Shown: positions 1 to 64,000 of the stretch, piece by piece
How the letters are laid out: every line of letters begins with the position of its first letter
Position numbering within the stretch: position 1 is the stretch's first letter
From: an uncultured Alphaproteobacteria bacterium
GTDB lineage: Bacteria > Pseudomonadota > Alphaproteobacteria > HIMB59 > GCA-002718135
Length of the DNA: 64,000 bases
NCBI GenBank assembly: GCA_902614085.1
Contig: CACMJS010000001.1
Span: forward strand, 735,127-799,126
Reading direction: 5' to 3'
Position numbers and translations under genes: made by a program
Notes under the pieces: generated by a model
The model's input: only the letters and a program-made list of their open reading frames with translations
Told to the model about the DNA's origin: nothing
Databases searched by the model: none

Positions 1-1
1 A

Positions 2-322
2 TTAAGACAACTTAAAGATAAAAATTATAAATGCTATGTTTTATCTAATTGGTCAGCAGAAACCTTTGAAGGAATACCAATAGATTATCCTTTTATGCAG
101 TTATTTGACGGGCTTCTTATATCTGGCGAAGATAAACTTATAAAGCCTGATCAGGCTATTTATGAATTAGCGAAAAAACGATTTAATTTAGATCCAGAAG
201 AGACTGTATTTATTGATGATAAGTTAGAAAATATAAAGGCTGCGCAAAAAATGAATTTTAAGACGATACATTTAATTAATCCAAAAAATATTAAAATGGA
301 AATTAAAAAATTTCTAGTTTAA
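2..322 (+). CDS. HAD-superfamily hydrolase, C-terminal part (5' end outside window)
   Basis: Frame open from base 2 (LRQLKDKNYKCYVLSNWSAETFEG...KPDQAIYELAKKRFNLDPEETVFIDDKLENIKAA), HAD motifs II-IV; the listed ORF at 95 is only its internal Met. Confidence 0.85.
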   Translation, partial: LRQLKDKNYKCYVLSNWSAETFEGIPIDYPFMQLFDGLLISGEDKLIKPDQAIYELAKKRFNLDPEETVFIDDKLENIKAAQKMNFKTIHLINPKNIKMEIKKFLV

Positions 323-345
323 TAATTCAGAGGTTTTTTTTATAT

Positions 346-1497
346 ATGAAAAAGATGTTTGATATTTTTATTATTGGCGGAGGTATTAATGGAGCAGGAA
401 TTGCACGAGATGCAAGTGGCAGAGGTCTTAAAGTTTATTTAGCAGAAAAGGGTAAGGTGGGATCTGCCACGTCTTCTTGGTCTTCAAAATTAATACATGG
501 TGGATTAAGATATTTAGAAAATTATGAGTTCAAACTTGTAGCTGAGTCTCTTAGAGAAAGAGAAGTAATTACACAAATTGCCCCATCAATTACCAAACCT
601 TTACCATTTGTTATTCCGCATACTAAAAAATTAAGATCTAAATTGTTAATTAGACTGGGTTTATTTTTATATGATAACCTTGGTGGTAAAACAAAAATTC
701 CTAAATCATCCAAAGTAATTTTTGCGGAGCAATATCAAAATATTTTACAGTCTAAGTTTACAGAGGGTTTTAGATATTATGATGTTCAAGTAGATGATAA
801 GAAATTAGTAGAAATGAATATTGATAATGCAAAAAAAATGGGTGCCATTATTGCAGAAGATACAAAAGTAATAAATGCAAACAGAATAGATAATTATTGG
901 GAGATAACGCTTAATAATAATGAAAAAATTAAATCAAAAATATTAATTAATGCAGCAGGACCATGGATCAATGAAACTGTAAACAATGTTCTCAAAATTA
1001 ATGCAAAAAAATCTATCAGATTAGTAAGGGGTAGTCATATCATTACAAAAAAATTATATGAAGATGAAGTTGCGTTTACTTTGCAAAACGAGGATAATAG
1101 AGTTGTTTTTGTAATTCCTTATAAAGATGAATATTCTCTTATCGGTACAACTGAAGTTGATGTTGATACACCAGATAACCCTTCTATATCAAATGAAGAA
1201 AAAATTTATTTAATTAATACTATTAATAATCATTTTATTAAGCAAATCTCTCAAGAAGATATAGTCGAGACTTACTCTGGAATACGTCCTTTAATTGAAG
1301 ATTTTAAAGATGCGACAAAAGTTACGAGAGATTATATATTTGACTTAAATGAGGATGAATCTAAGGCCCCGCTACTAAATATTTACGGAGGAAAGCTCAC
1401 CACATATAGAAAATTAGCTGAAAATGTTCTTCTTGCTCTTAATAAATATATTCCTGTAAATAAAAAAAATTCCTGGACTGCTAAGCAAAAACTATAA
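346..1497 (+). CDS. glpD: FAD-dependent glycerol-3-phosphate dehydrogenase, short (383 aa, lacks usual C-terminal domain)
   Basis: DIFIIGGGINGAGIARDASGRGLKV FAD motif, SSKLIHGGLRYLE, GGKLTTYRKLAE near C-terminus. Confidence 0.9.
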   Translation: MKKMFDIFIIGGGINGAGIARDASGRGLKVYLAEKGKVGSATSSWSSKLIHGGLRYLENYEFKLVAESLREREVITQIAPSITKPLPFVIPHTKKLRSKLLIRLGLFLYDNLGGKTKIPKSSKVIFAEQYQNILQSKFTEGFRYYDVQVDDKKLVEMNIDNAKKMGAIIAEDTKVINANRIDNYWEITLNNNEKIKSKILINAAGPWINETVNNVLKINAKKSIRLVRGSHIITKKLYEDEVAFTLQNEDNRVVFVIPYKDEYSLIGTTEVDVDTPDNPSISNEEKIYLINTINNHFIKQISQEDIVETYSGIRPLIEDFKDATKVTRDYIFDLNEDESKAPLLNIYGGKLTTYRKLAENVLLALNKYIPVNKKNSWTAKQKL

Positions 1498-1511
1498 TTG
1501 GTATCCCTCTT

Positions 1512-1605
1512 AAATAACTTTTCAAATTTCGTGGGCAGAAAAGTTTTATAAGAGGAATACTTCTTATAGGAGGAAATAATATGAACCCTCTGCCCAGAGT
1601 TATTT
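1512..1605. ncRNA. Candidate structured RNA of unknown family
   Basis: Nested complementarity: AAATAACT(1512-1519)/AGTTATTT(1598-1605), GGGCAGA(1533-1539)/TCTGCCC(1589-1595), TATAAGA(1547-1553)/TCTTATA(1562-1568). Confidence 0.4.
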
Positions 1606-1652
1606 TAGTTTAAATTTATGATATTTATTAAAAATTTTTAAAAAAAGGATGT

Positions 1653-1676
1653 ATTGCCCCTAATATTAAGGGCAAT
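1653..1676 (-). terminator. Terminator-like hairpin downstream of the ATPase gene
   Basis: ATTGCCC-ctaatattaa-GGGCAAT; on minus strand followed by a T-rich tract after ~6 nt. Confidence 0.6.
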
Positions 1677-1692
1677 AATCAATACGATTCTA

Positions 1693-2772
1693 TTATTTAA
1701 ATGCTTGTCCTGAACTATCAAATAATTGACATCTTCCAGCAGGGAATCCAACTTTTACAGTGTCACCAACTTTAATTTCTGAATGTCCTTCAGTTTCAGC
1801 AACTAGAGGTTCTCCATCTTTTTCAAGGTATAGGTAAGTAACGTCACCAAGTTTTTCGACAACAAATACTTTACTTTCCCAAGATCCATCTGAGTCACCA
1901 TTTACTATTAAGTGCTCAGGTCTAATTCCTAAAGTTACTGCATCACCTTCTGAGGAGGATGCTGACATTTTAGAGACTGATATTTTTGACATTCCCATAA
2001 TATCAACTTCTGTAGCATCTGAACTTTTGCTTAATATTTTACTAGAAATAAAGTTCATTTTTGGTGATCCAATAAATCCACCTACGAACATATTATTCGG
2101 TTTATCATAAAGTTCTAATGGAGATCCTTTTTGTGAAACGATACCTGTATCAAGAACAACAATATCATCGGCTAAAGTCATAGCTTCTGTCTGATCGTGT
2201 GTAACATAGATCATTGTTGCTTCTAGTTCATTATGAAGTTTTGCTAATTCAACTCTCATTTGAACTCTTAATGCAGCATCAAGGTTAGAAAGTGGTTCAT
2301 CAAACAAGAAAACTTTTGGTTTTCTTGTAATTGCTCTTCCAATTGCAACACGTTGTCTTTGACCACCTGAAAGTTGTTTTGGTTTTCTTTGAAGATAATC
2401 TTCTATTTGAAGAATTCTTGCTGCTTCATTAACTCTTTCATTAATTTCGTCTTTAGATCTTTTTTCTAATTTTAATCCAAATGCCATATTATCAAATACA
2501 GTCATATGAGGGTACAACGCATAAGATTGAAACACCATTGCAATATTTCTTTGCTTTGGTGGTAAGTCATTAACTACTTGACCATCAATTGAAATTGTAC
2601 CTGAATTGATATCTTCAAGTCCTGCTATCATTCTTAACATGGTTGATTTACCACAACCACTAGGTCCGACTAGAACTGTGAATGATTGACTTTTGATATC
2701 TAGAGATACGTCTTTAATTACGTGGACGTCTCCAAAATATTTATTAACAGTATTTATATTTATATCTGCCAC
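1693..2772 (-). CDS. Sugar ABC transporter ATP-binding protein (UgpC/MalK/AglK type)
   Basis: Walker A GPSGCGKST, LSGGQRQR signature, C-terminal TOBE-like region; GTG start at 2772 preceded by AAAGGAGG preferred over the ORF-track Met at 2823. Confidence 0.9.
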   Translation of the reverse strand: MADININTVNKYFGDVHVIKDVSLDIKSQSFTVLVGPSGCGKSTMLRMIAGLEDINSGTISIDGQVVNDLPPKQRNIAMVFQSYALYPHMTVFDNMAFGLKLEKRSKDEINERVNEAARILQIEDYLQRKPKQLSGGQRQRVAIGRAITRKPKVFLFDEPLSNLDAALRVQMRVELAKLHNELEATMIYVTHDQTEAMTLADDIVVLDTGIVSQKGSPLELYDKPNNMFVGGFIGSPKMNFISSKILSKSSDATEVDIMGMSKISVSKMSASSSEGDAVTLGIRPEHLIVNGDSDGSWESKVFVVEKLGDVTYLYLEKDGEPLVAETEGHSEIKVGDTVKVGFPAGRCQLFDSSGQAFK

Positions 2773-2874
2773 TTCATCCTCCTTTGAGCGATCTTTCAAG
2801 TGTATGAATACATCATCATACAAATATGAGTTTATTTAACGATAATTTAAAGAAAAAATCAATAGTTTTTAATA

Positions 2875-4014
2875 CTAGCCCTTAACTGATCCCGCCACTA
2901 ATCCTCTTATAAAGTATCTTTGTAGAGCGAAAAAGATAAATAAGGGGACTGTCATTGATACAAAAGCTCCTGTTGTTAATATTTCCCAATTTTCCCCTCT
3001 TGATCCGAGTAATTCTTTTAGTTTAGCAGTTAAAATTATCTCACTTGGAACTTGGTCTAAAAATACTAAACCAACTAATAAATCATTCCAGCACCATAAA
3101 AATTGCAAAATAAATATTGAAGCAAACGCAGGTATTGATAAAGGAATGATTATACGTAAAAAAATATCATAATGAGAAGCGCCATCAACTTTAGCAGCCT
3201 CCATCATTTCATTAGGTAAGCTTTTTAAGAAATTTCTTAATAAGAAAGTAGTCGAAGCTAATCCAAAACCAGTATGTGCCATCCATACTCCAGGATATGA
3301 TTTTGCTGCTACACCAAATAATGCACCAAAATCATTATAGATTGTTAAGATTGGTATTAAAGACATTTGAAGAGGAACAACAAGAGAAGCAATTATTATC
3401 GCTAAAAGAGTATCTCTTCCATAAAATCTCATCCAAGTTAAGGAATAGGCAAAAAAGGAACATATTATTAATGGTATCAATGTAGAAGGTAGGGCAACAG
3501 CCATTGTATTGATAAATGCTCTTCCAATTCCTTCTTTAAATAAAACTTCTCTATAATTTTCAAAAGTAAATGAAGGTGGGCTTAATGATGTAGTAAATAG
3601 TCTTTTCCCTTTTTTCTTTTGAAATTCACTTTTTGATCTCCATTCATAATTTCCATCTTCATCTAGTATGACTTCACTTTCATCTTTAAAAATAGCAATA
3701 TCACCAATCTTGAATTCATTTATTTTTTTAGAATTTATACCAAAGCTTTCAATTTTTTTTCCTGAATTTTCTTCAAATAATTTTCCTTTAATTTTAAAAT
3801 AACCATCTTCCTCAATTTGAGATTCCATTCCCGACATTCTGTATATTTCATTTATTTCAGTTGTAGTTAAAGCGGTCCACCAACCACTTATAGCTAGCAA
3901 ATCTTTATCTCTTAAAGAGCTAATAAAAAGTCCAAAAGTTGGAATGATCCATACAATCACAAAAAACAATAACAATAATTGTGATAAGATTGATGATAAT
4001 GAAATTTTCTTCAT
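2875..4014 (-). CDS. Alpha-glucoside-type ABC permease (AglG-like, with ~100-aa insert)
   Basis: MalG-family EAA loop (EAAKVDGASHYDIFLRIIIPLSIPA); SGWWTALTTTE insert resembles AglG. Confidence 0.85.
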   Translation of the reverse strand: MKKISLSSILSQLLLLFFVIVWIIPTFGLFISSLRDKDLLAISGWWTALTTTEINEIYRMSGMESQIEEDGYFKIKGKLFEENSGKKIESFGINSKKINEFKIGDIAIFKDESEVILDEDGNYEWRSKSEFQKKKGKRLFTTSLSPPSFTFENYREVLFKEGIGRAFINTMAVALPSTLIPLIICSFFAYSLTWMRFYGRDTLLAIIIASLVVPLQMSLIPILTIYNDFGALFGVAAKSYPGVWMAHTGFGLASTTFLLRNFLKSLPNEMMEAAKVDGASHYDIFLRIIIPLSIPAFASIFILQFLWCWNDLLVGLVFLDQVPSEIILTAKLKELLGSRGENWEILTTGAFVSMTVPLFIFFALQRYFIRGLVAGSVKG

Positions 4015-4997
4015 TATATTTTTTGCTCCTGTCTATGTTTGTATAAATTCCAAGCTAGGATTGGTATTACTCCAATCATAATAACAATAGCTAAAACACT
4101 ACCTCTTCCGGAGTCTCCACCACCCCTAAACATCCAATCGTACATTAAATTAGCTAATACCCCAGTTTGCCATTCCCCATTTGTCATAGCAAAAATAATA
4201 TCAAAAATTCTTAGAACAATAATTGTAATTAGAGTCCAAATGACAAGAATTGTTTGTTCTAAATAGGGTATGATAATTGAAAAAAATATTTTTAATTCAC
4301 TTGCTCCATCAATTCTTGCAGCTTCCAGCATTTCTTTAGGTATACTTCTTAAAGCTGCACTAAATATTACAAGAGCTAGTCCAGTTTGTATCCAAATCAT
4401 TATTGCCATTAAAAAAAAATTATTCCATATCGGAATTGTTAACCATGCCTGAGGTTCATAACCAAGCGAAACTATTATTGCATTGAGTAAACCAATTTGT
4501 GTATTATCTGGTCCTCTGTACTCGTAAATAAACTTCCAAATTACTCCTGCTCCAACAAATGAAATTGCCATAGGCATAAATATTATTGATTTTGCAATTG
4601 AGCCCCACCAAATTCTATCTGCTAGGTTTGCTATAACTAAACCAAAAAAAGTACTTAATGTTGGAACAACAAGCAACCAAACAAGATTATTTAAAATACT
4701 TCTTCTAAATTCAGGATCATTTACCGCCCACTTATAATTATATAGTCCAACAAATTCTCTTCCAAATTTATCATAGAAACTTAGTCTAATAGTTTCAAAA
4801 ACTGGATATAAAATAAATATAAATAAAACAATAAATGCTGGAGCTATAAAAACGATTACTCTTATGGAGTTTTCAAAATTATATCTTTTTACACTTCTCC
4901 CTCCATAACTATCCAAAAGATAATTTGAGATATGAAAATAAGCGATAAAAAATAATATTCCTAAAAAAACGATAAATAATAAATTCAGGATAGTCAT
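4014..4997 (-). CDS. Alpha-glucoside-type ABC permease (AglF-like)
   Basis: MalF-family EAA loop (EAARIDGASELKIFFSIIIPYL); ADRIWWGSIAKSIIFMPMAISFVGAGVIWKFIYEYR resembles AglF. Confidence 0.85.
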   Translation of the reverse strand: MTILNLLFIVFLGILFFIAYFHISNYLLDSYGGRSVKRYNFENSIRVIVFIAPAFIVLFIFILYPVFETIRLSFYDKFGREFVGLYNYKWAVNDPEFRRSILNNLVWLLVVPTLSTFFGLVIANLADRIWWGSIAKSIIFMPMAISFVGAGVIWKFIYEYRGPDNTQIGLLNAIIVSLGYEPQAWLTIPIWNNFFLMAIMIWIQTGLALVIFSAALRSIPKEMLEAARIDGASELKIFFSIIIPYLEQTILVIWTLITIIVLRIFDIIFAMTNGEWQTGVLANLMYDWMFRGGGDSGRGSVLAIVIMIGVIPILAWNLYKHRQEQKI

Positions 4998-5019
4998 TAA
5001 TGATTAAATATATAAAAAA

Positions 5020-5053
5020 AACAGGCGAACAAGTTAATTGTCCGCCTGTTTTA
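5020..5053 (-). terminator. Intercistronic hairpin between substrate-binding protein and permease genes
   Basis: AAACAGGCGAACAA / TTGTCCGCCTGTTT stem, followed on minus strand by T tract. Confidence 0.7.
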
Positions 5054-5062
5054 AGGAGGTAG

Positions 5063-6373
5063 TTATTTAATTGCGTCCCAACTGTCTTGGATTGCATCAG
5101 CAACATCTTTTGCTGATTTGCCGTTGGTATAATCAACCATACCAGTCCAGAAAGTTCCAGCTCCAATAGCACCTGGCATTAAATCAGAAGCATCAAATCT
5201 AAAAGTTGTTGCTCCAGTTAATATTTCTCCAAGTTTTCTAAAAGTATCACTAGCATATTTACTGCCATCAACACCTTTGTGAGGAGTTAAGAAACCTCCT
5301 TTAGCCATCCAATATTCGTGTGGCTCAGGATGCATTAAGAATTTCATGAATTCTATAGTTGCAGCATTGTCATTTGTAGCTGCTACCAATGTTCCTGCTC
5401 CTAAAACTGGAGTACCTAAATCTTTTCCAGCAAACGCAGGAAAGTAGAAAAAGTCATAGTCTACACCAGCTTCAACACCTTCAGGAAAGAATGCAGGAAT
5501 AAAACTTGCCTGACGATGCATCATACACTCAGCAGGAGAAGTAAATAAACCATTTGGAGCATCTCTGAAATCAGTTGTAGCAACTGCTTTTGATCCACCA
5601 TTAACATAACTATCGTTTAGAGCTATTGAACCAAAGAAATCCATTGCTTCAAGAACTCTTGGGTCATTGAAAGGCATTTCGTTTGACACCCACATGTCAT
5701 AAACATCTGGAGAATGAGTTCTAAGCATTATGTCTTCCATCCAATCAGTTGCAGGCCAACCTGTAGCTGCTCCAGAACCTAGACCAATACACCAAGGAGT
5801 ATTTCCATCTGATGCCATCTGCTCAGTTAATGCCATAAGCTCTTCCATAGATGAAGGTACTTCATAACCATTATCTTCAAAGTTATCTGGTGAATACCAA
5901 ACTAAACTTTTTACATTAGTTCTAAAGAAGATTGCATTAAATTGCTCGTTACCATTTTCATCATCGTAAGTTGATAGATCAATCCATGATTGACCAGCAG
6001 CATAGTTATCTAAAACCATTTGCTTAATATCATCTCCAAGAGGAACTAATCCTCCCATAGCTGCAGCATTAGCAGCTAGACCTGGTTGTGGAAATACAAC
6101 TAAGTCAGCAGCACTTCCTGCTTTTAAATCAATCATTACTTGTTGTTCAAAACTATCTGAACCACCATATTCAAAAGTAGCACCTGTGGCTTTTTCAAAT
6201 ATCGCACCAACTTCTCTCATTATTTCTTGTTCTGGTGATAACCAAGGACCAAACATTACTACCTTTTGTCCACTAAGATCTGGACCAGTATATTTGTGAC
6301 CTCCAGCATAAGCTGAAAAACTAAAAATAAAAGATAAGAAACTGATTAATAAAATTTTATATAATCTTTTCAT
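5063..6373 (-). CDS. Extracellular sugar-binding protein (AglE-like)
   Basis: Signal peptide MKRLYKILLISFLSFIFSFSAYA; family-1 solute-binding protein features; operon with AglF/G-like permeases. Confidence 0.85.
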   Translation of the reverse strand: MKRLYKILLISFLSFIFSFSAYAGGHKYTGPDLSGQKVVMFGPWLSPEQEIMREVGAIFEKATGATFEYGGSDSFEQQVMIDLKAGSAADLVVFPQPGLAANAAAMGGLVPLGDDIKQMVLDNYAAGQSWIDLSTYDDENGNEQFNAIFFRTNVKSLVWYSPDNFEDNGYEVPSSMEELMALTEQMASDGNTPWCIGLGSGAATGWPATDWMEDIMLRTHSPDVYDMWVSNEMPFNDPRVLEAMDFFGSIALNDSYVNGGSKAVATTDFRDAPNGLFTSPAECMMHRQASFIPAFFPEGVEAGVDYDFFYFPAFAGKDLGTPVLGAGTLVAATNDNAATIEFMKFLMHPEPHEYWMAKGGFLTPHKGVDGSKYASDTFRKLGEILTGATTFRFDASDLMPGAIGAGTFWTGMVDYTNGKSAKDVADAIQDSWDAIK

Positions 6374-6420
6374 TATTCCTCCATATTTTTAATAAGATAA
6401 AATATATAATTTTATATTTT

Positions 6421-6436
6421 ACCAAAACGTTTTGGT
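6421..6436. promoter_or_regulatory. LacI-family operator palindrome
   Basis: ACCAAAACGTTTTGGT, perfect 16-bp palindrome with central CG between divergent binding-protein and LacI genes. Confidence 0.8.
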
Positions 6437-6470
6437 TGTCAATTCATTATTTCTCAGTTATTCATGTATT

Positions 6471-7484
6471 ATGAACATTAAAGAATTGGCAAAAAAACTA
6501 GGTTTATCAATAACCACAGTTTCGAGAGCACTTGGAGGTTATTCAGATGTTAGTGAGAAAACTAGAGAAAGAGTAAAAAAATACGCCAATAAATATCACT
6601 ATAGCCCAAATCCTTACGCGAGTACTTTAGCATCTGGAAAAGTAAAAACTGTGGGTTATGTTCTTCCAATATATGGAACCAATACCAGCACTCTTAATCA
6701 AGGAAATTTTTTTCAATTTATTTCAGGTATGTCTGAAGAATTATTATCTGAAAGTATACAACTTCAAATTTTATTTGCAAAAAGTGAAAACGAAGAATTA
6801 AAAGCTTATGAAAAACTAATTTCAGAACATAAAATAGAAAATATTGTTTTACAAAATATTAAAACGAATGACAAACGTATCGATATTCTTAATAATTATA
6901 AAATTAATTATGTAGCTTGGGGAAAAACTAAAGATAAAAGAAATTATTCTTGGGTTGATTTAGATAATGAATATGCAATTGAGGTTATTATTAATTATTT
7001 AATTAAAAAAAACCATACGCATATATCTTATATTAATATTTCAGAAAAATATAATTTTGCTAATGAACGTAAATCATCTTTTCTTAAAACTTTAAAATTG
7101 AATAAAATAAATTTTAATCCTAATTACTATGCTTCAGTAAAACTAGAAGAACCAGAAAATAGTTTTGAAGTAATAAAGAAAATGCTTACAAAAAACAAAA
7201 AAATTTCTGCAATAATTTGTTCAACAGAATTTTCAGCACTAAGTGCTATTAAAGCATGTAATTATTTAAATTACAAAATAGGAAAAGACATATCTATTAT
7301 TACTTTTGATGGTGCTCTAGTTAGAGATTTAAGCTCACCTCCTATTACTGCTGTATCTTTTCCAGTTAAAGAATTAGGTAAAAGAGCAATAAATATTTTA
7401 TTAGATAAAAATAAAAATCAAACAGTTAATTATTTAGCAAAATCAGAAATTATTGAAAGAGGATCTGTTCATATTGTAAGTTAA
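6471..7484 (+). CDS. LacI-family transcriptional regulator (AglR-like)
   Basis: MNIKELAKKLGLSITTVSRALGGYSDVSEKTRERV HTH; internal Met at 6471 preferred over ORF-track start 6432, which lies in the operator. Confidence 0.9.
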   Translation: MNIKELAKKLGLSITTVSRALGGYSDVSEKTRERVKKYANKYHYSPNPYASTLASGKVKTVGYVLPIYGTNTSTLNQGNFFQFISGMSEELLSESIQLQILFAKSENEELKAYEKLISEHKIENIVLQNIKTNDKRIDILNNYKINYVAWGKTKDKRNYSWVDLDNEYAIEVIINYLIKKNHTHISYINISEKYNFANERKSSFLKTLKLNKINFNPNYYASVKLEEPENSFEVIKKMLTKNKKISAIICSTEFSALSAIKACNYLNYKIGKDISIITFDGALVRDLSSPPITAVSFPVKELGKRAINILLDKNKNQTVNYLAKSEIIERGSVHIVS

Positions 7485-7501
7485 TATAATTATTTCTTAT
7501 T

Positions 7502-8497
7502 TTAAGAAGCAATTTCTTTACGAATATAATAACTATTATCTTTATGTTGTTTAATTATGGCTGGTATTATTTCTTTATAAGCGTCAAATAAGCTTGTGTT
7601 AGCTTTAGGTAGCTGATCTTTTATTAATTTACTTAGTTTTGGTAAATTGTAAGAGGGTACAGATGGAAACATATGATGTTCAACATGATACTCCATGTGC
7701 CAATACAAAAAGCTAAATATAGGATTAAATCGTACTGATCGAGTTGTGTATCTATGATCTTTAATATCTTCAGGAAGTCCTAAATGCTGCGTCATATTAA
7801 ATATATTGATGATGTTACCCCAGTATCTTGGGAAGAATATTAATAGTGCCGGAAGAGGGTTCATTAGATAAAATGATAAAGCAAAAGATGCAATCCATAA
7901 TAAAACATGTATTCTAGAGACTAGTCGGCATTTTGCTATTTCATTTTGAGGTATACAATCTCTCATAACAGGAGTCGTAAACCCTAAAGCATGTTTTATG
8001 ATTTCGTACTTAAATGAATGTTTAAAATATATTAACTCATAAAATGGAACAAAACTAAATAAAAAACTTTTTAAGCTTGGGTATTGATGAAATAAAGCGG
8101 CCTCGAAATCATGAGGGTCGCTCACTGATGACGTATTACTGTGATGTCTGAAATGACTCCAAGTCCATCTTGTAGGTTCAAAGTCAGTCATAAAAGAGCC
8201 AATTTGGTAAAAAATTTCATTTAAATATTTCGACTTGAAAGCCGTTCTATGACCACACTCATGCCAAATTGGATTACTAGAATAAAAAAGAACACCATAA
8301 AGCCATAGCCATAAGACTGTCCACCAAGTCCCCCATGTTGTTACTGACATGTAACCAAAGAAAAATAAAAGAATGAAATACAGAGTTACATGTTGTAAAC
8401 CTTTTAAATCACTTTTTTTTGATAATTGTTTTAGATCTTTTTTACTTATTTCAGCTCTAAACCACTTGTCATCAACATTATCTAGTTTTTCATTCAT
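7502..8497 (-). CDS. Fatty acid desaturase-family protein (paralog 1)
   Basis: Histidine boxes HECGH, HFRHHS, EYHVEHHMFP. Confidence 0.85.
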   Translation of the reverse strand: MNEKLDNVDDKWFRAEISKKDLKQLSKKSDLKGLQHVTLYFILLFFFGYMSVTTWGTWWTVLWLWLYGVLFYSSNPIWHECGHRTAFKSKYLNEIFYQIGSFMTDFEPTRWTWSHFRHHSNTSSVSDPHDFEAALFHQYPSLKSFLFSFVPFYELIYFKHSFKYEIIKHALGFTTPVMRDCIPQNEIAKCRLVSRIHVLLWIASFALSFYLMNPLPALLIFFPRYWGNIINIFNMTQHLGLPEDIKDHRYTTRSVRFNPIFSFLYWHMEYHVEHHMFPSVPSYNLPKLSKLIKDQLPKANTSLFDAYKEIIPAIIKQHKDNSYYIRKEIAS

Positions 8498-8558
8498 GAT
8501 TACAAAATAAATGTTGTTTTAAAAAAATTAAAGTTAAAAATTAACAATTTTGACACAC

Positions 8559-9626
8559 TTAAATGTTTAACCACTTTCCTGAATCACTACTTTCGTAACA
8601 TTTATCTAGGATTTGCTGTATTTCAGCTCCTCTTTTAAAATCAGGCTCATGATTTGTATTGCTTTCAATAGACTCAATAAATCTTTCAAAATTAGTAGGC
8701 GAAGGAGGGCATTTAATTTCCTTCCATTCTAATTTATCTTCTTTACTTGAAAATTCTCGTTCAGTATCATTAGTAAACATAAACTTATTACCTTCATTAA
8801 TAGGATCATCAAATTCAATTTTAACAGCACCTTTATCTCCAAATATTCTTAGTTCTAATCTATTTGAATAACCAGTTGCAAATCTAGTTGCATTGATAGT
8901 ACCGATTGCACCATTATCAAATTCTACCATAGATAAGAAAGTATCATTTGCATCTAAGATATAATCTTTAATTTTTTCTCCCTTAGAATGAAAAGTTTTT
9001 ATAAAAGAATTCAGTCTTTTGATCTTTCCAATCGGCCGAGAAGCAAAATCAAATATATGAACACCAATATCACCTAGTGTACCTTTGCTGCCATGATTTG
9101 TCGATAATCTCCAAAGCCATTTATCTTGTTCTTTCCAATTGCCCCAGTAGTTTGATGTTAGCCAAGATTGATTGTAATTTGCATCCATATGTATGATATT
9201 ACCAATTTTACCTTCTTTAACCATCTTACAAAGTTCTTGATACCCAGATGAATTACGATAACTAAAATTAACCATGTTAATAAGGTTTTTACCTTTAAGT
9301 GCATCACACATTAATTGAGCATCAGCAAAATTTTCAGCTAGCGGTTTTTCACAAAAAATATGTTTATTTTTTTCTATTGCTTTAATTGATATTTCTTTAT
9401 GAAAAGCATCAGGTGTTGTGTTTGAAATTGCATCTACATCTGATTTTTCTAAAAGTTCATCGACACTATTATATCTATGATCAATATTAAATTTATCACA
9501 AAACTCATTTAATCTATCATTATTTACATCACATGCTGCAACAACATCTGAACTTTTATTATCTTTAAAAGAACTTGCATGCCATTCAGCTATTCCACCT
9601 GTACCAACAATGCCAACTTTAATCAT
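8559..9626 (-). CDS. Gfo/Idh/MocA family oxidoreductase
   Basis: KVGIVGTGGIAEWHASSF Rossmann; CEKPLAENFADAQLM motif. Confidence 0.9.
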   Translation of the reverse strand: MIKVGIVGTGGIAEWHASSFKDNKSSDVVAACDVNNDRLNEFCDKFNIDHRYNSVDELLEKSDVDAISNTTPDAFHKEISIKAIEKNKHIFCEKPLAENFADAQLMCDALKGKNLINMVNFSYRNSSGYQELCKMVKEGKIGNIIHMDANYNQSWLTSNYWGNWKEQDKWLWRLSTNHGSKGTLGDIGVHIFDFASRPIGKIKRLNSFIKTFHSKGEKIKDYILDANDTFLSMVEFDNGAIGTINATRFATGYSNRLELRIFGDKGAVKIEFDDPINEGNKFMFTNDTEREFSSKEDKLEWKEIKCPPSPTNFERFIESIESNTNHEPDFKRGAEIQQILDKCYESSDSGKWLNI

Positions 9627-10408
9627 TTTTTATAATTATGATCTACTTGATATCCTTTTACCTCAATTGGCTCAACTGGTGTTGTTCTCTCCATATTGTC
9701 TATACCCTTAGCAATTCTATCAATCCAAATCCCGGATGTTTTTTCAGGACAAACCCAATGAACAGAATTTTTTATTACCCTTTGAACATCTTTATTATAA
9801 TAAACAGGGTAGGACTCGTGACCTGGTCTAAAATAAAATATTTTACCGTTACCTCTTTTATAACAAAGGCCTGATCTAAAAACTTCACCACCTTCAAACC
9901 AACTTACAAATACTGTTTCATCTGGTGCTGGAACTTGAAAAGGTTCTCCATACATCTCAGTCATATCAATTTCAAAATATTCCCCCAAACCTTCGGCAAT
10001 AGGGTGGCCTGGGTTGCAAACCCAAACTCTTTCCTTTTCTCCTCTTTCTGCCCATCTAATATTTGCAGTTGTACCCATCATTCTTTTAAATATTTTTGAA
10101 TGATGACCAGAGTGAAGTACTAAAAGACCCATTCCCTCTAAAACTCTTTGTTGTATCCTATCTACAATTTTGTCTTCTACTAGATTATGAGCTTTGTGGC
10201 CCCACCAAATTAGAACATCAGTTTTCTCAAGTAATTCCTCACTTAAACCATGATCTTTTTCTTCAAGAGTGGCAGTAGAAATATTCAAACTTTTATCCTC
10301 AGATAAAAAATCTTTAATACAACCATGAATACCTTTTGGGTAAATTGATTTTACATGTTCGTCTTCTTGTTCATGTACAAATTCATTCCAAATTACTAAA
10401 TTGACCAT
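9623..10408 (-). CDS. ThuA-domain protein
   Basis: VIWNEFVHEQEDEHVKSIYPKGIHGCIKDFL and VLIWWGHKAHNLV, GLLVLHSGHHSKIFKRMMGT. Confidence 0.85.
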   Translation of the reverse strand: MVNLVIWNEFVHEQEDEHVKSIYPKGIHGCIKDFLSEDKSLNISTATLEEKDHGLSEELLEKTDVLIWWGHKAHNLVEDKIVDRIQQRVLEGMGLLVLHSGHHSKIFKRMMGTTANIRWAERGEKERVWVCNPGHPIAEGLGEYFEIDMTEMYGEPFQVPAPDETVFVSWFEGGEVFRSGLCYKRGNGKIFYFRPGHESYPVYYNKDVQRVIKNSVHWVCPEKTSGIWIDRIAKGIDNMERTTPVEPIEVKGYQVDHNYKK

Positions 10409-10414
10409 GCTATT

Positions 10415-11389
10415 TTATCTGACTCTTCCACCGTGAAATCTGTGACCTAGAATTGCAAGTATTATAATTAAGCCATTAAAGAATTGTCTCCATACTCCAC
10501 TCATGCCCATAGCCACAACACCGACTTCCATATAAGCTATAACACCAACTCCAAAAACAGCTCCAACTATAGTTCCAACACCACCCCAAGTAGGTGTGCC
10601 TCCAATAAACACTGCAGCCAGAGCAAGTAATAAGTAACCAAATCCTTGCGTTGGCCACCAGGTAAAATTGATTAAACAGGAAAAAATTCCTGCAAGTGCC
10701 GCACCTAAACCAACATACATAAAAGCACTTATTCTAACCCAATTAACATTAATTCCCATTTGTGCCGCTGAGTCTGGATTGTCTCCTACATGATGAATAT
10801 GGATTCCAAATACATGTTTCCTGTAAAGATAATAGGAAAATATTGTAAACAACGCAGCCCAGTACACTTGCATTGGAACACCAAAGAGTTTCCCAACTAA
10901 TACATCGTAGATCCAGTGATCAGAAATTTCCATAAAAGAAATTGATTTACTATCACTAGCTACAAACAAAAATCCTCTTATAAAAAATAATGCCCCAAGA
11001 GAAGCAACCAAGGATGAAAGGCGTCCATAAACAACTAAACATCCCATTAGTATACCAACTACTGCTCCAGAAAGTATTCCTATAAGAATACATAATAATG
11101 GATCAAGTCCCGCTTTTAATAAAAGAGCAAAAATGTATGCTGACAATCCAAAAGTAGAGGCAAAAGACAAGTCTATTTCTCCTGCAGTAACTAAAAAAAC
11201 AAGAGGTATAACCATAAACATAATTACTGGAAGCATTACAAAAACAGATTGATGTAAATTTGGTCTCATCATTACTTCTGGAGCTCCAATTAGGAAAACC
11301 AACATTAAAATTATAAAGTAACCTAAGCTTCCTAATGCTCTTCCATTTTTTCCAATTAAATTTTTAAATGTATTTTCTTTGGTACTCAT
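10415..11389 (-). CDS. Ribose-type sugar ABC permease (RbsC/FrcC-like)
   Basis: Polytopic; TAGEIDLSFAS, LAAVFIGGTPTWGGVGTIVGAVFG typical of BPD_transp_2. Confidence 0.9.
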   Translation of the reverse strand: MSTKENTFKNLIGKNGRALGSLGYFIILMLVFLIGAPEVMMRPNLHQSVFVMLPVIMFMVIPLVFLVTAGEIDLSFASTFGLSAYIFALLLKAGLDPLLCILIGILSGAVVGILMGCLVVYGRLSSLVASLGALFFIRGFLFVASDSKSISFMEISDHWIYDVLVGKLFGVPMQVYWAALFTIFSYYLYRKHVFGIHIHHVGDNPDSAAQMGINVNWVRISAFMYVGLGAALAGIFSCLINFTWWPTQGFGYLLLALAAVFIGGTPTWGGVGTIVGAVFGVGVIAYMEVGVVAMGMSGVWRQFFNGLIIILAILGHRFHGGRVR

Positions 11390-12135
11390 TAATGTTTACT
11401 CACTGCATCTTTCATAACTTTCATAAGTGCTTCAGGACCCTCAATATCATTTTTATTTAATTGATGAACAACTTCACCTCTGTCTAAAACAATAAATCTA
11501 TCAGAAATATCATAGACATGATAAATATTATGACCAATAAATAAAACTGATCTTCCAGATTTTTTAACATTATCTACAAAATCAAAAACTTTTTGAGTCT
11601 CAATGAGTGAAAGGGCTGTTGTTGGCTCATCCAATACAATTAACTCTGCATTGTTATATATTGCTCTTGCTATTGCTACTCCTTGTCTTTCACCACCCGA
11701 TAAATTACCAACGGGTGATTCAGCATCAATTAGTTTTGATGTAAATCCAATTTCTCTAATTAATTTGTTTGCTTCTCTTACTTGTTCTTTTTCTCTTATA
11801 AAACCAAATCTATGTTTTAATTCTTTGCCCATAAAAATATTCCACACTATCGATTGCTGTGGACATAAGGCTCTGTCTTGGAAAACAGTTTCTATTCCAG
11901 CCTCTCTGGCTTTTGAGGCATTCCAATTTTTAACTTCATTTCCTCTAATTATAATTTGTCCATCATCCGGAGCATGAACACCAACTAACGTTTTGATTAA
12001 TGTGGATTTACCAGCTCCATTATCTCCAATAAGTCCAACAACTTCTCCAACATCAACTTTTATTGATGCTTTTTTTAATGCTGTTATTCCGCCAAAACTT
12101 TTGGAAACATTTTTAAGTTCTATTATTGCGCTCAT
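11389..12135 (-). CDS. Sugar ABC transporter ATP-binding protein (single-domain, FrcA-like)
   Basis: GDNGAGKSTLIKTLVG, NLSGGERQGVAIARA, LDEPTTALS. Confidence 0.9.
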   Translation of the reverse strand: MSAIIELKNVSKSFGGITALKKASIKVDVGEVVGLIGDNGAGKSTLIKTLVGVHAPDDGQIIIRGNEVKNWNASKAREAGIETVFQDRALCPQQSIVWNIFMGKELKHRFGFIREKEQVREANKLIREIGFTSKLIDAESPVGNLSGGERQGVAIARAIYNNAELIVLDEPTTALSLIETQKVFDFVDNVKKSGRSVLFIGHNIYHVYDISDRFIVLDRGEVVHQLNKNDIEGPEALMKVMKDAVSKH

Positions 12136-12141
12136 ATATAT

Positions 12142-12168
12142 AGCTGATCTACTTACAGTAGATCAGCT
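12142..12168. repeat. Intercistronic perfect hairpin between binding-protein and ATPase genes
   Basis: AGCTGATCTAC-ttaca-GTAGATCAGCT. Confidence 0.7.
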
Positions 12169-12181
12169 CTGTTTGATATAT

Positions 12182-13171
12182 TTATCTTAAACCTGCGTTA
12201 GCAAGTTCCATAACTGATTTGTAATTCTCAGTATGTACAAATCCTGCACCAGTATCTTGATTTAATGCTCCAGTTCCAAGAACTTTCATTTGACATAAAG
12301 CAAGTACAGGTAAATAGCCTTGTAAGAATGGTTGCTGATCAGAAGTTAAATGAACATAACCATTTTCAAAAGCTGTCATGATTTGCGGACTAGTATCAAA
12401 GCCGATTTGCAATAATTCTCCTGGACCATATCCAGCAGCTTTAGCATATGCTTCAGCATTTCCTAGTTTCTGACCACCATCATGTACAATAATTTTTGTA
12501 TCAGGATTTGCAGCTAGTGCAGCTGAAAATACTGGGATTGCAAGATTTGGATCAGTTGCTTGTTCAGGAGTACCATCAAGAACTACAACATTCATTCCAT
12601 GTTCTTCAAAAATTATTCTAGCGCCATCTTCTCTTTGCGCTCTTGAATAATCTCCAATTGGAACCATTACAATAGCAGTATCACCAGCTTTAAGATCAAA
12701 TCTTCTAATTGCTTCTCTTGCTAATTCTTTACCTTGAGTTGCAAGATTTGCACCAACGTATCCACCTCCATAAGCAGCTCTTACTGCAGGAACATCAACG
12801 TTTTGGTACATCATTAAGATACCAGCTTCACTAGCCATTTTAGCTAGAGGCATAATTGCATCATCACCAGGGTGACCCATCATACCAATACCATCAACGC
12901 CAGCACCAATTGCCTCTCTTAGTTGTTGAATCATTCTGTCTGATTGCCATTCTGAATAAAGAATTTCGGCATCAGCACCAGTATCTCTGATAGCATTTTC
13001 AGCACCAGTTTGAACTATTCCTGCGAAACCATCGCCTTCAGCTCCACCAGCAAAGAAGTGAATTCTTACATCACTACACCATCCATCACCTAAGTTTTTA
13101 TCAATAGCATAAACTGAACCACTGAAAGAAAAAACGAAGAGTGTTGATAATAAAATTTTTAATATTTTCAT
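12182..13171 (-). CDS. Sugar-binding protein, RbsB-like (periplasmic)
   Basis: Signal peptide; VDGIGMMGHPGDDAIMPLAKMASEAGILMMYQNVD; type-1 periplasmic binding fold. Confidence 0.85.
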   Translation of the reverse strand: MKILKILLSTLFVFSFSGSVYAIDKNLGDGWCSDVRIHFFAGGAEGDGFAGIVQTGAENAIRDTGADAEILYSEWQSDRMIQQLREAIGAGVDGIGMMGHPGDDAIMPLAKMASEAGILMMYQNVDVPAVRAAYGGGYVGANLATQGKELAREAIRRFDLKAGDTAIVMVPIGDYSRAQREDGARIIFEEHGMNVVVLDGTPEQATDPNLAIPVFSAALAANPDTKIIVHDGGQKLGNAEAYAKAAGYGPGELLQIGFDTSPQIMTAFENGYVHLTSDQQPFLQGYLPVLALCQMKVLGTGALNQDTGAGFVHTENYKSVMELANAGLR

Positions 13172-13233
13172 TATTCCTCCCTTGAATAAATATAATGTAA
13201 GTGAACTTAAAAAATTAAATTAGTAATGTCAAC

Positions 13234-14670
13234 CTAGTAGAGTCTTTTACTAATCCTTTTGGTCTGACCGTGACTATACACCCCATCTACACCACCATCT
13301 CTTCCATAACCTGACCTTTTGTAACCACCACCTGGAAGATTATTTCCATCAACAAACCAATCGTTTTGCCAAATTATTCCTGCTTGAATTCTATCAGCAG
13401 TCCATTTTGCTTTTTGGTCATCTGCTGTAAATACTCCGGATGCAAGACCGTATTTTGTTGAATTAGCTATACTTATTGCTTCTTCTTCATCTTCAAAATC
13501 AAATATTGATGTTACTGGACCAAATATTTCTTCTTGGGCAATTGTTGCATCAACTTTGACATTATCAAAAATAGTTGGTTGGTAAAAATTACCATCATCT
13601 CTCTCAGCTTTATCTCCACCTATGGTTAAAGTCGCACCAGATTGTACGCCAGATTTTACATAATTTGAGACTCTTTGCATTTGATCAGTTGATATTAAGG
13701 GTGTTACATCTGTTCCTTCCTCATCACCTGCACCTATTTTTAATTTTTGCGTTTTTGCTACTAGCTTTGTCATATATTCATCTTTAATTTTAGGATGAAC
13801 TATAACTCTAGACATTGCCACACATATTTGACCTGCATTTGGTTTAAAAATTCCTTTAACTGTGCTGTCTACAGCTTTATCAATATCAGCATCGGGATAA
13901 ATTATAGCTGCAGACTTTCCTCCTAATTCAAAATGAGTAGGTATAATTCTATCTGCTGTTTCTTTAAGAATTTCTGAGGCAACTTCAGGTGATCCAGTAA
14001 AGACAATATAATCACTTCCAGGATGTTGAACTAATTTTCGACCAGTTGTTTCTCCATAACCATGAACAATATTTATAATTCCTTTTGGAACGCCAACATC
14101 TTCAAAAATTTGACCATAAAAATTAGAAGATATAGGGCAAAGTTCGGGAGGTTTTATAACTATAGTATTTCCCACTATCCAATTCTGTGCAACCATTCCT
14201 GAAAATATAGAAACTGGATAATTCCAAGGTACAATCTGAAGTGCAACACCAAAAGGCTCTAAAACGACATAGTTTAATGTATCTTTACCAGATGGAATTA
14301 ATTTATTTTCTATTTTATCAGTTAATCCAGCGTAGAAATCAAAGGTATCGGCTGCACCTTCAAATTCACCAATACATTGTTTTATTGTTTTACCGTTTTC
14401 TTGACTTAAAAGTTTACCGCCTTCATTTTTTCGCTCTCTTAATTTTTGAGCTATGGCTCTCATCATTTTTGATTTTTCTTTAGCATCCATGTCAACTAAA
14501 ATTCTTTTATCAAATGCTTTTTTTGCAGCCTGAAAAGCTAAATCAATTTCTTGATCTAATGCTTCATCAATATTCCCTACAATTTTTTGATTAGCAGGAT
14601 TTAGAACAGGAATATTTTTTTTTGATATTGAATCAATAAACTTACCGTCAATAAAATTTCTTAACTCCAT
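13234..14670 (-). CDS. Aldehyde dehydrogenase (NAD-dependent, betaine-aldehyde-dehydrogenase type)
   Basis: FELGGKSAAIIYPDAD, PNAGQICVAMSRV catalytic region, QEEIFGPVTSI. Confidence 0.9.
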   Translation of the reverse strand: MELRNFIDGKFIDSISKKNIPVLNPANQKIVGNIDEALDQEIDLAFQAAKKAFDKRILVDMDAKEKSKMMRAIAQKLRERKNEGGKLLSQENGKTIKQCIGEFEGAADTFDFYAGLTDKIENKLIPSGKDTLNYVVLEPFGVALQIVPWNYPVSIFSGMVAQNWIVGNTIVIKPPELCPISSNFYGQIFEDVGVPKGIINIVHGYGETTGRKLVQHPGSDYIVFTGSPEVASEILKETADRIIPTHFELGGKSAAIIYPDADIDKAVDSTVKGIFKPNAGQICVAMSRVIVHPKIKDEYMTKLVAKTQKLKIGAGDEEGTDVTPLISTDQMQRVSNYVKSGVQSGATLTIGGDKAERDDGNFYQPTIFDNVKVDATIAQEEIFGPVTSIFDFEDEEEAISIANSTKYGLASGVFTADDQKAKWTADRIQAGIIWQNDWFVDGNNLPGGGYKRSGYGRDGGVDGVYSHGQTKRISKRLY

Positions 14671-14716
14671 ATAAGGATATAGATAAAACTAAAGCTCAAG
14701 ATGTGTCAAGTATAGT

Positions 14717-15727
14717 TTAATTATTCGGAACTTTAACAGGAATAAAATAGTCTGGATTTTTCGATTTCTTTATAACCGCTGGAATAATTTCTTTATAAGC
14801 TTGATATAAAGTTTGTGGCTCTGGCATTTGATCTTTTATTACTTCATATAATTTAGGAAGATTGTATGAAGGTATCATAGGAAACATATGGTGCTCAATA
14901 TGGTATTCCATCTTCCAATAAATAAAACTAAAAATCGGATTAAGTCTAACTGATCTTGTCGATAGGCGGTGATCCTTGGCATTTTCTTTTAGACCCATGT
15001 GTTGCGTCACACCCCAGATGCCATTGATGCCAAAGAACTTTGGGATTAAAAATAAAAATATTGGAAGAAAGGTAGAAAAGTAAATTGAAGCAGCTATTAT
15101 TGTGACCCATAATAAGACAAAAATTCTAGAACTATTAATACAATCTTTGATTTTATCTTCTGGAATACAATCTTTCATTACATTAGTTTGAATGCCTAAA
15201 GCATGTTGAATAATTTCAACATAAAGTGATTTGTGAATAGTAAAGAAACCAATTCCGGGAATAAAATTTAAAATAAAACTTACAAATGTATGTTTAGCAA
15301 AAATACTCCCATCAACTTCATAATCATGAGGGTCAACCGAAGCGGTATAGCTGTGGTGAAGAGAATGGCTCCACTTCCATCTAACAGGTTCAAAATTATT
15401 CATAAAACTAGCAATGTTATAGAAGAATTTATTTAATCTTCTATTTTTAAAAGCGGTTCCATGACCACACTCATGCCATATAGCGTCAGCTCCACCCCAC
15501 ATCGTGCAATAAGCAAGATACGCAGGTACAAACCATAGGCTATTCCATGTATATAGGCATAATGAACACAGGATCCCTAATGATAGTACATAAACAATAA
15601 TATGTTTCCAACCTTCAAAATCTGACCTTTTGGATAGGTTTTTGAGTGTTTTTCTATCTATGTTAGCCTTAAACCATTCCTCTGAAATATTGTTTATCCC
15701 TGTTTGAATTTTTTTTGTCTCTGGCAT
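14717..15727 (-). CDS. Fatty acid desaturase-family protein (paralog 2)
   Basis: HECGH, HSLHHS, EYHIEHHMFP; aligns along its length with 7502..8497. Confidence 0.85.
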   Translation of the reverse strand: MPETKKIQTGINNISEEWFKANIDRKTLKNLSKRSDFEGWKHIIVYVLSLGILCSLCLYTWNSLWFVPAYLAYCTMWGGADAIWHECGHGTAFKNRRLNKFFYNIASFMNNFEPVRWKWSHSLHHSYTASVDPHDYEVDGSIFAKHTFVSFILNFIPGIGFFTIHKSLYVEIIQHALGIQTNVMKDCIPEDKIKDCINSSRIFVLLWVTIIAASIYFSTFLPIFLFLIPKFFGINGIWGVTQHMGLKENAKDHRLSTRSVRLNPIFSFIYWKMEYHIEHHMFPMIPSYNLPKLYEVIKDQMPEPQTLYQAYKEIIPAVIKKSKNPDYFIPVKVPNN

Positions 15728-15838
15728 ATTTTGATTATAAATAATAAATATTTCATATTTTTCCAGTAAAAATCTCTTATTTATTTTATAACAAATGCGA
15801 AATATTTAGGTTATTGAGACAGTGATCTTTAAAAATTT

Positions 15839-17134
15839 ATGAATCTTACAATAGTTGGTACTGGTTACGTAGGTTTAGTAACGGGAGCATGTTTTGCTGA
15901 ATTTGGTTACTCTGTAACATGTATCGATAAAGATAATGAACGTCTCGAAAAGCTTAAATCTGGTAAGTGCCCATTTTTTGAACCTGGAATGGATGAACTT
16001 TTAGATAAGCATATAAATAAAACAAAATTATTATCCTTTGCTTCTAGTGTAAAAAGTAATTTAGATAATGCAGATATTATATTTATAACTGTTGGAACAC
16101 CTACACGAAGATTGGAGGATGAAGCTGATCTAAGTTTTGTATGGCAAGTTGCAGAAGAAATTTCTGAAAATATAAAAAAATATTGTTTAGTTGTAACTAA
16201 ATCAACAGTACCGGTTGGAACTACAAGAGAAGTAAAAAAAATTATTTCAAATAAAGTTGATCAAAAATTTTTTGATGTAGTTTCTAATCCTGAATTTTTG
16301 CGAGAAGGATCTGCAATTGATGATTTCATCAGGCCAGATAGAGTTGTGATAGGAACAGATAATCAAAAATCTGAAAATATAATGAGAGAACTTTATAGAC
16401 CATTATTTCTGAAAGAAACCCCAATTGTAGCTACATCAATAGAAACTTCTGAAATAATCAAATATGCATCCAATAGTTTTCTTGCAACAAAAATTGCTTT
16501 CATAAATGAAGTTGCTGACTTATGTGAAGTAGTGGGAGCTGATGTTCAGCAAGTAGCACGTGGAATGGGTATAGATAAAAGAATTGGATCTAAATTTTTA
16601 AATGCAGGACCTGGATTTGGTGGCTCGTGTTTTCCAAAGGATGTAAAAGCTTTTGCTTCAACAGCTAAAAAGAAAAATATTGATCTATCAATAATTAATG
16701 CCGTGAATAAATCAAATCAAGATCGTATAAATAAAATTTCAAATAAAATTATTTCAAAAATACAAAATAATTCTACCGTTACTTTTCTTGGTCTAAGCTT
16801 TAAACCTAATACAGATGACGTAAGAGATTCTACATCGATGAAAATTGCATCAACAATTTTTGAAAAAGGAATTAAAGTTCAATGTTATGATCCTGAAGCA
16901 ATGGATAATGCTAAAAAAGAGAATTCTAATCTTATCTTATTTAACTCTGCATACGAAGCTTGTGAAGGATCTTCTGCAATAATAATTGGAACAGAATGGA
17001 ATGAATTCAGAGCTTTAAATTTTAAAAAAATATCAAATTTGTTACAAGAAAAAATAATTTTTGATTTAAGAAATATTTATATTCCAGAAGATTTAAAAGA
17101 AATGGGATTTGAATATTATGGAACAGGTAAATAA
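15839..17134 (+). CDS. ugd: UDP-glucose 6-dehydrogenase
   Basis: MNLTIVGTGYVGLVTGACFAEFG; FGGSCFPKDVKAF catalytic Cys motif. Confidence 0.93.
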   Translation: MNLTIVGTGYVGLVTGACFAEFGYSVTCIDKDNERLEKLKSGKCPFFEPGMDELLDKHINKTKLLSFASSVKSNLDNADIIFITVGTPTRRLEDEADLSFVWQVAEEISENIKKYCLVVTKSTVPVGTTREVKKIISNKVDQKFFDVVSNPEFLREGSAIDDFIRPDRVVIGTDNQKSENIMRELYRPLFLKETPIVATSIETSEIIKYASNSFLATKIAFINEVADLCEVVGADVQQVARGMGIDKRIGSKFLNAGPGFGGSCFPKDVKAFASTAKKKNIDLSIINAVNKSNQDRINKISNKIISKIQNNSTVTFLGLSFKPNTDDVRDSTSMKIASTIFEKGIKVQCYDPEAMDNAKKENSNLILFNSAYEACEGSSAIIIGTEWNEFRALNFKKISNLLQEKIIFDLRNIYIPEDLKEMGFEYYGTGK

Positions 17135-18524
17135 GTTGGAAATTGAAAATTTTGATAAAGAGGTTTTGAGAGAGTATGATATCCGAGGAGTGGTCGGTAA
17201 CAATATCAATCAAAATACCGCCTATACTATTGGAAGGACATTTGCTTACACAGTAATTAATCGATTAAAATCTAATATAATTGCTACTGGTTTTGATGGA
17301 AGATTAACATCACCAGATTTACATTCAGCACTTTGTGAAGGCTTAAAAGACTCAGGCGCTAAAGTTATTAATATTGGTATGGGTCCTACGCCAATGACTT
17401 ACTTTGCTCATTACCATCTTAATGCAGACGCAGTTATAATGGTTACAGGCTCTCATAATCCTTCAGAATACAATGGCTTTAAAATGGTTTTAAATAAGCA
17501 TTCTTTTTATGCTGAAGACATTCAAAGCCTTCAAAAACTAATTGATCAAAATGATTTAAAATTAAGAGATGGTGAGATAACTAATAAAGATATTAAAAAA
17601 GATTATAACGAAAGATTATTACAGAATATTAATCTCAATAAAAAAATTAAAATTGCTTGGGATATTGGTAATGGTGCGATGGGAGCTGTCATTAAGGAAG
17701 TTACAAATAATTTAAATAATTCTGAAAACATATTAATTAATGAAGACGTTGATGGAAATTTCCCTAATCATCATCCAGATCCAACTGTTCCAAAAAATAT
17801 GGAGCAATTAATAAAGTCAGTCAAAGATAACAAATGTGACATAGGCCTGGCTTTTGATGGAGATGGAGATCGTTTGGGTGTTGTAGATAACTTAGGGAAT
17901 TTAGTTTGGGCAGATCAGTACATGTTATTATTATGCACAGAAATTGCTAACTTATACGATAACCCAAAAATAATTATGGATGTTAAATGTAGTAAGGTTT
18001 TTTTTGATGAAGCAAAAAAACTTAATTGCGATCCTATTATGTCTAAAACTGGTCACTCTCCAATAAAAGAAAAAATGAAAGAATTAAAATCCCCTTTATC
18101 AGGAGAAATGAGTGGTCATGTATGTTATGCTGATGATTTTTATGGTTACGATGATGCAATGTATGTTGCTTTACGCTTATTGCGAATATTATGTAATCAA
18201 GAAAAATCCTTAAATGAGTTAATAAATATATATCCAAAAACTTATTCTACTCCTGAAACAAGGTTTGATGTAGATGAAACAAAAAAATTTTTAATTATTG
18301 AAGAAATAAAAGAAAGAATAAAAAATACAGAAGGTAAAATAATAGATATTGACGGTATAAGAGTTGAAAATGATGATGGGTGGTTTTTAATGAGAGCTAG
18401 TAATACCCAAAACCAACTAACTTGTAGAGCAGAGTCTACTTCTCAAGAAGGCCTTAAGTCTTTGATAGCAATTATCGAAAATCAGTTATCTCTAAGCGGT
18501 GTAAATTATAAGTTTACAATCTAA
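17118..18524 (+). CDS. Phosphomannomutase/phosphoglucomutase
   Basis: VLREYDIRG, VMVTGSHNPSEYNGFK, AFDGDGDRLGVVD; Met at 17118 preferred over TTG at 17109; overlaps ugd stop. Confidence 0.92.
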   Translation: MEQVNKLEIENFDKEVLREYDIRGVVGNNINQNTAYTIGRTFAYTVINRLKSNIIATGFDGRLTSPDLHSALCEGLKDSGAKVINIGMGPTPMTYFAHYHLNADAVIMVTGSHNPSEYNGFKMVLNKHSFYAEDIQSLQKLIDQNDLKLRDGEITNKDIKKDYNERLLQNINLNKKIKIAWDIGNGAMGAVIKEVTNNLNNSENILINEDVDGNFPNHHPDPTVPKNMEQLIKSVKDNKCDIGLAFDGDGDRLGVVDNLGNLVWADQYMLLLCTEIANLYDNPKIIMDVKCSKVFFDEAKKLNCDPIMSKTGHSPIKEKMKELKSPLSGEMSGHVCYADDFYGYDDAMYVALRLLRILCNQEKSLNELINIYPKTYSTPETRFDVDETKKFLIIEEIKERIKNTEGKIIDIDGIRVENDDGWFLMRASNTQNQLTCRAESTSQEGLKSLIAIIENQLSLSGVNYKFTI

Positions 18525-19626
18525 CAAAACAATCACGATTATATTTTTTTAATCTTTTACAGGCTGTATACGCTTCTTTTTTTGAAAAATTTTCAAATCT
18601 AGATTCATAAAGTTGTTTGCCGCTAACTTTTATCAGCACAACATTTGAAATTTTATCTTTAGTAGAAACTGGATATTTACTTTTAATTAATTTAATTTGT
18701 TTTTCTGCATTATTTCTATATTTAAATGTTCCAACAACGATGGAATAAGCATTTTTTTTCTTTTCAATTTTTTTCTTTGCAGTCTCATCTTTCTTAACTA
18801 TTTTTTTATTACTACTTTTTGTTTTAATATTTAATTCAGCAAATTCTTTATCCATTATTATTTTTAAAGATTTGTTTCTTTGGCTTCCTGTATCACCTCC
18901 AAAAATAATTCCTATTAATCTCTTATCATCCCTAACAGCTGAAAAAGCTAACTGAAAACCAGATGCTTTTATATATCCAGTTTTAATTCCATCAGCACCA
19001 TCGTAGCTTAACATTAATTTATTATGCGTTTTGTACGTCTTACCCTTATAAGTAAATTTTGTTTTACTAAACAATTTATACTCTTCTGGAAAATTTGAAA
19101 TCAGTGCATGTGAAAGTTTTGCTATATCTCTTGCAGTTGTTAATTGCGCTCTATTAGGCAGACCTGATGCATTTTTAAATGTTGTATTATTCATACCTAA
19201 ATTTTTTGCATAGCGTGTCATAAGTTTAGCAAACTCTTTTTCACTACCTGATATATTTTCAGAAACTACAGTTGCTACATCATTTGCTGATTTTATTACA
19301 AGCGCATTAATTGCATCTCTAACTTTTATACTTGATCCTGCTTCTAAATAAAGTTTGCTTGGTGATCTTGAAGCGGCAATATTTGATACGCTCAATTGAC
19401 TATCATAACTAAGCTTTCCTTTTTTAATATAATCAAAAACTATGTAGAGAGTCATTATTTTTGTTAAGGATGCAGGATAATTTCTGGTATCGGCATTAAC
19501 TTCGAATAATACTTCTTCCGTATCAAAATCAATAACGATTGCTGCTTTTTTAGCGAAAATATTTGATGAAAAACCTAATATTAAAAAGCTATTTAAAATT
19601 ATGATTAATAATAAATTTTTTTTCAT
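18514..19626 (-). CDS. D-alanyl-D-alanine carboxypeptidase with C-terminal SPOR-like domain
   Basis: Signal peptide; YPASLTKIMTLY (SxxK), KSANDVA, DGIKTGYI; C-terminal SIVVGTFKYRNNAEKQIKLIKSKYP. Confidence 0.9.
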   Translation of the reverse strand: MKKNLLLIIILNSFLILGFSSNIFAKKAAIVIDFDTEEVLFEVNADTRNYPASLTKIMTLYIVFDYIKKGKLSYDSQLSVSNIAASRSPSKLYLEAGSSIKVRDAINALVIKSANDVATVVSENISGSEKEFAKLMTRYAKNLGMNNTTFKNASGLPNRAQLTTARDIAKLSHALISNFPEEYKLFSKTKFTYKGKTYKTHNKLMLSYDGADGIKTGYIKASGFQLAFSAVRDDKRLIGIIFGGDTGSQRNKSLKIIMDKEFAELNIKTKSSNKKIVKKDETAKKKIEKKKNAYSIVVGTFKYRNNAEKQIKLIKSKYPVSTKDKISNVVLIKVSGKQLYESRFENFSKKEAYTACKRLKKYNRDCFVRL

Positions 19627-19709
19627 TTTTTCTTGATTAACATAAGATTTTCGATGCTTTCAAACAGAAAAATACTTTAAAATATTTTAAAACATATTAT
19701 TTAACAAAT

Positions 19710-20045
19710 ATGGCAAATGAAGATCAAAATAGTAACAATAATAAGGATGATTTTCAAAGAGGCCTCTTATTAGATACAAAGCCTAAAACAAAAAAACCAT
19801 CAATGTATAATGTTTTACTCCTAAATGATGATTATACACCAATGGAATTTGTTGTTATGGTGTTAGAAAAAATATTTAATAAAAAACAAGAGGAAGCTAC
19901 TCAAATTATGTTACACGTTCACAAAAATGGTATTGGTGTTTGTGGAACATTTACTTTTGAGGTTGCTGAGTCTAAATGTAAATCAGTAATGGATATGGCA
20001 AAAAAAAATGAACATCCTTTACAATGCACAATGGAAAAAAGTTAA
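19710..20045 (+). CDS. clpS: ATP-dependent Clp protease adaptor ClpS
   Basis: [25 protein letters not shown]. Confidence 0.95.
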
Positions 20046-22318
20046 TGCTGTCACAAAATTTAGAAAAAACATTAAGAGAAGCATATCAACTAGCAACTAC
20101 TTATAAGCATGAGTATGTAACTCTAGAGCATTTATTATTTTCTCTTTTGGAAGATCAAGATGCAATTAGTGTTCTTAAAGCGTGTGCAGTAGATATTTCA
20201 AATCTAAAAGAAAGTGTTGAGAAATTTATTATTAATGATTTAGAAAATCTTAAAGAGAACTTTACTGGAGAGCCAAAATTAACAAATGGTTTTCAAAGAG
20301 TTTTACAAAGAGCTGCAATTCACGTGCAATCAAGTGGAAGAGAGAGTGTTACAGGAGCTAACATGATTGTAGCTTTATTTTCTGAAAAAGAGAGTCATGC
20401 AGTATATTTTCTTCATCAACAAAATATGAGTAGATTAGATGCTGTGCAATATATTTCACACGGTATTTCTAAAAGTAATGAAAGTTTTGAAAATGAAGAA
20501 TTTGTAGATAGCCAAACAAACGACAATAATGAACAACAAAAACCGAAAAGTGCTTTAGGTCAGTTTTGTATTAACTTAAATGAAAAATCAAAAGATGGTA
20601 AAATTGACAAGCTGATCGGAAGAAGCAAAGAACTAGATAGAACAATTCAAATTTTATGCAGAAGACAAAAAAATAATCCTTTATTTGTTGGAGACCCTGG
20701 TGTTGGGAAAACAGCAATTGCTGAAGGATTGGCAAAAAGAATTACAGAAAAAAAAGTACCTAAAATTATGGAGGACGCAATTATATATTCACTGGATATG
20801 GGCGCACTACTTGCGGGTACAAGATACAGAGGTGATTTTGAAGAGAGATTGAAAGCAGTTCTTAAAGAGTTACAAAAAAAAGACAAAGCTGTTTTATTTA
20901 TAGATGAAATCCATACCGTTATTGGTGCAGGTGCTACCAGTGGTGGATCAATGGATGCCAGTAACTTATTAAAACCTTCTTTAGGCAATGGTACTCTTAA
21001 ATGCATTGGGTCAACTACATATAAGGAGTTTAAAAACTATTTTGAAAAAGATAGAGCTTTGGTCAGAAGATTCCAAAAAATTGACGTTAAAGAACCATCA
21101 AAAGATGAGACAATCAAAATTCTTGAAGGTTTAAAAACATACTATGAAGAACATCATAATATTAAATATTCACCTGAAGCAATTATTAGCGCTGTTGAAT
21201 TATCAAATAAATATATAGGTGATAGGAAACTTCCTGATAAAGCCATTGATGTCATTGACGAAGCAGGTGCATCACAATATTTATTGCCCGAAGAGAAAAG
21301 AAAGAAAATTATTCTATCAAAAGATATAGAAGCAGTTGTTGCTTTAATGGCAAGAATTCCAACAAAATCTGTTAATCAAAGTGATAAGAATAGTCTAAAA
21401 AATCTAGAAAGAGATTTGAAAAATTTTGTATTTGGTCAAGACAAAGCTATAGAAGAGCTTTCATCTTCTATAAAGTTAGCAAGAGCAGGGCTAAGAGAAG
21501 ATGGTAAGCCAATAGGCTCGTATTTATTTTCTGGACCTACTGGAGTTGGAAAGACTGAGGTAGCTAAACAATTAAGTAATACACTTGGTATTAAACTTCT
21601 TAGATTTGATATGTCAGAATATATGGAACGTCATACTGTAAGCAGACTGATCGGGGCTCCTCCAGGTTATGTTGGCTTTGATCAAGGGGGGTTATTAACA
21701 GATGGCGTAGATCAAAATCCTCATTGTGTACTTCTTTTAGATGAAATTGAAAAAGCTCACTTTGACTTATTCAATATACTTCTTCAAGTAATGGACTATG
21801 GAAAATTGACTGATCATAATGGCAAGACTATAGATTTTAGAAATGTTATATTAATCATGACAACTAATGCTGGTGCAATTGATGTATCTAAAAACAAAAT
21901 AGGATTTAATGCAAAAAGATCTAACGATGATAGTAGTGACGCAATTAATAGAATCTTTTCACCCGAATTTAGAAATCGAATTGATTCAATAATTCATTTT
22001 AATCATTTATCTAAAAATATAGTTCTTTCCATCGTAGATAAGTTCATCATAGAAATTGAGGCTCAACTTGAAGACAAAGGTGTTTCATTATCAATTAATA
22101 AGGAAGCAAAAGAATTATTAGCCGAAGAAGGTTATGATGAGGTTTATGGCGCAAGAGAATTGGGAAGAGTAATACAAGAAAAAGTTAAAAAACCTATGGC
22201 TGAAGAACTAATTTTTGGAAAATTGTCTAAGGGTGGTCACGTAGAAATAACATGCAAGGATAAAAAAATTAGTTTTGAATTTTCCAATAAGCAAGAAGTT
22301 AAAAAAGAACTCGCTTAA
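20045..22318 (+). CDS. clpA: ATP-dependent Clp protease ATP-binding subunit ClpA
   Basis: Two AAA+ domains (GDPGVGKTAIAEGLAKRI; SGPTGVGKTEVAKQL); TAATG overlap with clpS gives start 20045. Confidence 0.95.
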   Translation: MLSQNLEKTLREAYQLATTYKHEYVTLEHLLFSLLEDQDAISVLKACAVDISNLKESVEKFIINDLENLKENFTGEPKLTNGFQRVLQRAAIHVQSSGRESVTGANMIVALFSEKESHAVYFLHQQNMSRLDAVQYISHGISKSNESFENEEFVDSQTNDNNEQQKPKSALGQFCINLNEKSKDGKIDKLIGRSKELDRTIQILCRRQKNNPLFVGDPGVGKTAIAEGLAKRITEKKVPKIMEDAIIYSLDMGALLAGTRYRGDFEERLKAVLKELQKKDKAVLFIDEIHTVIGAGATSGGSMDASNLLKPSLGNGTLKCIGSTTYKEFKNYFEKDRALVRRFQKIDVKEPSKDETIKILEGLKTYYEEHHNIKYSPEAIISAVELSNKYIGDRKLPDKAIDVIDEAGASQYLLPEEKRKKIILSKDIEAVVALMARIPTKSVNQSDKNSLKNLERDLKNFVFGQDKAIEELSSSIKLARAGLREDGKPIGSYLFSGPTGVGKTEVAKQLSNTLGIKLLRFDMSEYMERHTVSRLIGAPPGYVGFDQGGLLTDGVDQNPHCVLLLDEIEKAHFDLFNILLQVMDYGKLTDHNGKTIDFRNVILIMTTNAGAIDVSKNKIGFNAKRSNDDSSDAINRIFSPEFRNRIDSIIHFNHLSKNIVLSIVDKFIIEIEAQLEDKGVSLSINKEAKELLAEEGYDEVYGARELGRVIQEKVKKPMAEELIFGKLSKGGHVEITCKDKKISFEFSNKQEVKKELA

Positions 22319-23448
22319 TTTTTGAACGGGAGAAAATCATCTAATCTTTCTTTCTGATTATCAATTAACTGACTTTCATTATCAAGAAAATTTTGAATTG
22401 CCTTGCTAAATTCTTGATCTTTAATCCAATGCGCACTCCATGTTTTAGTAGGAACATATCCTCTTTGCAACTTATGTTCTCCTTGAGCGCCAGCCTCAAC
22501 TACTTTAATATTATTTCTAATGGCATATTCTATTGCTTGATAGTAACAGAGCTCAAAATGTAAAAAGGGAACTCCGTATTTTGACCCCCATAAACGACCA
22601 TATAAATGAGTTTTACTTATAAAATTAATTGCAGAGGCAACCATTTTGTCTTCTTGGAAGGCCATAATCAGTAAAATGTTATTTTTGAAATTATCTAATA
22701 TTTCAAAGAAAAATTCTTTAGTTAAATACGTCGATCCCCATTTTCTTCCAGTAGTATCTAAGTAACAATCATAAAAAAAACTAATATGTTCTTCTTTAAT
22801 ATCATCTCCATTAAGTAATTTTACTTGTAAATTATTTTTTTCAATACATTGTCTCTCCCGTCTAATTATTTTTCTTTTTCTAGAAGATAAATCATTTAAA
22901 AAATCATCAAATTTTTTATATTCATTATTATACCAATGAAACTGTATCCCTGATCTAATCATTATATTATCAACATCATTCCAATTAGAAGCATCATTAA
23001 CAAAATTAAAATGCAGGGAAGAAACATTTATTTTTTTAGCTTCTTCTATAATATTCTTAATTACTTGAACTTGTTTTTTCTTTTTATCTTTAACTAACTT
23101 ATTTAAAATAATTCTATCACCAGTAACGGGAGTAAACGGAATTGCAGATTGAAGTTTTGGATAATAATTTATTCCATATCGATGATAAGCATCAGCCCAA
23201 GAATGATCAAAGATATATTCTCCAAACGAATGGTTCTTTATGTACAGAGGACATAATGAAATAATTTTATCATTTTCTTTTTCTATGTAATGATATGGTT
23301 GCCAACCTGTTTTGGTATTTGCACTTTTACTTTCTTCTAATGCGTGAAGAAATTCATATTGCAAGAATGGATGATCATTTCCAACACATTCATTCCAATC
23401 TGATTTTTTAATATCATTAAGCGAAGAGCAAAAAAAATATTTACTCAT
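22315..23448 (-). CDS. GNAT/FemAB-like acyltransferase (DUF482-type)
   Basis: NDHPFLQYEFLHALEES, GWQPYHYI, VEAGAQGEHKLQRGYVPTKTWSAHWI. Confidence 0.8.
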   Translation of the reverse strand: MSKYFFCSSLNDIKKSDWNECVGNDHPFLQYEFLHALEESKSANTKTGWQPYHYIEKENDKIISLCPLYIKNHSFGEYIFDHSWADAYHRYGINYYPKLQSAIPFTPVTGDRIILNKLVKDKKKKQVQVIKNIIEEAKKINVSSLHFNFVNDASNWNDVDNIMIRSGIQFHWYNNEYKKFDDFLNDLSSRKRKIIRRERQCIEKNNLQVKLLNGDDIKEEHISFFYDCYLDTTGRKWGSTYLTKEFFFEILDNFKNNILLIMAFQEDKMVASAINFISKTHLYGRLWGSKYGVPFLHFELCYYQAIEYAIRNNIKVVEAGAQGEHKLQRGYVPTKTWSAHWIKDQEFSKAIQNFLDNESQLIDNQKERLDDFLPFKN

Positions 23449-23458
23449 ATTAAGTTTA

Positions 23459-23923
23459 TTATTTGATTTTAATAATGGCGTCTATTTCAACAGAAATATT
23501 TAGAGGAAGCGCGTTTGAACCAACTGCAAATCTTGAGTGTCCACCTTTGTCACCAAAAATATTGACTAATAAATCTGATGCTCCATTTATGATCTTTGGT
23601 TGATCGGTAAAATTATCATTACAATTTACAAAACCTCCAAGTTTTAAAAAAGAATCTAGTCTGTCCCAATCACCATCTATCGATGTTTTAAGAGCTGCAA
23701 TAATATTAATGCAACATGTTTCAGCAGCTTTTATTCCTTCTTCTTCAGAAATATCTACACCAACTTTTCCACTATAAAGAATTTTACCATCAATTACGGG
23801 CCCTTGACCAGATACATAAACGGTATTATCTGCAACCTTAAAGGGTACGTAATTTGCAATTGGTGTTGGCATATCTGGAATTTTTAGATCTAATTTCTTG
23901 ATATTTTCTTCAAAGATGTGCAT
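23459..23923 (-). CDS. RidA/YjgF-family protein
   Basis: IANYVPFKVADNTVYVSGQGPVIDGK; NGASDLLVNIFGDKGGHSRFAVGSNALPLNISVEIDAI; internal Met preferred. Confidence 0.8.
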   Translation of the reverse strand: MHIFEENIKKLDLKIPDMPTPIANYVPFKVADNTVYVSGQGPVIDGKILYSGKVGVDISEEEGIKAAETCCINIIAALKTSIDGDWDRLDSFLKLGGFVNCNDNFTDQPKIINGASDLLVNIFGDKGGHSRFAVGSNALPLNISVEIDAIIKIK

Positions 23924-23967
23924 TACATATATATAAAACAATTTGGGTGAAGGTAAAGAAAACAAAT

Positions 23968-24534
23968 ATGAATAAACTTAAAAAACTATTTATTTTCATC
24001 TTCATATTCTCAATATTCTTAAAAGGGGGGATTTCAATGGCTGATGAAAAGAAAGATACTATTCATATGACACTTAAGGATGGTGTTGTTGTAATAGAGA
24101 CAAAACCAAACGTAGCACCAAAACATGTAAAACAAATCAAACAACTTATTGAAGAAGGACAATATGATGGTGTTGTTTTTCATAGAGTTATAGATGGATT
24201 TATGGCTCAAACTGGTGATGTAGAATTTGGAAATTCAAGTAATGATAATTTCAACTTATCAAGAGCAGGCACAGGTGGATCAAAACTTCCGGATATTGAG
24301 GCAGAATTTTCTTCTGAGAAACATGGAAGAGGGGCAGTATCAATGGCAAGAGCTCAAAATCCAAACAGCGCCAATAGTCAATTTTTCATTTGTTTTAATG
24401 ATTGCTCTTTTTTAGATGGTCAATATACCGTTTGGGCTCAAGTTACTGAAGGTATGGAATATGTTGATAATATCACAAGAGGCGAGCCACCTGCTGATCC
24501 AGATAAAATAATTAAAATGGAGATTGTAAAATAA
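23968..24534 (+). CDS. Peptidyl-prolyl cis-trans isomerase, cyclophilin type (secreted)
   Basis: Signal peptide; VVFHRVIDGFMAQTGD, NSQFFICFND. Confidence 0.92.
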   Translation: MNKLKKLFIFIFIFSIFLKGGISMADEKKDTIHMTLKDGVVVIETKPNVAPKHVKQIKQLIEEGQYDGVVFHRVIDGFMAQTGDVEFGNSSNDNFNLSRAGTGGSKLPDIEAEFSSEKHGRGAVSMARAQNPNSANSQFFICFNDCSFLDGQYTVWAQVTEGMEYVDNITRGEPPADPDKIIKMEIVK

Positions 24535-24538
24535 TTAG

Positions 24539-25621
24539 ATGTTTGTTGCTGACTTGCATAATGATCTTGTGCAAAGAGTTATTGAAGGTGAAGATGTTAC
24601 AAAGCTTACATCACATGGGCATACGGACATACCAAGGTTACTAAAATCTGAAATTGATTTAGAGATTTTAATTATTTGGGTCTCTAGCAATGCTAAAGAT
24701 CCAAATTTTTTTAAGAGAGCTGATAAAATGTATGATGAGATTGAAAGAATTTCATCACATGAAGAAATTAGTATCCCCAAAAAAATCTCAGATATTAATG
24801 AAGCAATAGATAAAAATAAGACAATGCTTCCAATTTCAATGGAAGGCGGAGAGAGCTTAGAAAATGATATCAATAATTTATATCATTTTATTGAAAGGGG
24901 TCTTTTCTATTTTGGCCCTACTTGGAATCATTCTTTGGATTGGGTTTCATCAAATTATGATGAGACATACAATTTGTCAAAACTAAAAAGCCATGGCTTA
25001 AATGAATTTGGGAAAGAAGTTATTTCTATTTGCCAAGATAATAATGTGTTAGTCGATGTTTCTCACATTGGAGAGAAAAGTTTTTGGGACATTGCATCCA
25101 TAAGCACTAAACCTTTTATTGCCTCACATTCTAGCGTGTATAATTTGTGTCCACATTTTCGTAATTTAAAAGATGATCAAATTGAAGCTATCAAAAAATC
25201 AAAAGGATTAATTGGTTTAAATCCATATCCTTTTTTTATTGATAAATCTTTTAAAGAAAGAGAATCAAAAGAAAGGAATAAATATCTTGATGAATTAAAT
25301 TCTATTGAAAGAAAATATTCCAATAAAACTTCTCAATGGATAGCAAAACAACATTTTCTACAAAAAAAATTAGCAGACATATGCCCAAGTATAGAAGTAT
25401 TTGTTGATCATATTGAATATGTAATTAATCAAATAGGAATTGATTATGTAGGTATAGGCAGTGATTACGATGGACTTGATTGTTTACCTCATTCATGGAA
25501 TGATTGTTTAGATCATATGATAATTCAAAAGTCTTTAGAAAAAAGAGGTTATAAATATTTAGAGATTGAAAAAATTATGGGAAAAAATATTTTAAGAGTT
25601 TTAGAAGAAATCTACAATTAG
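24539..25621 (+). CDS. Membrane dipeptidase (peptidase M19)
   Basis: ADLHNDL, SMEGGESL, VDVSHIGEKSFWDI, SHSSVYNLCPHFRN, GIGSDYDG. Confidence 0.92.
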   Translation: MFVADLHNDLVQRVIEGEDVTKLTSHGHTDIPRLLKSEIDLEILIIWVSSNAKDPNFFKRADKMYDEIERISSHEEISIPKKISDINEAIDKNKTMLPISMEGGESLENDINNLYHFIERGLFYFGPTWNHSLDWVSSNYDETYNLSKLKSHGLNEFGKEVISICQDNNVLVDVSHIGEKSFWDIASISTKPFIASHSSVYNLCPHFRNLKDDQIEAIKKSKGLIGLNPYPFFIDKSFKERESKERNKYLDELNSIERKYSNKTSQWIAKQHFLQKKLADICPSIEVFVDHIEYVINQIGIDYVGIGSDYDGLDCLPHSWNDCLDHMIIQKSLEKRGYKYLEIEKIMGKNILRVLEEIYN

Positions 25622-26209
25622 CAAAATACCAATTAAAACTAAAATAAATCCTGATATTTTTTGAATTATACCTTGTCTTTTTTGGAAAAAATCATTCATT
25701 CCATAACTTGTTACAACAAGGGAAACAATAATGTACCAAATACCATCAATAACGGAAGCAGTTACAACAAGAATTGAATGTGAAAAAAAGGAGGCATCAA
25801 TTTTTACAAATTGAGAAAAGACAGCTGAAAACCATATAAGAATTTTGGGATTAAAAATCGCTATCAAAAATCCTTGTAGGAAAGAATTAATACTTTTTTG
25901 TTCCTTAATTTTATCTATGTCCTCATTTTTTTTAAATATAAATTGAAAACCTAAATATAATAAAAAAAGAATTCCAATTATTTGAATTAATTGAAATAAT
26001 AATTCGTTTGCTGTTAAAATTATTAATAATCCAGTAACTGCAAATACAGCATAAACACCCATTCCTAATCCATGACCAACAGCAGTCATAAAGCCAGCAA
26101 ATCGATTAATTGTAATACTATTTCTTATAATTAACGCTAAACTTGGACCTGGTGACATTGCTCCTGCAACACAGACAGTAGCAAACTGAAGCCAAAATAT
26201 AAAAGTCAC
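25601..26209 (-). CDS. LysE/RhtB-family translocator
   Basis: MSPGPSLALIIRNSI, GFLIAIFNPKILIWFSAVFSQF. Confidence 0.9.
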   Translation of the reverse strand: MTFIFWLQFATVCVAGAMSPGPSLALIIRNSITINRFAGFMTAVGHGLGMGVYAVFAVTGLLIILTANELLFQLIQIIGILFLLYLGFQFIFKKNEDIDKIKEQKSINSFLQGFLIAIFNPKILIWFSAVFSQFVKIDASFFSHSILVVTASVIDGIWYIIVSLVVTSYGMNDFFQKRQGIIQKISGFILVLIGILLIVDFF

Positions 26210-26944
26210 TTAATTATTTGTTAGGGTTAAATATTTTTTTATTGTTTCTTGTAAGCCAAATTCAAAAGTATCACAGATGAGGGCATGACCAATAGATACT
26301 TCTTTAACATTATTTATTTTATCTAAAAAAAACTTTAAATTTTCTAAATTTAAATCATGACCAGCATTTAATTCAATTTTTGGAAACTCTTTTTTTAGAT
26401 AGTTTGTTACACCAATATAATCTTTAATTGCTTTTTCCTTATTTTCATTAAAGGTATGAGCATAATCAAAAGTATAAAGTTCTACTCTATCAGTTTGTAT
26501 TAGTTCTAAATTTTCCAGTGTTTTTATAGATGGGTTAATAAATATTGAAACGCGAATATCATTTTTTTTAAATTCACTAACTATGTCTGTTAATAAATTT
26601 TTATTATTTTCGCAGTCCCAACCAAAAGAAGAGGTCAATGCGCCAGGTGGATCTGGGACTAAAGTTACTTGATCTGGTTTAACTTCAATTACTTTTTTGA
26701 CAAAAAAATCTGATGGATATCCTTCTACATTAAATTCTTTATTTTCAAATTTTGATAATAAATTTTTTAAGGGTTCAAGGTCAGAAAATTTTGCGTGTCT
26801 TTCATCAGGACGGGGATGGACTGTAATTCCATCAGCGCCATAGTCTAGACATTTATTACTAATATCAATTAAGTTTGGTAAATCAGCACCTCTAGCATTT
26901 CTTACTAAAGCAAATTTGTTAACATTAACACTTAGTGCAGTCAT
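26210..26944 (-). CDS. pdxJ: Pyridoxine 5'-phosphate synthase
   Basis: LSVNVNKFALVRNARGADLPNL, ADGITVHPRPDERHA, ELNAGHDLNLENL, VSIGHALICD; internal Met at 26944 preferred. Confidence 0.93.
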   Translation of the reverse strand: MTALSVNVNKFALVRNARGADLPNLIDISNKCLDYGADGITVHPRPDERHAKFSDLEPLKNLLSKFENKEFNVEGYPSDFFVKKVIEVKPDQVTLVPDPPGALTSSFGWDCENNKNLLTDIVSEFKKNDIRVSIFINPSIKTLENLELIQTDRVELYTFDYAHTFNENKEKAIKDYIGVTNYLKKEFPKIELNAGHDLNLENLKFFLDKINNVKEVSIGHALICDTFEFGLQETIKKYLTLTNN

Positions 26945-26952
26945 TTTAATAA

Positions 26953-27609
26953 CTAAATAATTTTTCCATATGTTTTCATCATCCATTCATTGACCTTTGG
27001 ATGATTGTAGATTTCTTTCCTTAATTTTTTTAATCTTTCATAAGGCTCTAAAATATTTGTTGGAACTCCATCTAAAAGGCCTGATGTTAGCCAACCGAGT
27101 AATCTCCAAATTGCTAGATCAGCAATAGAAATATTTTTACCAACAAAAAAACTAGACTCCTCATTTTTTTTAAGCAAGTTTTCAAGAAATTGAAACCATT
27201 TCGGCAGATGTTTTGTAGATAATATTTTTCTTGCTAATTCTAATCGATCCTTTTCTTTATCTCTGCCAGATAGAGTGACGAGATAGTTAATATCTTGTGC
27301 TGCATCAATAATTTGATCTATTTGAGCTGCTTCAAAATCATTATCTTTTGGATATAAACCTGATAATTTTCCACAAAATCTTGCAATGGCACCTGTTTGA
27401 GCAATAATTTTACCATCAACATCTAATATTGGTAATTGCTTAAAAGGAGCAATTTGCTTATTCGGCAATAACCCTGTTGCTTTGAGGTCATCAATTTCTT
27501 TTCCTTCTACACGATAATCATTAAAGGGAATATCTCCTATAAATAAAGCCAGTCTTGAAACTTCTGCTCTCCAAAAAGGTATCTTAAAATAGTATAAAGT
27601 AATTTCCAT
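26953..27609 (-). CDS. Glutathione S-transferase family protein
   Basis: ITLYYFKIPFWRAEVSRLAL, KQLPILDVDGKIIAQTGAIARF. Confidence 0.85.
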   Translation of the reverse strand: MEITLYYFKIPFWRAEVSRLALFIGDIPFNDYRVEGKEIDDLKATGLLPNKQIAPFKQLPILDVDGKIIAQTGAIARFCGKLSGLYPKDNDFEAAQIDQIIDAAQDINYLVTLSGRDKEKDRLELARKILSTKHLPKWFQFLENLLKKNEESSFFVGKNISIADLAIWRLLGWLTSGLLDGVPTNILEPYERLKKLRKEIYNHPKVNEWMMKTYGKII

Positions 27610-27644
27610 ATTGATTATTTATTTTTTTTACATGATACACAGAT

Positions 27645-28046
27645 ATGTTCAAAAAAAATATAAATAATTTAATCATTATTATTAATATTATTTTCTTCTC
27701 CTACTATGCTATTCAACTTTTAGTATTTACTGATGAATTTGCTTTGAACAACTTAGGTTTCTTTAATCATGCGGTAGCGGGATTGTTAGAGATTATTGGT
27801 ATAATTTTTTTAGCTTTTGCCTTATCTTTTATAAGTATAATTTTTCGAGGTATAGAAAAACAATCTCCACTTATTTACTGTATTTTTACAATACAATTTT
27901 TAGTATCAATTAATTTTTGGAGGTATGTAATTACAAATAGTCCAGGAGAAACAAATTTGGATATTATTTCCATTAATGCCATGTTTTTTTCATTTGTTAC
28001 TATTTTAAATTTACTATTAATAATCAAAAATTTTAAAAGAATTTAA
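27645..28046 (+). CDS. Small membrane protein, unknown function
   Basis: 133 aa with multiple predicted hydrophobic helices. Confidence 0.6.
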   Translation: MFKKNINNLIIIINIIFFSYYAIQLLVFTDEFALNNLGFFNHAVAGLLEIIGIIFLAFALSFISIIFRGIEKQSPLIYCIFTIQFLVSINFWRYVITNSPGETNLDIISINAMFFSFVTILNLLLIIKNFKRI

Positions 28047-28088
28047 TATAATTAAATTTAAATAAGAATATATGTTTGAATAATTTTT

Positions 28089-29264
28089 ATGAATATAGAT
28101 ATACTTAGTAATAAAATTGAAAATATATTTAATAAACACAAGATACCTTCTTTATCTGTAATAATCACAAATAAGAATAAAAATATTTTTGAACAATATC
28201 ATGGTTATAATCATTTAGAAAAACAGATTCCTTTTAATGAAAATTCAATTGTAAGAATTGCATCTATGACCAAGCCAATTACATCGTTGTGTATTTTTCA
28301 ATTAATTGAAAGAAACTTAATCAGTTTAGAAACAAATATAGAAGATATTGATAAACGTTTTTCAGATATAAAAATTGTTCAATTGATAGGTGATAAACCT
28401 GAGTATTCAAAAGCTAATACTAAAATTAAAATTAAACATTTATTAAATCATACTTCTGGATATGGTTATCAATTCCTAAATCCTGAAATTAAATTTCTTG
28501 TTGATCAAAAGATATTGCAAGATATACAAAATGATGGTGAAGATTTTCTAGATGCTCCTATTTTATTTGAACCTGGCACCAGATGGAATTATGGTATCAG
28601 TACGGACCTACTTGGTTACATAATTGAAAAATTAACTAATAAAAAATTAGATGAGTATATGAAAGAAAATTTATTTGACCAACTTGGTATGAAAAACACT
28701 ACATTTAGCTTAGATGAAAGTAAATATAATAATTTAGCTTATATTTATGACTATATAGATAATAACATAACCATCAATAAAAGCATCGCTAAATATCAAG
28801 ATGAAAGAGTAGGCAGATCTTTTCACTCGGGAGGAGGAGGATTAACCTCAACTACACAAGATTATGCAAAATTTATGCGTTTATTTTTAAACAATGATAA
28901 TAGTGTTATCTCTGAAAATTCAATAAATTTGATGAAGTCCAATCAAATTGGTAAGCTTAAAGTTGAAACTATCGCATCTGTTGATCAAGAATTGTCAGCA
29001 TCATTAGATCATGATGATAGTATCGAAAATAAATTTAGTTATGGTTTTATGATTAATAAGGACAATACCCTTGAAGGTAGACCAAAGGGAAGTATTTCAT
29101 GGTCGGGTATCTTTAATAGTTTTTTCTGGATTGATTTTGAAAATCAAATTGGGTGTGCAATATTTATGCAAATGTTACCTTACATGAATGTAGCATCTTT
29201 AAAAACATTTTCAGAAATAGAGACAAGTATCTATGAAAATATTAAAAATCAAAATTCAAAATAG
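28089..29264 (+). CDS. Serine hydrolase, beta-lactamase class C family
   Basis: SMTKPITS (SxxK), NYGISTDLLGYIIEKL (YxN-type), class C fold signatures. Confidence 0.88.
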   Translation: MNIDILSNKIENIFNKHKIPSLSVIITNKNKNIFEQYHGYNHLEKQIPFNENSIVRIASMTKPITSLCIFQLIERNLISLETNIEDIDKRFSDIKIVQLIGDKPEYSKANTKIKIKHLLNHTSGYGYQFLNPEIKFLVDQKILQDIQNDGEDFLDAPILFEPGTRWNYGISTDLLGYIIEKLTNKKLDEYMKENLFDQLGMKNTTFSLDESKYNNLAYIYDYIDNNITINKSIAKYQDERVGRSFHSGGGGLTSTTQDYAKFMRLFLNNDNSVISENSINLMKSNQIGKLKVETIASVDQELSASLDHDDSIENKFSYGFMINKDNTLEGRPKGSISWSGIFNSFFWIDFENQIGCAIFMQMLPYMNVASLKTFSEIETSIYENIKNQNSK

Positions 29265-29323
29265 AAAAATCACAGAGAATCTAAAATTTATAGTTTATAA
29301 TATGATTAAATAAGGGAGATTTT

Positions 29324-29725
29324 ATGATTGAATCAGCTGGAGGCATGATACCTTTTATATGTCATGTTTTTCTAATTTTATTTGGCGGTTTTTTTGGTTT
29401 AAATTTAGCGTTCAACAAAAATTTTGTACAAAGTAATATTGGTTTTCCATCCAAGGATGCAATGTATATGGGTAGACCTCTAGGGTTTATGATGACTGGT
29501 ATGGTATTGATGTTGATTGCAACATTATTCCAAATTGGTAGCTTTACTTCAGCAAATGAAGTTTTGGGGGTTTTGTTTATTTTTACTGTTTTAGCTTTTT
29601 GTTATAATCTTGCTACAACTTTGAAAATATTAGAAAGTTTTGATGGTAATGATTGGCCAATAAAACATGCTATAAGACCATTAATACCAATGGTAGTGAT
29701 TTTAATACGTTATTTTACTTTATAA
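29324..29725 (+). CDS. Small membrane protein, unknown function
   Basis: 133 aa, hydrophobic; preceded by AAGGGAG. Confidence 0.6.
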   Translation: MIESAGGMIPFICHVFLILFGGFFGLNLAFNKNFVQSNIGFPSKDAMYMGRPLGFMMTGMVLMLIATLFQIGSFTSANEVLGVLFIFTVLAFCYNLATTLKILESFDGNDWPIKHAIRPLIPMVVILIRYFTL

Positions 29726-29735
29726 AATAAATAAA

Positions 29736-29761
29736 TTTAGCACTCTTATAAGAGTGCTAAA
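29736..29761 (-). terminator. Perfect palindromic hairpin downstream of tRNA-Thr
   Basis: TTTAGCACTCTTATAAGAGTGCTAAA followed on minus strand by T-rich sequence. Confidence 0.65.
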
Positions 29762-29765
29762 ACAC

Positions 29766-29840
29766 TGGTGCTGATACCGAGAATCGAACTTGGATCTGAC
29801 CGTTACCAACGGCCTGTAATAACCATTATACTATATCAGC
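29766..29840 (-). tRNA. tRNA-Thr (anticodon GGT), CCA encoded
   Basis: Cloverleaf on minus strand: GCTGATA/TATCAGC acceptor; anticodon arm GGCCG-TTGGTAA-CGGTC; T loop TTCGATT. Confidence 0.92.
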
Positions 29841-29884
29841 TCAATCTATGTAATATCACAAAATTTTTTAATGAAAAGAAATGT

Positions 29885-29909
29885 AATTAGCGGATTCAAA
29901 TCCGCTAAT
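29885..29909. terminator. Hairpin AATTAGCGGATT/AATCCGCTAATT
   Basis: Near-perfect inverted repeat between tRNA-Thr and the 3' end of the minus-strand gene at 29946. Confidence 0.55.
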
Positions 29910-29945
29910 TTTATTTAAGAGTATGAATAATTCTATATTAAATTA

Positions 29946-30566
29946 TTAATCCCAATTGGTTTCTATAACTCTAACTAAGTTAAAGCTTTTCCACGTTACA
30001 TCATCAGTAAAATCTGTATGATCTGCCCAAACATTTTCAGAATTAAGTTTATCCTGAGCTTTTCCATAATCTGTCATGCTTTGGAAACGTGAAGCAAAAG
30101 AATAGTATCCACTATCATGGCCATTGTATCTTCCAACACTACAACCATTTGCTCCAGCATCCATCCATAACTTAAAAAAAATCTCTGATTTTTTCATTAT
30201 CATATCAATATTTTTATGATGAAATGTCCAAGCTGCAAAACAATTTTTTACTCCAGGATCAGGATCCATTTTATGCATCATTGGTTCAGCAAAATTCATT
30301 TTTTCCCATGAAGTTAACTCAAAATAAGGATTCATTTCTTTATTAAAGTTTTCATCCTGACTTATCTTGTCATCAATTAATCCAAACTGTTCATAGTTTT
30401 CATAACCAATCATTGTACTAAATGTTCCCGTATCTGTCCCATGACTTGAGACTAATGCTGATCCAATTGCTCCATGGTTGCTAAAATGTTTTTCAATTAT
30501 TTTGTAGCCATCAATTGCTTTTTGAATATTACCAGCTAATTTGTAAGTCCATTGTCCAATTACCAT
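29946..30566 (-). CDS. Conserved-looking protein of unknown function (206 aa)
   Basis: Long ORF with SD AAAGGAG upstream of ATG; no confident family. Confidence 0.7.
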   Translation of the reverse strand: MVIGQWTYKLAGNIQKAIDGYKIIEKHFSNHGAIGSALVSSHGTDTGTFSTMIGYENYEQFGLIDDKISQDENFNKEMNPYFELTSWEKMNFAEPMMHKMDPDPGVKNCFAAWTFHHKNIDMIMKKSEIFFKLWMDAGANGCSVGRYNGHDSGYYSFASRFQSMTDYGKAQDKLNSENVWADHTDFTDDVTWKSFNLVRVIETNWD

Positions 30567-30702
30567 TTTATCTCCTTTCTTACTTCTTATAAAAATTATT
30601 CTAAAAATATTACAAAATAATTAAAATGTTAAAATTTAACTGTTTGTGAATTACTAAATTAGTGTTTAAAATAAATATTAATTTGAAAAATGATTTCTAA
30701 AT

Positions 30703-31560
30703 ATGTCGTCAAAAATTAAGAAATTTACACTAGGTTATTGGAGTACAAAAGGCTTAGGGTCTGCTTCTAGGCAAATGGTTATATACTCGGGGATACCATT
30801 GGTTGCTAAAATTTATAAGGTACTTCCCAAAGAAGAAAATGGTGAAATAATTTATGAAGGTAGTTCCTGGCATGATAATGATAAAATAAATTTAAAAAAT
30901 AAAAACAGTTTAATCAATTTACCTTACTTGCAATTTATAAAAGATAATAAAGAATTTGTTATTTCACATTCTAATACATGCCTTACTTTTTTAGGAAAAG
31001 AATTAGGAATGTTTGGAGAAAATATGCAAGAAGAATTAGAATGTGAACAATTACTTCAAGAAAGTGTAGATTTGCGAAATATTGTAACAAAATTTGCTTA
31101 TACCCATTTTCACTCAGAAGAAGACGAATTGCAAGCTGCAAAAGAAGTTTTTTCTTCTGCATTTGAAAATTCTAACTCAGGAAAATTACAAAAATTTGAA
31201 CATTGGTTAGATACAAAAGATAATAATCTTGTAAAAACATTTCTTGTAGGTAACAATATTTCTGCTCCTGATTTTAATTTATTCGATACATTAGATTTAT
31301 ATAAAAAATTTTTATTTCATTATAATTTTGTAGAAGATGCAAAAGATGAAAATATTTTTGATTTAGTAGGATTTCCACTTGTATCTGATTTCTTTAACAA
31401 TTTTATACAGCTTCCTAAATTGCAAAAATATATAAATTCAGAATTATATAAATTACCTTTTACTAATAAAGGAGCTAAATTTGGATCAGGTAAGAGTGGT
31501 ATTACTTGGGATCCAGCAATTGATACTGATACAACACCTGAAGAAATAATTATCGAATAA
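30703..31560 (+). CDS. Glutathione S-transferase-like protein, mu-class-like N-terminus
   Basis: TLGYWSTKGLGSASRQMVIYSGIP; INLPYLQFIKDNKEFVISHSNTCLTFLGKELGMFGE. Confidence 0.75.
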   Translation: MSSKIKKFTLGYWSTKGLGSASRQMVIYSGIPLVAKIYKVLPKEENGEIIYEGSSWHDNDKINLKNKNSLINLPYLQFIKDNKEFVISHSNTCLTFLGKELGMFGENMQEELECEQLLQESVDLRNIVTKFAYTHFHSEEDELQAAKEVFSSAFENSNSGKLQKFEHWLDTKDNNLVKTFLVGNNISAPDFNLFDTLDLYKKFLFHYNFVEDAKDENIFDLVGFPLVSDFFNNFIQLPKLQKYINSELYKLPFTNKGAKFGSGKSGITWDPAIDTDTTPEEIIIE

Positions 31561-31586
31561 AAAAAAATAGTTTAAAAGGAATCTTT

Positions 31587-32192
31587 ATGAAAGAAATAAA
31601 TTTTTGGTTTTCAATTGGTAGTACTTATACTTATTTAACAGTTAATAGATTGCATGATGTAGCAAAAAAAGAAAATATCAAATTTAATTGGCACCCTTTT
31701 AGTGTTCGAAAAATTATGATGGACATGGATAATATTCCATTCACGCCGCCAGCTAAAAAAATAAAATCAGATTATATGTGGAGAGATATAGAAAGACGAG
31801 CAAAATTTTACGGTTTTGAAGCTAAGGTTCCCGCTCCTTATCCTTTAAAAGAATTTGATTTAGCAAATCAAATTGCAATTCTTGGAATGAATGAGGGTTG
31901 GGGAGTTGACTACGTTTATAAAACATATCAAAGATGGTTTCAGCAAGGTAAAGAACCAGCTACTCAGCCAAACTTAAACGAAATTTTTCAGGAGCTTAAT
32001 TTAGATGCTGAAGAGACCTTAAAAAAAGCAAACGACCAGGAGATAAAAAATAAATACTTAAGTAATACTGAATATGCTTACAAAAAAGGAGTTTTTGGAA
32101 GTCCTACATTTATATACGATGGTAAGGAAGTTTTCTGGGGAGATGATAGACTTGAAGATTGTATTAAATGGATTAAGTTACAAGGTAAGTAA
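31587..32192 (+). CDS. 2-hydroxychromene-2-carboxylate isomerase / DsbA-like (GST kappa-like) protein
   Basis: INFWFSIGSTYTYLTVNRL; GVFGSPTFIYDGKEVFWGDDRLE. Confidence 0.88.
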   Translation: MKEINFWFSIGSTYTYLTVNRLHDVAKKENIKFNWHPFSVRKIMMDMDNIPFTPPAKKIKSDYMWRDIERRAKFYGFEAKVPAPYPLKEFDLANQIAILGMNEGWGVDYVYKTYQRWFQQGKEPATQPNLNEIFQELNLDAEETLKKANDQEIKNKYLSNTEYAYKKGVFGSPTFIYDGKEVFWGDDRLEDCIKWIKLQGK

Positions 32193-32198
32193 ATTAAT

Positions 32199-32315
32199 AT
32201 GAAGTTTCTAAATTTTATTTTTCCAAAAGGTCAATGGTCATTAACTAGAGTGGCAATACTATTTATAATATTTATGATCCTTGATTTTATTGTTGTTTAT
32301 TACAAAATTATATAA
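32199..32315 (+). CDS. Putative 38-aa single-pass membrane protein
   Basis: MKFLNFIFPKGQWSLTRVAILFIIFMILDFIVVYYKII, below ORF-track length cutoff. Confidence 0.45.
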   Translation: MKFLNFIFPKGQWSLTRVAILFIIFMILDFIVVYYKII

Positions 32316-32326
32316 GACTTAAATTA

Positions 32327-34141
32327 GTGGCTAGTGATTTATTATTTTCTCTAAGAGATGTAGAAATCAAATTTGGAAAAAAGGTAATTTTTCAAGATTT
32401 AAATCTAAATTTACACAAGGGTGATATGATTGCGCTTGTTGGTAAAAATGGTGTTGGCAAAACAACACTTATGAAAACTATAAATGGTGATCAAGATTTA
32501 GATGCAGGAGAATTATGGAATTATCCCGGTCTCAAAGTTGGATATTTTAATCAGAAATTTGAAAAACTAGATAACAAAACCATTGAAGAGAATTTTTCAG
32601 ATTTACTTAACGAACAAAATAAACATTTTGTTGATATATTTTGCAATAAACTCAATTTAGATAAATTTGCTAATGTTGAAGATCTTTCAGGAGGGCAAAA
32701 AAGAAAAGTTTATTTAATTCGATCTTTATTAAAAGACTCCGATGTTTTGTTATTAGATGAGCCAACCAATCATCTAGATTTGCAATGCATCGAATGGCTA
32801 GAAAGTTATTTACGCAATTTAAATAAGACAATTATATGTGTGAGCCATGATCGAACTTTTTTAAGTAATTTTACCAATAAAGTATTTTGGATAGATAGGG
32901 GAAAATTACGAGTAAGTCCTAGAGGATTTAAAGATTTTGATAAATGGTCAGAGGAGTTACTAGATCAAGAATATAGAGAATTAAGAAATAGAAAGCAATT
33001 TGTTAATATTGAACTTGAGTGGGCAAATAAAGGCGTTAAAGCTCGTGTAAAGAGGAATGAAAAAAGATTAAAAAGAGCGAAAGAATTAAAAGCGCAATTA
33101 GATAAAGATGAAGCTTCTTATAGAAGTGCAATTAAATCTTTAAGACCGCAAGTATCTAAAAAATCTACTGATCAATCTAAATTTATTGCTGAACTTCAAG
33201 AAGTGTTTGTTAAATATCCAAATCAAAGTGAATTTGTTTTTAAAAATCTCTCAATAAAAATTTCAAAAAATGATCGTATCGGTTTGTTAGGAAATAATGG
33301 AAGTGGTAAATCAACTTTTCTTCGAACAATCCTTAATGAAATAAAAATTTCTAAAGGTAAAATCAAGCTCAAAAAAAATTTAGAATTTTCTTATTTTGAT
33401 CAAATGCGTAATGATCTTAATGGTAGAAAATCTATTAAAGATATCTTAGTTCCCTCTGGAGGAGACTATTTAAAAGTTCAAGGAAAAGATAGGCATGTTT
33501 GTAGTTATGTGAAAGATTTTCAGTTTGATCCTAAAAATGTTAACCATACGATACAAACGTTATCAGGAGGAGAACAAAATAGATTACTTTTGGCAAAAGT
33601 ATTAGCTAATCCAAAAACTGGACTTATTTTAGATGAGCCAACAAATGACCTTGATTTAGAAACGCTAGATCTATTAACTGAAATGCTATCAAATTATAAT
33701 GGAACCTTACTAATAGTATCACATGATCGAGATTTTTTAGATCAAACTGTAAATAAAATTCTACATTTCAAAGAGGATGGAAATGTATCATTGTTTTTTG
33801 GTGGATACAGTGATTTTTTGAAATCTGAAAATCAACAAGTTACTAAAAATAAAGAATCTAAAAAATCACATTCAGAAAACAACAAAGTAAAAAGTTCTAA
33901 AGCTAAACTATCATATAAGTTTCAATATGAATTAGAACAACTTCCAACTCAAATAAAAAATATTCAACAAGAATTAGAAGATATTAAAAATGAATTAAAG
34001 GATACAAACTTATATTTGGAAAATTTTGAACGCTATCAAGAAATAACGTCCAAAATGGAAATTCTTAATAGTGATCTCAATACAAAAGAAAATAGATGGT
34101 ATGAATTAATTAAAATGGAAGAGGATCTAGTTAGTAATTAA
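32327..34141 (+). CDS. ABC-F family ATPase (Uup-like)
   Basis: Two ABC domains (GKNGVGKTTLMKT; GNNGSGKSTFLRT), LSGGQKRK/LSGGEQNR, C-terminal coiled coil. Confidence 0.9.
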   Translation: MASDLLFSLRDVEIKFGKKVIFQDLNLNLHKGDMIALVGKNGVGKTTLMKTINGDQDLDAGELWNYPGLKVGYFNQKFEKLDNKTIEENFSDLLNEQNKHFVDIFCNKLNLDKFANVEDLSGGQKRKVYLIRSLLKDSDVLLLDEPTNHLDLQCIEWLESYLRNLNKTIICVSHDRTFLSNFTNKVFWIDRGKLRVSPRGFKDFDKWSEELLDQEYRELRNRKQFVNIELEWANKGVKARVKRNEKRLKRAKELKAQLDKDEASYRSAIKSLRPQVSKKSTDQSKFIAELQEVFVKYPNQSEFVFKNLSIKISKNDRIGLLGNNGSGKSTFLRTILNEIKISKGKIKLKKNLEFSYFDQMRNDLNGRKSIKDILVPSGGDYLKVQGKDRHVCSYVKDFQFDPKNVNHTIQTLSGGEQNRLLLAKVLANPKTGLILDEPTNDLDLETLDLLTEMLSNYNGTLLIVSHDRDFLDQTVNKILHFKEDGNVSLFFGGYSDFLKSENQQVTKNKESKKSHSENNKVKSSKAKLSYKFQYELEQLPTQIKNIQQELEDIKNELKDTNLYLENFERYQEITSKMEILNSDLNTKENRWYELIKMEEDLVSN

Positions 34142-34148
34142 CAGGCTA

Positions 34149-34937
34149 TTAATAAGCACTAGTTTTATCAGATTTAGTATCTACATCTTTCAATTCTTTT
34201 AATAAACTTTCAGCATGTGATGTCATCATTCTAAAATCAGAAAGTAACGTGGTGAATTGAAAACCATATTCCATCATTTCTTTCATATACTTAACTGATC
34301 CATTATGAATACCAGCAATCTTTCCTTTTTCTTTTGCTTTTTTTGCAATCATTTTAATGTTTGAAAATACCGGATCTTTACGAACATCAAATTTAGGTGG
34401 CAAACCATAAGAAGAACTCATATCCGCAGGCCCAATATATATGCCAGTTAAGTTTGGAACCGAGAGAATGGCATCAAGATTCTCCACTGCTTGTTTCGTT
34501 TCGATCATTGCTAAACTTACAATATTATCATTTGCGTGTTGATAGTAATCTGAACCATAAACTACTTGAGCTCTCATAGGGCCAAAACTCCTTTGACCTA
34601 TTGGTGGATAATAGCAATATGAAACGAACTTTTCGCAGTCCTCTTTTGTATTAATCATTGGTGCAATAATTCCTTGAATACCTAAATCTAACATTTTCAT
34701 AATTATACCTGGCTCGTTCCATGGAACTCTTGTCATAGGTACAGTATCACTATTCGTTAATCCCTGAACCATTGCAATAGCTGTTGAATAATCATTTTGA
34801 CCATGTTGCATATCAATTGTAACAGAATCCCATCCCATTTTTCCAAACGCTTCAGCTGTAAAAGAATTAGGTATAGATAACCATGCATTGACTGATGCCT
34901 CACCTTTATTCCATATTTGAAATAATTTGTTTTTCAT
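34149..34937 (-). CDS. HpcH/HpaI aldolase family protein
   Basis: VTIDMQHGQNDY, TRVPWNEPGIIMKMLDLGIQGIIAPMINT, GIYIGPADMSSSYG. Confidence 0.9.
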   Translation of the reverse strand: MKNKLFQIWNKGEASVNAWLSIPNSFTAEAFGKMGWDSVTIDMQHGQNDYSTAIAMVQGLTNSDTVPMTRVPWNEPGIIMKMLDLGIQGIIAPMINTKEDCEKFVSYCYYPPIGQRSFGPMRAQVVYGSDYYQHANDNIVSLAMIETKQAVENLDAILSVPNLTGIYIGPADMSSSYGLPPKFDVRKDPVFSNIKMIAKKAKEKGKIAGIHNGSVKYMKEMMEYGFQFTTLLSDFRMMTSHAESLLKELKDVDTKSDKTSAY

Positions 34938-35087
34938 GAAAATATTACCTTAATATTATTTACATTAAATTACTATTAAAAATAAGTTATTATTTATTTA
35001 ATACATACCCAGATATTGTTGATTGAAATATATTAACTTGAAGTGGCTCTAAAATTCTTTAAGGTATAAGTATTAAATGGAGGAATT

Positions 35088-36416
35088 ATGATAAAAACAA
35101 TAATAAGTTTTGTTTCCGCAATAATTTTATCTGTATCTTTTTCCGCTTTTTCAAAAACCAAAGTTACTTGGTCTATGGAATCTAATGCTGATAGAGATCC
35201 TATATTTTTAGAAAAGTTACAAAATGCTTATAATAGTGCTCAAGATAAGTATGAATTAGAAATTCAATTTGAGCCAAATGAAACACGTATAGAATCTTTA
35301 CGTACATCAATGCTAGCTGGTATGGGTCCTGATATTGTTGAAACACCTGGTCCATCTTATGTAAAAGAATATCAAGAAGCAGGCATGTTGGAAAATCTTG
35401 ATTCTTATGCTGCCGAATTTGGATGGAAAGATAAATTAATTCCATGGGCATATAGTTCAGGAGTTTTTGATGGAAGTTTATATGCTATTCCTAAAACTCA
35501 TGAGTCAATGGTAATGCTTTATAATAAAACTCTTTTTGAAGAAAATGGATGGAAAGTACCAACTACATTAGAAGAATTAGAAGATGTAGCTGGAAAAATT
35601 AAAGCTAAAGGAATGGATGTTTACACATATGGTTCCTCTGGTTGGCAACCAACCCATGAACATTTGGTTGGAATTTATTTAAACAATTATGCTGGTCCTC
35701 AAGCTGTTTATGAAGCAATCACTGGTGAAAGAGAATGGACTGATCCAGTATTTGTTGAAGCTTTAGAACTTCTTAAAAAACACATGGTTGATGAAGGCTG
35801 GTGGTCTGGAAGTTTAGAAAACTACTATGCTATTGGATGGGATGATTTCCATGCACAATTTGCTACTCGTGGAGCAGCGATGATGACAATTGGAACTTGG
35901 ACATTCCAAGCAACAAGTTTAGGTATTGGTCAATCTGGTGATGAATGGGGTTGGGCTCCTTTACCCTCTCTATCATCTAACTCTGGTGGACCAAACTTTA
36001 TGATTGCAATTGGTACTACAATGTCAGTAAATGCTGCTGCAAAAAATAAAGATGGTGCAATTGATGTTTTAAATTGGATTATGTCTAATAAAGATGTTGT
36101 AATTGATATTGCTAGTGACTTCCAATTTGGAGAGTTCGTAGTACCACTATTGCTTGATGATAGCGATATTCCTAGCACAATATCTCCTCAAGTAACTAGT
36201 TACTTAAATGAGTATGCTAGAATTACAGGAGAAGGTAATTATGGATATTGTACATGGACTTTTTGGCCAGCTGAACCAGGAGTTCATATTTGGAAAGATA
36301 TGGAGGTTGTATGGGCAGGTGATATATCTGTAGAAGACTTCATGTATGATCATCAAAAAATGTGGGATAAGGCAAGAAAGAAAAATGAAACGTTGCCTGT
36401 CCCATTAAGAGACTAA
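35088..36416 (+). CDS. Extracellular sugar-binding protein (family 1)
   Basis: Signal peptide; GMGPDIVETPGPSYVKEYQEAGMLENLDSYAAE; ALPKTHE-type hinge region. Confidence 0.87.
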   Translation: MIKTIISFVSAIILSVSFSAFSKTKVTWSMESNADRDPIFLEKLQNAYNSAQDKYELEIQFEPNETRIESLRTSMLAGMGPDIVETPGPSYVKEYQEAGMLENLDSYAAEFGWKDKLIPWAYSSGVFDGSLYAIPKTHESMVMLYNKTLFEENGWKVPTTLEELEDVAGKIKAKGMDVYTYGSSGWQPTHEHLVGIYLNNYAGPQAVYEAITGEREWTDPVFVEALELLKKHMVDEGWWSGSLENYYAIGWDDFHAQFATRGAAMMTIGTWTFQATSLGIGQSGDEWGWAPLPSLSSNSGGPNFMIAIGTTMSVNAAAKNKDGAIDVLNWIMSNKDVVIDIASDFQFGEFVVPLLLDDSDIPSTISPQVTSYLNEYARITGEGNYGYCTWTFWPAEPGVHIWKDMEVVWAGDISVEDFMYDHQKMWDKARKKNETLPVPLRD

Positions 36417-36426
36417 TATATATTTT

Positions 36427-36457
36427 AAAAACGAAGCTCAAAGAGCTTCGTTTTTTT
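36427..36457 (+). terminator. Intercistronic terminator-like hairpin after binding-protein gene
   Basis: AAAAACGAAGCTC-aaa-GAGCTTCGTTTTT followed by Ts. Confidence 0.85.
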
Positions 36458-36482
36458 ATAATTTTCTTTTAAATATAATTTA

Positions 36483-37358
36483 ATGAATTTTTTATCTAAG
36501 AAAAGTTACATTGCTTGGTATTTTGTAATACCAGTAGTATTTATTCATTTATTTGTAATAGGTATTCCATCTATTTTAAGTCTTGCATTATGTCTTACCG
36601 ATTGGAGTGGATTAGGTAAAATAAATTACGTTGGTTTTGAAAACTTTATAGAACTCTTTGATGATAGATATTTTAAGAAAGCTATTTTCCATAATATTTT
36701 ATGGACAATTATTTTCTTAACTGTTCCAGTTTGTATAGCACTTATGTGTGCTTATTTACTTACTGGAATTAAACGTGGCCAAATGTTTTATCGTCTAGCC
36801 TTCTTTTTTCCTTATATGCTTGCAAGTGTAGTTAATTGTCAAATTTGGAAATATCTTTTCCATCCTATTCATGGATTAGGTGGTTTTTTTGAGTCTATAG
36901 GAATAGAAGCTTTAGCTTCTTCTCCTTTTACTACAAAAGAAACTTCACTTTATGCTGCTGCATTTGTGGATGGTTGGCATTTTTGGGGATTTTTAGTCGT
37001 AATATATTTAACTGGAATGTATCAAGTTGATAATCATTTATATGAAGCAGCCGATATAGAAGGTGCCAGCAAGTTTCAAAAATTTAGGTATATAACTTTA
37101 CCCATGATTAGACCGATTTTTATTTTTAGTCTTATGATTATAATTATTTGGTCAGTACCCGTATTTGATTATGTTTATATTTTAACTGGAGGAGGACCCG
37201 CATACAGTTCAGAAGTTGTTGCTAATTATCTTTATACCCATGCTTTTGTTAGATTTAATGTTGGCTATGCATCTGCAGTTGGAACTTTAATGTTTATTTA
37301 TGTAATATTTATCGTTGGAATATTTGGTCTTTTAAGAAAATTAGGTTGGGAGATATAA
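36483..37358 (+). CDS. Sugar ABC permease (MalF-like)
   Basis: EAADIEGASKFQKFRYITLPMIRP EAA loop; polytopic. Confidence 0.9.
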   Translation: MNFLSKKSYIAWYFVIPVVFIHLFVIGIPSILSLALCLTDWSGLGKINYVGFENFIELFDDRYFKKAIFHNILWTIIFLTVPVCIALMCAYLLTGIKRGQMFYRLAFFFPYMLASVVNCQIWKYLFHPIHGLGGFFESIGIEALASSPFTTKETSLYAAAFVDGWHFWGFLVVIYLTGMYQVDNHLYEAADIEGASKFQKFRYITLPMIRPIFIFSLMIIIIWSVPVFDYVYILTGGGPAYSSEVVANYLYTHAFVRFNVGYASAVGTLMFIYVIFIVGIFGLLRKLGWEI

Positions 37359-38195
37359 ATGTTAGTTTCAAATTTTAGAAGAAAAGAAGCAATACCAAAT
37401 CATTTTATATTAATTTTATTTGCACTTTTAGCTGTACTACCAATCTTAGTTTTATTTTTCAATTCTATTAAGCCTTTTAGTGAGTTTGGTTTGAATCCTT
37501 TAGGGCCTCCATCTGAAATTAGGTTACAAAATTTTCCAGATGCTTGGATTGCTGGAGAATATACAAAAATTTTTTTTAATTCAGCAAAACTTGTTTTTGG
37601 ATCAGTCTTATTATGTCTTGCTGTTTCTTTGTTAGCTGGTTTTAGTTTAGCAAAATTAAATCCAAAAGGATCAACTGTAATAGCAATATACTTATTAGTT
37701 GGTATTAGTATACCTGCTCAGCTTTATATACTTCCTCTGTTTCTACTTTGGAAAGAATTAAGTTTATTAAATACACATGTCGGACTGATAATTATATATT
37801 CTGCATTAAATGCTCCTTTTGCAACATTTTTAATTAGATCTTATATGATTAGACTTCCAGATGAATTATTTGATGCCGCAAAACTTGATGGCGCGAATAC
37901 ATTTCAAATTTTTTTTAGAATAGCCTTACCATTATCATGGCCTGTTATATTAACAGCTGGATTAATAATTGGATTAGCAGTTTGGAATGAATTTTTATTT
38001 GCTCTTACCTTTATCACTGATCCAAATTTTAAACCAATGGCTACAATTCTATTTTCATTTCAAGCTAGATTTGAAAATAATTATGCTTTACAAAGTGCAG
38101 CTGCTATAATGATGGTAGCTCCAATTGCCGTTTTATTCATGTTGTTCCAAAGAAGATTTATTTCAGGATTAACAAGTGGAGGATTAAAAGAATAA
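37359..38195 (+). CDS. Sugar ABC permease (MalG-like)
   Basis: DAAKLDGANTFQIFFRIALPLSWPV EAA loop; polytopic. Confidence 0.9.
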   Translation: MLVSNFRRKEAIPNHFILILFALLAVLPILVLFFNSIKPFSEFGLNPLGPPSEIRLQNFPDAWIAGEYTKIFFNSAKLVFGSVLLCLAVSLLAGFSLAKLNPKGSTVIAIYLLVGISIPAQLYILPLFLLWKELSLLNTHVGLIIIYSALNAPFATFLIRSYMIRLPDELFDAAKLDGANTFQIFFRIALPLSWPVILTAGLIIGLAVWNEFLFALTFITDPNFKPMATILFSFQARFENNYALQSAAAIMMVAPIAVLFMLFQRRFISGLTSGGLKE

Positions 38196-40357
38196 TGACT
38201 TTTAAGTTAGATAAAAATTTTGAGGAAAAGGTTTACGCAGGTGTATTAGGTAAAATAATTGGCGTATTTCTTGGACGTCCATTTGAAGGTTGGTCTTATG
38301 AAAGAATAATGAAGGAATTGGGACCTATTAATTATTATGTAAATGAAAAATTAGATTTCCCGTTACCTGTCTCTGATGATGACATTACTGGCACATTTAC
38401 CTTTCTTCGTGCTTTTAGAGAGTGCAATTTTAACAAAAATATTACTGCTAAAGATATAGGTAAAACGTGGTTAAATAATATTATTGAAGATAAAACAATT
38501 CTATGGTGGGGAGGAAAAGGACATTCAGCAGAAGACACAGCTTTTCAAAATTTAAAACAGGGTATTGATGCGCCTGATAGTGGTTCAATTAAAACTAATG
38601 GTAAGGTAATTGCTGAACAAATAGGAGCTCAAATTTTTATTGATGGTTGGGCCATGGTAGCACCTGGTGATCCAGAAAGAGCAGTTCATTATGCTAAACT
38701 TGCTGCAAGTGTTAGTCATGATGGAGAGGCAATTTATGGTGCACAAGTTGTAGCTGCTCTAGAGTCAATGGCCTTTGTTGAAAGTGATTTAACAAAGTTA
38801 GTTGAGCAAGCTAAAAAATATATTCCAGATAATTCAGTAATATTTAGATTAATATCTGATATACAAGAATGGCGATCTGGAAATTTAGGTTGGGAACAAG
38901 CAAGAGAAAAAATTGCTGAAAATTACGGATACGATAAATATTTAGGTAACTGTCATATGGTACCCAATCATGCTTTAATTATTATGGCTTTATTGTTTGG
39001 AGATGATGATTTTCAAAAAACTATGATGATTGTGAATACAGCAGGTTGGGATACTGATTGTAATTCAGGAAATGTTGGTTGTATTTTAGGAATTAAAAAT
39101 GGAATAGAAGGACTTAAATCAGGTCCTGATTATTTATCTCCTATAAATGATATTTTATATTGTCCCTCTGCATCAGGAGGTGAAACACTTACTGATGCAC
39201 TGACAGAAACTTACAAAATAATTAATACAACTAGAAAAATTAATGGTTTAGAAGAAAATTTACCTAAAAATGGAGCTAGATTTCATTTTGATATTAAAGA
39301 TTCAACACAAGGTTGGCGAACTAAAGTTGGAAATAAGTTTTGTGAAACAATAATTAGTAATGTCGAATACAATTCTAAATTAGGTGAAAGAGGTTTAAAA
39401 ATTACATATAAAAATCTTTCAGAAGATTTAACATCGGAAGTGTATGTAGAAACATTTTTTCCTGAGGTAATTTTAGATTTAAAAGGAAAAAAAAGAGATG
39501 ATTTTTTTCATTACGATTATATTTCTTGCCCAACTATTTTTCCAGGTCAGAAAGTAACTTTGGAAATAGAAAATATTTTTTCTCATGAAATTTCAATCAC
39601 ATTATTCTCAAAATATTGGGGTGAAAATGATAAACTTCAAAAAATTTCTTCAAATATTTTTAAAATAAGTGGCAATGAAAAAAAACAAATATCATGGGAT
39701 GTGCCTGACACTGACTCAAACCCTATAGGTCAAATTGGTTTTAATATTTCATCGAATGAAAAAAAAGAAGGAGAAATTATTCTTAACTATGTTAATTTTG
39801 AAGGAGAGCCAAAACAAACATTTAAAAGACCTGATCACGTAGAAAATTATCAAAGAGGTAAAGAAAAAAAAGAGGGCTACTATGGTGAAATTTGGAGAAA
39901 TGCATGGGTTCAATCATTAGACAAATGGGAAAAGAGAGGTAAAAATTTTAGAATTTGCCAAAATAATGGTAGGGGAATTTTATTTACTGGAACAGATTTA
40001 TGGAGAAATTATTCAATTGCATCAAGTATTATGTTGCAGTCTAGTAACTCTGGAGGAATAGTATCAAGAGTCCAAGGTGTAAATAAATACTACACCTTTG
40101 AAATTTGTAAAGGGAATAAGTTACGTATTGGAAAGATGAATAATGATTATAAAATATTAAAAGAAGAAGAATTTGAAGTAGAATTTTTTAAAGAATATAA
40201 TTTAAAAATGACAGTAATGAAAAATAAAATTATTGGACATATTAATGATAAAGTTATTATTGAAGTTGAGGATGATGACTCTCCTTTTCTTAGAGGTGGA
40301 GCAGGTTTAGTTGTTGATAATGGAACTTTAGTAACAGAACAGATAATCTTAAATTAA
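38195..40357 (+). CDS. ADP-ribosylglycohydrolase-family protein with large C-terminal beta-rich extension (720 aa)
   Basis: KIIGVFLGRPFEGWSYE, VSDDDITGTFTFL, GHSAEDTAFQNL, SHDGEAIYGA, NTAGWDTDCNSGNVGCILG (DraG/ARH metal-site motifs). Confidence 0.85.
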   Translation: MTFKLDKNFEEKVYAGVLGKIIGVFLGRPFEGWSYERIMKELGPINYYVNEKLDFPLPVSDDDITGTFTFLRAFRECNFNKNITAKDIGKTWLNNIIEDKTILWWGGKGHSAEDTAFQNLKQGIDAPDSGSIKTNGKVIAEQIGAQIFIDGWAMVAPGDPERAVHYAKLAASVSHDGEAIYGAQVVAALESMAFVESDLTKLVEQAKKYIPDNSVIFRLISDIQEWRSGNLGWEQAREKIAENYGYDKYLGNCHMVPNHALIIMALLFGDDDFQKTMMIVNTAGWDTDCNSGNVGCILGIKNGIEGLKSGPDYLSPINDILYCPSASGGETLTDALTETYKIINTTRKINGLEENLPKNGARFHFDIKDSTQGWRTKVGNKFCETIISNVEYNSKLGERGLKITYKNLSEDLTSEVYVETFFPEVILDLKGKKRDDFFHYDYISCPTIFPGQKVTLEIENIFSHEISITLFSKYWGENDKLQKISSNIFKISGNEKKQISWDVPDTDSNPIGQIGFNISSNEKKEGEIILNYVNFEGEPKQTFKRPDHVENYQRGKEKKEGYYGEIWRNAWVQSLDKWEKRGKNFRICQNNGRGILFTGTDLWRNYSIASSIMLQSSNSGGIVSRVQGVNKYYTFEICKGNKLRIGKMNNDYKILKEEEFEVEFFKEYNLKMTVMKNKIIGHINDKVIIEVEDDDSPFLRGGAGLVVDNGTLVTEQIILN

Positions 40358-40360
40358 AAT

Positions 40361-41344
40361 ATGAAATATAGAAAATTTGGCTCTCTTGATTGGAATATAT
40401 CTGAAATAGGTTTAGGCTGTTGGCAAATTGGTGCTGATTGGGGAAATGTTAGTGAAGAGAAGGCAAATGAGGTATTACAATCATCATTTGAAAATGGTGT
40501 AAACTTCTTTGATACTGCTGATGTCTATGGCATGGGTAGAAGCGAAAAATTTGTAGGTGAATTCATTAAATCAGTATCTGAAAGAATTTATGTAGCAACA
40601 AAAGCTGGAAGACAAATCAATCCTCATGTTGCCGAGGGGTATTATGATAAAGCTTTAATGGAATCTTATGTAGATCAATCTTTATCAAATCTTAATGTTG
40701 AAACAATTGATCTTTTACAAATGCATTGCCCTCCAACAGAAGTATATTCATCTGATAAGACTTTTGAAATGTTAGATTATTTAGTCAGTAAAGGAAAAAT
40801 ACAAAATTATGGTTTTAGTGTTCAAACTGTTGATGAAGCATTAGAATGTATAAAGCGACCCAATACAAAATCTATTCAAGTTATATTCAATATTTTTAGG
40901 CAAAAACCTGCTGAAGAATTATTCAAAATAGCAAAAGAAAAAGAAATTGCCATTATTGTAAGAGTTCCTCTTGCAAGCGGATTGCTAACTGGGAAGTTTA
41001 ATAAAGATTCTTCTTTTGCATCAGATGATCACCGAAATTATAACATTAATGGTGATGCGTTTGATGTAGGTGAAACTTTTTCCGGTGTTAATTTTACTAA
41101 AGCTCTACAAGCTGTTGATGATTTAAAAAATATTCTACCAGATGGAATGACTTTATCTCAATTATCTTTGAAATGGATTTTAATGCATGATGCTGTGACT
41201 GTTGTAATACCTGGAGCTAAAAATAAAGGGCATGTAAATTTAAATACATCTTCATCAGAAATTGAAGATATTTCTTCTTTAATGAATCAAATAAATAGTG
41301 TTTACACAAAATACTTTTATGACGATGTTCATCATCGTTGGTAA
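40361..41344 (+). CDS. Aldo/keto reductase
   Basis: EIGLGCWQIG, FFDTADVYGMGRSEKFVGEF, LSLKWILMHDAVTVVIPGAKN. Confidence 0.92.
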   Translation: MKYRKFGSLDWNISEIGLGCWQIGADWGNVSEEKANEVLQSSFENGVNFFDTADVYGMGRSEKFVGEFIKSVSERIYVATKAGRQINPHVAEGYYDKALMESYVDQSLSNLNVETIDLLQMHCPPTEVYSSDKTFEMLDYLVSKGKIQNYGFSVQTVDEALECIKRPNTKSIQVIFNIFRQKPAEELFKIAKEKEIAIIVRVPLASGLLTGKFNKDSSFASDDHRNYNINGDAFDVGETFSGVNFTKALQAVDDLKNILPDGMTLSQLSLKWILMHDAVTVVIPGAKNKGHVNLNTSSSEIEDISSLMNQINSVYTKYFYDDVHHRW

Positions 41345-42498
41345 ACATTACTTTGTTAGAAGAAACTAAAATTTTTAGGAGAGCAACGCTTGCATCAGTA
41401 ATTACCTCTACCTATCCAATGATAGTTGTAGGTTGCTATTTTGGAATAACACCTTGGAATATGCAGAGACTTTCAATTGATGAGTCCGATTTAAGTTATG
41501 CAATATTAATTTTCGGTATTTTTTTTATTATATCTAATCAAGTTGCTGGAAGGATATTAGTCCCAAAATATGGAACTAAATTAGTTATGACTTTGGCTTT
41601 TCCTATTGTTACTTTTTCTGCCTTATTGACTGTTATTTCCTCATCATATTTTTATTTTTTATTAACTTTTATATCTGGCGGAATAGGATGGGGTGCATCT
41701 GGACCAATTGGAGGTATACATAGTCAACTTATTGAAAAACATTTTAAAAAAATTATTACCCCTTATTATGCTATGGGATTTAACTTAGGAATTCTACTCG
41801 GAGGTGGATTAGCAGGTTTAATAATGAGGAATAATTATGAACCTTACATATCCTTTACGATCTTATCATTTTTATCAATCTTAATTTCTTATTTTGTATA
41901 TTCATTTGGATTACCTCGAGATTTAGATTTTAAAGGTGAAGGTGAAAAATTTAAATTTCCAGAGACGAATGTTCTTTTATTTGGATTTTTGTTATTTTTT
42001 GTTTTTGGATCAGGTGGAATAATTATGGATTGGTCGACATTATGGTTGTCAAAAGATTTGAATACTCCTCTATATTTAGCAAGTATGGGATTGATCTTTT
42101 TTAGTATAGGGGGGATTTTTGCTAATTTATTTTCAAATTCTTTGATTAATTTATTTACTGAAAAAGTAGTTGGTTGTTACTTTGTGATGATTGGCGCAGT
42201 TATAATGTTCTTGTCTTTATTAACCAATAATTTTTACATTATACTGGCAGTTCTATGTATTTATGGATTTGCTATTGCAAATTTAGTTCCTATAATAATT
42301 CGACAAGCGGTCAAACAATCAAATGAGAGTATCCCAATGACTGTGACTAATCTAATAACAATTGGATTGTCTTCCACCATGATTTTGCCTGCTGGAATTG
42401 GTTTTCTTGCTGAAACATATTCATTAACATTAAATATGTATTTATTAACCTTTGTAGTATTTACTTGTGCTGTTATATTTTTGTTTAAATATAAATAA
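41338..42498 (+). CDS. MFS transporter
   Basis: About 12 hydrophobic segments; GGIGWGASGPIGGIHSQLIEKHF. Confidence 0.85.
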   Translation: MVNITLLEETKIFRRATLASVITSTYPMIVVGCYFGITPWNMQRLSIDESDLSYAILIFGIFFIISNQVAGRILVPKYGTKLVMTLAFPIVTFSALLTVISSSYFYFLLTFISGGIGWGASGPIGGIHSQLIEKHFKKIITPYYAMGFNLGILLGGGLAGLIMRNNYEPYISFTILSFLSILISYFVYSFGLPRDLDFKGEGEKFKFPETNVLLFGFLLFFVFGSGGIIMDWSTLWLSKDLNTPLYLASMGLIFFSIGGIFANLFSNSLINLFTEKVVGCYFVMIGAVIMFLSLLTNNFYIILAVLCIYGFAIANLVPIIIRQAVKQSNESIPMTVTNLITIGLSSTMILPAGIGFLAETYSLTLNMYLLTFVVFTCAVIFLFKYK

Positions 42499-42503
42499 AA
42501 ATA

Positions 42504-43310
42504 ATGGATAAACTTAGAATATCTCAAATTCAATTTTCTGCTAGTCATATACCAAATTTAAATGCAAAAATTTTAGAACAAAATTTTAAAAAAACATTAA
42601 AATTTAAACCTCATTTAATTTGTACACCGGAATGCTCAAATATTATTACCAATGATAAAAATTTTTTAATATTAAATGCTTCATATCAAAATGAATGCCC
42701 AGTTTTGAAGATGGCAAAAGATTTTGCGAAGAAAAATAAAGTTAATATAAATCTAGGCTCCTTACTTTTAAAAGTAAATAATAATAGAAAGCTTGTTAAT
42801 AGATCTTTTTTTATTGATAATAATGGAGTGATAAAAAAAACATATGATAAAATTCATATGTTTGATGTCAAAATTAATAACAAAGAAAAACATCAGGAGT
42901 CATCACTCTTTAAAGCAGGCAAGAAAATTATTTATGCAAAAATTAATAATATTAAATTAGGAATGACAATTTGTTATGATCTTAGATTTCCTAATTTATA
43001 CAGGCAACTTGCTAAAAGAGATTGTTCAATTATTTTGGTTCCAGCTGCTTTCACTAGGCCAACTGGAAAAGATCACTGGGAGATTTTGAACCGATCAAGA
43101 GCCATAGAGAATAATGTATTTATAGTAGCAACAGGTATGTGTGGAAATCATCATATGAAAAGAAAAACTTTTGGACATTCTCTCTTAGTAGATCCATGGG
43201 GAAAAATTGTAATTAGTACCAAAAATAAACCTACAATTCTTAACTCAACCATTAATATTTCTGATGTAAAAAAAATAAGAAAAAAAATTCCTTCTCTAAA
43301 ATATGACTAA
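42504..43310 (+). CDS. Carbon-nitrogen hydrolase (nitrilase superfamily)
   Basis: CTPECSN, KTYDKIHMFDV, GMTICYDLRFPNLYRQLA (Glu-Lys-Cys triad). Confidence 0.9.
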   Translation: MDKLRISQIQFSASHIPNLNAKILEQNFKKTLKFKPHLICTPECSNIITNDKNFLILNASYQNECPVLKMAKDFAKKNKVNINLGSLLLKVNNNRKLVNRSFFIDNNGVIKKTYDKIHMFDVKINNKEKHQESSLFKAGKKIIYAKINNIKLGMTICYDLRFPNLYRQLAKRDCSIILVPAAFTRPTGKDHWEILNRSRAIENNVFIVATGMCGNHHMKRKTFGHSLLVDPWGKIVISTKNKPTILNSTINISDVKKIRKKIPSLKYD

Positions 43311-43926
43311 TTTTAAATCATTAGTTTCAGGTGTCGGAAATTTAAATAAAACTACAAAATATTATGATGATTGGTCAGAAAAATATGATGTAACACTCAA
43401 GTTATGGAATTATCAAGCACCTAAAAAAAGCATTAAATTTTTAAAAGAAACAACTAATTTTAAACCAAAAAATATCTTAGATTTAGCATGTGGAACTGGT
43501 TTATTTGGTGGTGAATTAAAAAAAGTTTATCCAAAAAGTCATATATACGGATCAGATATTTCAAAAAAAAGCTTAAAAATTTCATCAGGAAAAAAAATTT
43601 ATACAAAATTACAAGTAAAAAACTTTGAACAATTACATCATTATAAAATAAAATTTGATCTTATTTCTTTGATTGGCTCGATGACGTACTGTAGAAACTT
43701 TGATAAACTTTTTGCTAATATTAATAAAAATATTAAAGAAAAAGGCTTTGTGTTATTTACCCATAGAATTGATTTATGGGAGAGACAGGATTTTTTAAGT
43801 ATTTTAAAAAAACATCAAAAGACATTTAAAATTACTAAAATTTCTAGACCTGTAAATTATTTACCTTTGAACAAAGATTTCAAAAATAAAATAAAAATAA
43901 AAATTGTTTTATTACAAAAATATTAA
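43303..43926 (+). CDS. Class I SAM-dependent methyltransferase
   Basis: ILDLACGTGLFGGELKKVYP motif I; YYDDWSEKYDVTLKLWNYQAP. Confidence 0.87.
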   Translation: MTNFKSLVSGVGNLNKTTKYYDDWSEKYDVTLKLWNYQAPKKSIKFLKETTNFKPKNILDLACGTGLFGGELKKVYPKSHIYGSDISKKSLKISSGKKIYTKLQVKNFEQLHHYKIKFDLISLIGSMTYCRNFDKLFANINKNIKEKGFVLFTHRIDLWERQDFLSILKKHQKTFKITKISRPVNYLPLNKDFKNKIKIKIVLLQKY

Positions 43927-43962
43927 AAATTTAGACTTTTTAATTAAAAAATTTGAGCCAAA

Positions 43963-44053
43963 ACCGAGAATCGGGTATTTATTGCTTAGGTTTATTTTCT
44001 ATCCATAAACCAACGATGAAAAGAAGGGATATTCGCCGTGTCCCTTCTTTTTT
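43963..44053 (+). ncRNA. Candidate small RNA: three consecutive hairpins ending in a rho-independent terminator
   Basis: ACCGA/TCGGGT (43963-43976), GGTTTAT/ATAAACC (43989-44011), AAAAGAAGGGA/TCCCTTCTTTT (44019-44051) followed by TTT. Confidence 0.4.
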
Positions 44054-44091
44054 TATACACTAGATAAAATTGATTTGGCAATGAATTAAAT

Positions 44092-44505
44092 TTATTTTTT
44101 TGAGTTAAAATTATCCATTTTTCGAAGTGTTTTTTCACTAACATGATGCTCTATTCCTTCAGCATCTTCTGAGGCCGTATTCTTGTCTAAACCAAGATTT
44201 AGTAAAAAATTGTATACTATATTATGCCTTTTTTTTGATTCACTGGCAATTTTCTGACCTTTAAAAGTTAAAAAAATTGATCGATAAGGTTCTCTTTTAA
44301 TATAACCCTGTGTTTGTAATCGTTGTATTGTTTTATTGGCAGTCGCTTGTGCAATACCCAAACTTTCAGCAATATCAACAATACGAGCTTCACCTTTGGA
44401 ATTTAAAAGTTCTGCAATTAGTTCTAAATAATCTTCAGTATTTTCTGTTTTATGAGCATTTCGGACTTTGCTGAACGACATCCCTTTACTTAACATAAAA
44501 ATCAA
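44092..44505 (-). CDS. mntR: MntR-like manganese-responsive regulator (DtxR family)
   Basis: TEDYLELIAELLNSKGEARIVDIAESLGIAQATANKTIQRLQTQGYI; DAEGIEHHVSEKTLRKM. Confidence 0.88.
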   Translation of the reverse strand: MIFMLSKGMSFSKVRNAHKTENTEDYLELIAELLNSKGEARIVDIAESLGIAQATANKTIQRLQTQGYIKREPYRSIFLTFKGQKIASESKKRHNIVYNFLLNLGLDKNTASEDAEGIEHHVSEKTLRKMDNFNSKK

Positions 44506-44518
44506 TGAAAATTAACAG

Positions 44519-44560
44519 AAAATGTAGCCATAGCTATATTTATTAGCTATATATACATTT
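44519..44560. promoter_or_regulatory. MntR-box-like dyad operator
   Basis: AAATGTAGCcataGCTATATTT, then TTAGCTATATATACATTT; overall imperfect dyad AAATGTA(n)AGCTA...TAGCT(n)TACATTT. Confidence 0.6.
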
Positions 44561-44561
44561 A

Positions 44562-45713
44562 ATGAATGCACTAATTAACGCTATTAATGAAAAAACAAAG
44601 ATCATTCTTGAGAATGATGGAAGGTTATTAAAGAAATCTTTCTTTGGTCTATTATTACTTTCTCTTGTTTTTCAAGGAGGTGAATTTGGTGAAGTTATTC
44701 GATCATCAATTATAGATGCTTACATACAGGTATCTGTTTTTGTTGGATTTACTCTATTTGTTTTTATTGGTTTGGATAGTTTAACAAAATTTGATGTAAA
44801 GAATTTTTTATCTAAAACACAAAAGTTCCATGTTGGTATAGCTGCATTTTTAGGTGCGATACCTGGCTGTGGTGGAGCTATAATAGTTGTGACACAATAT
44901 ATTCAGGGTCGTATTTCTTTTGGTTCTTTGGTAGCGGTATTAACAGCAACAATGGGTGATGCAGCTTTTTTAATACTTGCTATTGAGCCCACAACAGGAC
45001 TTTTAATATTTGGTATTGGAATAATTGTTGGATCAATTTCAGGTTATATTATCGATTTTATTCATGGTATAAATTTTATGCAATCAGAGACAAAAATAAA
45101 CGTTGAATTTGAAAAAATAAATAAAACCTTTGTATCAAATTTTAATTTCTTTTGGCTTTTTTTATTTATTCCTGGTTTTATTTTAGGTATTCTAGTTGCA
45201 TTTCAGATAGAGTTTGTTTCACCAGTTTACAACTCACTTTTAGTTTTTGTAGCTTCTGCTGGAGCAATACTTTCAATATTTATGTGGTCATTAAATCCAT
45301 TAAGTGATTTTCAATGCTCAACTGACAAAAGTAGAGGATTATTATCAAGAGTAGTTGATACAACTAATTTTGTAACCACCTGGGTCATTAGTGGTTTCCT
45401 TGTCTTTGAAATATTTATGTACTTTACAAGTTTAGATTTAAAAATATTTTTTGATTTATGGCTACCGTTTGTTCCATTAGTAGCAATTCTATTTGGTTTT
45501 TTACCTGGTTGTGGACCGCAAGTTGTTGTGGCAACGTTTTATCTAAATGGCTATATTCCTCTTTCTGCAGAGCTTGGTAATGCCATTTCAAATGATGGTG
45601 ATGCTTTATTCCCAGCAATTGCTCTTGCTCCAAAAGCTGCAATTTTAGCTACACTGTACAGTGCAATTCCCGCATTAGTTGTTGCCTACGGATATTTTTA
45701 TCTATTTGAGTAA
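44562..45713 (+). CDS. Putative manganese transporter, 10-11 TM (ArsP_2/DUF2899-like)
   Basis: Two internal repeats with [12 protein letters not shown] ... GDAAFLILA and [12 protein letters not shown] ... [13 protein letters not shown]; adjacent divergent mntR. Confidence 0.75.
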
Positions 45714-45717
45714 AATC

Positions 45718-45867
45718 TTGAAGAAAAACTTACCATCTAAAGTTTGTATTGTTTGCAATAGGCCATTCTCTTGGAGAAAAAAATGGGAAAGGGATTGGAA
45801 AAATGTTTTATATTGTTCTAAGAAATGTTCTAAGAATGGATTAAAAAAAAATAATAACAATAATTAA
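45718..45867 (+). CDS. DUF2256-like small zinc-ribbon protein
   Basis: [33 protein letters not shown]; start codon uncertain (ORF track 45679). Confidence 0.75.
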
Positions 45868-45876
45868 ATCTTATTT

Positions 45877-46026
45877 GTGACAGATAAATTAAATAAAGAA
45901 AAAAATAGACATAATTCAAAAGATGATTCTAAAAAAGAAATACGTGAAACGAGATTAAAAAGGTTAGAAAAAAAACTCAAATCCAATATTTTAAAAAGAA
46001 AAAAAGCTATCAACAAAAATGGATAA
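45877..46026 (+). CDS. Small Lys-rich protein (49 aa) overlapping murA start
   Basis: GTG start; VTDKLNKEKNRHNSKDDSKKEIRETRLKRLEKKLKSNILKRKKAINKNG; ends in overlap with murA ATG. Confidence 0.45.
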   Translation: MTDKLNKEKNRHNSKDDSKKEIRETRLKRLEKKLKSNILKRKKAINKNG

Positions 46027-47275
46027 ATTAATAATAAAAGGGGGTTCTAAAATTTCTGGTTCAGTTAATGTACATGGATCAAAAAATGCTGCATTACCAA
46101 TAATTGTATCTTCTCTTTTATCTGAAAAAACTTTAAAACTCTCAAACGTACCTAATGTTGTTGATGTTCTAAATTTAATAAAATTACTAAAAAATTATGG
46201 TGTAAAAATTGAACACAAAAAAAATAAATTAAAAATAAATCCATCAAAGATTAAGAATCTATCAGCAGATTATGATGTTGTGCGAAAAATGAGAGCCTCT
46301 ATATTGATTCTAGGCCCATTACTCTCTCGATTTGGTGAGGCTAGAATATCTTTGCCAGGAGGATGTGCCATTGGAACTAGACCAATAGATATACATCTTG
46401 CTGGTTTATCAAAATTGGGAGCTAGTTTTGATATTCAAAATGGCTTTGTTGTTAGTAGTGTTAAATCGCAATTAATTGGTAATAAAATTAAATTACCTTT
46501 TCCAAGTGTAGGAGCTACTGAAAATATATTAATGGCATCGGTATTGGCAAAAGGTGAAACTAAAATTACTAATGCTGCAAGAGAACCAGAAATAGAAGAT
46601 TTGTCTAACTGTCTTATAAAAATGGGGGCAAAAATCGAAGGTCATGGAACAAAAACTATTCTTGTTCAAGGTGTTACAAAATTAAAAAAAGCAGAACATG
46701 AGATAATTTCCGATAGAATTGTAGCCGGCACATATATAATTGCAGCTTTGATGTTAAATTCAGTTTTAGAAATTAATAACTTTAATACTATTTATTTAAA
46801 ATCTTTAATTGATATTTTAAAAAAAATGGGTGCAAAATTAAAAGTGAGTAAAAATTCAATAAAAGTTTTTAAAGGATCGAAACTAAAATCTAGCAGTCTT
46901 TCAACAAGTCCATATCCAGGTTTCCCGACCGATTTACAAGCTCAGCTAATGTCTCTTATGTGTATCTCTGATGGGAAGTCAAAAATTAAAGAAACAATTT
47001 TTGAAAATAGATTTATGCATGTTCCTGAACTTAATCGGTTAGGTGCAAATATTACAGTAGAAAAAGATACCGCTACAATTATAGGTAATCAAACATTTAA
47101 AGGAGCTCAAGTAATGGCTAGTGATTTACGAGCTAGCATAAGTTTAGTGTTGGCTGCTATGAATGCAAATGGTCAAACAACACTTAATCGCGTCTATCAT
47201 CTAGATAGAGGGTATGAAAATATTGAAAAAACATTAGGTAGTTTGGGAGTAAAAATAAAAAGACAGAAAAACTAA
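46019..47275 (+). CDS. murA: UDP-N-acetylglucosamine 1-carboxyvinyltransferase
   Basis: GSVNVHGSKNAALPI; ISLPGGCAIGTRPIDIHL. Confidence 0.95.
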   Translation: MDKLIIKGGSKISGSVNVHGSKNAALPIIVSSLLSEKTLKLSNVPNVVDVLNLIKLLKNYGVKIEHKKNKLKINPSKIKNLSADYDVVRKMRASILILGPLLSRFGEARISLPGGCAIGTRPIDIHLAGLSKLGASFDIQNGFVVSSVKSQLIGNKIKLPFPSVGATENILMASVLAKGETKITNAAREPEIEDLSNCLIKMGAKIEGHGTKTILVQGVTKLKKAEHEIISDRIVAGTYIIAALMLNSVLEINNFNTIYLKSLIDILKKMGAKLKVSKNSIKVFKGSKLKSSSLSTSPYPGFPTDLQAQLMSLMCISDGKSKIKETIFENRFMHVPELNRLGANITVEKDTATIIGNQTFKGAQVMASDLRASISLVLAAMNANGQTTLNRVYHLDRGYENIEKTLGSLGVKIKRQKN

Positions 47276-47321
47276 CTTTTTCTAGTTTTTTCTTTGATCA
47301 CAATATAAAAGCCTGCAATTT

Positions 47322-47969
47322 ATGAGCAAAATAGTTATTGCAGTACCAAGAGGCAGAATAACAAAAGAATGCAAAAATCTGTTACTTAAAACAAGTTTTG
47401 CTCCTGACCCTTTACTATTTGATAAAGACACAAGAAAATTAACTTTTAAATCTAAAAAAAGAAACATTGAGTATATTAAAGTAAGGGCCTTTGATGCATG
47501 TACATTTGTTGCATTTGGAGCTGCACAAATAGGAATAGCTGGTGAGGATGTAATTAATGAATTTGACTACTCAGAAATATATGCTCCACTTGATTTAAAT
47601 ATTGGTCATTGTCGAATTTCTGTAGCTGCTTTGAAATCTTTATTAAAAAAAGAGGATCCAGAAACCTGGAGTAATATTAGAATTGCTACTAAATACCCAA
47701 ATATTACTAAAAAATTTTTTTATAATAAGGGGATACAAGTAGAAATTATAAAACTAAGTGGATCTATGGAATTAGCCCCTTCTTTAAATATGTGTAGAAG
47801 AATTGTAGATTTAGTTTCTACAGGAAAAACATTGAAAGAAAATGGTTTGACTGAAATTGAAGAAATAATGAAAATTCAATCTAAATTGATTGTCAATAGA
47901 TCAGCTTATAAGACAAATATGAATGAGGTTTCAAAAATCATTTCTGAAATAGGTACTTTTGTTAAATGA
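47322..47969 (+). CDS. hisG: ATP phosphoribosyltransferase, short form
   Basis: IAVPRGRITKECKNLL; IKLSGSMELAPSLNMCRRIVDLVSTGKTLKENGL. Confidence 0.93.
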   Translation: MSKIVIAVPRGRITKECKNLLLKTSFAPDPLLFDKDTRKLTFKSKKRNIEYIKVRAFDACTFVAFGAAQIGIAGEDVINEFDYSEIYAPLDLNIGHCRISVAALKSLLKKEDPETWSNIRIATKYPNITKKFFYNKGIQVEIIKLSGSMELAPSLNMCRRIVDLVSTGKTLKENGLTEIEEIMKIQSKLIVNRSAYKTNMNEVSKIISEIGTFVK

Positions 47970-49246
47970 AAATAATAAAATTTAATAAAAATTTTTATAA
48001 TCAATTTAAGACAAAGATTGAAAAAAGAAATTCATTATCAAGTAAATCAATTCAAGAAGATGTAAAAAAAATTATTTATAATGTTAAAAAAAATGGCGAT
48101 AAATCTCTAATTAAGTATGCAGCAAAATTTGATAAAGTTAAAATTAGTAAACAAGATCTTAGTTTAGATTTATCTAAAATAAAAATACAATCTAAAATTG
48201 ATCCACAAATATTTAATAGTTTTAAAAAAGCTATAAAAAATATTTCATCGTTTCACAAAAAACAATTACCTAAAAATATCATCTATACTAATAATGGTGC
48301 AACATTGAAATCTGTATGGAAACCTATCGACTCAGTTGGCTTGTACGTACCTGGAGGAAGAGCTTTTTATCCTTCATCTTTAATTATGAATGCAGTACCT
48401 GCAATTATAGCTGGAGTAAAAAGAATTGTTTGCATAACACCACCAACTAAATCAATTAATCCATATTTTATAAAATTAATAAAGGAATTAGGTATTAAAG
48501 AAACATATTTTGTAGGAGGAGCTCAAGCTATTAGTGCACTAACTTTTGGCACTCAAACAATTAAACCAGTTAACAAAATTTTTGGGCCTGGCAATGCTTA
48601 TGTTGCAGAAGCTAAAAAGCAATTATATGGAAAAGTAGGAATAGATTTACTTGCAGGTCCATCAGAAATAATTGTTGTTGCTAATAATAAAAATAATCCA
48701 AATTGGGTAGCCTCTGACTTAATAGCTCAAGCAGAACATGATGAAAATGCACAGTCAATTTTAATTACAGATGATAAAAATTTTGCAACTAAAGTCTTAA
48801 ATTCAATTAAAAAAATTAAAAAAGATTTATCAAAAAAGAAAATAATTGAAAAAAGTTTAAATAATAATGGAATTATTGCTTTGGTCGATAATATAAAACT
48901 TGCTTCAGAAATCATAAATTTTGTTGCACCAGAACATTTACATATTCATATTTCTAATAATAAAAAATTATTATCGAACATAAATAATGCAGGTGGTATA
49001 TTTTTAGGTGAATACTCTGTCGAAGCTTTTGGTGATTATATTGTAGGAACTAACCATGTATTGCCGACATCGGGAGCTGCAAAATTTTCATCAGGTCTAG
49101 GCGTTTTAGATTTTATGAAAAGAACATCTGTTGTTGATATGAATAAAAAATCTTTTAATGCCCTTTCGGAAGATACTGAAAAAATGTCCGGACTTGAAGG
49201 TCTAGATGGTCATAAATTATCAGTTAAAATTAGACAAAAGAAATAA
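47966..49246 (+). CDS. hisD: Histidinol dehydrogenase
   Basis: SVGLYVPGGRAFYPSSLIMNAVPA; IDLLAGPSEIIV; DLIAQAEHDENAQSI. Confidence 0.96.
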   Translation: MKIIKFNKNFYNQFKTKIEKRNSLSSKSIQEDVKKIIYNVKKNGDKSLIKYAAKFDKVKISKQDLSLDLSKIKIQSKIDPQIFNSFKKAIKNISSFHKKQLPKNIIYTNNGATLKSVWKPIDSVGLYVPGGRAFYPSSLIMNAVPAIIAGVKRIVCITPPTKSINPYFIKLIKELGIKETYFVGGAQAISALTFGTQTIKPVNKIFGPGNAYVAEAKKQLYGKVGIDLLAGPSEIIVVANNKNNPNWVASDLIAQAEHDENAQSILITDDKNFATKVLNSIKKIKKDLSKKKIIEKSLNNNGIIALVDNIKLASEIINFVAPEHLHIHISNNKKLLSNINNAGGIFLGEYSVEAFGDYIVGTNHVLPTSGAAKFSSGLGVLDFMKRTSVVDMNKKSFNALSEDTEKMSGLEGLDGHKLSVKIRQKK

Positions 49247-49270
49247 TATTTACTATAAGATTACAAAAAT

Positions 49271-49489
49271 ATGCCAAAAGAAGGATCGATTGAATTTCAA
49301 GGAGTTGTATTAGAACTTCTTCCAAATGCAATGTTTAAAGTAAAATTAGAAAATGATCATGAAATCTTAGCTCATTCATCAGGAAAAATGAGAAAAAATA
49401 GAATCAGAGTATTAGCTGGTGATAAAGTAACAGTAGAAATGACGCCTTATGATTTAACAAAAGGCAGAATTACTTTTAGATGGAAATAA
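49271..49489 (+). CDS. infA: Translation initiation factor IF-1
   Basis: [65 protein letters not shown]. Confidence 0.97.
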
Positions 49490-49659
49490 AAAAATCTAAA
49501 AAAAATAATATCATTTCTTTAAAAAAAAAATCTAAATGCCCAACATGTAAAAAGGTTTCTAAGGAACCATTTATACCTTTTTGTTCAAAAAAATGTGCTA
49601 GTCTTGATTTGATGAAATGGCTCACTGATGAACATGGGCTGCAAATAAAATCTGATTAA
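49480..49659 (+). CDS. yacG: DNA gyrase inhibitor YacG-like zinc-finger protein
   Basis: 59 aa, CPTCKK...[23 protein letters not shown]; overlaps infA stop; absent from ORF track (below cutoff). Confidence 0.85.
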
Positions 49660-49711
49660 TTATTCTATTTTTAATTGAATTTAATTATAAATACTTTATC
49701 TGATGTCTTGT

Positions 49712-49787
<76 letters not shown>

Positions 49788-50009
49788 CTTTTTTTTCTTT
49801 TTTTTGAGGGTAACTTTTTTGCTTTTGCAAAGATAAACTACACAGCTTTTATTAGAGAAAAGTCTAAGTTTTGATAATTTTAGGTTAATTAATTAGGTCG
49901 TAAATGTTACCTTTTATTACCTTCGAAATGTTTTGTTTTATTTACACAATTTAATCCTACAATTCTTCAAAATTAGACTCTTAAAAAATTTGTGTTAAAG
50001 TGTTCTAAT

Positions 50010-50984
50010 ATGACTAAAAAAATTTTAGTTTTTTCAAATGGTGAAAAAATTGGAGATGGAATAATTAAGTTACAACTTCTTCACGAAATTAAAACAAGAC
50101 TTCCAGACTATAAATTATATTGGCTTACTAATAAGGGTAAAACTGTTTATTCAAGTACTCTTAAATTCATTGCAAGTAATTATATTGATGAAATTCTTGA
50201 TCAAGCAAATCTTAGTCCATTTTTTTGGAATAAAATATCAAAAAAATATAATTTAGAGAGTGATTTTTTTGATTATATTTTAGATACACAAAAATCAGTA
50301 ATAAGAACTATAGCATTAAAACGAATCAAGCATAAAAATTTTATTTCTGCATCAGCTAATGGTTTTTTTTCTTCTAAAAAAATTAAAAGCAACAAGAAAA
50401 GAAAGTATTATTTAAACCACATTTTAGATTTATTAGATTTAATAGTTTCTAAAAAAAATAGAAGTGATTTTAAAATTCCAATAAGTGAAAATCTCGAAGG
50501 AATAATAAGTAATATTTTATTAAAACATAAAAGCTATGTAGGAATTGCACCTGGTGCAGGTGAAAAAAATAAGATTTGGTCTTTAGAAAAATACATCGAG
50601 TTATGTAACTATCTTCAAGTAAATAATAAGACTATAGTCTTTTTTATTGGACCTGATGAACTTTATTTAAAAGAAAAATTAAAAAATATCTTTCCCCACT
50701 CAATATTTATCGAGGATCATATTACTGGATTTCAAAATATAGAAATTATTATGGCTACCACCAAATATTTACAATTAGCCATATCGAACGATAGTGGAGT
50801 TAGTCATATGTTATCAACTGGATATTGCCCATTAATTAAACTCTTTGGTCCAAAAGATTCTACAAAATTTACTCCAGAAAATCCAAATCTATTTTCTATA
50901 TCTTCAAGTGATTTTAACTCAAAAAATATCAATAAAATACCTGTCTCTAGAGTGATTGAAGAAATAGAAAAAGTTCTGATTTAA
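50010..50984 (+). CDS. Glycosyltransferase family 9 (heptosyltransferase-like)
   Basis: GIAPGAGEKNKIWSLEKYIELCNYL; ISNDSGVSHMLSTGYCPLIKLFGPKD. Confidence 0.85.
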   Translation: MTKKILVFSNGEKIGDGIIKLQLLHEIKTRLPDYKLYWLTNKGKTVYSSTLKFIASNYIDEILDQANLSPFFWNKISKKYNLESDFFDYILDTQKSVIRTIALKRIKHKNFISASANGFFSSKKIKSNKKRKYYLNHILDLLDLIVSKKNRSDFKIPISENLEGIISNILLKHKSYVGIAPGAGEKNKIWSLEKYIELCNYLQVNNKTIVFFIGPDELYLKEKLKNIFPHSIFIEDHITGFQNIEIIMATTKYLQLAISNDSGVSHMLSTGYCPLIKLFGPKDSTKFTPENPNLFSISSSDFNSKNINKIPVSRVIEEIEKVLI

Positions 50985-51037
50985 AATTTCATATATTAGA
51001 AGGTAGACAAGTATATTTTTCATCATTACTTGTTTAT

Positions 51038-51751
51038 TTGTATATGTTCAAATTTGATAAACTTGTATTCGGAGATGCAGGGTGGGGCGATGAATTTCTT
51101 ATCGCAACACTCATGACTTTAATAGTAAGTATTTTATCAATGGGGTTAGGTCTTTTTTTAGCAATTATTACAGTTTGGGCAAAGATAATACAAAATAGAA
51201 TAACTAGATTTATTGCAAATTTTTATACAACAGTAATAAGAGGTGTTCCTGAATTACTAGTTATTTATCTAATTTTCTTTGGTGGCAATGCTGTTGTTAT
51301 GAGTATAGCTAAAGTATTTGGATATAATAAATATATAGAACTAAACGCACTTACAATTGCGACAATTGCCATTGCAGTAATATCAGCTACATATTCCAGT
51401 GAAGTTTTAAGAGCTTCTTATTTGGCTATATCTAAGGGTCAAATAGAAGCTGCAAGAGCACTGGGTATGAATAAATTTAGTATTTTTTTTAAAGTTATTT
51501 CGCCTCAAGTTATAAGACATGCTTTACCAGGAATAGGGAATGTATGGCAAATAACTCTTAAAGATACTTCCCTCATTTCTGTAACTGGTCTTGTTGAAAT
51601 TATGCGTCAATCTAGAATATCTTCTAACGTTGAGCATTCACCTTTAACTTTCTTAATAACAGCCGCAATATTGTATTTATGTTTAACAACAATCTCTGGC
51701 AGGGTTTTTAAAACACTAGAAGTAAATTATTCAAAAGGATTTTCTACATGA
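51038..51751 (+). CDS. Polar amino acid ABC permease (HisQ-like)
   Basis: VIRGVPELLVIYLIFFGG; EAARALGMNKFSIFFKVISPQ EAA loop. Confidence 0.92.
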   Translation: MYMFKFDKLVFGDAGWGDEFLIATLMTLIVSILSMGLGLFLAIITVWAKIIQNRITRFIANFYTTVIRGVPELLVIYLIFFGGNAVVMSIAKVFGYNKYIELNALTIATIAIAVISATYSSEVLRASYLAISKGQIEAARALGMNKFSIFFKVISPQVIRHALPGIGNVWQITLKDTSLISVTGLVEIMRQSRISSNVEHSPLTFLITAAILYLCLTTISGRVFKTLEVNYSKGFST

Positions 51752-52458
51752 TTGAATTTTTAAATAGTATTCAAAATTCTCTTATTTATAAAAATTTCTT
51801 TTTGGTCCTATCTGGCTTAGATAATACAATTTTATTATTATTAATTTCACTACCACTTGGTTTTGTTTTAGCATTATTATTTGCCCTAGGAAGAGTTTCT
51901 AAAATTACATTATTATCAAGAACAATTGCTAGTTATATTTTTGTCATTAGAGGAACCCCTTTACTTGTTCAAATATATTTAATTTATTTCGGTTTAGGTT
52001 CTGTAAAATTTATTCGAGAAAGTTTTTTGTGGTATGCATTAAAAGAACCTTTTTGGTGCGGGGTAATAGCGCTTACAATTAATACTGTTGCATATGGAGC
52101 AGAAATTTTTCGCGGCGGTATTCAATCAATTGAGAAAAGTCAGGTTGAATCTGGTTTATCACTAGGATTTGGAAAATTTTTACTTTTAAGAAAAATTATA
52201 CTACCTATAGCTATACGAAAAGTTTTACCATCTTACGGTAATGAATTAATACTAATGGTTAAAGCAACCTCTTTAGTTAGTCTGACAACATACATGGAAA
52301 TGACAGGTATTGCTAGAAAGATAATGGCTAAAACATTTGCGCCAGTAGAAGCATTTATTGCTGCAGGAATTCTTTATCTTTTTTTAAATTTTTTAATGGT
52401 TCAATTTGTTAAATACTTAGAATGGAAGTATAATCCGCACTTAAGATTAAATAATTAA
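51748..52458 (+). CDS. Polar amino acid ABC permease (HisM-like)
   Basis: VIRGTPLLVQIYLIYFGLG; ESGLSLGFGKFLLLRKIILPIAI EAA loop. Confidence 0.92.
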   Translation: MIEFLNSIQNSLIYKNFFLVLSGLDNTILLLLISLPLGFVLALLFALGRVSKITLLSRTIASYIFVIRGTPLLVQIYLIYFGLGSVKFIRESFLWYALKEPFWCGVIALTINTVAYGAEIFRGGIQSIEKSQVESGLSLGFGKFLLLRKIILPIAIRKVLPSYGNELILMVKATSLVSLTTYMEMTGIARKIMAKTFAPVEAFIAAGILYLFLNFLMVQFVKYLEWKYNPHLRLNN

Positions 52459-52904
52459 TTTCTAAATTTTTTATGACAAGTGCTGCAGTTTGCAGCCATT
52501 GTCTTAATAGCATCACTTATCATTTCTTTATCTTCTAATTCTATACTTAAAGATATCATTTCGATATCATCTACAAAGTTTTGGTTATATTCATTAAATG
52601 TCTCACGATCACTCCAAATATTATCGCTAGCTCCTTTTGCTTGACTATTTTCTGGATAAAAATCTTTAAATTTAGATGCTGAATGCAGAAGAGTTTCATT
52701 AAGCTCTAACATTTCCTCATATTGATCTGAATTTATTAGTCTGTACAGTTTGGATGATGAGCTTTTAATTTTTTGCATTAGTGCCATTCTTTCATTAACA
52801 ATCATTTCTAACGATTTGTCTTCTAATGTTACTTTGTGAGCTAGAACATATAAAGGAACGAATGAGACTAAAGTACTTAACGTTATTTTAAAGAGAATAC
52901 CCAT
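52455..52904 (-). CDS. Cytochrome c' family protein
   Basis: Signal peptide; C-terminal CSTCHKKFR haem motif; four-helix-type sequence. Confidence 0.85.
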   Translation of the reverse strand: MGILFKITLSTLVSFVPLYVLAHKVTLEDKSLEMIVNERMALMQKIKSSSSKLYRLINSDQYEEMLELNETLLHSASKFKDFYPENSQAKGASDNIWSDRETFNEYNQNFVDDIEMISLSIELEDKEMISDAIKTMAANCSTCHKKFRN

Positions 52905-53781
52905 TTTTAGTTATTATATTATGCAGATAATTATGTCCTAATTTAGCATATTCAAGAGGGTTTGCTTTTTTAGGATCCTGTTCAGCTTCAATAATTAACC
53001 ATTCCTGATATTTTGCCTCATATAGTATCTTAATTAATGGATCGTAATCGATGCAACCATCACCTGGAACAGTGAAAACACCATCTAAAAAAGACTCTCT
53101 AAAACTTAAGTCATCTTTAATAGATTTTAAAAAAACATCTTTTCTAATATCTTTACAATGAACATGGTTAATTCGAGAAATATAATTTTTTAATACTCTT
53201 TCGTAATTTGCTTCGGCAAACATTAAGTGTCCAGTATCGTAAAGCAAAAATGTATTTTGATTTGTCATATCCATAAATCGATCTACATCTTCCTCTGACT
53301 GTATAATAGTTCCCATATGCTCATGATACGACATTGGCATTCCTTCATCCATCAGCATATCAGATAGTTCGCTGATTTTTTTGCAATAGCTATCCCATTC
53401 ATCTTTTTTAAGTATTGGTCTTTTACTCAGAGCTTTTGATTGATCGCCTTGGATTGAACCAGATACATCAGCAAAAACAAAAACATCCGCATTAATTAAC
53501 TTTAATAAATTTAAATGATCTTGGAGTGCTATCCATTCTTCTTTTACACTTCTTTCTCTAAGCATTGCCCCATACCAACCACCTGGCATTTTTAAATTGA
53601 ATTTTTCTAAAAGAAATTTTGTTATTCCAGGGTTTCTTGGAAATTTTCCCCCTAATTCAATACCTGTAAACCCAGATGTGCTTGCATCCTCTAAACATTT
53701 CTCAATAGGTGTATCACCTCCAAGTTCCGGCATATCATCATTGCTCCATGCAATAGGAGCGATACCAAGTTTAATTTTCAT
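52888..53781 (-). CDS. Inosose dehydratase / sugar phosphate isomerase-epimerase (IolE/MocC-like)
   Basis: KLGIAPIAWSNDDMPELGGDTPIEKCLEDASTSGFTGIELGGKFPR; YHEHMGTIIQSEEDVDRFM; LYDTGHLMFA. Confidence 0.88.
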   Translation of the reverse strand: MKIKLGIAPIAWSNDDMPELGGDTPIEKCLEDASTSGFTGIELGGKFPRNPGITKFLLEKFNLKMPGGWYGAMLRERSVKEEWIALQDHLNLLKLINADVFVFADVSGSIQGDQSKALSKRPILKKDEWDSYCKKISELSDMLMDEGMPMSYHEHMGTIIQSEEDVDRFMDMTNQNTFLLYDTGHLMFAEANYERVLKNYISRINHVHCKDIRKDVFLKSIKDDLSFRESFLDGVFTVPGDGCIDYDPLIKILYEAKYQEWLIIEAEQDPKKANPLEYAKLGHNYLHNIITKNGYSL

Positions 53782-53824
53782 GAAGTTTTACATATTTCAT
53801 GATAGATGAAAAATAAAGATAAAT

Positions 53825-54646
53825 ATGAACATATTATTAGTTGATGGAAATGAAAAAGAAGCTTCCGATCGATATACAAATTTGGGTATGGATACTCAAT
53901 TTCAAGTATATGAAAAAATTTTAAAAAAATATTCTAATTCAACTGTCAATATTACAACAATTCATCCTGCAGTTCATAATAATTATCTTCCTTTAGGTAT
54001 AAGTCTTGATGACTTCGAAGCGGTTGCTTGGACGGGAAGTTTGCTAAATATATATAATGAGACAAAGTCTATAACAAATCAAATAGAGCTAGCTAAAGAA
54101 TTATTTAAAAGAAAAAATAAAATATTTGGAAGTTGTTGGGGGCTTCAGGTTTTAGTTACTGCCGCAGGAGGTAAAGTAAGAAAAAATCCCAATGGCCTTG
54201 AAGCAGTTTTAGCCAAAAATATTACATTAAATCAAGATGGTGAAGTTCACCCTATGTATAAGAATAAAAAAAAATCATTTAATGCACTCTGTTGGCATTA
54301 TGATGAAGCAGAAAATCTTCCAAAAGAAACCAAAGTCCTAGCTTCAAATAAGATTAGTAAATTTCAATCTATAAGCTTTGAAGCAAACCAATCAAGTGTT
54401 TGGGCAGTACAATATCATCCAGAATTTAATCCAAAATGGATGGCTGGACTTATGGAAATGAGAAGAGATATTTTGTTGGAACAAAAAGTATATGAAAATT
54501 TATTAGAATTTGAAAACGAAAAGACGATTTTGCAAAATTCTTATAATCTTGAAAAAAAAGAATTACAAATATATGATGATATACTTGATGAAGACATCCA
54601 TTCTTTAGAAATTTCAAATTGGTTAAATCTTAATAAAAATTATTAA
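53825..54646 (+). CDS. Class I glutamine amidotransferase-like protein
   Basis: KIFGSCWGLQVLVTAAGGKV nucleophile elbow; VWAVQYHPEFNP catalytic His/Glu. Confidence 0.9.
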   Translation: MNILLVDGNEKEASDRYTNLGMDTQFQVYEKILKKYSNSTVNITTIHPAVHNNYLPLGISLDDFEAVAWTGSLLNIYNETKSITNQIELAKELFKRKNKIFGSCWGLQVLVTAAGGKVRKNPNGLEAVLAKNITLNQDGEVHPMYKNKKKSFNALCWHYDEAENLPKETKVLASNKISKFQSISFEANQSSVWAVQYHPEFNPKWMAGLMEMRRDILLEQKVYENLLEFENEKTILQNSYNLEKKELQIYDDILDEDIHSLEISNWLNLNKNY

Positions 54647-56111
54647 CTACATTAATAATTGATTTCCACTTACTAATACTAGATGTTGAAATGGATTTAC
54701 TAATATTTGCTTTTACTGTTTTATCTTTTTTCCAAAGTTTATCAATTTGGCTTGTATTTTTTAAATATCCAGATTGAATTGCTGCAAGATATGCTGCGCC
54801 AAGTGAAGTAGTCTCAATATTACTTGGTCTAATAATTTTAATTTGAGAAATATTTGCTAAACTTTGTAGAAAGCTATTATTTTTAACCATACCTCCATCA
54901 ACTCGTATCTCACTAATCTTTGTCTTAGAATCTTTTTCCATACACTCAATTAATTCATAGGTTTGAAAAGATAGGCTGTCCAAAGTTGCTTTGATAATAT
55001 CTTCTTTAGATGTATTTCTAGTGATTCCAAAAAATGTTCCTCTTGCATTAGGGTTCCAATAGGGGGCGCCAAGTCCAGTTAAGGCTGGGACAAAAAATAA
55101 ACTTTCATCCTTATTAGCTTTTTTATACAATTTATCAGTTTCACTAGAAACTTTTATAAATTTTAAATTATCGCGAAGCCATTGTATGGCAGAGCCTGCT
55201 ACAAAAATACTTCCTTCATAGCAAAACATTTTTTTACCATTTATTTTAAAAGCAACAGTTGTTAGTAATCTATTTTTAGATAATTTAAATTTTTCTCCAA
55301 TATTCATAAGAAGAAAGCAGCCTGTACCATACGTACTTTTTGATTGCCCTTTTTTAAAACACGCTTGACCAATTGTTGCTGACTGTTGGTCTCCAGCCAT
55401 GCCACCAATTGGTATTGCATCACCAAATAATTTAGTAGACCCAAAATCATATGCATTCTCAACTACAGTTGGTAAGATATTTTTTGGAATATTAAATATT
55501 TTTAAAATTGTATCAGACCACTTCTCTTTTTGAGAATCAAAAATCATTGTTCTTGAGGCATTTGATATATCTGTTAGGTGAGATTTTCCTTTGGTTAAAT
55601 TCCATAATAGCCAGGTGTCTATTGTTCCAAAAAGTAAATTATTATTCTTTAAATCCTTATTTGCTTCCTTAATGTTATCAATAATCCATTTAATTTTAGT
55701 TGCAGAAAAATAAGGATCAAGTTCTAAACCAGTTATTTTTTGAATTTTTTTATCAATCCCTTTTCTTTTTAACTTTTCACAAACATTAGCTGTTCTTCTA
55801 TCTTGCCAGACTATTGCTCTATAAATTGGTTTCCCAGTTTTTTTATTCCATAAAACTGTTGTTTCTCGTTGATTTGTAATTCCAATTGAAATTATATTTT
55901 TTGAATTTAATTTATTTTTTTTTAATATTTTTGAAATTAAATTTCTAACATCATCCCAAATTTCTGTTGCATTATGTTCTACCCATCCTTCATTTGGAAA
56001 ATATTGTTTAAATTCTTTTTGTACAATATCAAATATTTCAAATTTTTTATTATAGAGTACAATTCTTGAACTTGTTGTTCCTTGATCAATAACTAAGAAA
56101 TATTTATTCAT
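54630..56111 (-). CDS. glpK: Glycerol kinase
   Basis: VIDQGTTSSRIVLYNKK; GITNQRETTVLWNKKTGKPIYRAIVWQDRRT; GGMAGDQQSA. Confidence 0.96.
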   Translation of the reverse strand: MNKYFLVIDQGTTSSRIVLYNKKFEIFDIVQKEFKQYFPNEGWVEHNATEIWDDVRNLISKILKKNKLNSKNIISIGITNQRETTVLWNKKTGKPIYRAIVWQDRRTANVCEKLKRKGIDKKIQKITGLELDPYFSATKIKWIIDNIKEANKDLKNNNLLFGTIDTWLLWNLTKGKSHLTDISNASRTMIFDSQKEKWSDTILKIFNIPKNILPTVVENAYDFGSTKLFGDAIPIGGMAGDQQSATIGQACFKKGQSKSTYGTGCFLLMNIGEKFKLSKNRLLTTVAFKINGKKMFCYEGSIFVAGSAIQWLRDNLKFIKVSSETDKLYKKANKDESLFFVPALTGLGAPYWNPNARGTFFGITRNTSKEDIIKATLDSLSFQTYELIECMEKDSKTKISEIRVDGGMVKNNSFLQSLANISQIKIIRPSNIETTSLGAAYLAAIQSGYLKNTSQIDKLWKKDKTVKANISKSISTSSISKWKSIINVVNNFY

Positions 56112-56114
56112 ATA

Positions 56115-58049
56115 TTAGACATCTAAATTTTTAATGAAGTTAGCATTATTTTGAATAAATTTAAAACGTAACTCTGCTTGTTTACCCATTAAGGTTTCAA
56201 ACAAACTTTCGGTATTCTTAATATCTTTCTTAGCTTTTTCAGAGTTAATCAATATCAGTTTTCTTTTGCTTTGATCCATCGTTGTCTCTTTTAATTGGTC
56301 TGCAGGCATTTCACCCAAACCTTTAAATCTTGTGATATTATAATTGTCAGACTTAAATTCTTTTTCAATCAATTTATCTTTTTCTTTTTCATCATATGCA
56401 TATAAAGATTTATTTTTGTTATAAATTTTAAATAAGGGAGGCATCGCCAGATATAGTTTATTTTCATCAATTAAACTTTTCATATATTTATAAAAAAAAG
56501 TGATAAGTAGAGTTGCAATATGTGAGCCATCCACATCAGCATCCGTCATTAGTATTATTTTCTCATATCGAAGTTTTGAAATTTCAAAATTTTTTCCGAT
56601 TCCACATCCTAAAGATTGAATAAGGTTTTGTATTTCATTATTATCAGCAATTTTAGATAACCCAACATTATACACATTTAATATTTTTCCCCTTAAAGGA
56701 AGTATTGCTTGCAATTCTCTATTTCTAGCTTGTTTTGCAGAACCTCCAGCACTATCCCCTTCAACAATAAATATCTCAGAATCTTTTATTGATTTACTTG
56801 AGCAATCTACCAACTTACCTGGAAGACGATTTCTTTCTTTAATACTTTTTCTATCTAACTCTTTAATTTTTGATAAATCAGTTCTCTGAAGTGCTCTTTC
56901 AATTAAATTATCTAAAAGTATTTTTGAATTTTTCTTATTAGCATTTAACCATAATAAAAACTCTTGTTGTGTCTTTGTTTCAATTTCTTTTTGTAAATTT
57001 GGCATTATTATTCTTTTTTTAGTTTGTCCTTCAAAGCTTGGATCATTAATAAAGATAGAAATTATAACATTACAATAATCAAAAATATCACTGTGATTGA
57101 TATTATTTATTTTTGAAAATTGATTTTTTTGGCCATAAAGTTTTATAGCTTTTAAAATTCCATTTCGAATACCATTTTCGTGTGAACCTCCATCAGGTGT
57201 CTCAATCGTGTTACAGTAAGATTTTAAACTTGAAGTTTCATTTGTATTAAATGATATTAGTGTTTCAAAATTTTCATTATCTTTGATGATAGATTTTAAT
57301 AAAAAATTTTTCTCAAATAATTTTGAGTTGTTGGAGTATTCTAATTGAAAATAATCCTCAATTCCTTTTTTGTAAAAAAAACTTTTGTTGTTTGGTGTAT
57401 TATCTTTTATTAATTCTTTATCAATTTTAAAGTTGATAGTTGTTCCTCCAACCAAAACAGCTTTCATATTTATAAAGTTATATAATTTTTTTGGAACAAA
57501 TTGTGTTTCTTCAAATATGTTTTCGTCTGGAAGAAAAGAAATTTCTGTACCTTTTAACTTTTTACTACATTTTTCAATTTTAATTTTTGTTTTAACTTTA
57601 CCTTTTGAGTAATCTTGTCGATATATCTTGCCATCTTTGAAGACTTGAACTTGTAATAAAGAACTCAATGCGTTAACAACAGAAATACCAACTCCGTGCA
57701 ATCCGCCAGAAGTTTTGTAAGCATTGCTATTAAATTTACCACCCGCATGAAGTGTTGTTAAAACTACTTCAAGTGCTCTTTTATTTTTATATTTAGGATG
57801 AAAATCAATTGGAATACCTCTTCCATTATCTTTAATTTTTATTGTACCGTCTTTTTTATATTCAAAACTTATATCAGTTGCATGGCCTGCTAAAACTTCA
57901 TCTATACTGTTATCTAATACCTCGTTAACTAAATGATGAAGACCATCTTGGTTAGTGCTCCCAATGTACATGCCTGGTCTCTTGCGAACAGGTTCAAGAC
58001 CCTCAAGTACTTCAATATCTTTAGCATTATAAGTTGACTTTTTTGCCAT
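56115..58049 (-). CDS. parE: DNA topoisomerase IV subunit B
   Basis: VRKRPGMYIGSTNQDGLHHLVNEVLDNSIDE; IFIVEGDSAGGSAKQARNRELQAILPLRGKILNV. Confidence 0.93.
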   Translation of the reverse strand: MAKKSTYNAKDIEVLEGLEPVRKRPGMYIGSTNQDGLHHLVNEVLDNSIDEVLAGHATDISFEYKKDGTIKIKDNGRGIPIDFHPKYKNKRALEVVLTTLHAGGKFNSNAYKTSGGLHGVGISVVNALSSLLQVQVFKDGKIYRQDYSKGKVKTKIKIEKCSKKLKGTEISFLPDENIFEETQFVPKKLYNFINMKAVLVGGTTINFKIDKELIKDNTPNNKSFFYKKGIEDYFQLEYSNNSKLFEKNFLLKSIIKDNENFETLISFNTNETSSLKSYCNTIETPDGGSHENGIRNGILKAIKLYGQKNQFSKINNINHSDIFDYCNVIISIFINDPSFEGQTKKRIIMPNLQKEIETKTQQEFLLWLNANKKNSKILLDNLIERALQRTDLSKIKELDRKSIKERNRLPGKLVDCSSKSIKDSEIFIVEGDSAGGSAKQARNRELQAILPLRGKILNVYNVGLSKIADNNEIQNLIQSLGCGIGKNFEISKLRYEKIILMTDADVDGSHIATLLITFFYKYMKSLIDENKLYLAMPPLFKIYNKNKSLYAYDEKEKDKLIEKEFKSDNYNITRFKGLGEMPADQLKETTMDQSKRKLILINSEKAKKDIKNTESLFETLMGKQAELRFKFIQNNANFIKNLDV

Positions 58050-58089
58050 AATTATTTCTTATCAAAAGTATTGTGCTAAAAATATAAAA

Positions 58090-58112
58090 AAAACCGCCCT
58101 AAGGCGGTTTTC
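58090..58112 (-). terminator. Rho-independent terminator of glnA
   Basis: Minus strand AAAACCGCC-tta-GGGCGGTTTTTTTT. Confidence 0.9.
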
Positions 58113-58134
58113 TTTTAAAGATTAATATAAAATA

Positions 58135-59565
58135 TTACGCGTCGTAATAAAGCTTAAACTCATGTGGATGAGGTCTAATGTTAATTGGATCAACCTCACT
58201 TTCTCTTTTGTAGCTAATGTAAGTATCTATTACATCTTTCGTAAATACATCACCTTCTAGTAAAAATGCATGATCTTTTTCAAGAGCATTGAGTGATTCA
58301 GCTAATGATCCAGGAGTTGATTGTATTTTTGATAAAACTTCATCACTTGCAGCATAAAGATTTATATCTGTTGGATCTCCAGGATTAATTTTATTTTTTA
58401 TACCATCTAATCCTGCCATTAACATTGCTGAAAATGCTAAGTAAGGATTTGCAGTAGGATCAGGACATCTAAATTCCATTCTTTTAGCTTTAGGGCTTTG
58501 AGAATAAGCAGGAATTCTAACTGACGCAGTTCTATTTCTTTGAGAGTAAACAATGTTTACTGGAGCCTCAAAGCCTGGCACTAATCTTTTATAAGAATTA
58601 GTTGTTGGGGCACAAAAAGCTAATAGAGCTGGAGCATGTTTTAATATTCCTCCAATATAGTTAAGCGCTAAATCACTTAGATTGGCGTAGTTGCCTTCTT
58701 TATACATTAACGTGTCACCGTCCTTCCAAACACTTTGATGAACGTGCATACCTGAACCATTATCTTCAAATAAAGGTTTAGGCATGAATGTAGCTGTCAT
58801 TCCATGTTGTCTAGCAACATTTTTAACTACATACTTATATTTCATCATATCATCAGCCATCTTTAAGAGTGGTGAAAATTCTAAATCAATTTCACATTGC
58901 CCACCTGTTGCAACTTCATGGTGATGTGCTTCAACAGTAAGACCAATGTCTTGCATAGTCATTACCATTTCTGTTCTCACATCCTGAAGAGTATCTACTG
59001 GCGGTAAAGGAAAATAACCTTCTTTATGTCTAGGTTTATGTCCTAGGTTTGGGTTTTCATCTGCACCACTATTCCAGGTACCTTCAACTGAGTCAACTTC
59101 ATGGAAAGCAAAATTTGATCCTGAATCAAATTGAACATTATTAAAGACAAAAAATTCTGCTTCTGGACCAAAAAACGCTGTATCACCAATACCAGATGAT
59201 TTTAAATATGCTTCAGCTTTTTTAGCAATGTTTCTTGGATCACGACTATAATCAACTAAAGTAACAGGATCCTTGATATTACAATGCAAGGCTAAAGTTT
59301 TTTCAGAGAAAAATGGATCAATATATGCAGTTGCGGCATCTGGCAGAACAATCATATCACTGTCTTGAATTTCTTGAAATCCTCTTACTGATGAGCCATC
59401 AAATCCAAGTCCATCGGAAAATGTGTCTTCATCTAAGAATTTAATTGGAATTGTAAAATGCTGAGTTGTACCCGGCATATCAGTAAAGCGCATATCAACC
59501 ATTTTAATATCCATATCTTTAATTTCAGACATTAAATCTTTTGGAGTCGAGCTTTTTAGTTTCAT
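58135..59565 (-). CDS. glnA: Glutamine synthetase type I
   Basis: [51 protein letters not shown]. Confidence 0.97.
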
Positions 59566-59589
59566 ATCTATCTCCTAACTTCAACATAA

Positions 59590-59612
59590 GGGTATGCTAT
59601 CCAGCATAACCC
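59590..59612 (-). promoter_or_regulatory. Hairpin in glnA leader between riboswitch array and RBS
   Basis: GGGTATGCT-atcc-AGCATAACCC. Confidence 0.6.
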
Positions 59613-59651
59613 GGTTAAATCATGCTCTAGTTATGAAATCTGCTTTTGATG

Positions 59652-59706
59652 CGCGTTCCTTCAGCAGTTAGCTTACTTCCGACCTACTTTATATAGGTTG
59701 AACGAT
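59652..59706 (-). promoter_or_regulatory. Glutamine riboswitch (glnA RNA motif), proximal copy
   Basis: Minus strand ATCGTTCAACctatataaaGTAGGTCGGAAGTAAGCtaaCTGCTGAAGGAACGC matches the glnA-motif core (GTTCA...GGAAGTA...GAAGGAACGC). Confidence 0.88.
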
Positions 59707-59721
59707 TTATAACTTTTGCAT

Positions 59722-59771
59722 GCGTTCCTTCGGCACAATGCCTACTTCCGACTCAAATTGAGTTGAACGAT
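59722..59771 (-). promoter_or_regulatory. Glutamine riboswitch (glnA RNA motif), distal copy
   Basis: Minus strand ATCGTTCAACTCAATTTGAGTCGGAAGTAGGCATTGTGCCGAAGGAACGC. Confidence 0.9.
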
Positions 59772-59812
59772 TTTTTTGTAATTACTAGCTTTTGTTTAAA
59801 AGTAAAGAAAAA

Positions 59813-60154
59813 TTAGACAGCATCACTGTCTTTTTCACCAGTCCTTATTCTAATTACCTGCTCAATATTCGATACAAAAATCTTACCATCACCTATTTTC
59901 CCTGAATAAGCGCTATTTTTTATTGATTCAATCACATCATCTACTTGATTGTCTTCAACTATTACCTCTAATTTCATTTTAGCTAAAAATTCATCATCAT
60001 ACCCATCATTAGGATCAATTCCACCAGTAGAGCCTCTTTGTCTTCCAAAACCTTTTACATCTACTAATGTCATTCCAGATATGCCTAGTTCATGAAGAGC
60101 TTCTTTAACTTGAGAAAGTTTAAATGGTTTAATAATTGCTTCTATTTTTTTCAT
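59813..60154 (-). CDS. glnB: Nitrogen regulatory protein P-II
   Basis: MKKIEAIIKPFKLSQVKEALHELGISGMTLVDVKGFGRQRG; GKIGDGKIFVSNIEQVIRIRTGE. Confidence 0.95.
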   Translation of the reverse strand: MKKIEAIIKPFKLSQVKEALHELGISGMTLVDVKGFGRQRGSTGGIDPNDGYDDEFLAKMKLEVIVEDNQVDDVIESIKNSAYSGKIGDGKIFVSNIEQVIRIRTGEKDSDAV

Positions 60155-61308
60155 ATTGTTGATAATCTGTTAATTGCCTCTTTAATGTTTTCTAGAGAAT
60201 TAGCAAAACTTATTCTAACAAATTCACTCGCATTATCTCCAAAACTTGATCCTGGAACTAAAGCAACTCCTTTTTCTTCAAGCGCTAAGTCTGAAAACTT
60301 TTTTCCACTTAATCCAGTTTTTGAAATATTTGGAAATGCATAGAATGCACCTCCTGGTTCAAAACATGATATTTTATCTAATTTATTTAATTCATTGAAA
60401 ACATATTCTTTTCTTTTTTGAAACTCACTAACAATTTTTGTAATTTCCTCTTGTGAACCTTTTATTGCTTCTAATCCAGCATATTGCGAAATTGAAGTAG
60501 CGCAGGAATTGTAATTGACACATATTTTATTCGCATGTTCAATTAAATTATCTGGCCATATACTCCAACCTAATCTCCATCCAGTCATGCAATATGTTTT
60601 GCTCCATCCTTCAAGAACTATCAATCTATCTCTTATACTTTCGTATTCTAATAATGATGGCATTTGTTCATTATTAAAAATAATATTACTATAAATTTCA
60701 TCGCTTAAAATAGAGATTTTTGGATACTGCTCTAATAAATTAACAAGATCAGTAATTTTTTTCTTATTCATATATGATCCCGTTGGATTATTTGGATTAT
60801 TTATGATTATCAAACTTGTTTTATCAGAAATTAATTCTTTTAATTGTTCGGTATTAATTTCGAAGTTATCTTTTTCTGAAAGCTTTAATGGAACAGCTTT
60901 TGCACCACTATATTTAATCATAGATCTATAAATTGGAAAGCCAGGGTCAGGAAAAATTATTTCTCTATCTTCATTACCTAATAATAATGCTGAAATGAAA
61001 ATTACCGGTTTACCTCCTGGAGTTATTAAAACATTTTCTGGTTTAATATTCGCTTTGTATTTATTGAATACTAGTTCTGAAATTGCTTCTCGTAATTCAG
61101 GTATTCCATTTGATGGAGTATAACCGTGAAAACCATCTTTGATTGCTTTAATAGCAGCTTCTTGAATATTTATTGGTGTAGGAAAATCAGGCTGTCCTAT
61201 TCCTAAATTAATAATATCCTTACCTTTAGCAGCTAGATTATTAGCTTTAGCAAGAATGGAGAATGCTGTTTCTGTTTCGAGATTAAATATTCTTTTTGAA
61301 ACTTCCAT
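60151..61308 (-). CDS. PLP-dependent aminotransferase class I/II (AspC-like)
   Basis: INLGIGQPDFPTP; IINNPNNPTGSYMN; LEGWSKTYCMTGWRLGW. Confidence 0.92.
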   Translation of the reverse strand: MEVSKRIFNLETETAFSILAKANNLAAKGKDIINLGIGQPDFPTPINIQEAAIKAIKDGFHGYTPSNGIPELREAISELVFNKYKANIKPENVLITPGGKPVIFISALLLGNEDREIIFPDPGFPIYRSMIKYSGAKAVPLKLSEKDNFEINTEQLKELISDKTSLIIINNPNNPTGSYMNKKKITDLVNLLEQYPKISILSDEIYSNIIFNNEQMPSLLEYESIRDRLIVLEGWSKTYCMTGWRLGWSIWPDNLIEHANKICVNYNSCATSISQYAGLEAIKGSQEEITKIVSEFQKRKEYVFNELNKLDKISCFEPGGAFYAFPNISKTGLSGKKFSDLALEEKGVALVPGSSFGDNASEFVRISFANSLENIKEAINRLSTI

Positions 61309-61360
61309 ATTTTTGATATAGCGATTTAATATAAAAATTAAACTTTTAATTAAGCTATAT

Positions 61361-61438
61361 GGCGAGCGTAGCTCAGTTGGTTAGAGCGCAGGCTTGTGGT
61401 GCCTGATGCCGTGGGTTCGAATCCCATCGTTCGCCCCA
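61361..61438 (+). tRNA. tRNA-His (anticodon GTG), encoded G-1 and CCA
   Basis: G-1, GCGAGCG/CGTTCGC acceptor, anticodon arm CAGGC-TTGTGGT-GCCTG, C73 + CCA. Confidence 0.95.
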
Positions 61439-61504
61439 TTTTCTATTTAGTTTATTTTCTCTATTGTTTTTTAATTTATTGTACATAAAAGGCTAATAAT
61501 AATA

Positions 61505-61589
61505 GGGCCGGTGGTGGAATTGGTAGACACGCTAGATTTAGGTTCTAGTGCCGCGAGGTGTGAAGGTTCAAGTCCTTTCCGGCCTACCA
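61505..61589 (+). tRNA. tRNA-Leu (anticodon TAG), CCA encoded
   Basis: GGGCCGG/CCGGCCT acceptor, CTAGA-TTTAGGT-TCTAG anticodon arm, long variable arm, ACCA. Confidence 0.95.
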
Positions 61590-61605
61590 TTAGGTTTAAA
61601 AAATT

Positions 61606-62958
61606 ATGAACACAAAAGAATTAAAATCTACAAAACTTTATAAAGAATACTCATTGGAAATTCCATATGAAGAAATTGATACTGAAGTAGAAAATAAAAT
61701 AAATCAAATACTCCCAACAGTTAACATACCTGGTTTTAGAAAGGGTAAAGCGCCTTTAAATATTGTTAAAAAAAAATACGAAGACAATGTCTTAAATGAA
61801 GTTATTCAAAAAGTAATAGATATAAATACAAAAAAATTAATTGAAGAAAAAAAATTTTCACTTTTTAGAGCTCCAAAAGTTGAGCTTAGTAACTATGAGA
61901 AAAGTAAACCAATAACTATAAATTTAAAATTTGATTTAAAACCTGAAATTAAACTCAAAGATTTCAAAGATCTCAAAATAAATAAATATGAAATTGAATT
62001 AGACAAAAAAGCAGAGGAAGATCAGTTTAAGAGTTTTATTGATTCACAAAAAAACTTCAAAAAAATTGAAAGTTCACGACAAGTTAAAAATACTGACAAA
62101 GTTATTGTTAATTTTGAAACTACTTCAGAAGACATTCCAGAATATTTGAAATCTCAAAAAAGTTTCCCAATTGATTTAAGTTTTGATGATGGAATACTTC
62201 CAGGCTTAAATAAAGACTTGATTGAAAAAAAAGTTAAAGTTGGAGATAAAGTTGAATTAAGTTTCAATTTATCTAAAATTCTGAAAGATGATAAATTTAA
62301 AAAAACAAAATTCAATTTTGAAATAATTTCAATTGAAGAAAAAATTAAATTTGAACTTACAAAAGATTTTTTAGATAAGAATGGTTTTAAAACTGAAAAA
62401 GATCTTAAGGATTTCTTAGTAAGCAACTTTAAAACTCAATACGAGCAAGGGATAAAACAAATAGAAAAAAAAGAATTAATGGATCTTTTAGATAAAAGCT
62501 ATAAATTTGATTTGCCTGATGGAGTTTTAGAAGATGATTTTAATCAAATATGGCATCGTTTAGAGCATGCAAAAAAAGAAGACAATTTAGATGAAGACGA
62601 CAAACTTCTAAACGATGAGGATCTTAAAAAAAGATATAAAAAAATTTCAGAAAGACGAGTTAAGCTTGGTTTATTAATGCAACATATCGCCTCAGAAGAA
62701 AAAATTGTTATATCCGAGGAAGAAATTAATAAAGGTATATTAGAATATAGTAGTCAATATCCAGGTCAAGAGAAGCAAATAATGGAATATTTTGAAAAAA
62801 ATCCATCATCATTAGATGCTATTAGAGCTCCTCTTATTGAACAAAAAGTAATTGATTCAATTATTTCCAAATCTAAGACAAATGTTATAAAACTAAATGA
62901 AGATGAATATAAAAAACTTGAAATTAAAACATTTGATATCAAGGATAATAAGAAATGA
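61606..62958 (+). CDS. tig: Trigger factor
   Basis: [30 protein letters not shown]; upstream of clpP-clpX. Confidence 0.93.
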
Positions 62959-63566
62959 TAGATCCGATAGATAATATTACAAACAACCTTATTCCAATGG
63001 TTGTTGAGCAATCATCACGGGGTGAAAGATCTTATGATATCTATTCTAGATTATTAAAAGAAAGAATAATTTTTCTAACTGGTCCTATTGATGATAATGT
63101 TGCAAGTCTAATTTGTGCTCAAATATTATTTTTAGAGTCTGAAAATCCAAAAAAAGAAATTTCTTTTTATATTAATTCACCAGGCGGTATTGTTTGGTCT
63201 GGATTGGCTATTTACGACACAATGCAATATGTATCTTCAAAAATTATGACTATTTGTATTGGTCAAGCAGCATCTGCTGGATCACTACTTTTAACTGCTG
63301 GAGAAAAAGGGATGAGATTTTCTTTACCTAATTCTAGAATAATGGTTCATCAACCAAGTGGAGGCTATCAAGGTCAAGTAACAGATATTGAAATTCAAAC
63401 TAATGAAATAAAAAAAACAAAATTAAAATTAAATGAAATTTATTCAAAGCATACTGGAAAAAAAATATCAGAAATATCAAGTATAATGGAGAGAGATAAG
63501 TATTTCTCTGCTGATGAGGCAATTAAATTTGGACTTATAGACAAAGTTGTAAAAGGTAGAAAATAA
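62955..63566 (+). CDS. clpP: ATP-dependent Clp protease proteolytic subunit
   Basis: [35 protein letters not shown]. Confidence 0.97.
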
Positions 63567-64000
63567 TGAACAAAAAAAATGATAAGGATTCACTGTTTTG
63601 CTCTTTTTGTGGAAAAAATCAGAAAGAAGTTAAAAAATTAATAGCTGGCCCAACTGTTTTTGTTTGTGATGAATGCGTAGAACTATGCATGGATATTATT
63701 AAAGAAGATAATAAGAATAATAAATTCAAAATTAAAAAAGATATACCAAAGCCTTCAGAGATTAATAAATTTTTAAATGATTATGTAATAGGTCAGAAAG
63801 AATCAAAAAAGATACTTTCAGTAGCAGTTTATAATCATTATAAAAGACTATCATCTAATATAGAAAACGATAATATCGAAATTTCAAAATCAAACATTCT
63901 TTTAGTCGGTCCTACCGGAACAGGTAAAACATTATTAGCTCAGACTCTAGCAAAAATATTAGATGTTCCTTTTACAGTTGCAGATGCAACGAGTTTGACT
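63566..64000 (+). CDS. clpX: ClpX ATPase, N-terminal part (continues beyond window)
   Basis: [31 protein letters not shown] zinc domain; [23 protein letters not shown]. Confidence 0.96.

Follow-up and report, generated by a model that had tools for sequence, protein, structure and literature searches.

Enzymes of the ADP-ribosylglycohydrolase (ARH) kind, such as DraG and ARH1-3, have been studied mainly as erasers of protein modifications; ribose is what the characterised members act on, and O-linked ribosyl bonds are cleaved by ARH3. In the yegTUV genes of Escherichia coli, transporter, ARH and sugar kinase genes are found together, and the function of this set is also unproven (PMC10819704). 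Expanded sugar import has been described for the AEGEAN-169/HIMB59 group (PMC10308909). The window (the whole stretch of DNA analysed, 64,000 nucleotides) has its closest records among single-cell genomes of uncultured marine alphaproteobacteria, and its host genome is AT-rich and 1.65 Mb in size, probably of an AEGEAN-169/HIMB59-like bacterium. It encodes an ARH protein of 720 aa within an import operon. This protein shares with DraG/ARH1-3 and MJ1187 (PF03747) the N-terminal fold, an adjacent Asp pair, a D-T-D motif and a Glu after the first glycine loop, but differs from them by the replacement of GD by GV, TDDT by DDD and DTDT by DTDC, by invariant Trp residues, by 370 extra C-terminal residues and by its setting in an import operon. 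The gathering of transporter and ARH genes, in some relatives with a sugar kinase gene, recalls yegTUV, whereas YegU is short, canonical and 17% identical over the domain, and uptake is of the ABC type here and of the MFS type in yegTUV.

Gene layout and boundaries of the import operon

All open reading frames of the preliminary description were found where it had placed them, on the same strands (Table 1), and the tight or overlapping junctions were confirmed as well: they range from -7 to +66 bp within the operon, permease B sharing 1 bp with the start codon of the ARH gene and the MFS gene overlapping the aldo/keto reductase (AKR) gene by 7 bp. The Pfam matches of the binding protein, both permeases, the AKR, the MFS transporter and the HpcH/HpaI aldolase are above cut-off. 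The gene set stood as described, except that the same-strand run extends further, into nitrilase and methyltransferase genes, and that the aldolase gene on the opposite strand is an older gene of the chromosome, separate from the operon.

Table 1. Features of the operon, its flanks and a candidate ATPase (positions in the window)
Feature	Position	Strand	Basis
HpcH/HpaI aldolase, flanking gene outside the unit	34149..34937	-	Pfam HpcH_HpaI; empty-site comparison
Solute-binding protein, family 1 (CUT1-type), signal-peptide-like N-terminus	35088..36416	+	Pfam SBP_bac_1 1.4e-25
ABC importer permease A	36483..37358	+	Pfam BPD_transp_1; GlcT/UgpA similarity weak
ABC importer permease B	37359..38195	+	Pfam BPD_transp_1; GlcU/UgpE-like
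ARH protein, 720 aa	38195..40357	+	Pfam ADP_ribosyl_GH
ARH-fold catalytic domain, residues 1-350	38195..39244	+	Pfam and fold match
Middle beta-sandwich module, about residues 351-545	39245..39830	+	AlphaFold model
C-terminal CBM66-like lectin module, about residues 558-720	39866..40354	+	Foldseek and profile match
AKR, IolS-like	40361..41344	+	Pfam Aldo_ket_red 4.1e-61; 1pyf IolS E 1.6e-35
MFS transporter, TTG start	41338..42498	+	Pfam MFS_1 3.3e-19
Nitrilase-family amidase, flanking gene outside the unit	42504..43310	+	Pfam CN_hydrolase 5.1e-43; empty-site comparison
MalK/UgpC-type ATPase of another operon	1693..2823	-	52% identity to UgpC of the Agrobacterium operon

With a family 1 binding protein and two permeases, the operon encodes a sugar ABC importer of the CUT1 type. 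No ATPase gene is present in it; the genome contains seven MalK-type ATPase genes, and the one located in the window is one of several candidates that could power the importer. The solved structures nearest to the binding protein are oligosaccharide-binding proteins (3vxb, 7ehp), and the genome has no other close copy of this protein.

The boundaries of the operon are revealed by relatives that lack it. In four genomes without an enzyme match (G004, G015, G029 and G032), which are 56-88% complete and whose relevant contigs span the site, the HpcH and nitrilase genes are divergent neighbours 62-100 bp apart. Loci at which the HpcH gene adjoins the nitrilase gene in the absence of the operon are L122, L123, L124 and L128; in four other relatives a different single gene lies between the two. 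At L047 and L048 the HpcH and nitrilase genes are adjacent, and the operon is found on the far side of the ABC-F gene and its neighbours. Since the two genes adjoin in operon-less relatives, the operon is an insertion between them, and the aldolase is thus not its partner. This comparison rules out the aldolase as a pathway component and leaves the earlier proposal, that it processes a released sugar, unsupported. The AKR had been given a similar role; its gene is confined to the genus-level lineage to which the window belongs, which rules it out as a general partner and makes it an accessory gene. The MFS protein is accessory too, possibly an exporter or a second importer.

The ARH domain and the C-terminal modules

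The ARH protein belongs to the ADP-ribosylglycohydrolase superfamily, as seen from profile, fold and acidic metal-site residues. Residues 16-308 match Pfam ADP_ribosyl_GH (E 3.5e-52, 178 bits vs a cut-off of 26), and the AlphaFold model of the 720-aa protein, built on an alignment of 48 relatives, has a pLDDT of 91.5. The fold neighbours of the domain are MJ1187 (TMt 0.77) and ARH3 (about 0.70; 0.69-0.77 over both). Residues E31, D61, D62, D286 and D288 are present in all 107 full-length sequences, and D63, W105, H175, H254, T287, C289, N290 and others are likewise invariant. The acidic residues include those that we take to be metal ligands from established knowledge of DraG and ARH3. The DraG/ARH motifs that the preliminary description had read in the protein are present, and the loss of metal-site residues, which it had considered damaging to its proposal, was not seen among these relatives.

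The motifs are not those of canonical enzymes. The signature GV..LG.P.E, DDD, GWDTDCN stands throughout in place of GD, TDDT and DTDT(S), the register of DDD against TDDT being ambiguous by one residue between MAFFT and hhalign, whereas YegU and the short paralogues carry GD, TDDT and DTDT/S like canonical ARHs. This signature sets apart a subfamily within the ARH kind. Position 289 is always Cys, where other ARHs have Thr or Ser, and position 24 is Val instead of Asp, so that the metal chemistry may differ. The ARH protein had no match in NCBIfam, a PDB sequence search with the single protein returned nothing, and in a literature search no experimental work could be recognised as concerning the subfamily.

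The residues beyond the ADP_ribosyl_GH match have no Pfam match in the window protein. In structure prediction the C-terminal half forms two beta-sandwich modules (pLDDT 92.3 when folded alone), and the guess that it might be a beta-sandwich or carbohydrate-binding part proved right at the level of the fold. The middle module, with AlphaFold pLDDT mostly >90, is spanned by matches to galactocerebrosidase and to a CBM22 tandem with low TM. The last module has the fold of CBM66 of Bacillus subtilis levanase and of the galactocerebrosidase lectin domain. Its fold match to CBM66 is clear (Foldseek 4azz/4b1m, TMt 0.82-0.85, rmsd 1.7-1.9 A), and it is weak in sequence, with a profile match of E 9e-5 and 17-18% identity; the galactocerebrosidase lectin domain (Glyco_hydro_59_C) was matched at E <= 1 by 35 of the 48 relatives, with a best value of 1.6e-7. 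Unlike in levanase and galactocerebrosidase, the module is fused here to an ARH domain, and no signal peptide was seen on the protein. A fold search among viral proteins was uninformative, with matches to tail proteins of a general lectin-like kind and to a small number of ARHs.

Relatives and their importers

A contig scan of genomes found 353 stretches encoding relatives of the ARH protein. Among the best 80, which were kept, the 720-aa layout is shared by those outside the window's lineage, with identities of about 42-52%, in Rhodobacteraceae, SAR116, Chloroflexota, Deinococcota (Trueperaceae), Rhizobium and others, which rules out a one-off fusion. Plasmid-borne members occur in Rhizobium, Agrobacterium, Enterobacter and Deinococcus. 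In an even sample of 385 alphaproteobacterial genomes, the window's genome was the sole match at E <= 1e-60. Some relatives have two or four tandem ARH copies that are mutually 51-71% identical and, according to the tree, are old paralogues common to several genomes. Within the lineage, there are types of importer (95-100, 81-87 and 65-74% identical to that of the window) and types of enzyme (95-97, 82-84 and 71%) that combine freely, for example at L034, L041, L045, L047 and L048; the two have been swapped independently.

The binding protein and both permeases lie directly upstream of the enzyme, on the same strand, in 31 of the 32 marine loci; at the exception, L044, the enzyme is kept with no importer there, 78 bp from the HpcH gene. 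Among the 38 non-marine loci whose upstream sequence was long enough, for which the compared flanks were short, same-strand binding-protein and permease genes of this type were found within 5.5 kb in 13 and none farther out, and a binding protein only in one more. Neither importer gene was recognised nearby in 23-24 of the 38, a count based on similarity to the window's genes, by which other importer types would be missed, and the import link thus appears to be frequent rather than obligatory. The expected neighbourhood of ARH and importer genes is accordingly borne out in the marine loci and in part of the non-marine ones, and homologues outside a sugar-ABC context, which had been named as contrary evidence, do occur. 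The same 5.5 kb of the 38 loci hold a LacI regulator in 9, a ribokinase in 4, another PfkB kinase in 5 and a short ARH in 4; past this distance, LacI, kinase and short-ARH genes are nearly absent.

Many members without a nearby importer, together with the retained fold and metal-site Asp residues, would suit a classical ARH whose targets are cellular proteins or nucleic acids, from which it strips ADP-ribose, the importer being incidental. We consider such a role distinctly improbable, as LacI, importer and ribokinase genes are repeatedly linked to the family, the signature departs from the canonical GD, TDDT and DTDT motifs, and a single import operon may carry up to four tandem copies.

Kinase genes and the proposed use of ribosides

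At four Chloroflexota loci (L076, L081, L088 and L101) a gene above the NCBIfam cut-off for D-ribokinase lies beside the enzyme, 3-35 bp away on the same strand, upstream in two cases and downstream in two. Over the 47 non-marine loci, 9 of 12 PfkB-type genes are on the same strand within 100 bp of the enzyme. A plasmid operon of Agrobacterium (L136) encodes in a row LacI, two permeases, a binding protein, a short ARH, a long ARH, UgpC and a ribokinase; its kinase scores 279 vs a ribokinase cut-off of 300, and its long ARH is of a distant branch (about 30% identity). None of the marine operons contains a ribokinase. The window's genome has one above cut-off, located outside the operon and adjoining genes that read as RbsD/FucU-like, aldehyde dehydrogenase-like and DeoC-like.

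Ribose is a probable product of the enzyme because ribokinase genes adjoin family members and a ribokinase/RbsD-type cluster is present in the window's genome. A small imported glycoside, as proposed before, is probably the substrate, in the form of a riboside. A hydrolase that frees ribose is favoured by the adjacent ribokinase genes and by the Agrobacterium operon, in which regulator, importer, two ARHs, ATPase and ribokinase stand together. Considering the fold, the conserved site and the repeated linkage, the protein may well work in the cytoplasm as a metal-dependent hydrolase, releasing ribose from an imported riboside and feeding ribokinase.

The enzyme might also be a furanosidase that releases a different sugar, for example from a fructofuranoside or arabinofuranoside, for phosphorylation by the neighbouring kinase. 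The resemblance of the last module to levanase CBM66 points in this direction, as do five enzyme-adjacent PfkB-type kinases that are not clear ribokinases and the sugar-enzyme genes flanking some members (L064, L072 and L132), with flanking genes that read as GH4, GH13, GH2 and trehalase. We regard this as unlikely, given that the four Chloroflexota kinases are ribokinases by a curated cut-off, that characterised ARH enzymes act on ribose and that CBM66-like folds are common.

For a hydrolase that frees ribose, the unit 35088-42498 would be a mobile catabolic cassette. Its CUT1-type importer, driven by a MalK-type ATPase that is shared and encoded outside the unit, would bring in a small riboside; the ARH domain, in the cytoplasm, would bind the ribose at its acidic metal site and hydrolyse the linkage with the aglycone. 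Both C-terminal beta-sandwich modules would help to hold the substrate or to order the domains. The freed ribose would be phosphorylated by the cell's ribokinase and enter the pentose phosphate pathway, and the AKR and MFS proteins, as lineage-specific additions, may act on the aglycone or on a by-product. If so, a large uncharacterised ARH branch coupled to import and ribokinase genes puts the fold to use in processing food and could account for some of the capacity for sugar import in the AEGEAN-169/HIMB59 group (PMC10308909), with ribosides as a directly testable substrate class for such importers in ocean bacteria. More tentatively, the ARH fold of the DDD/DTDC type, equipped with a lectin module of its own, might constitute a new class of metal-dependent ribosidases dedicated to feeding on dissolved ribosides; through tandem copies and interchangeable importers, marine bacteria would then have a combinatorial diet of ribosides.

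In a narrower form of the riboside-hydrolase reading, the imported compound would be an ADP-ribose- or NAD-derived fragment, or a nucleoside carrying an O-linked ribosyl group, for instance plant ribofuranosyladenosine in the case of rhizobial members. The O-linked ribosyl bonds cleaved by ARH3 agree with such a substrate. So does the build-up of 3'-O-ribofuranosyladenosine in infected Arabidopsis leaves (PMC6290457). This version seems rather improbable: none of the loci whose neighbours were read had a recognisable nucleobase-processing gene next to the enzyme, and the literature search turned up no sign that such a compound occurs in seawater. In Sinorhizobium and Ensifer, genes for a CoA transferase and a CoA ester lyase take the place of the ribokinase.

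Assortment of importer and hydrolase versions

At loci L032-L053, on contigs of other genomes, the versions of the importer and of the ADP-ribosylglycohydrolase-fold (ARH) hydrolase, compared with those of the window, assort independently of each other, as if recombination had occurred between two modules. At L044 the importer genes are absent, and the enzyme gene directly follows that of the HpcH aldolase, at a distance of 78 bp. The insertion site between the HpcH aldolase and nitrilase genes is occupied at four further loci (L121, L125, L126 and L127) by a single gene of 355-368 aa, the product of which reads like a putative secreted sugar dehydrogenase.

Tandem ARH genes

Small-genome relatives carry the 720-aa ARH gene in tandem within one import operon, in four copies (L112, L113, L114 and L119) or two (L115 and L120). 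These copies are old paralogues, retained in different genomes.

Neighbouring and other sugar-uptake genes

The enzymes encoded after the rhizobial operon (L133 and L139) might act on an acidic aglycone, the non-ribose part of the proposed imported riboside. The second ARH-like proteins of L092 and L096 have signal-peptide-like N-termini. Unlike the sublineage of L117 and L118, the window's operon contains no GntR-like regulator gene. Elsewhere in the window, two desaturase-like genes border the Gfo/Idh oxidoreductase gene run.

Coordinates of the import operon, its relatives and other sugar-uptake genes
Feature	Locus	Position
Importer and hydrolase	window	35088-40357
HpcH-enzyme junction	L044	9922-10001
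Four-gene ARH array	L112	3143-11893
CoA transferase and CoA ester lyase, after the rhizobial operon	L133	12150-14209
Same	L139	11142-13192
Second ARH-like gene (~600 aa) adjoining importer	L092	17075-18865
Same	L096	15485-17302
GntR-like regulator upstream of importer	L117	6582-7268
Same	L118	6070-6756
Further sugar ABC operon with own ATPase and LacI-type regulator	window	1693-7484
Gfo/Idh oxidoreductase, ThuA-like, CUT2-type importer, aldehyde dehydrogenase (assigned from sequence only)	window	7502-15727
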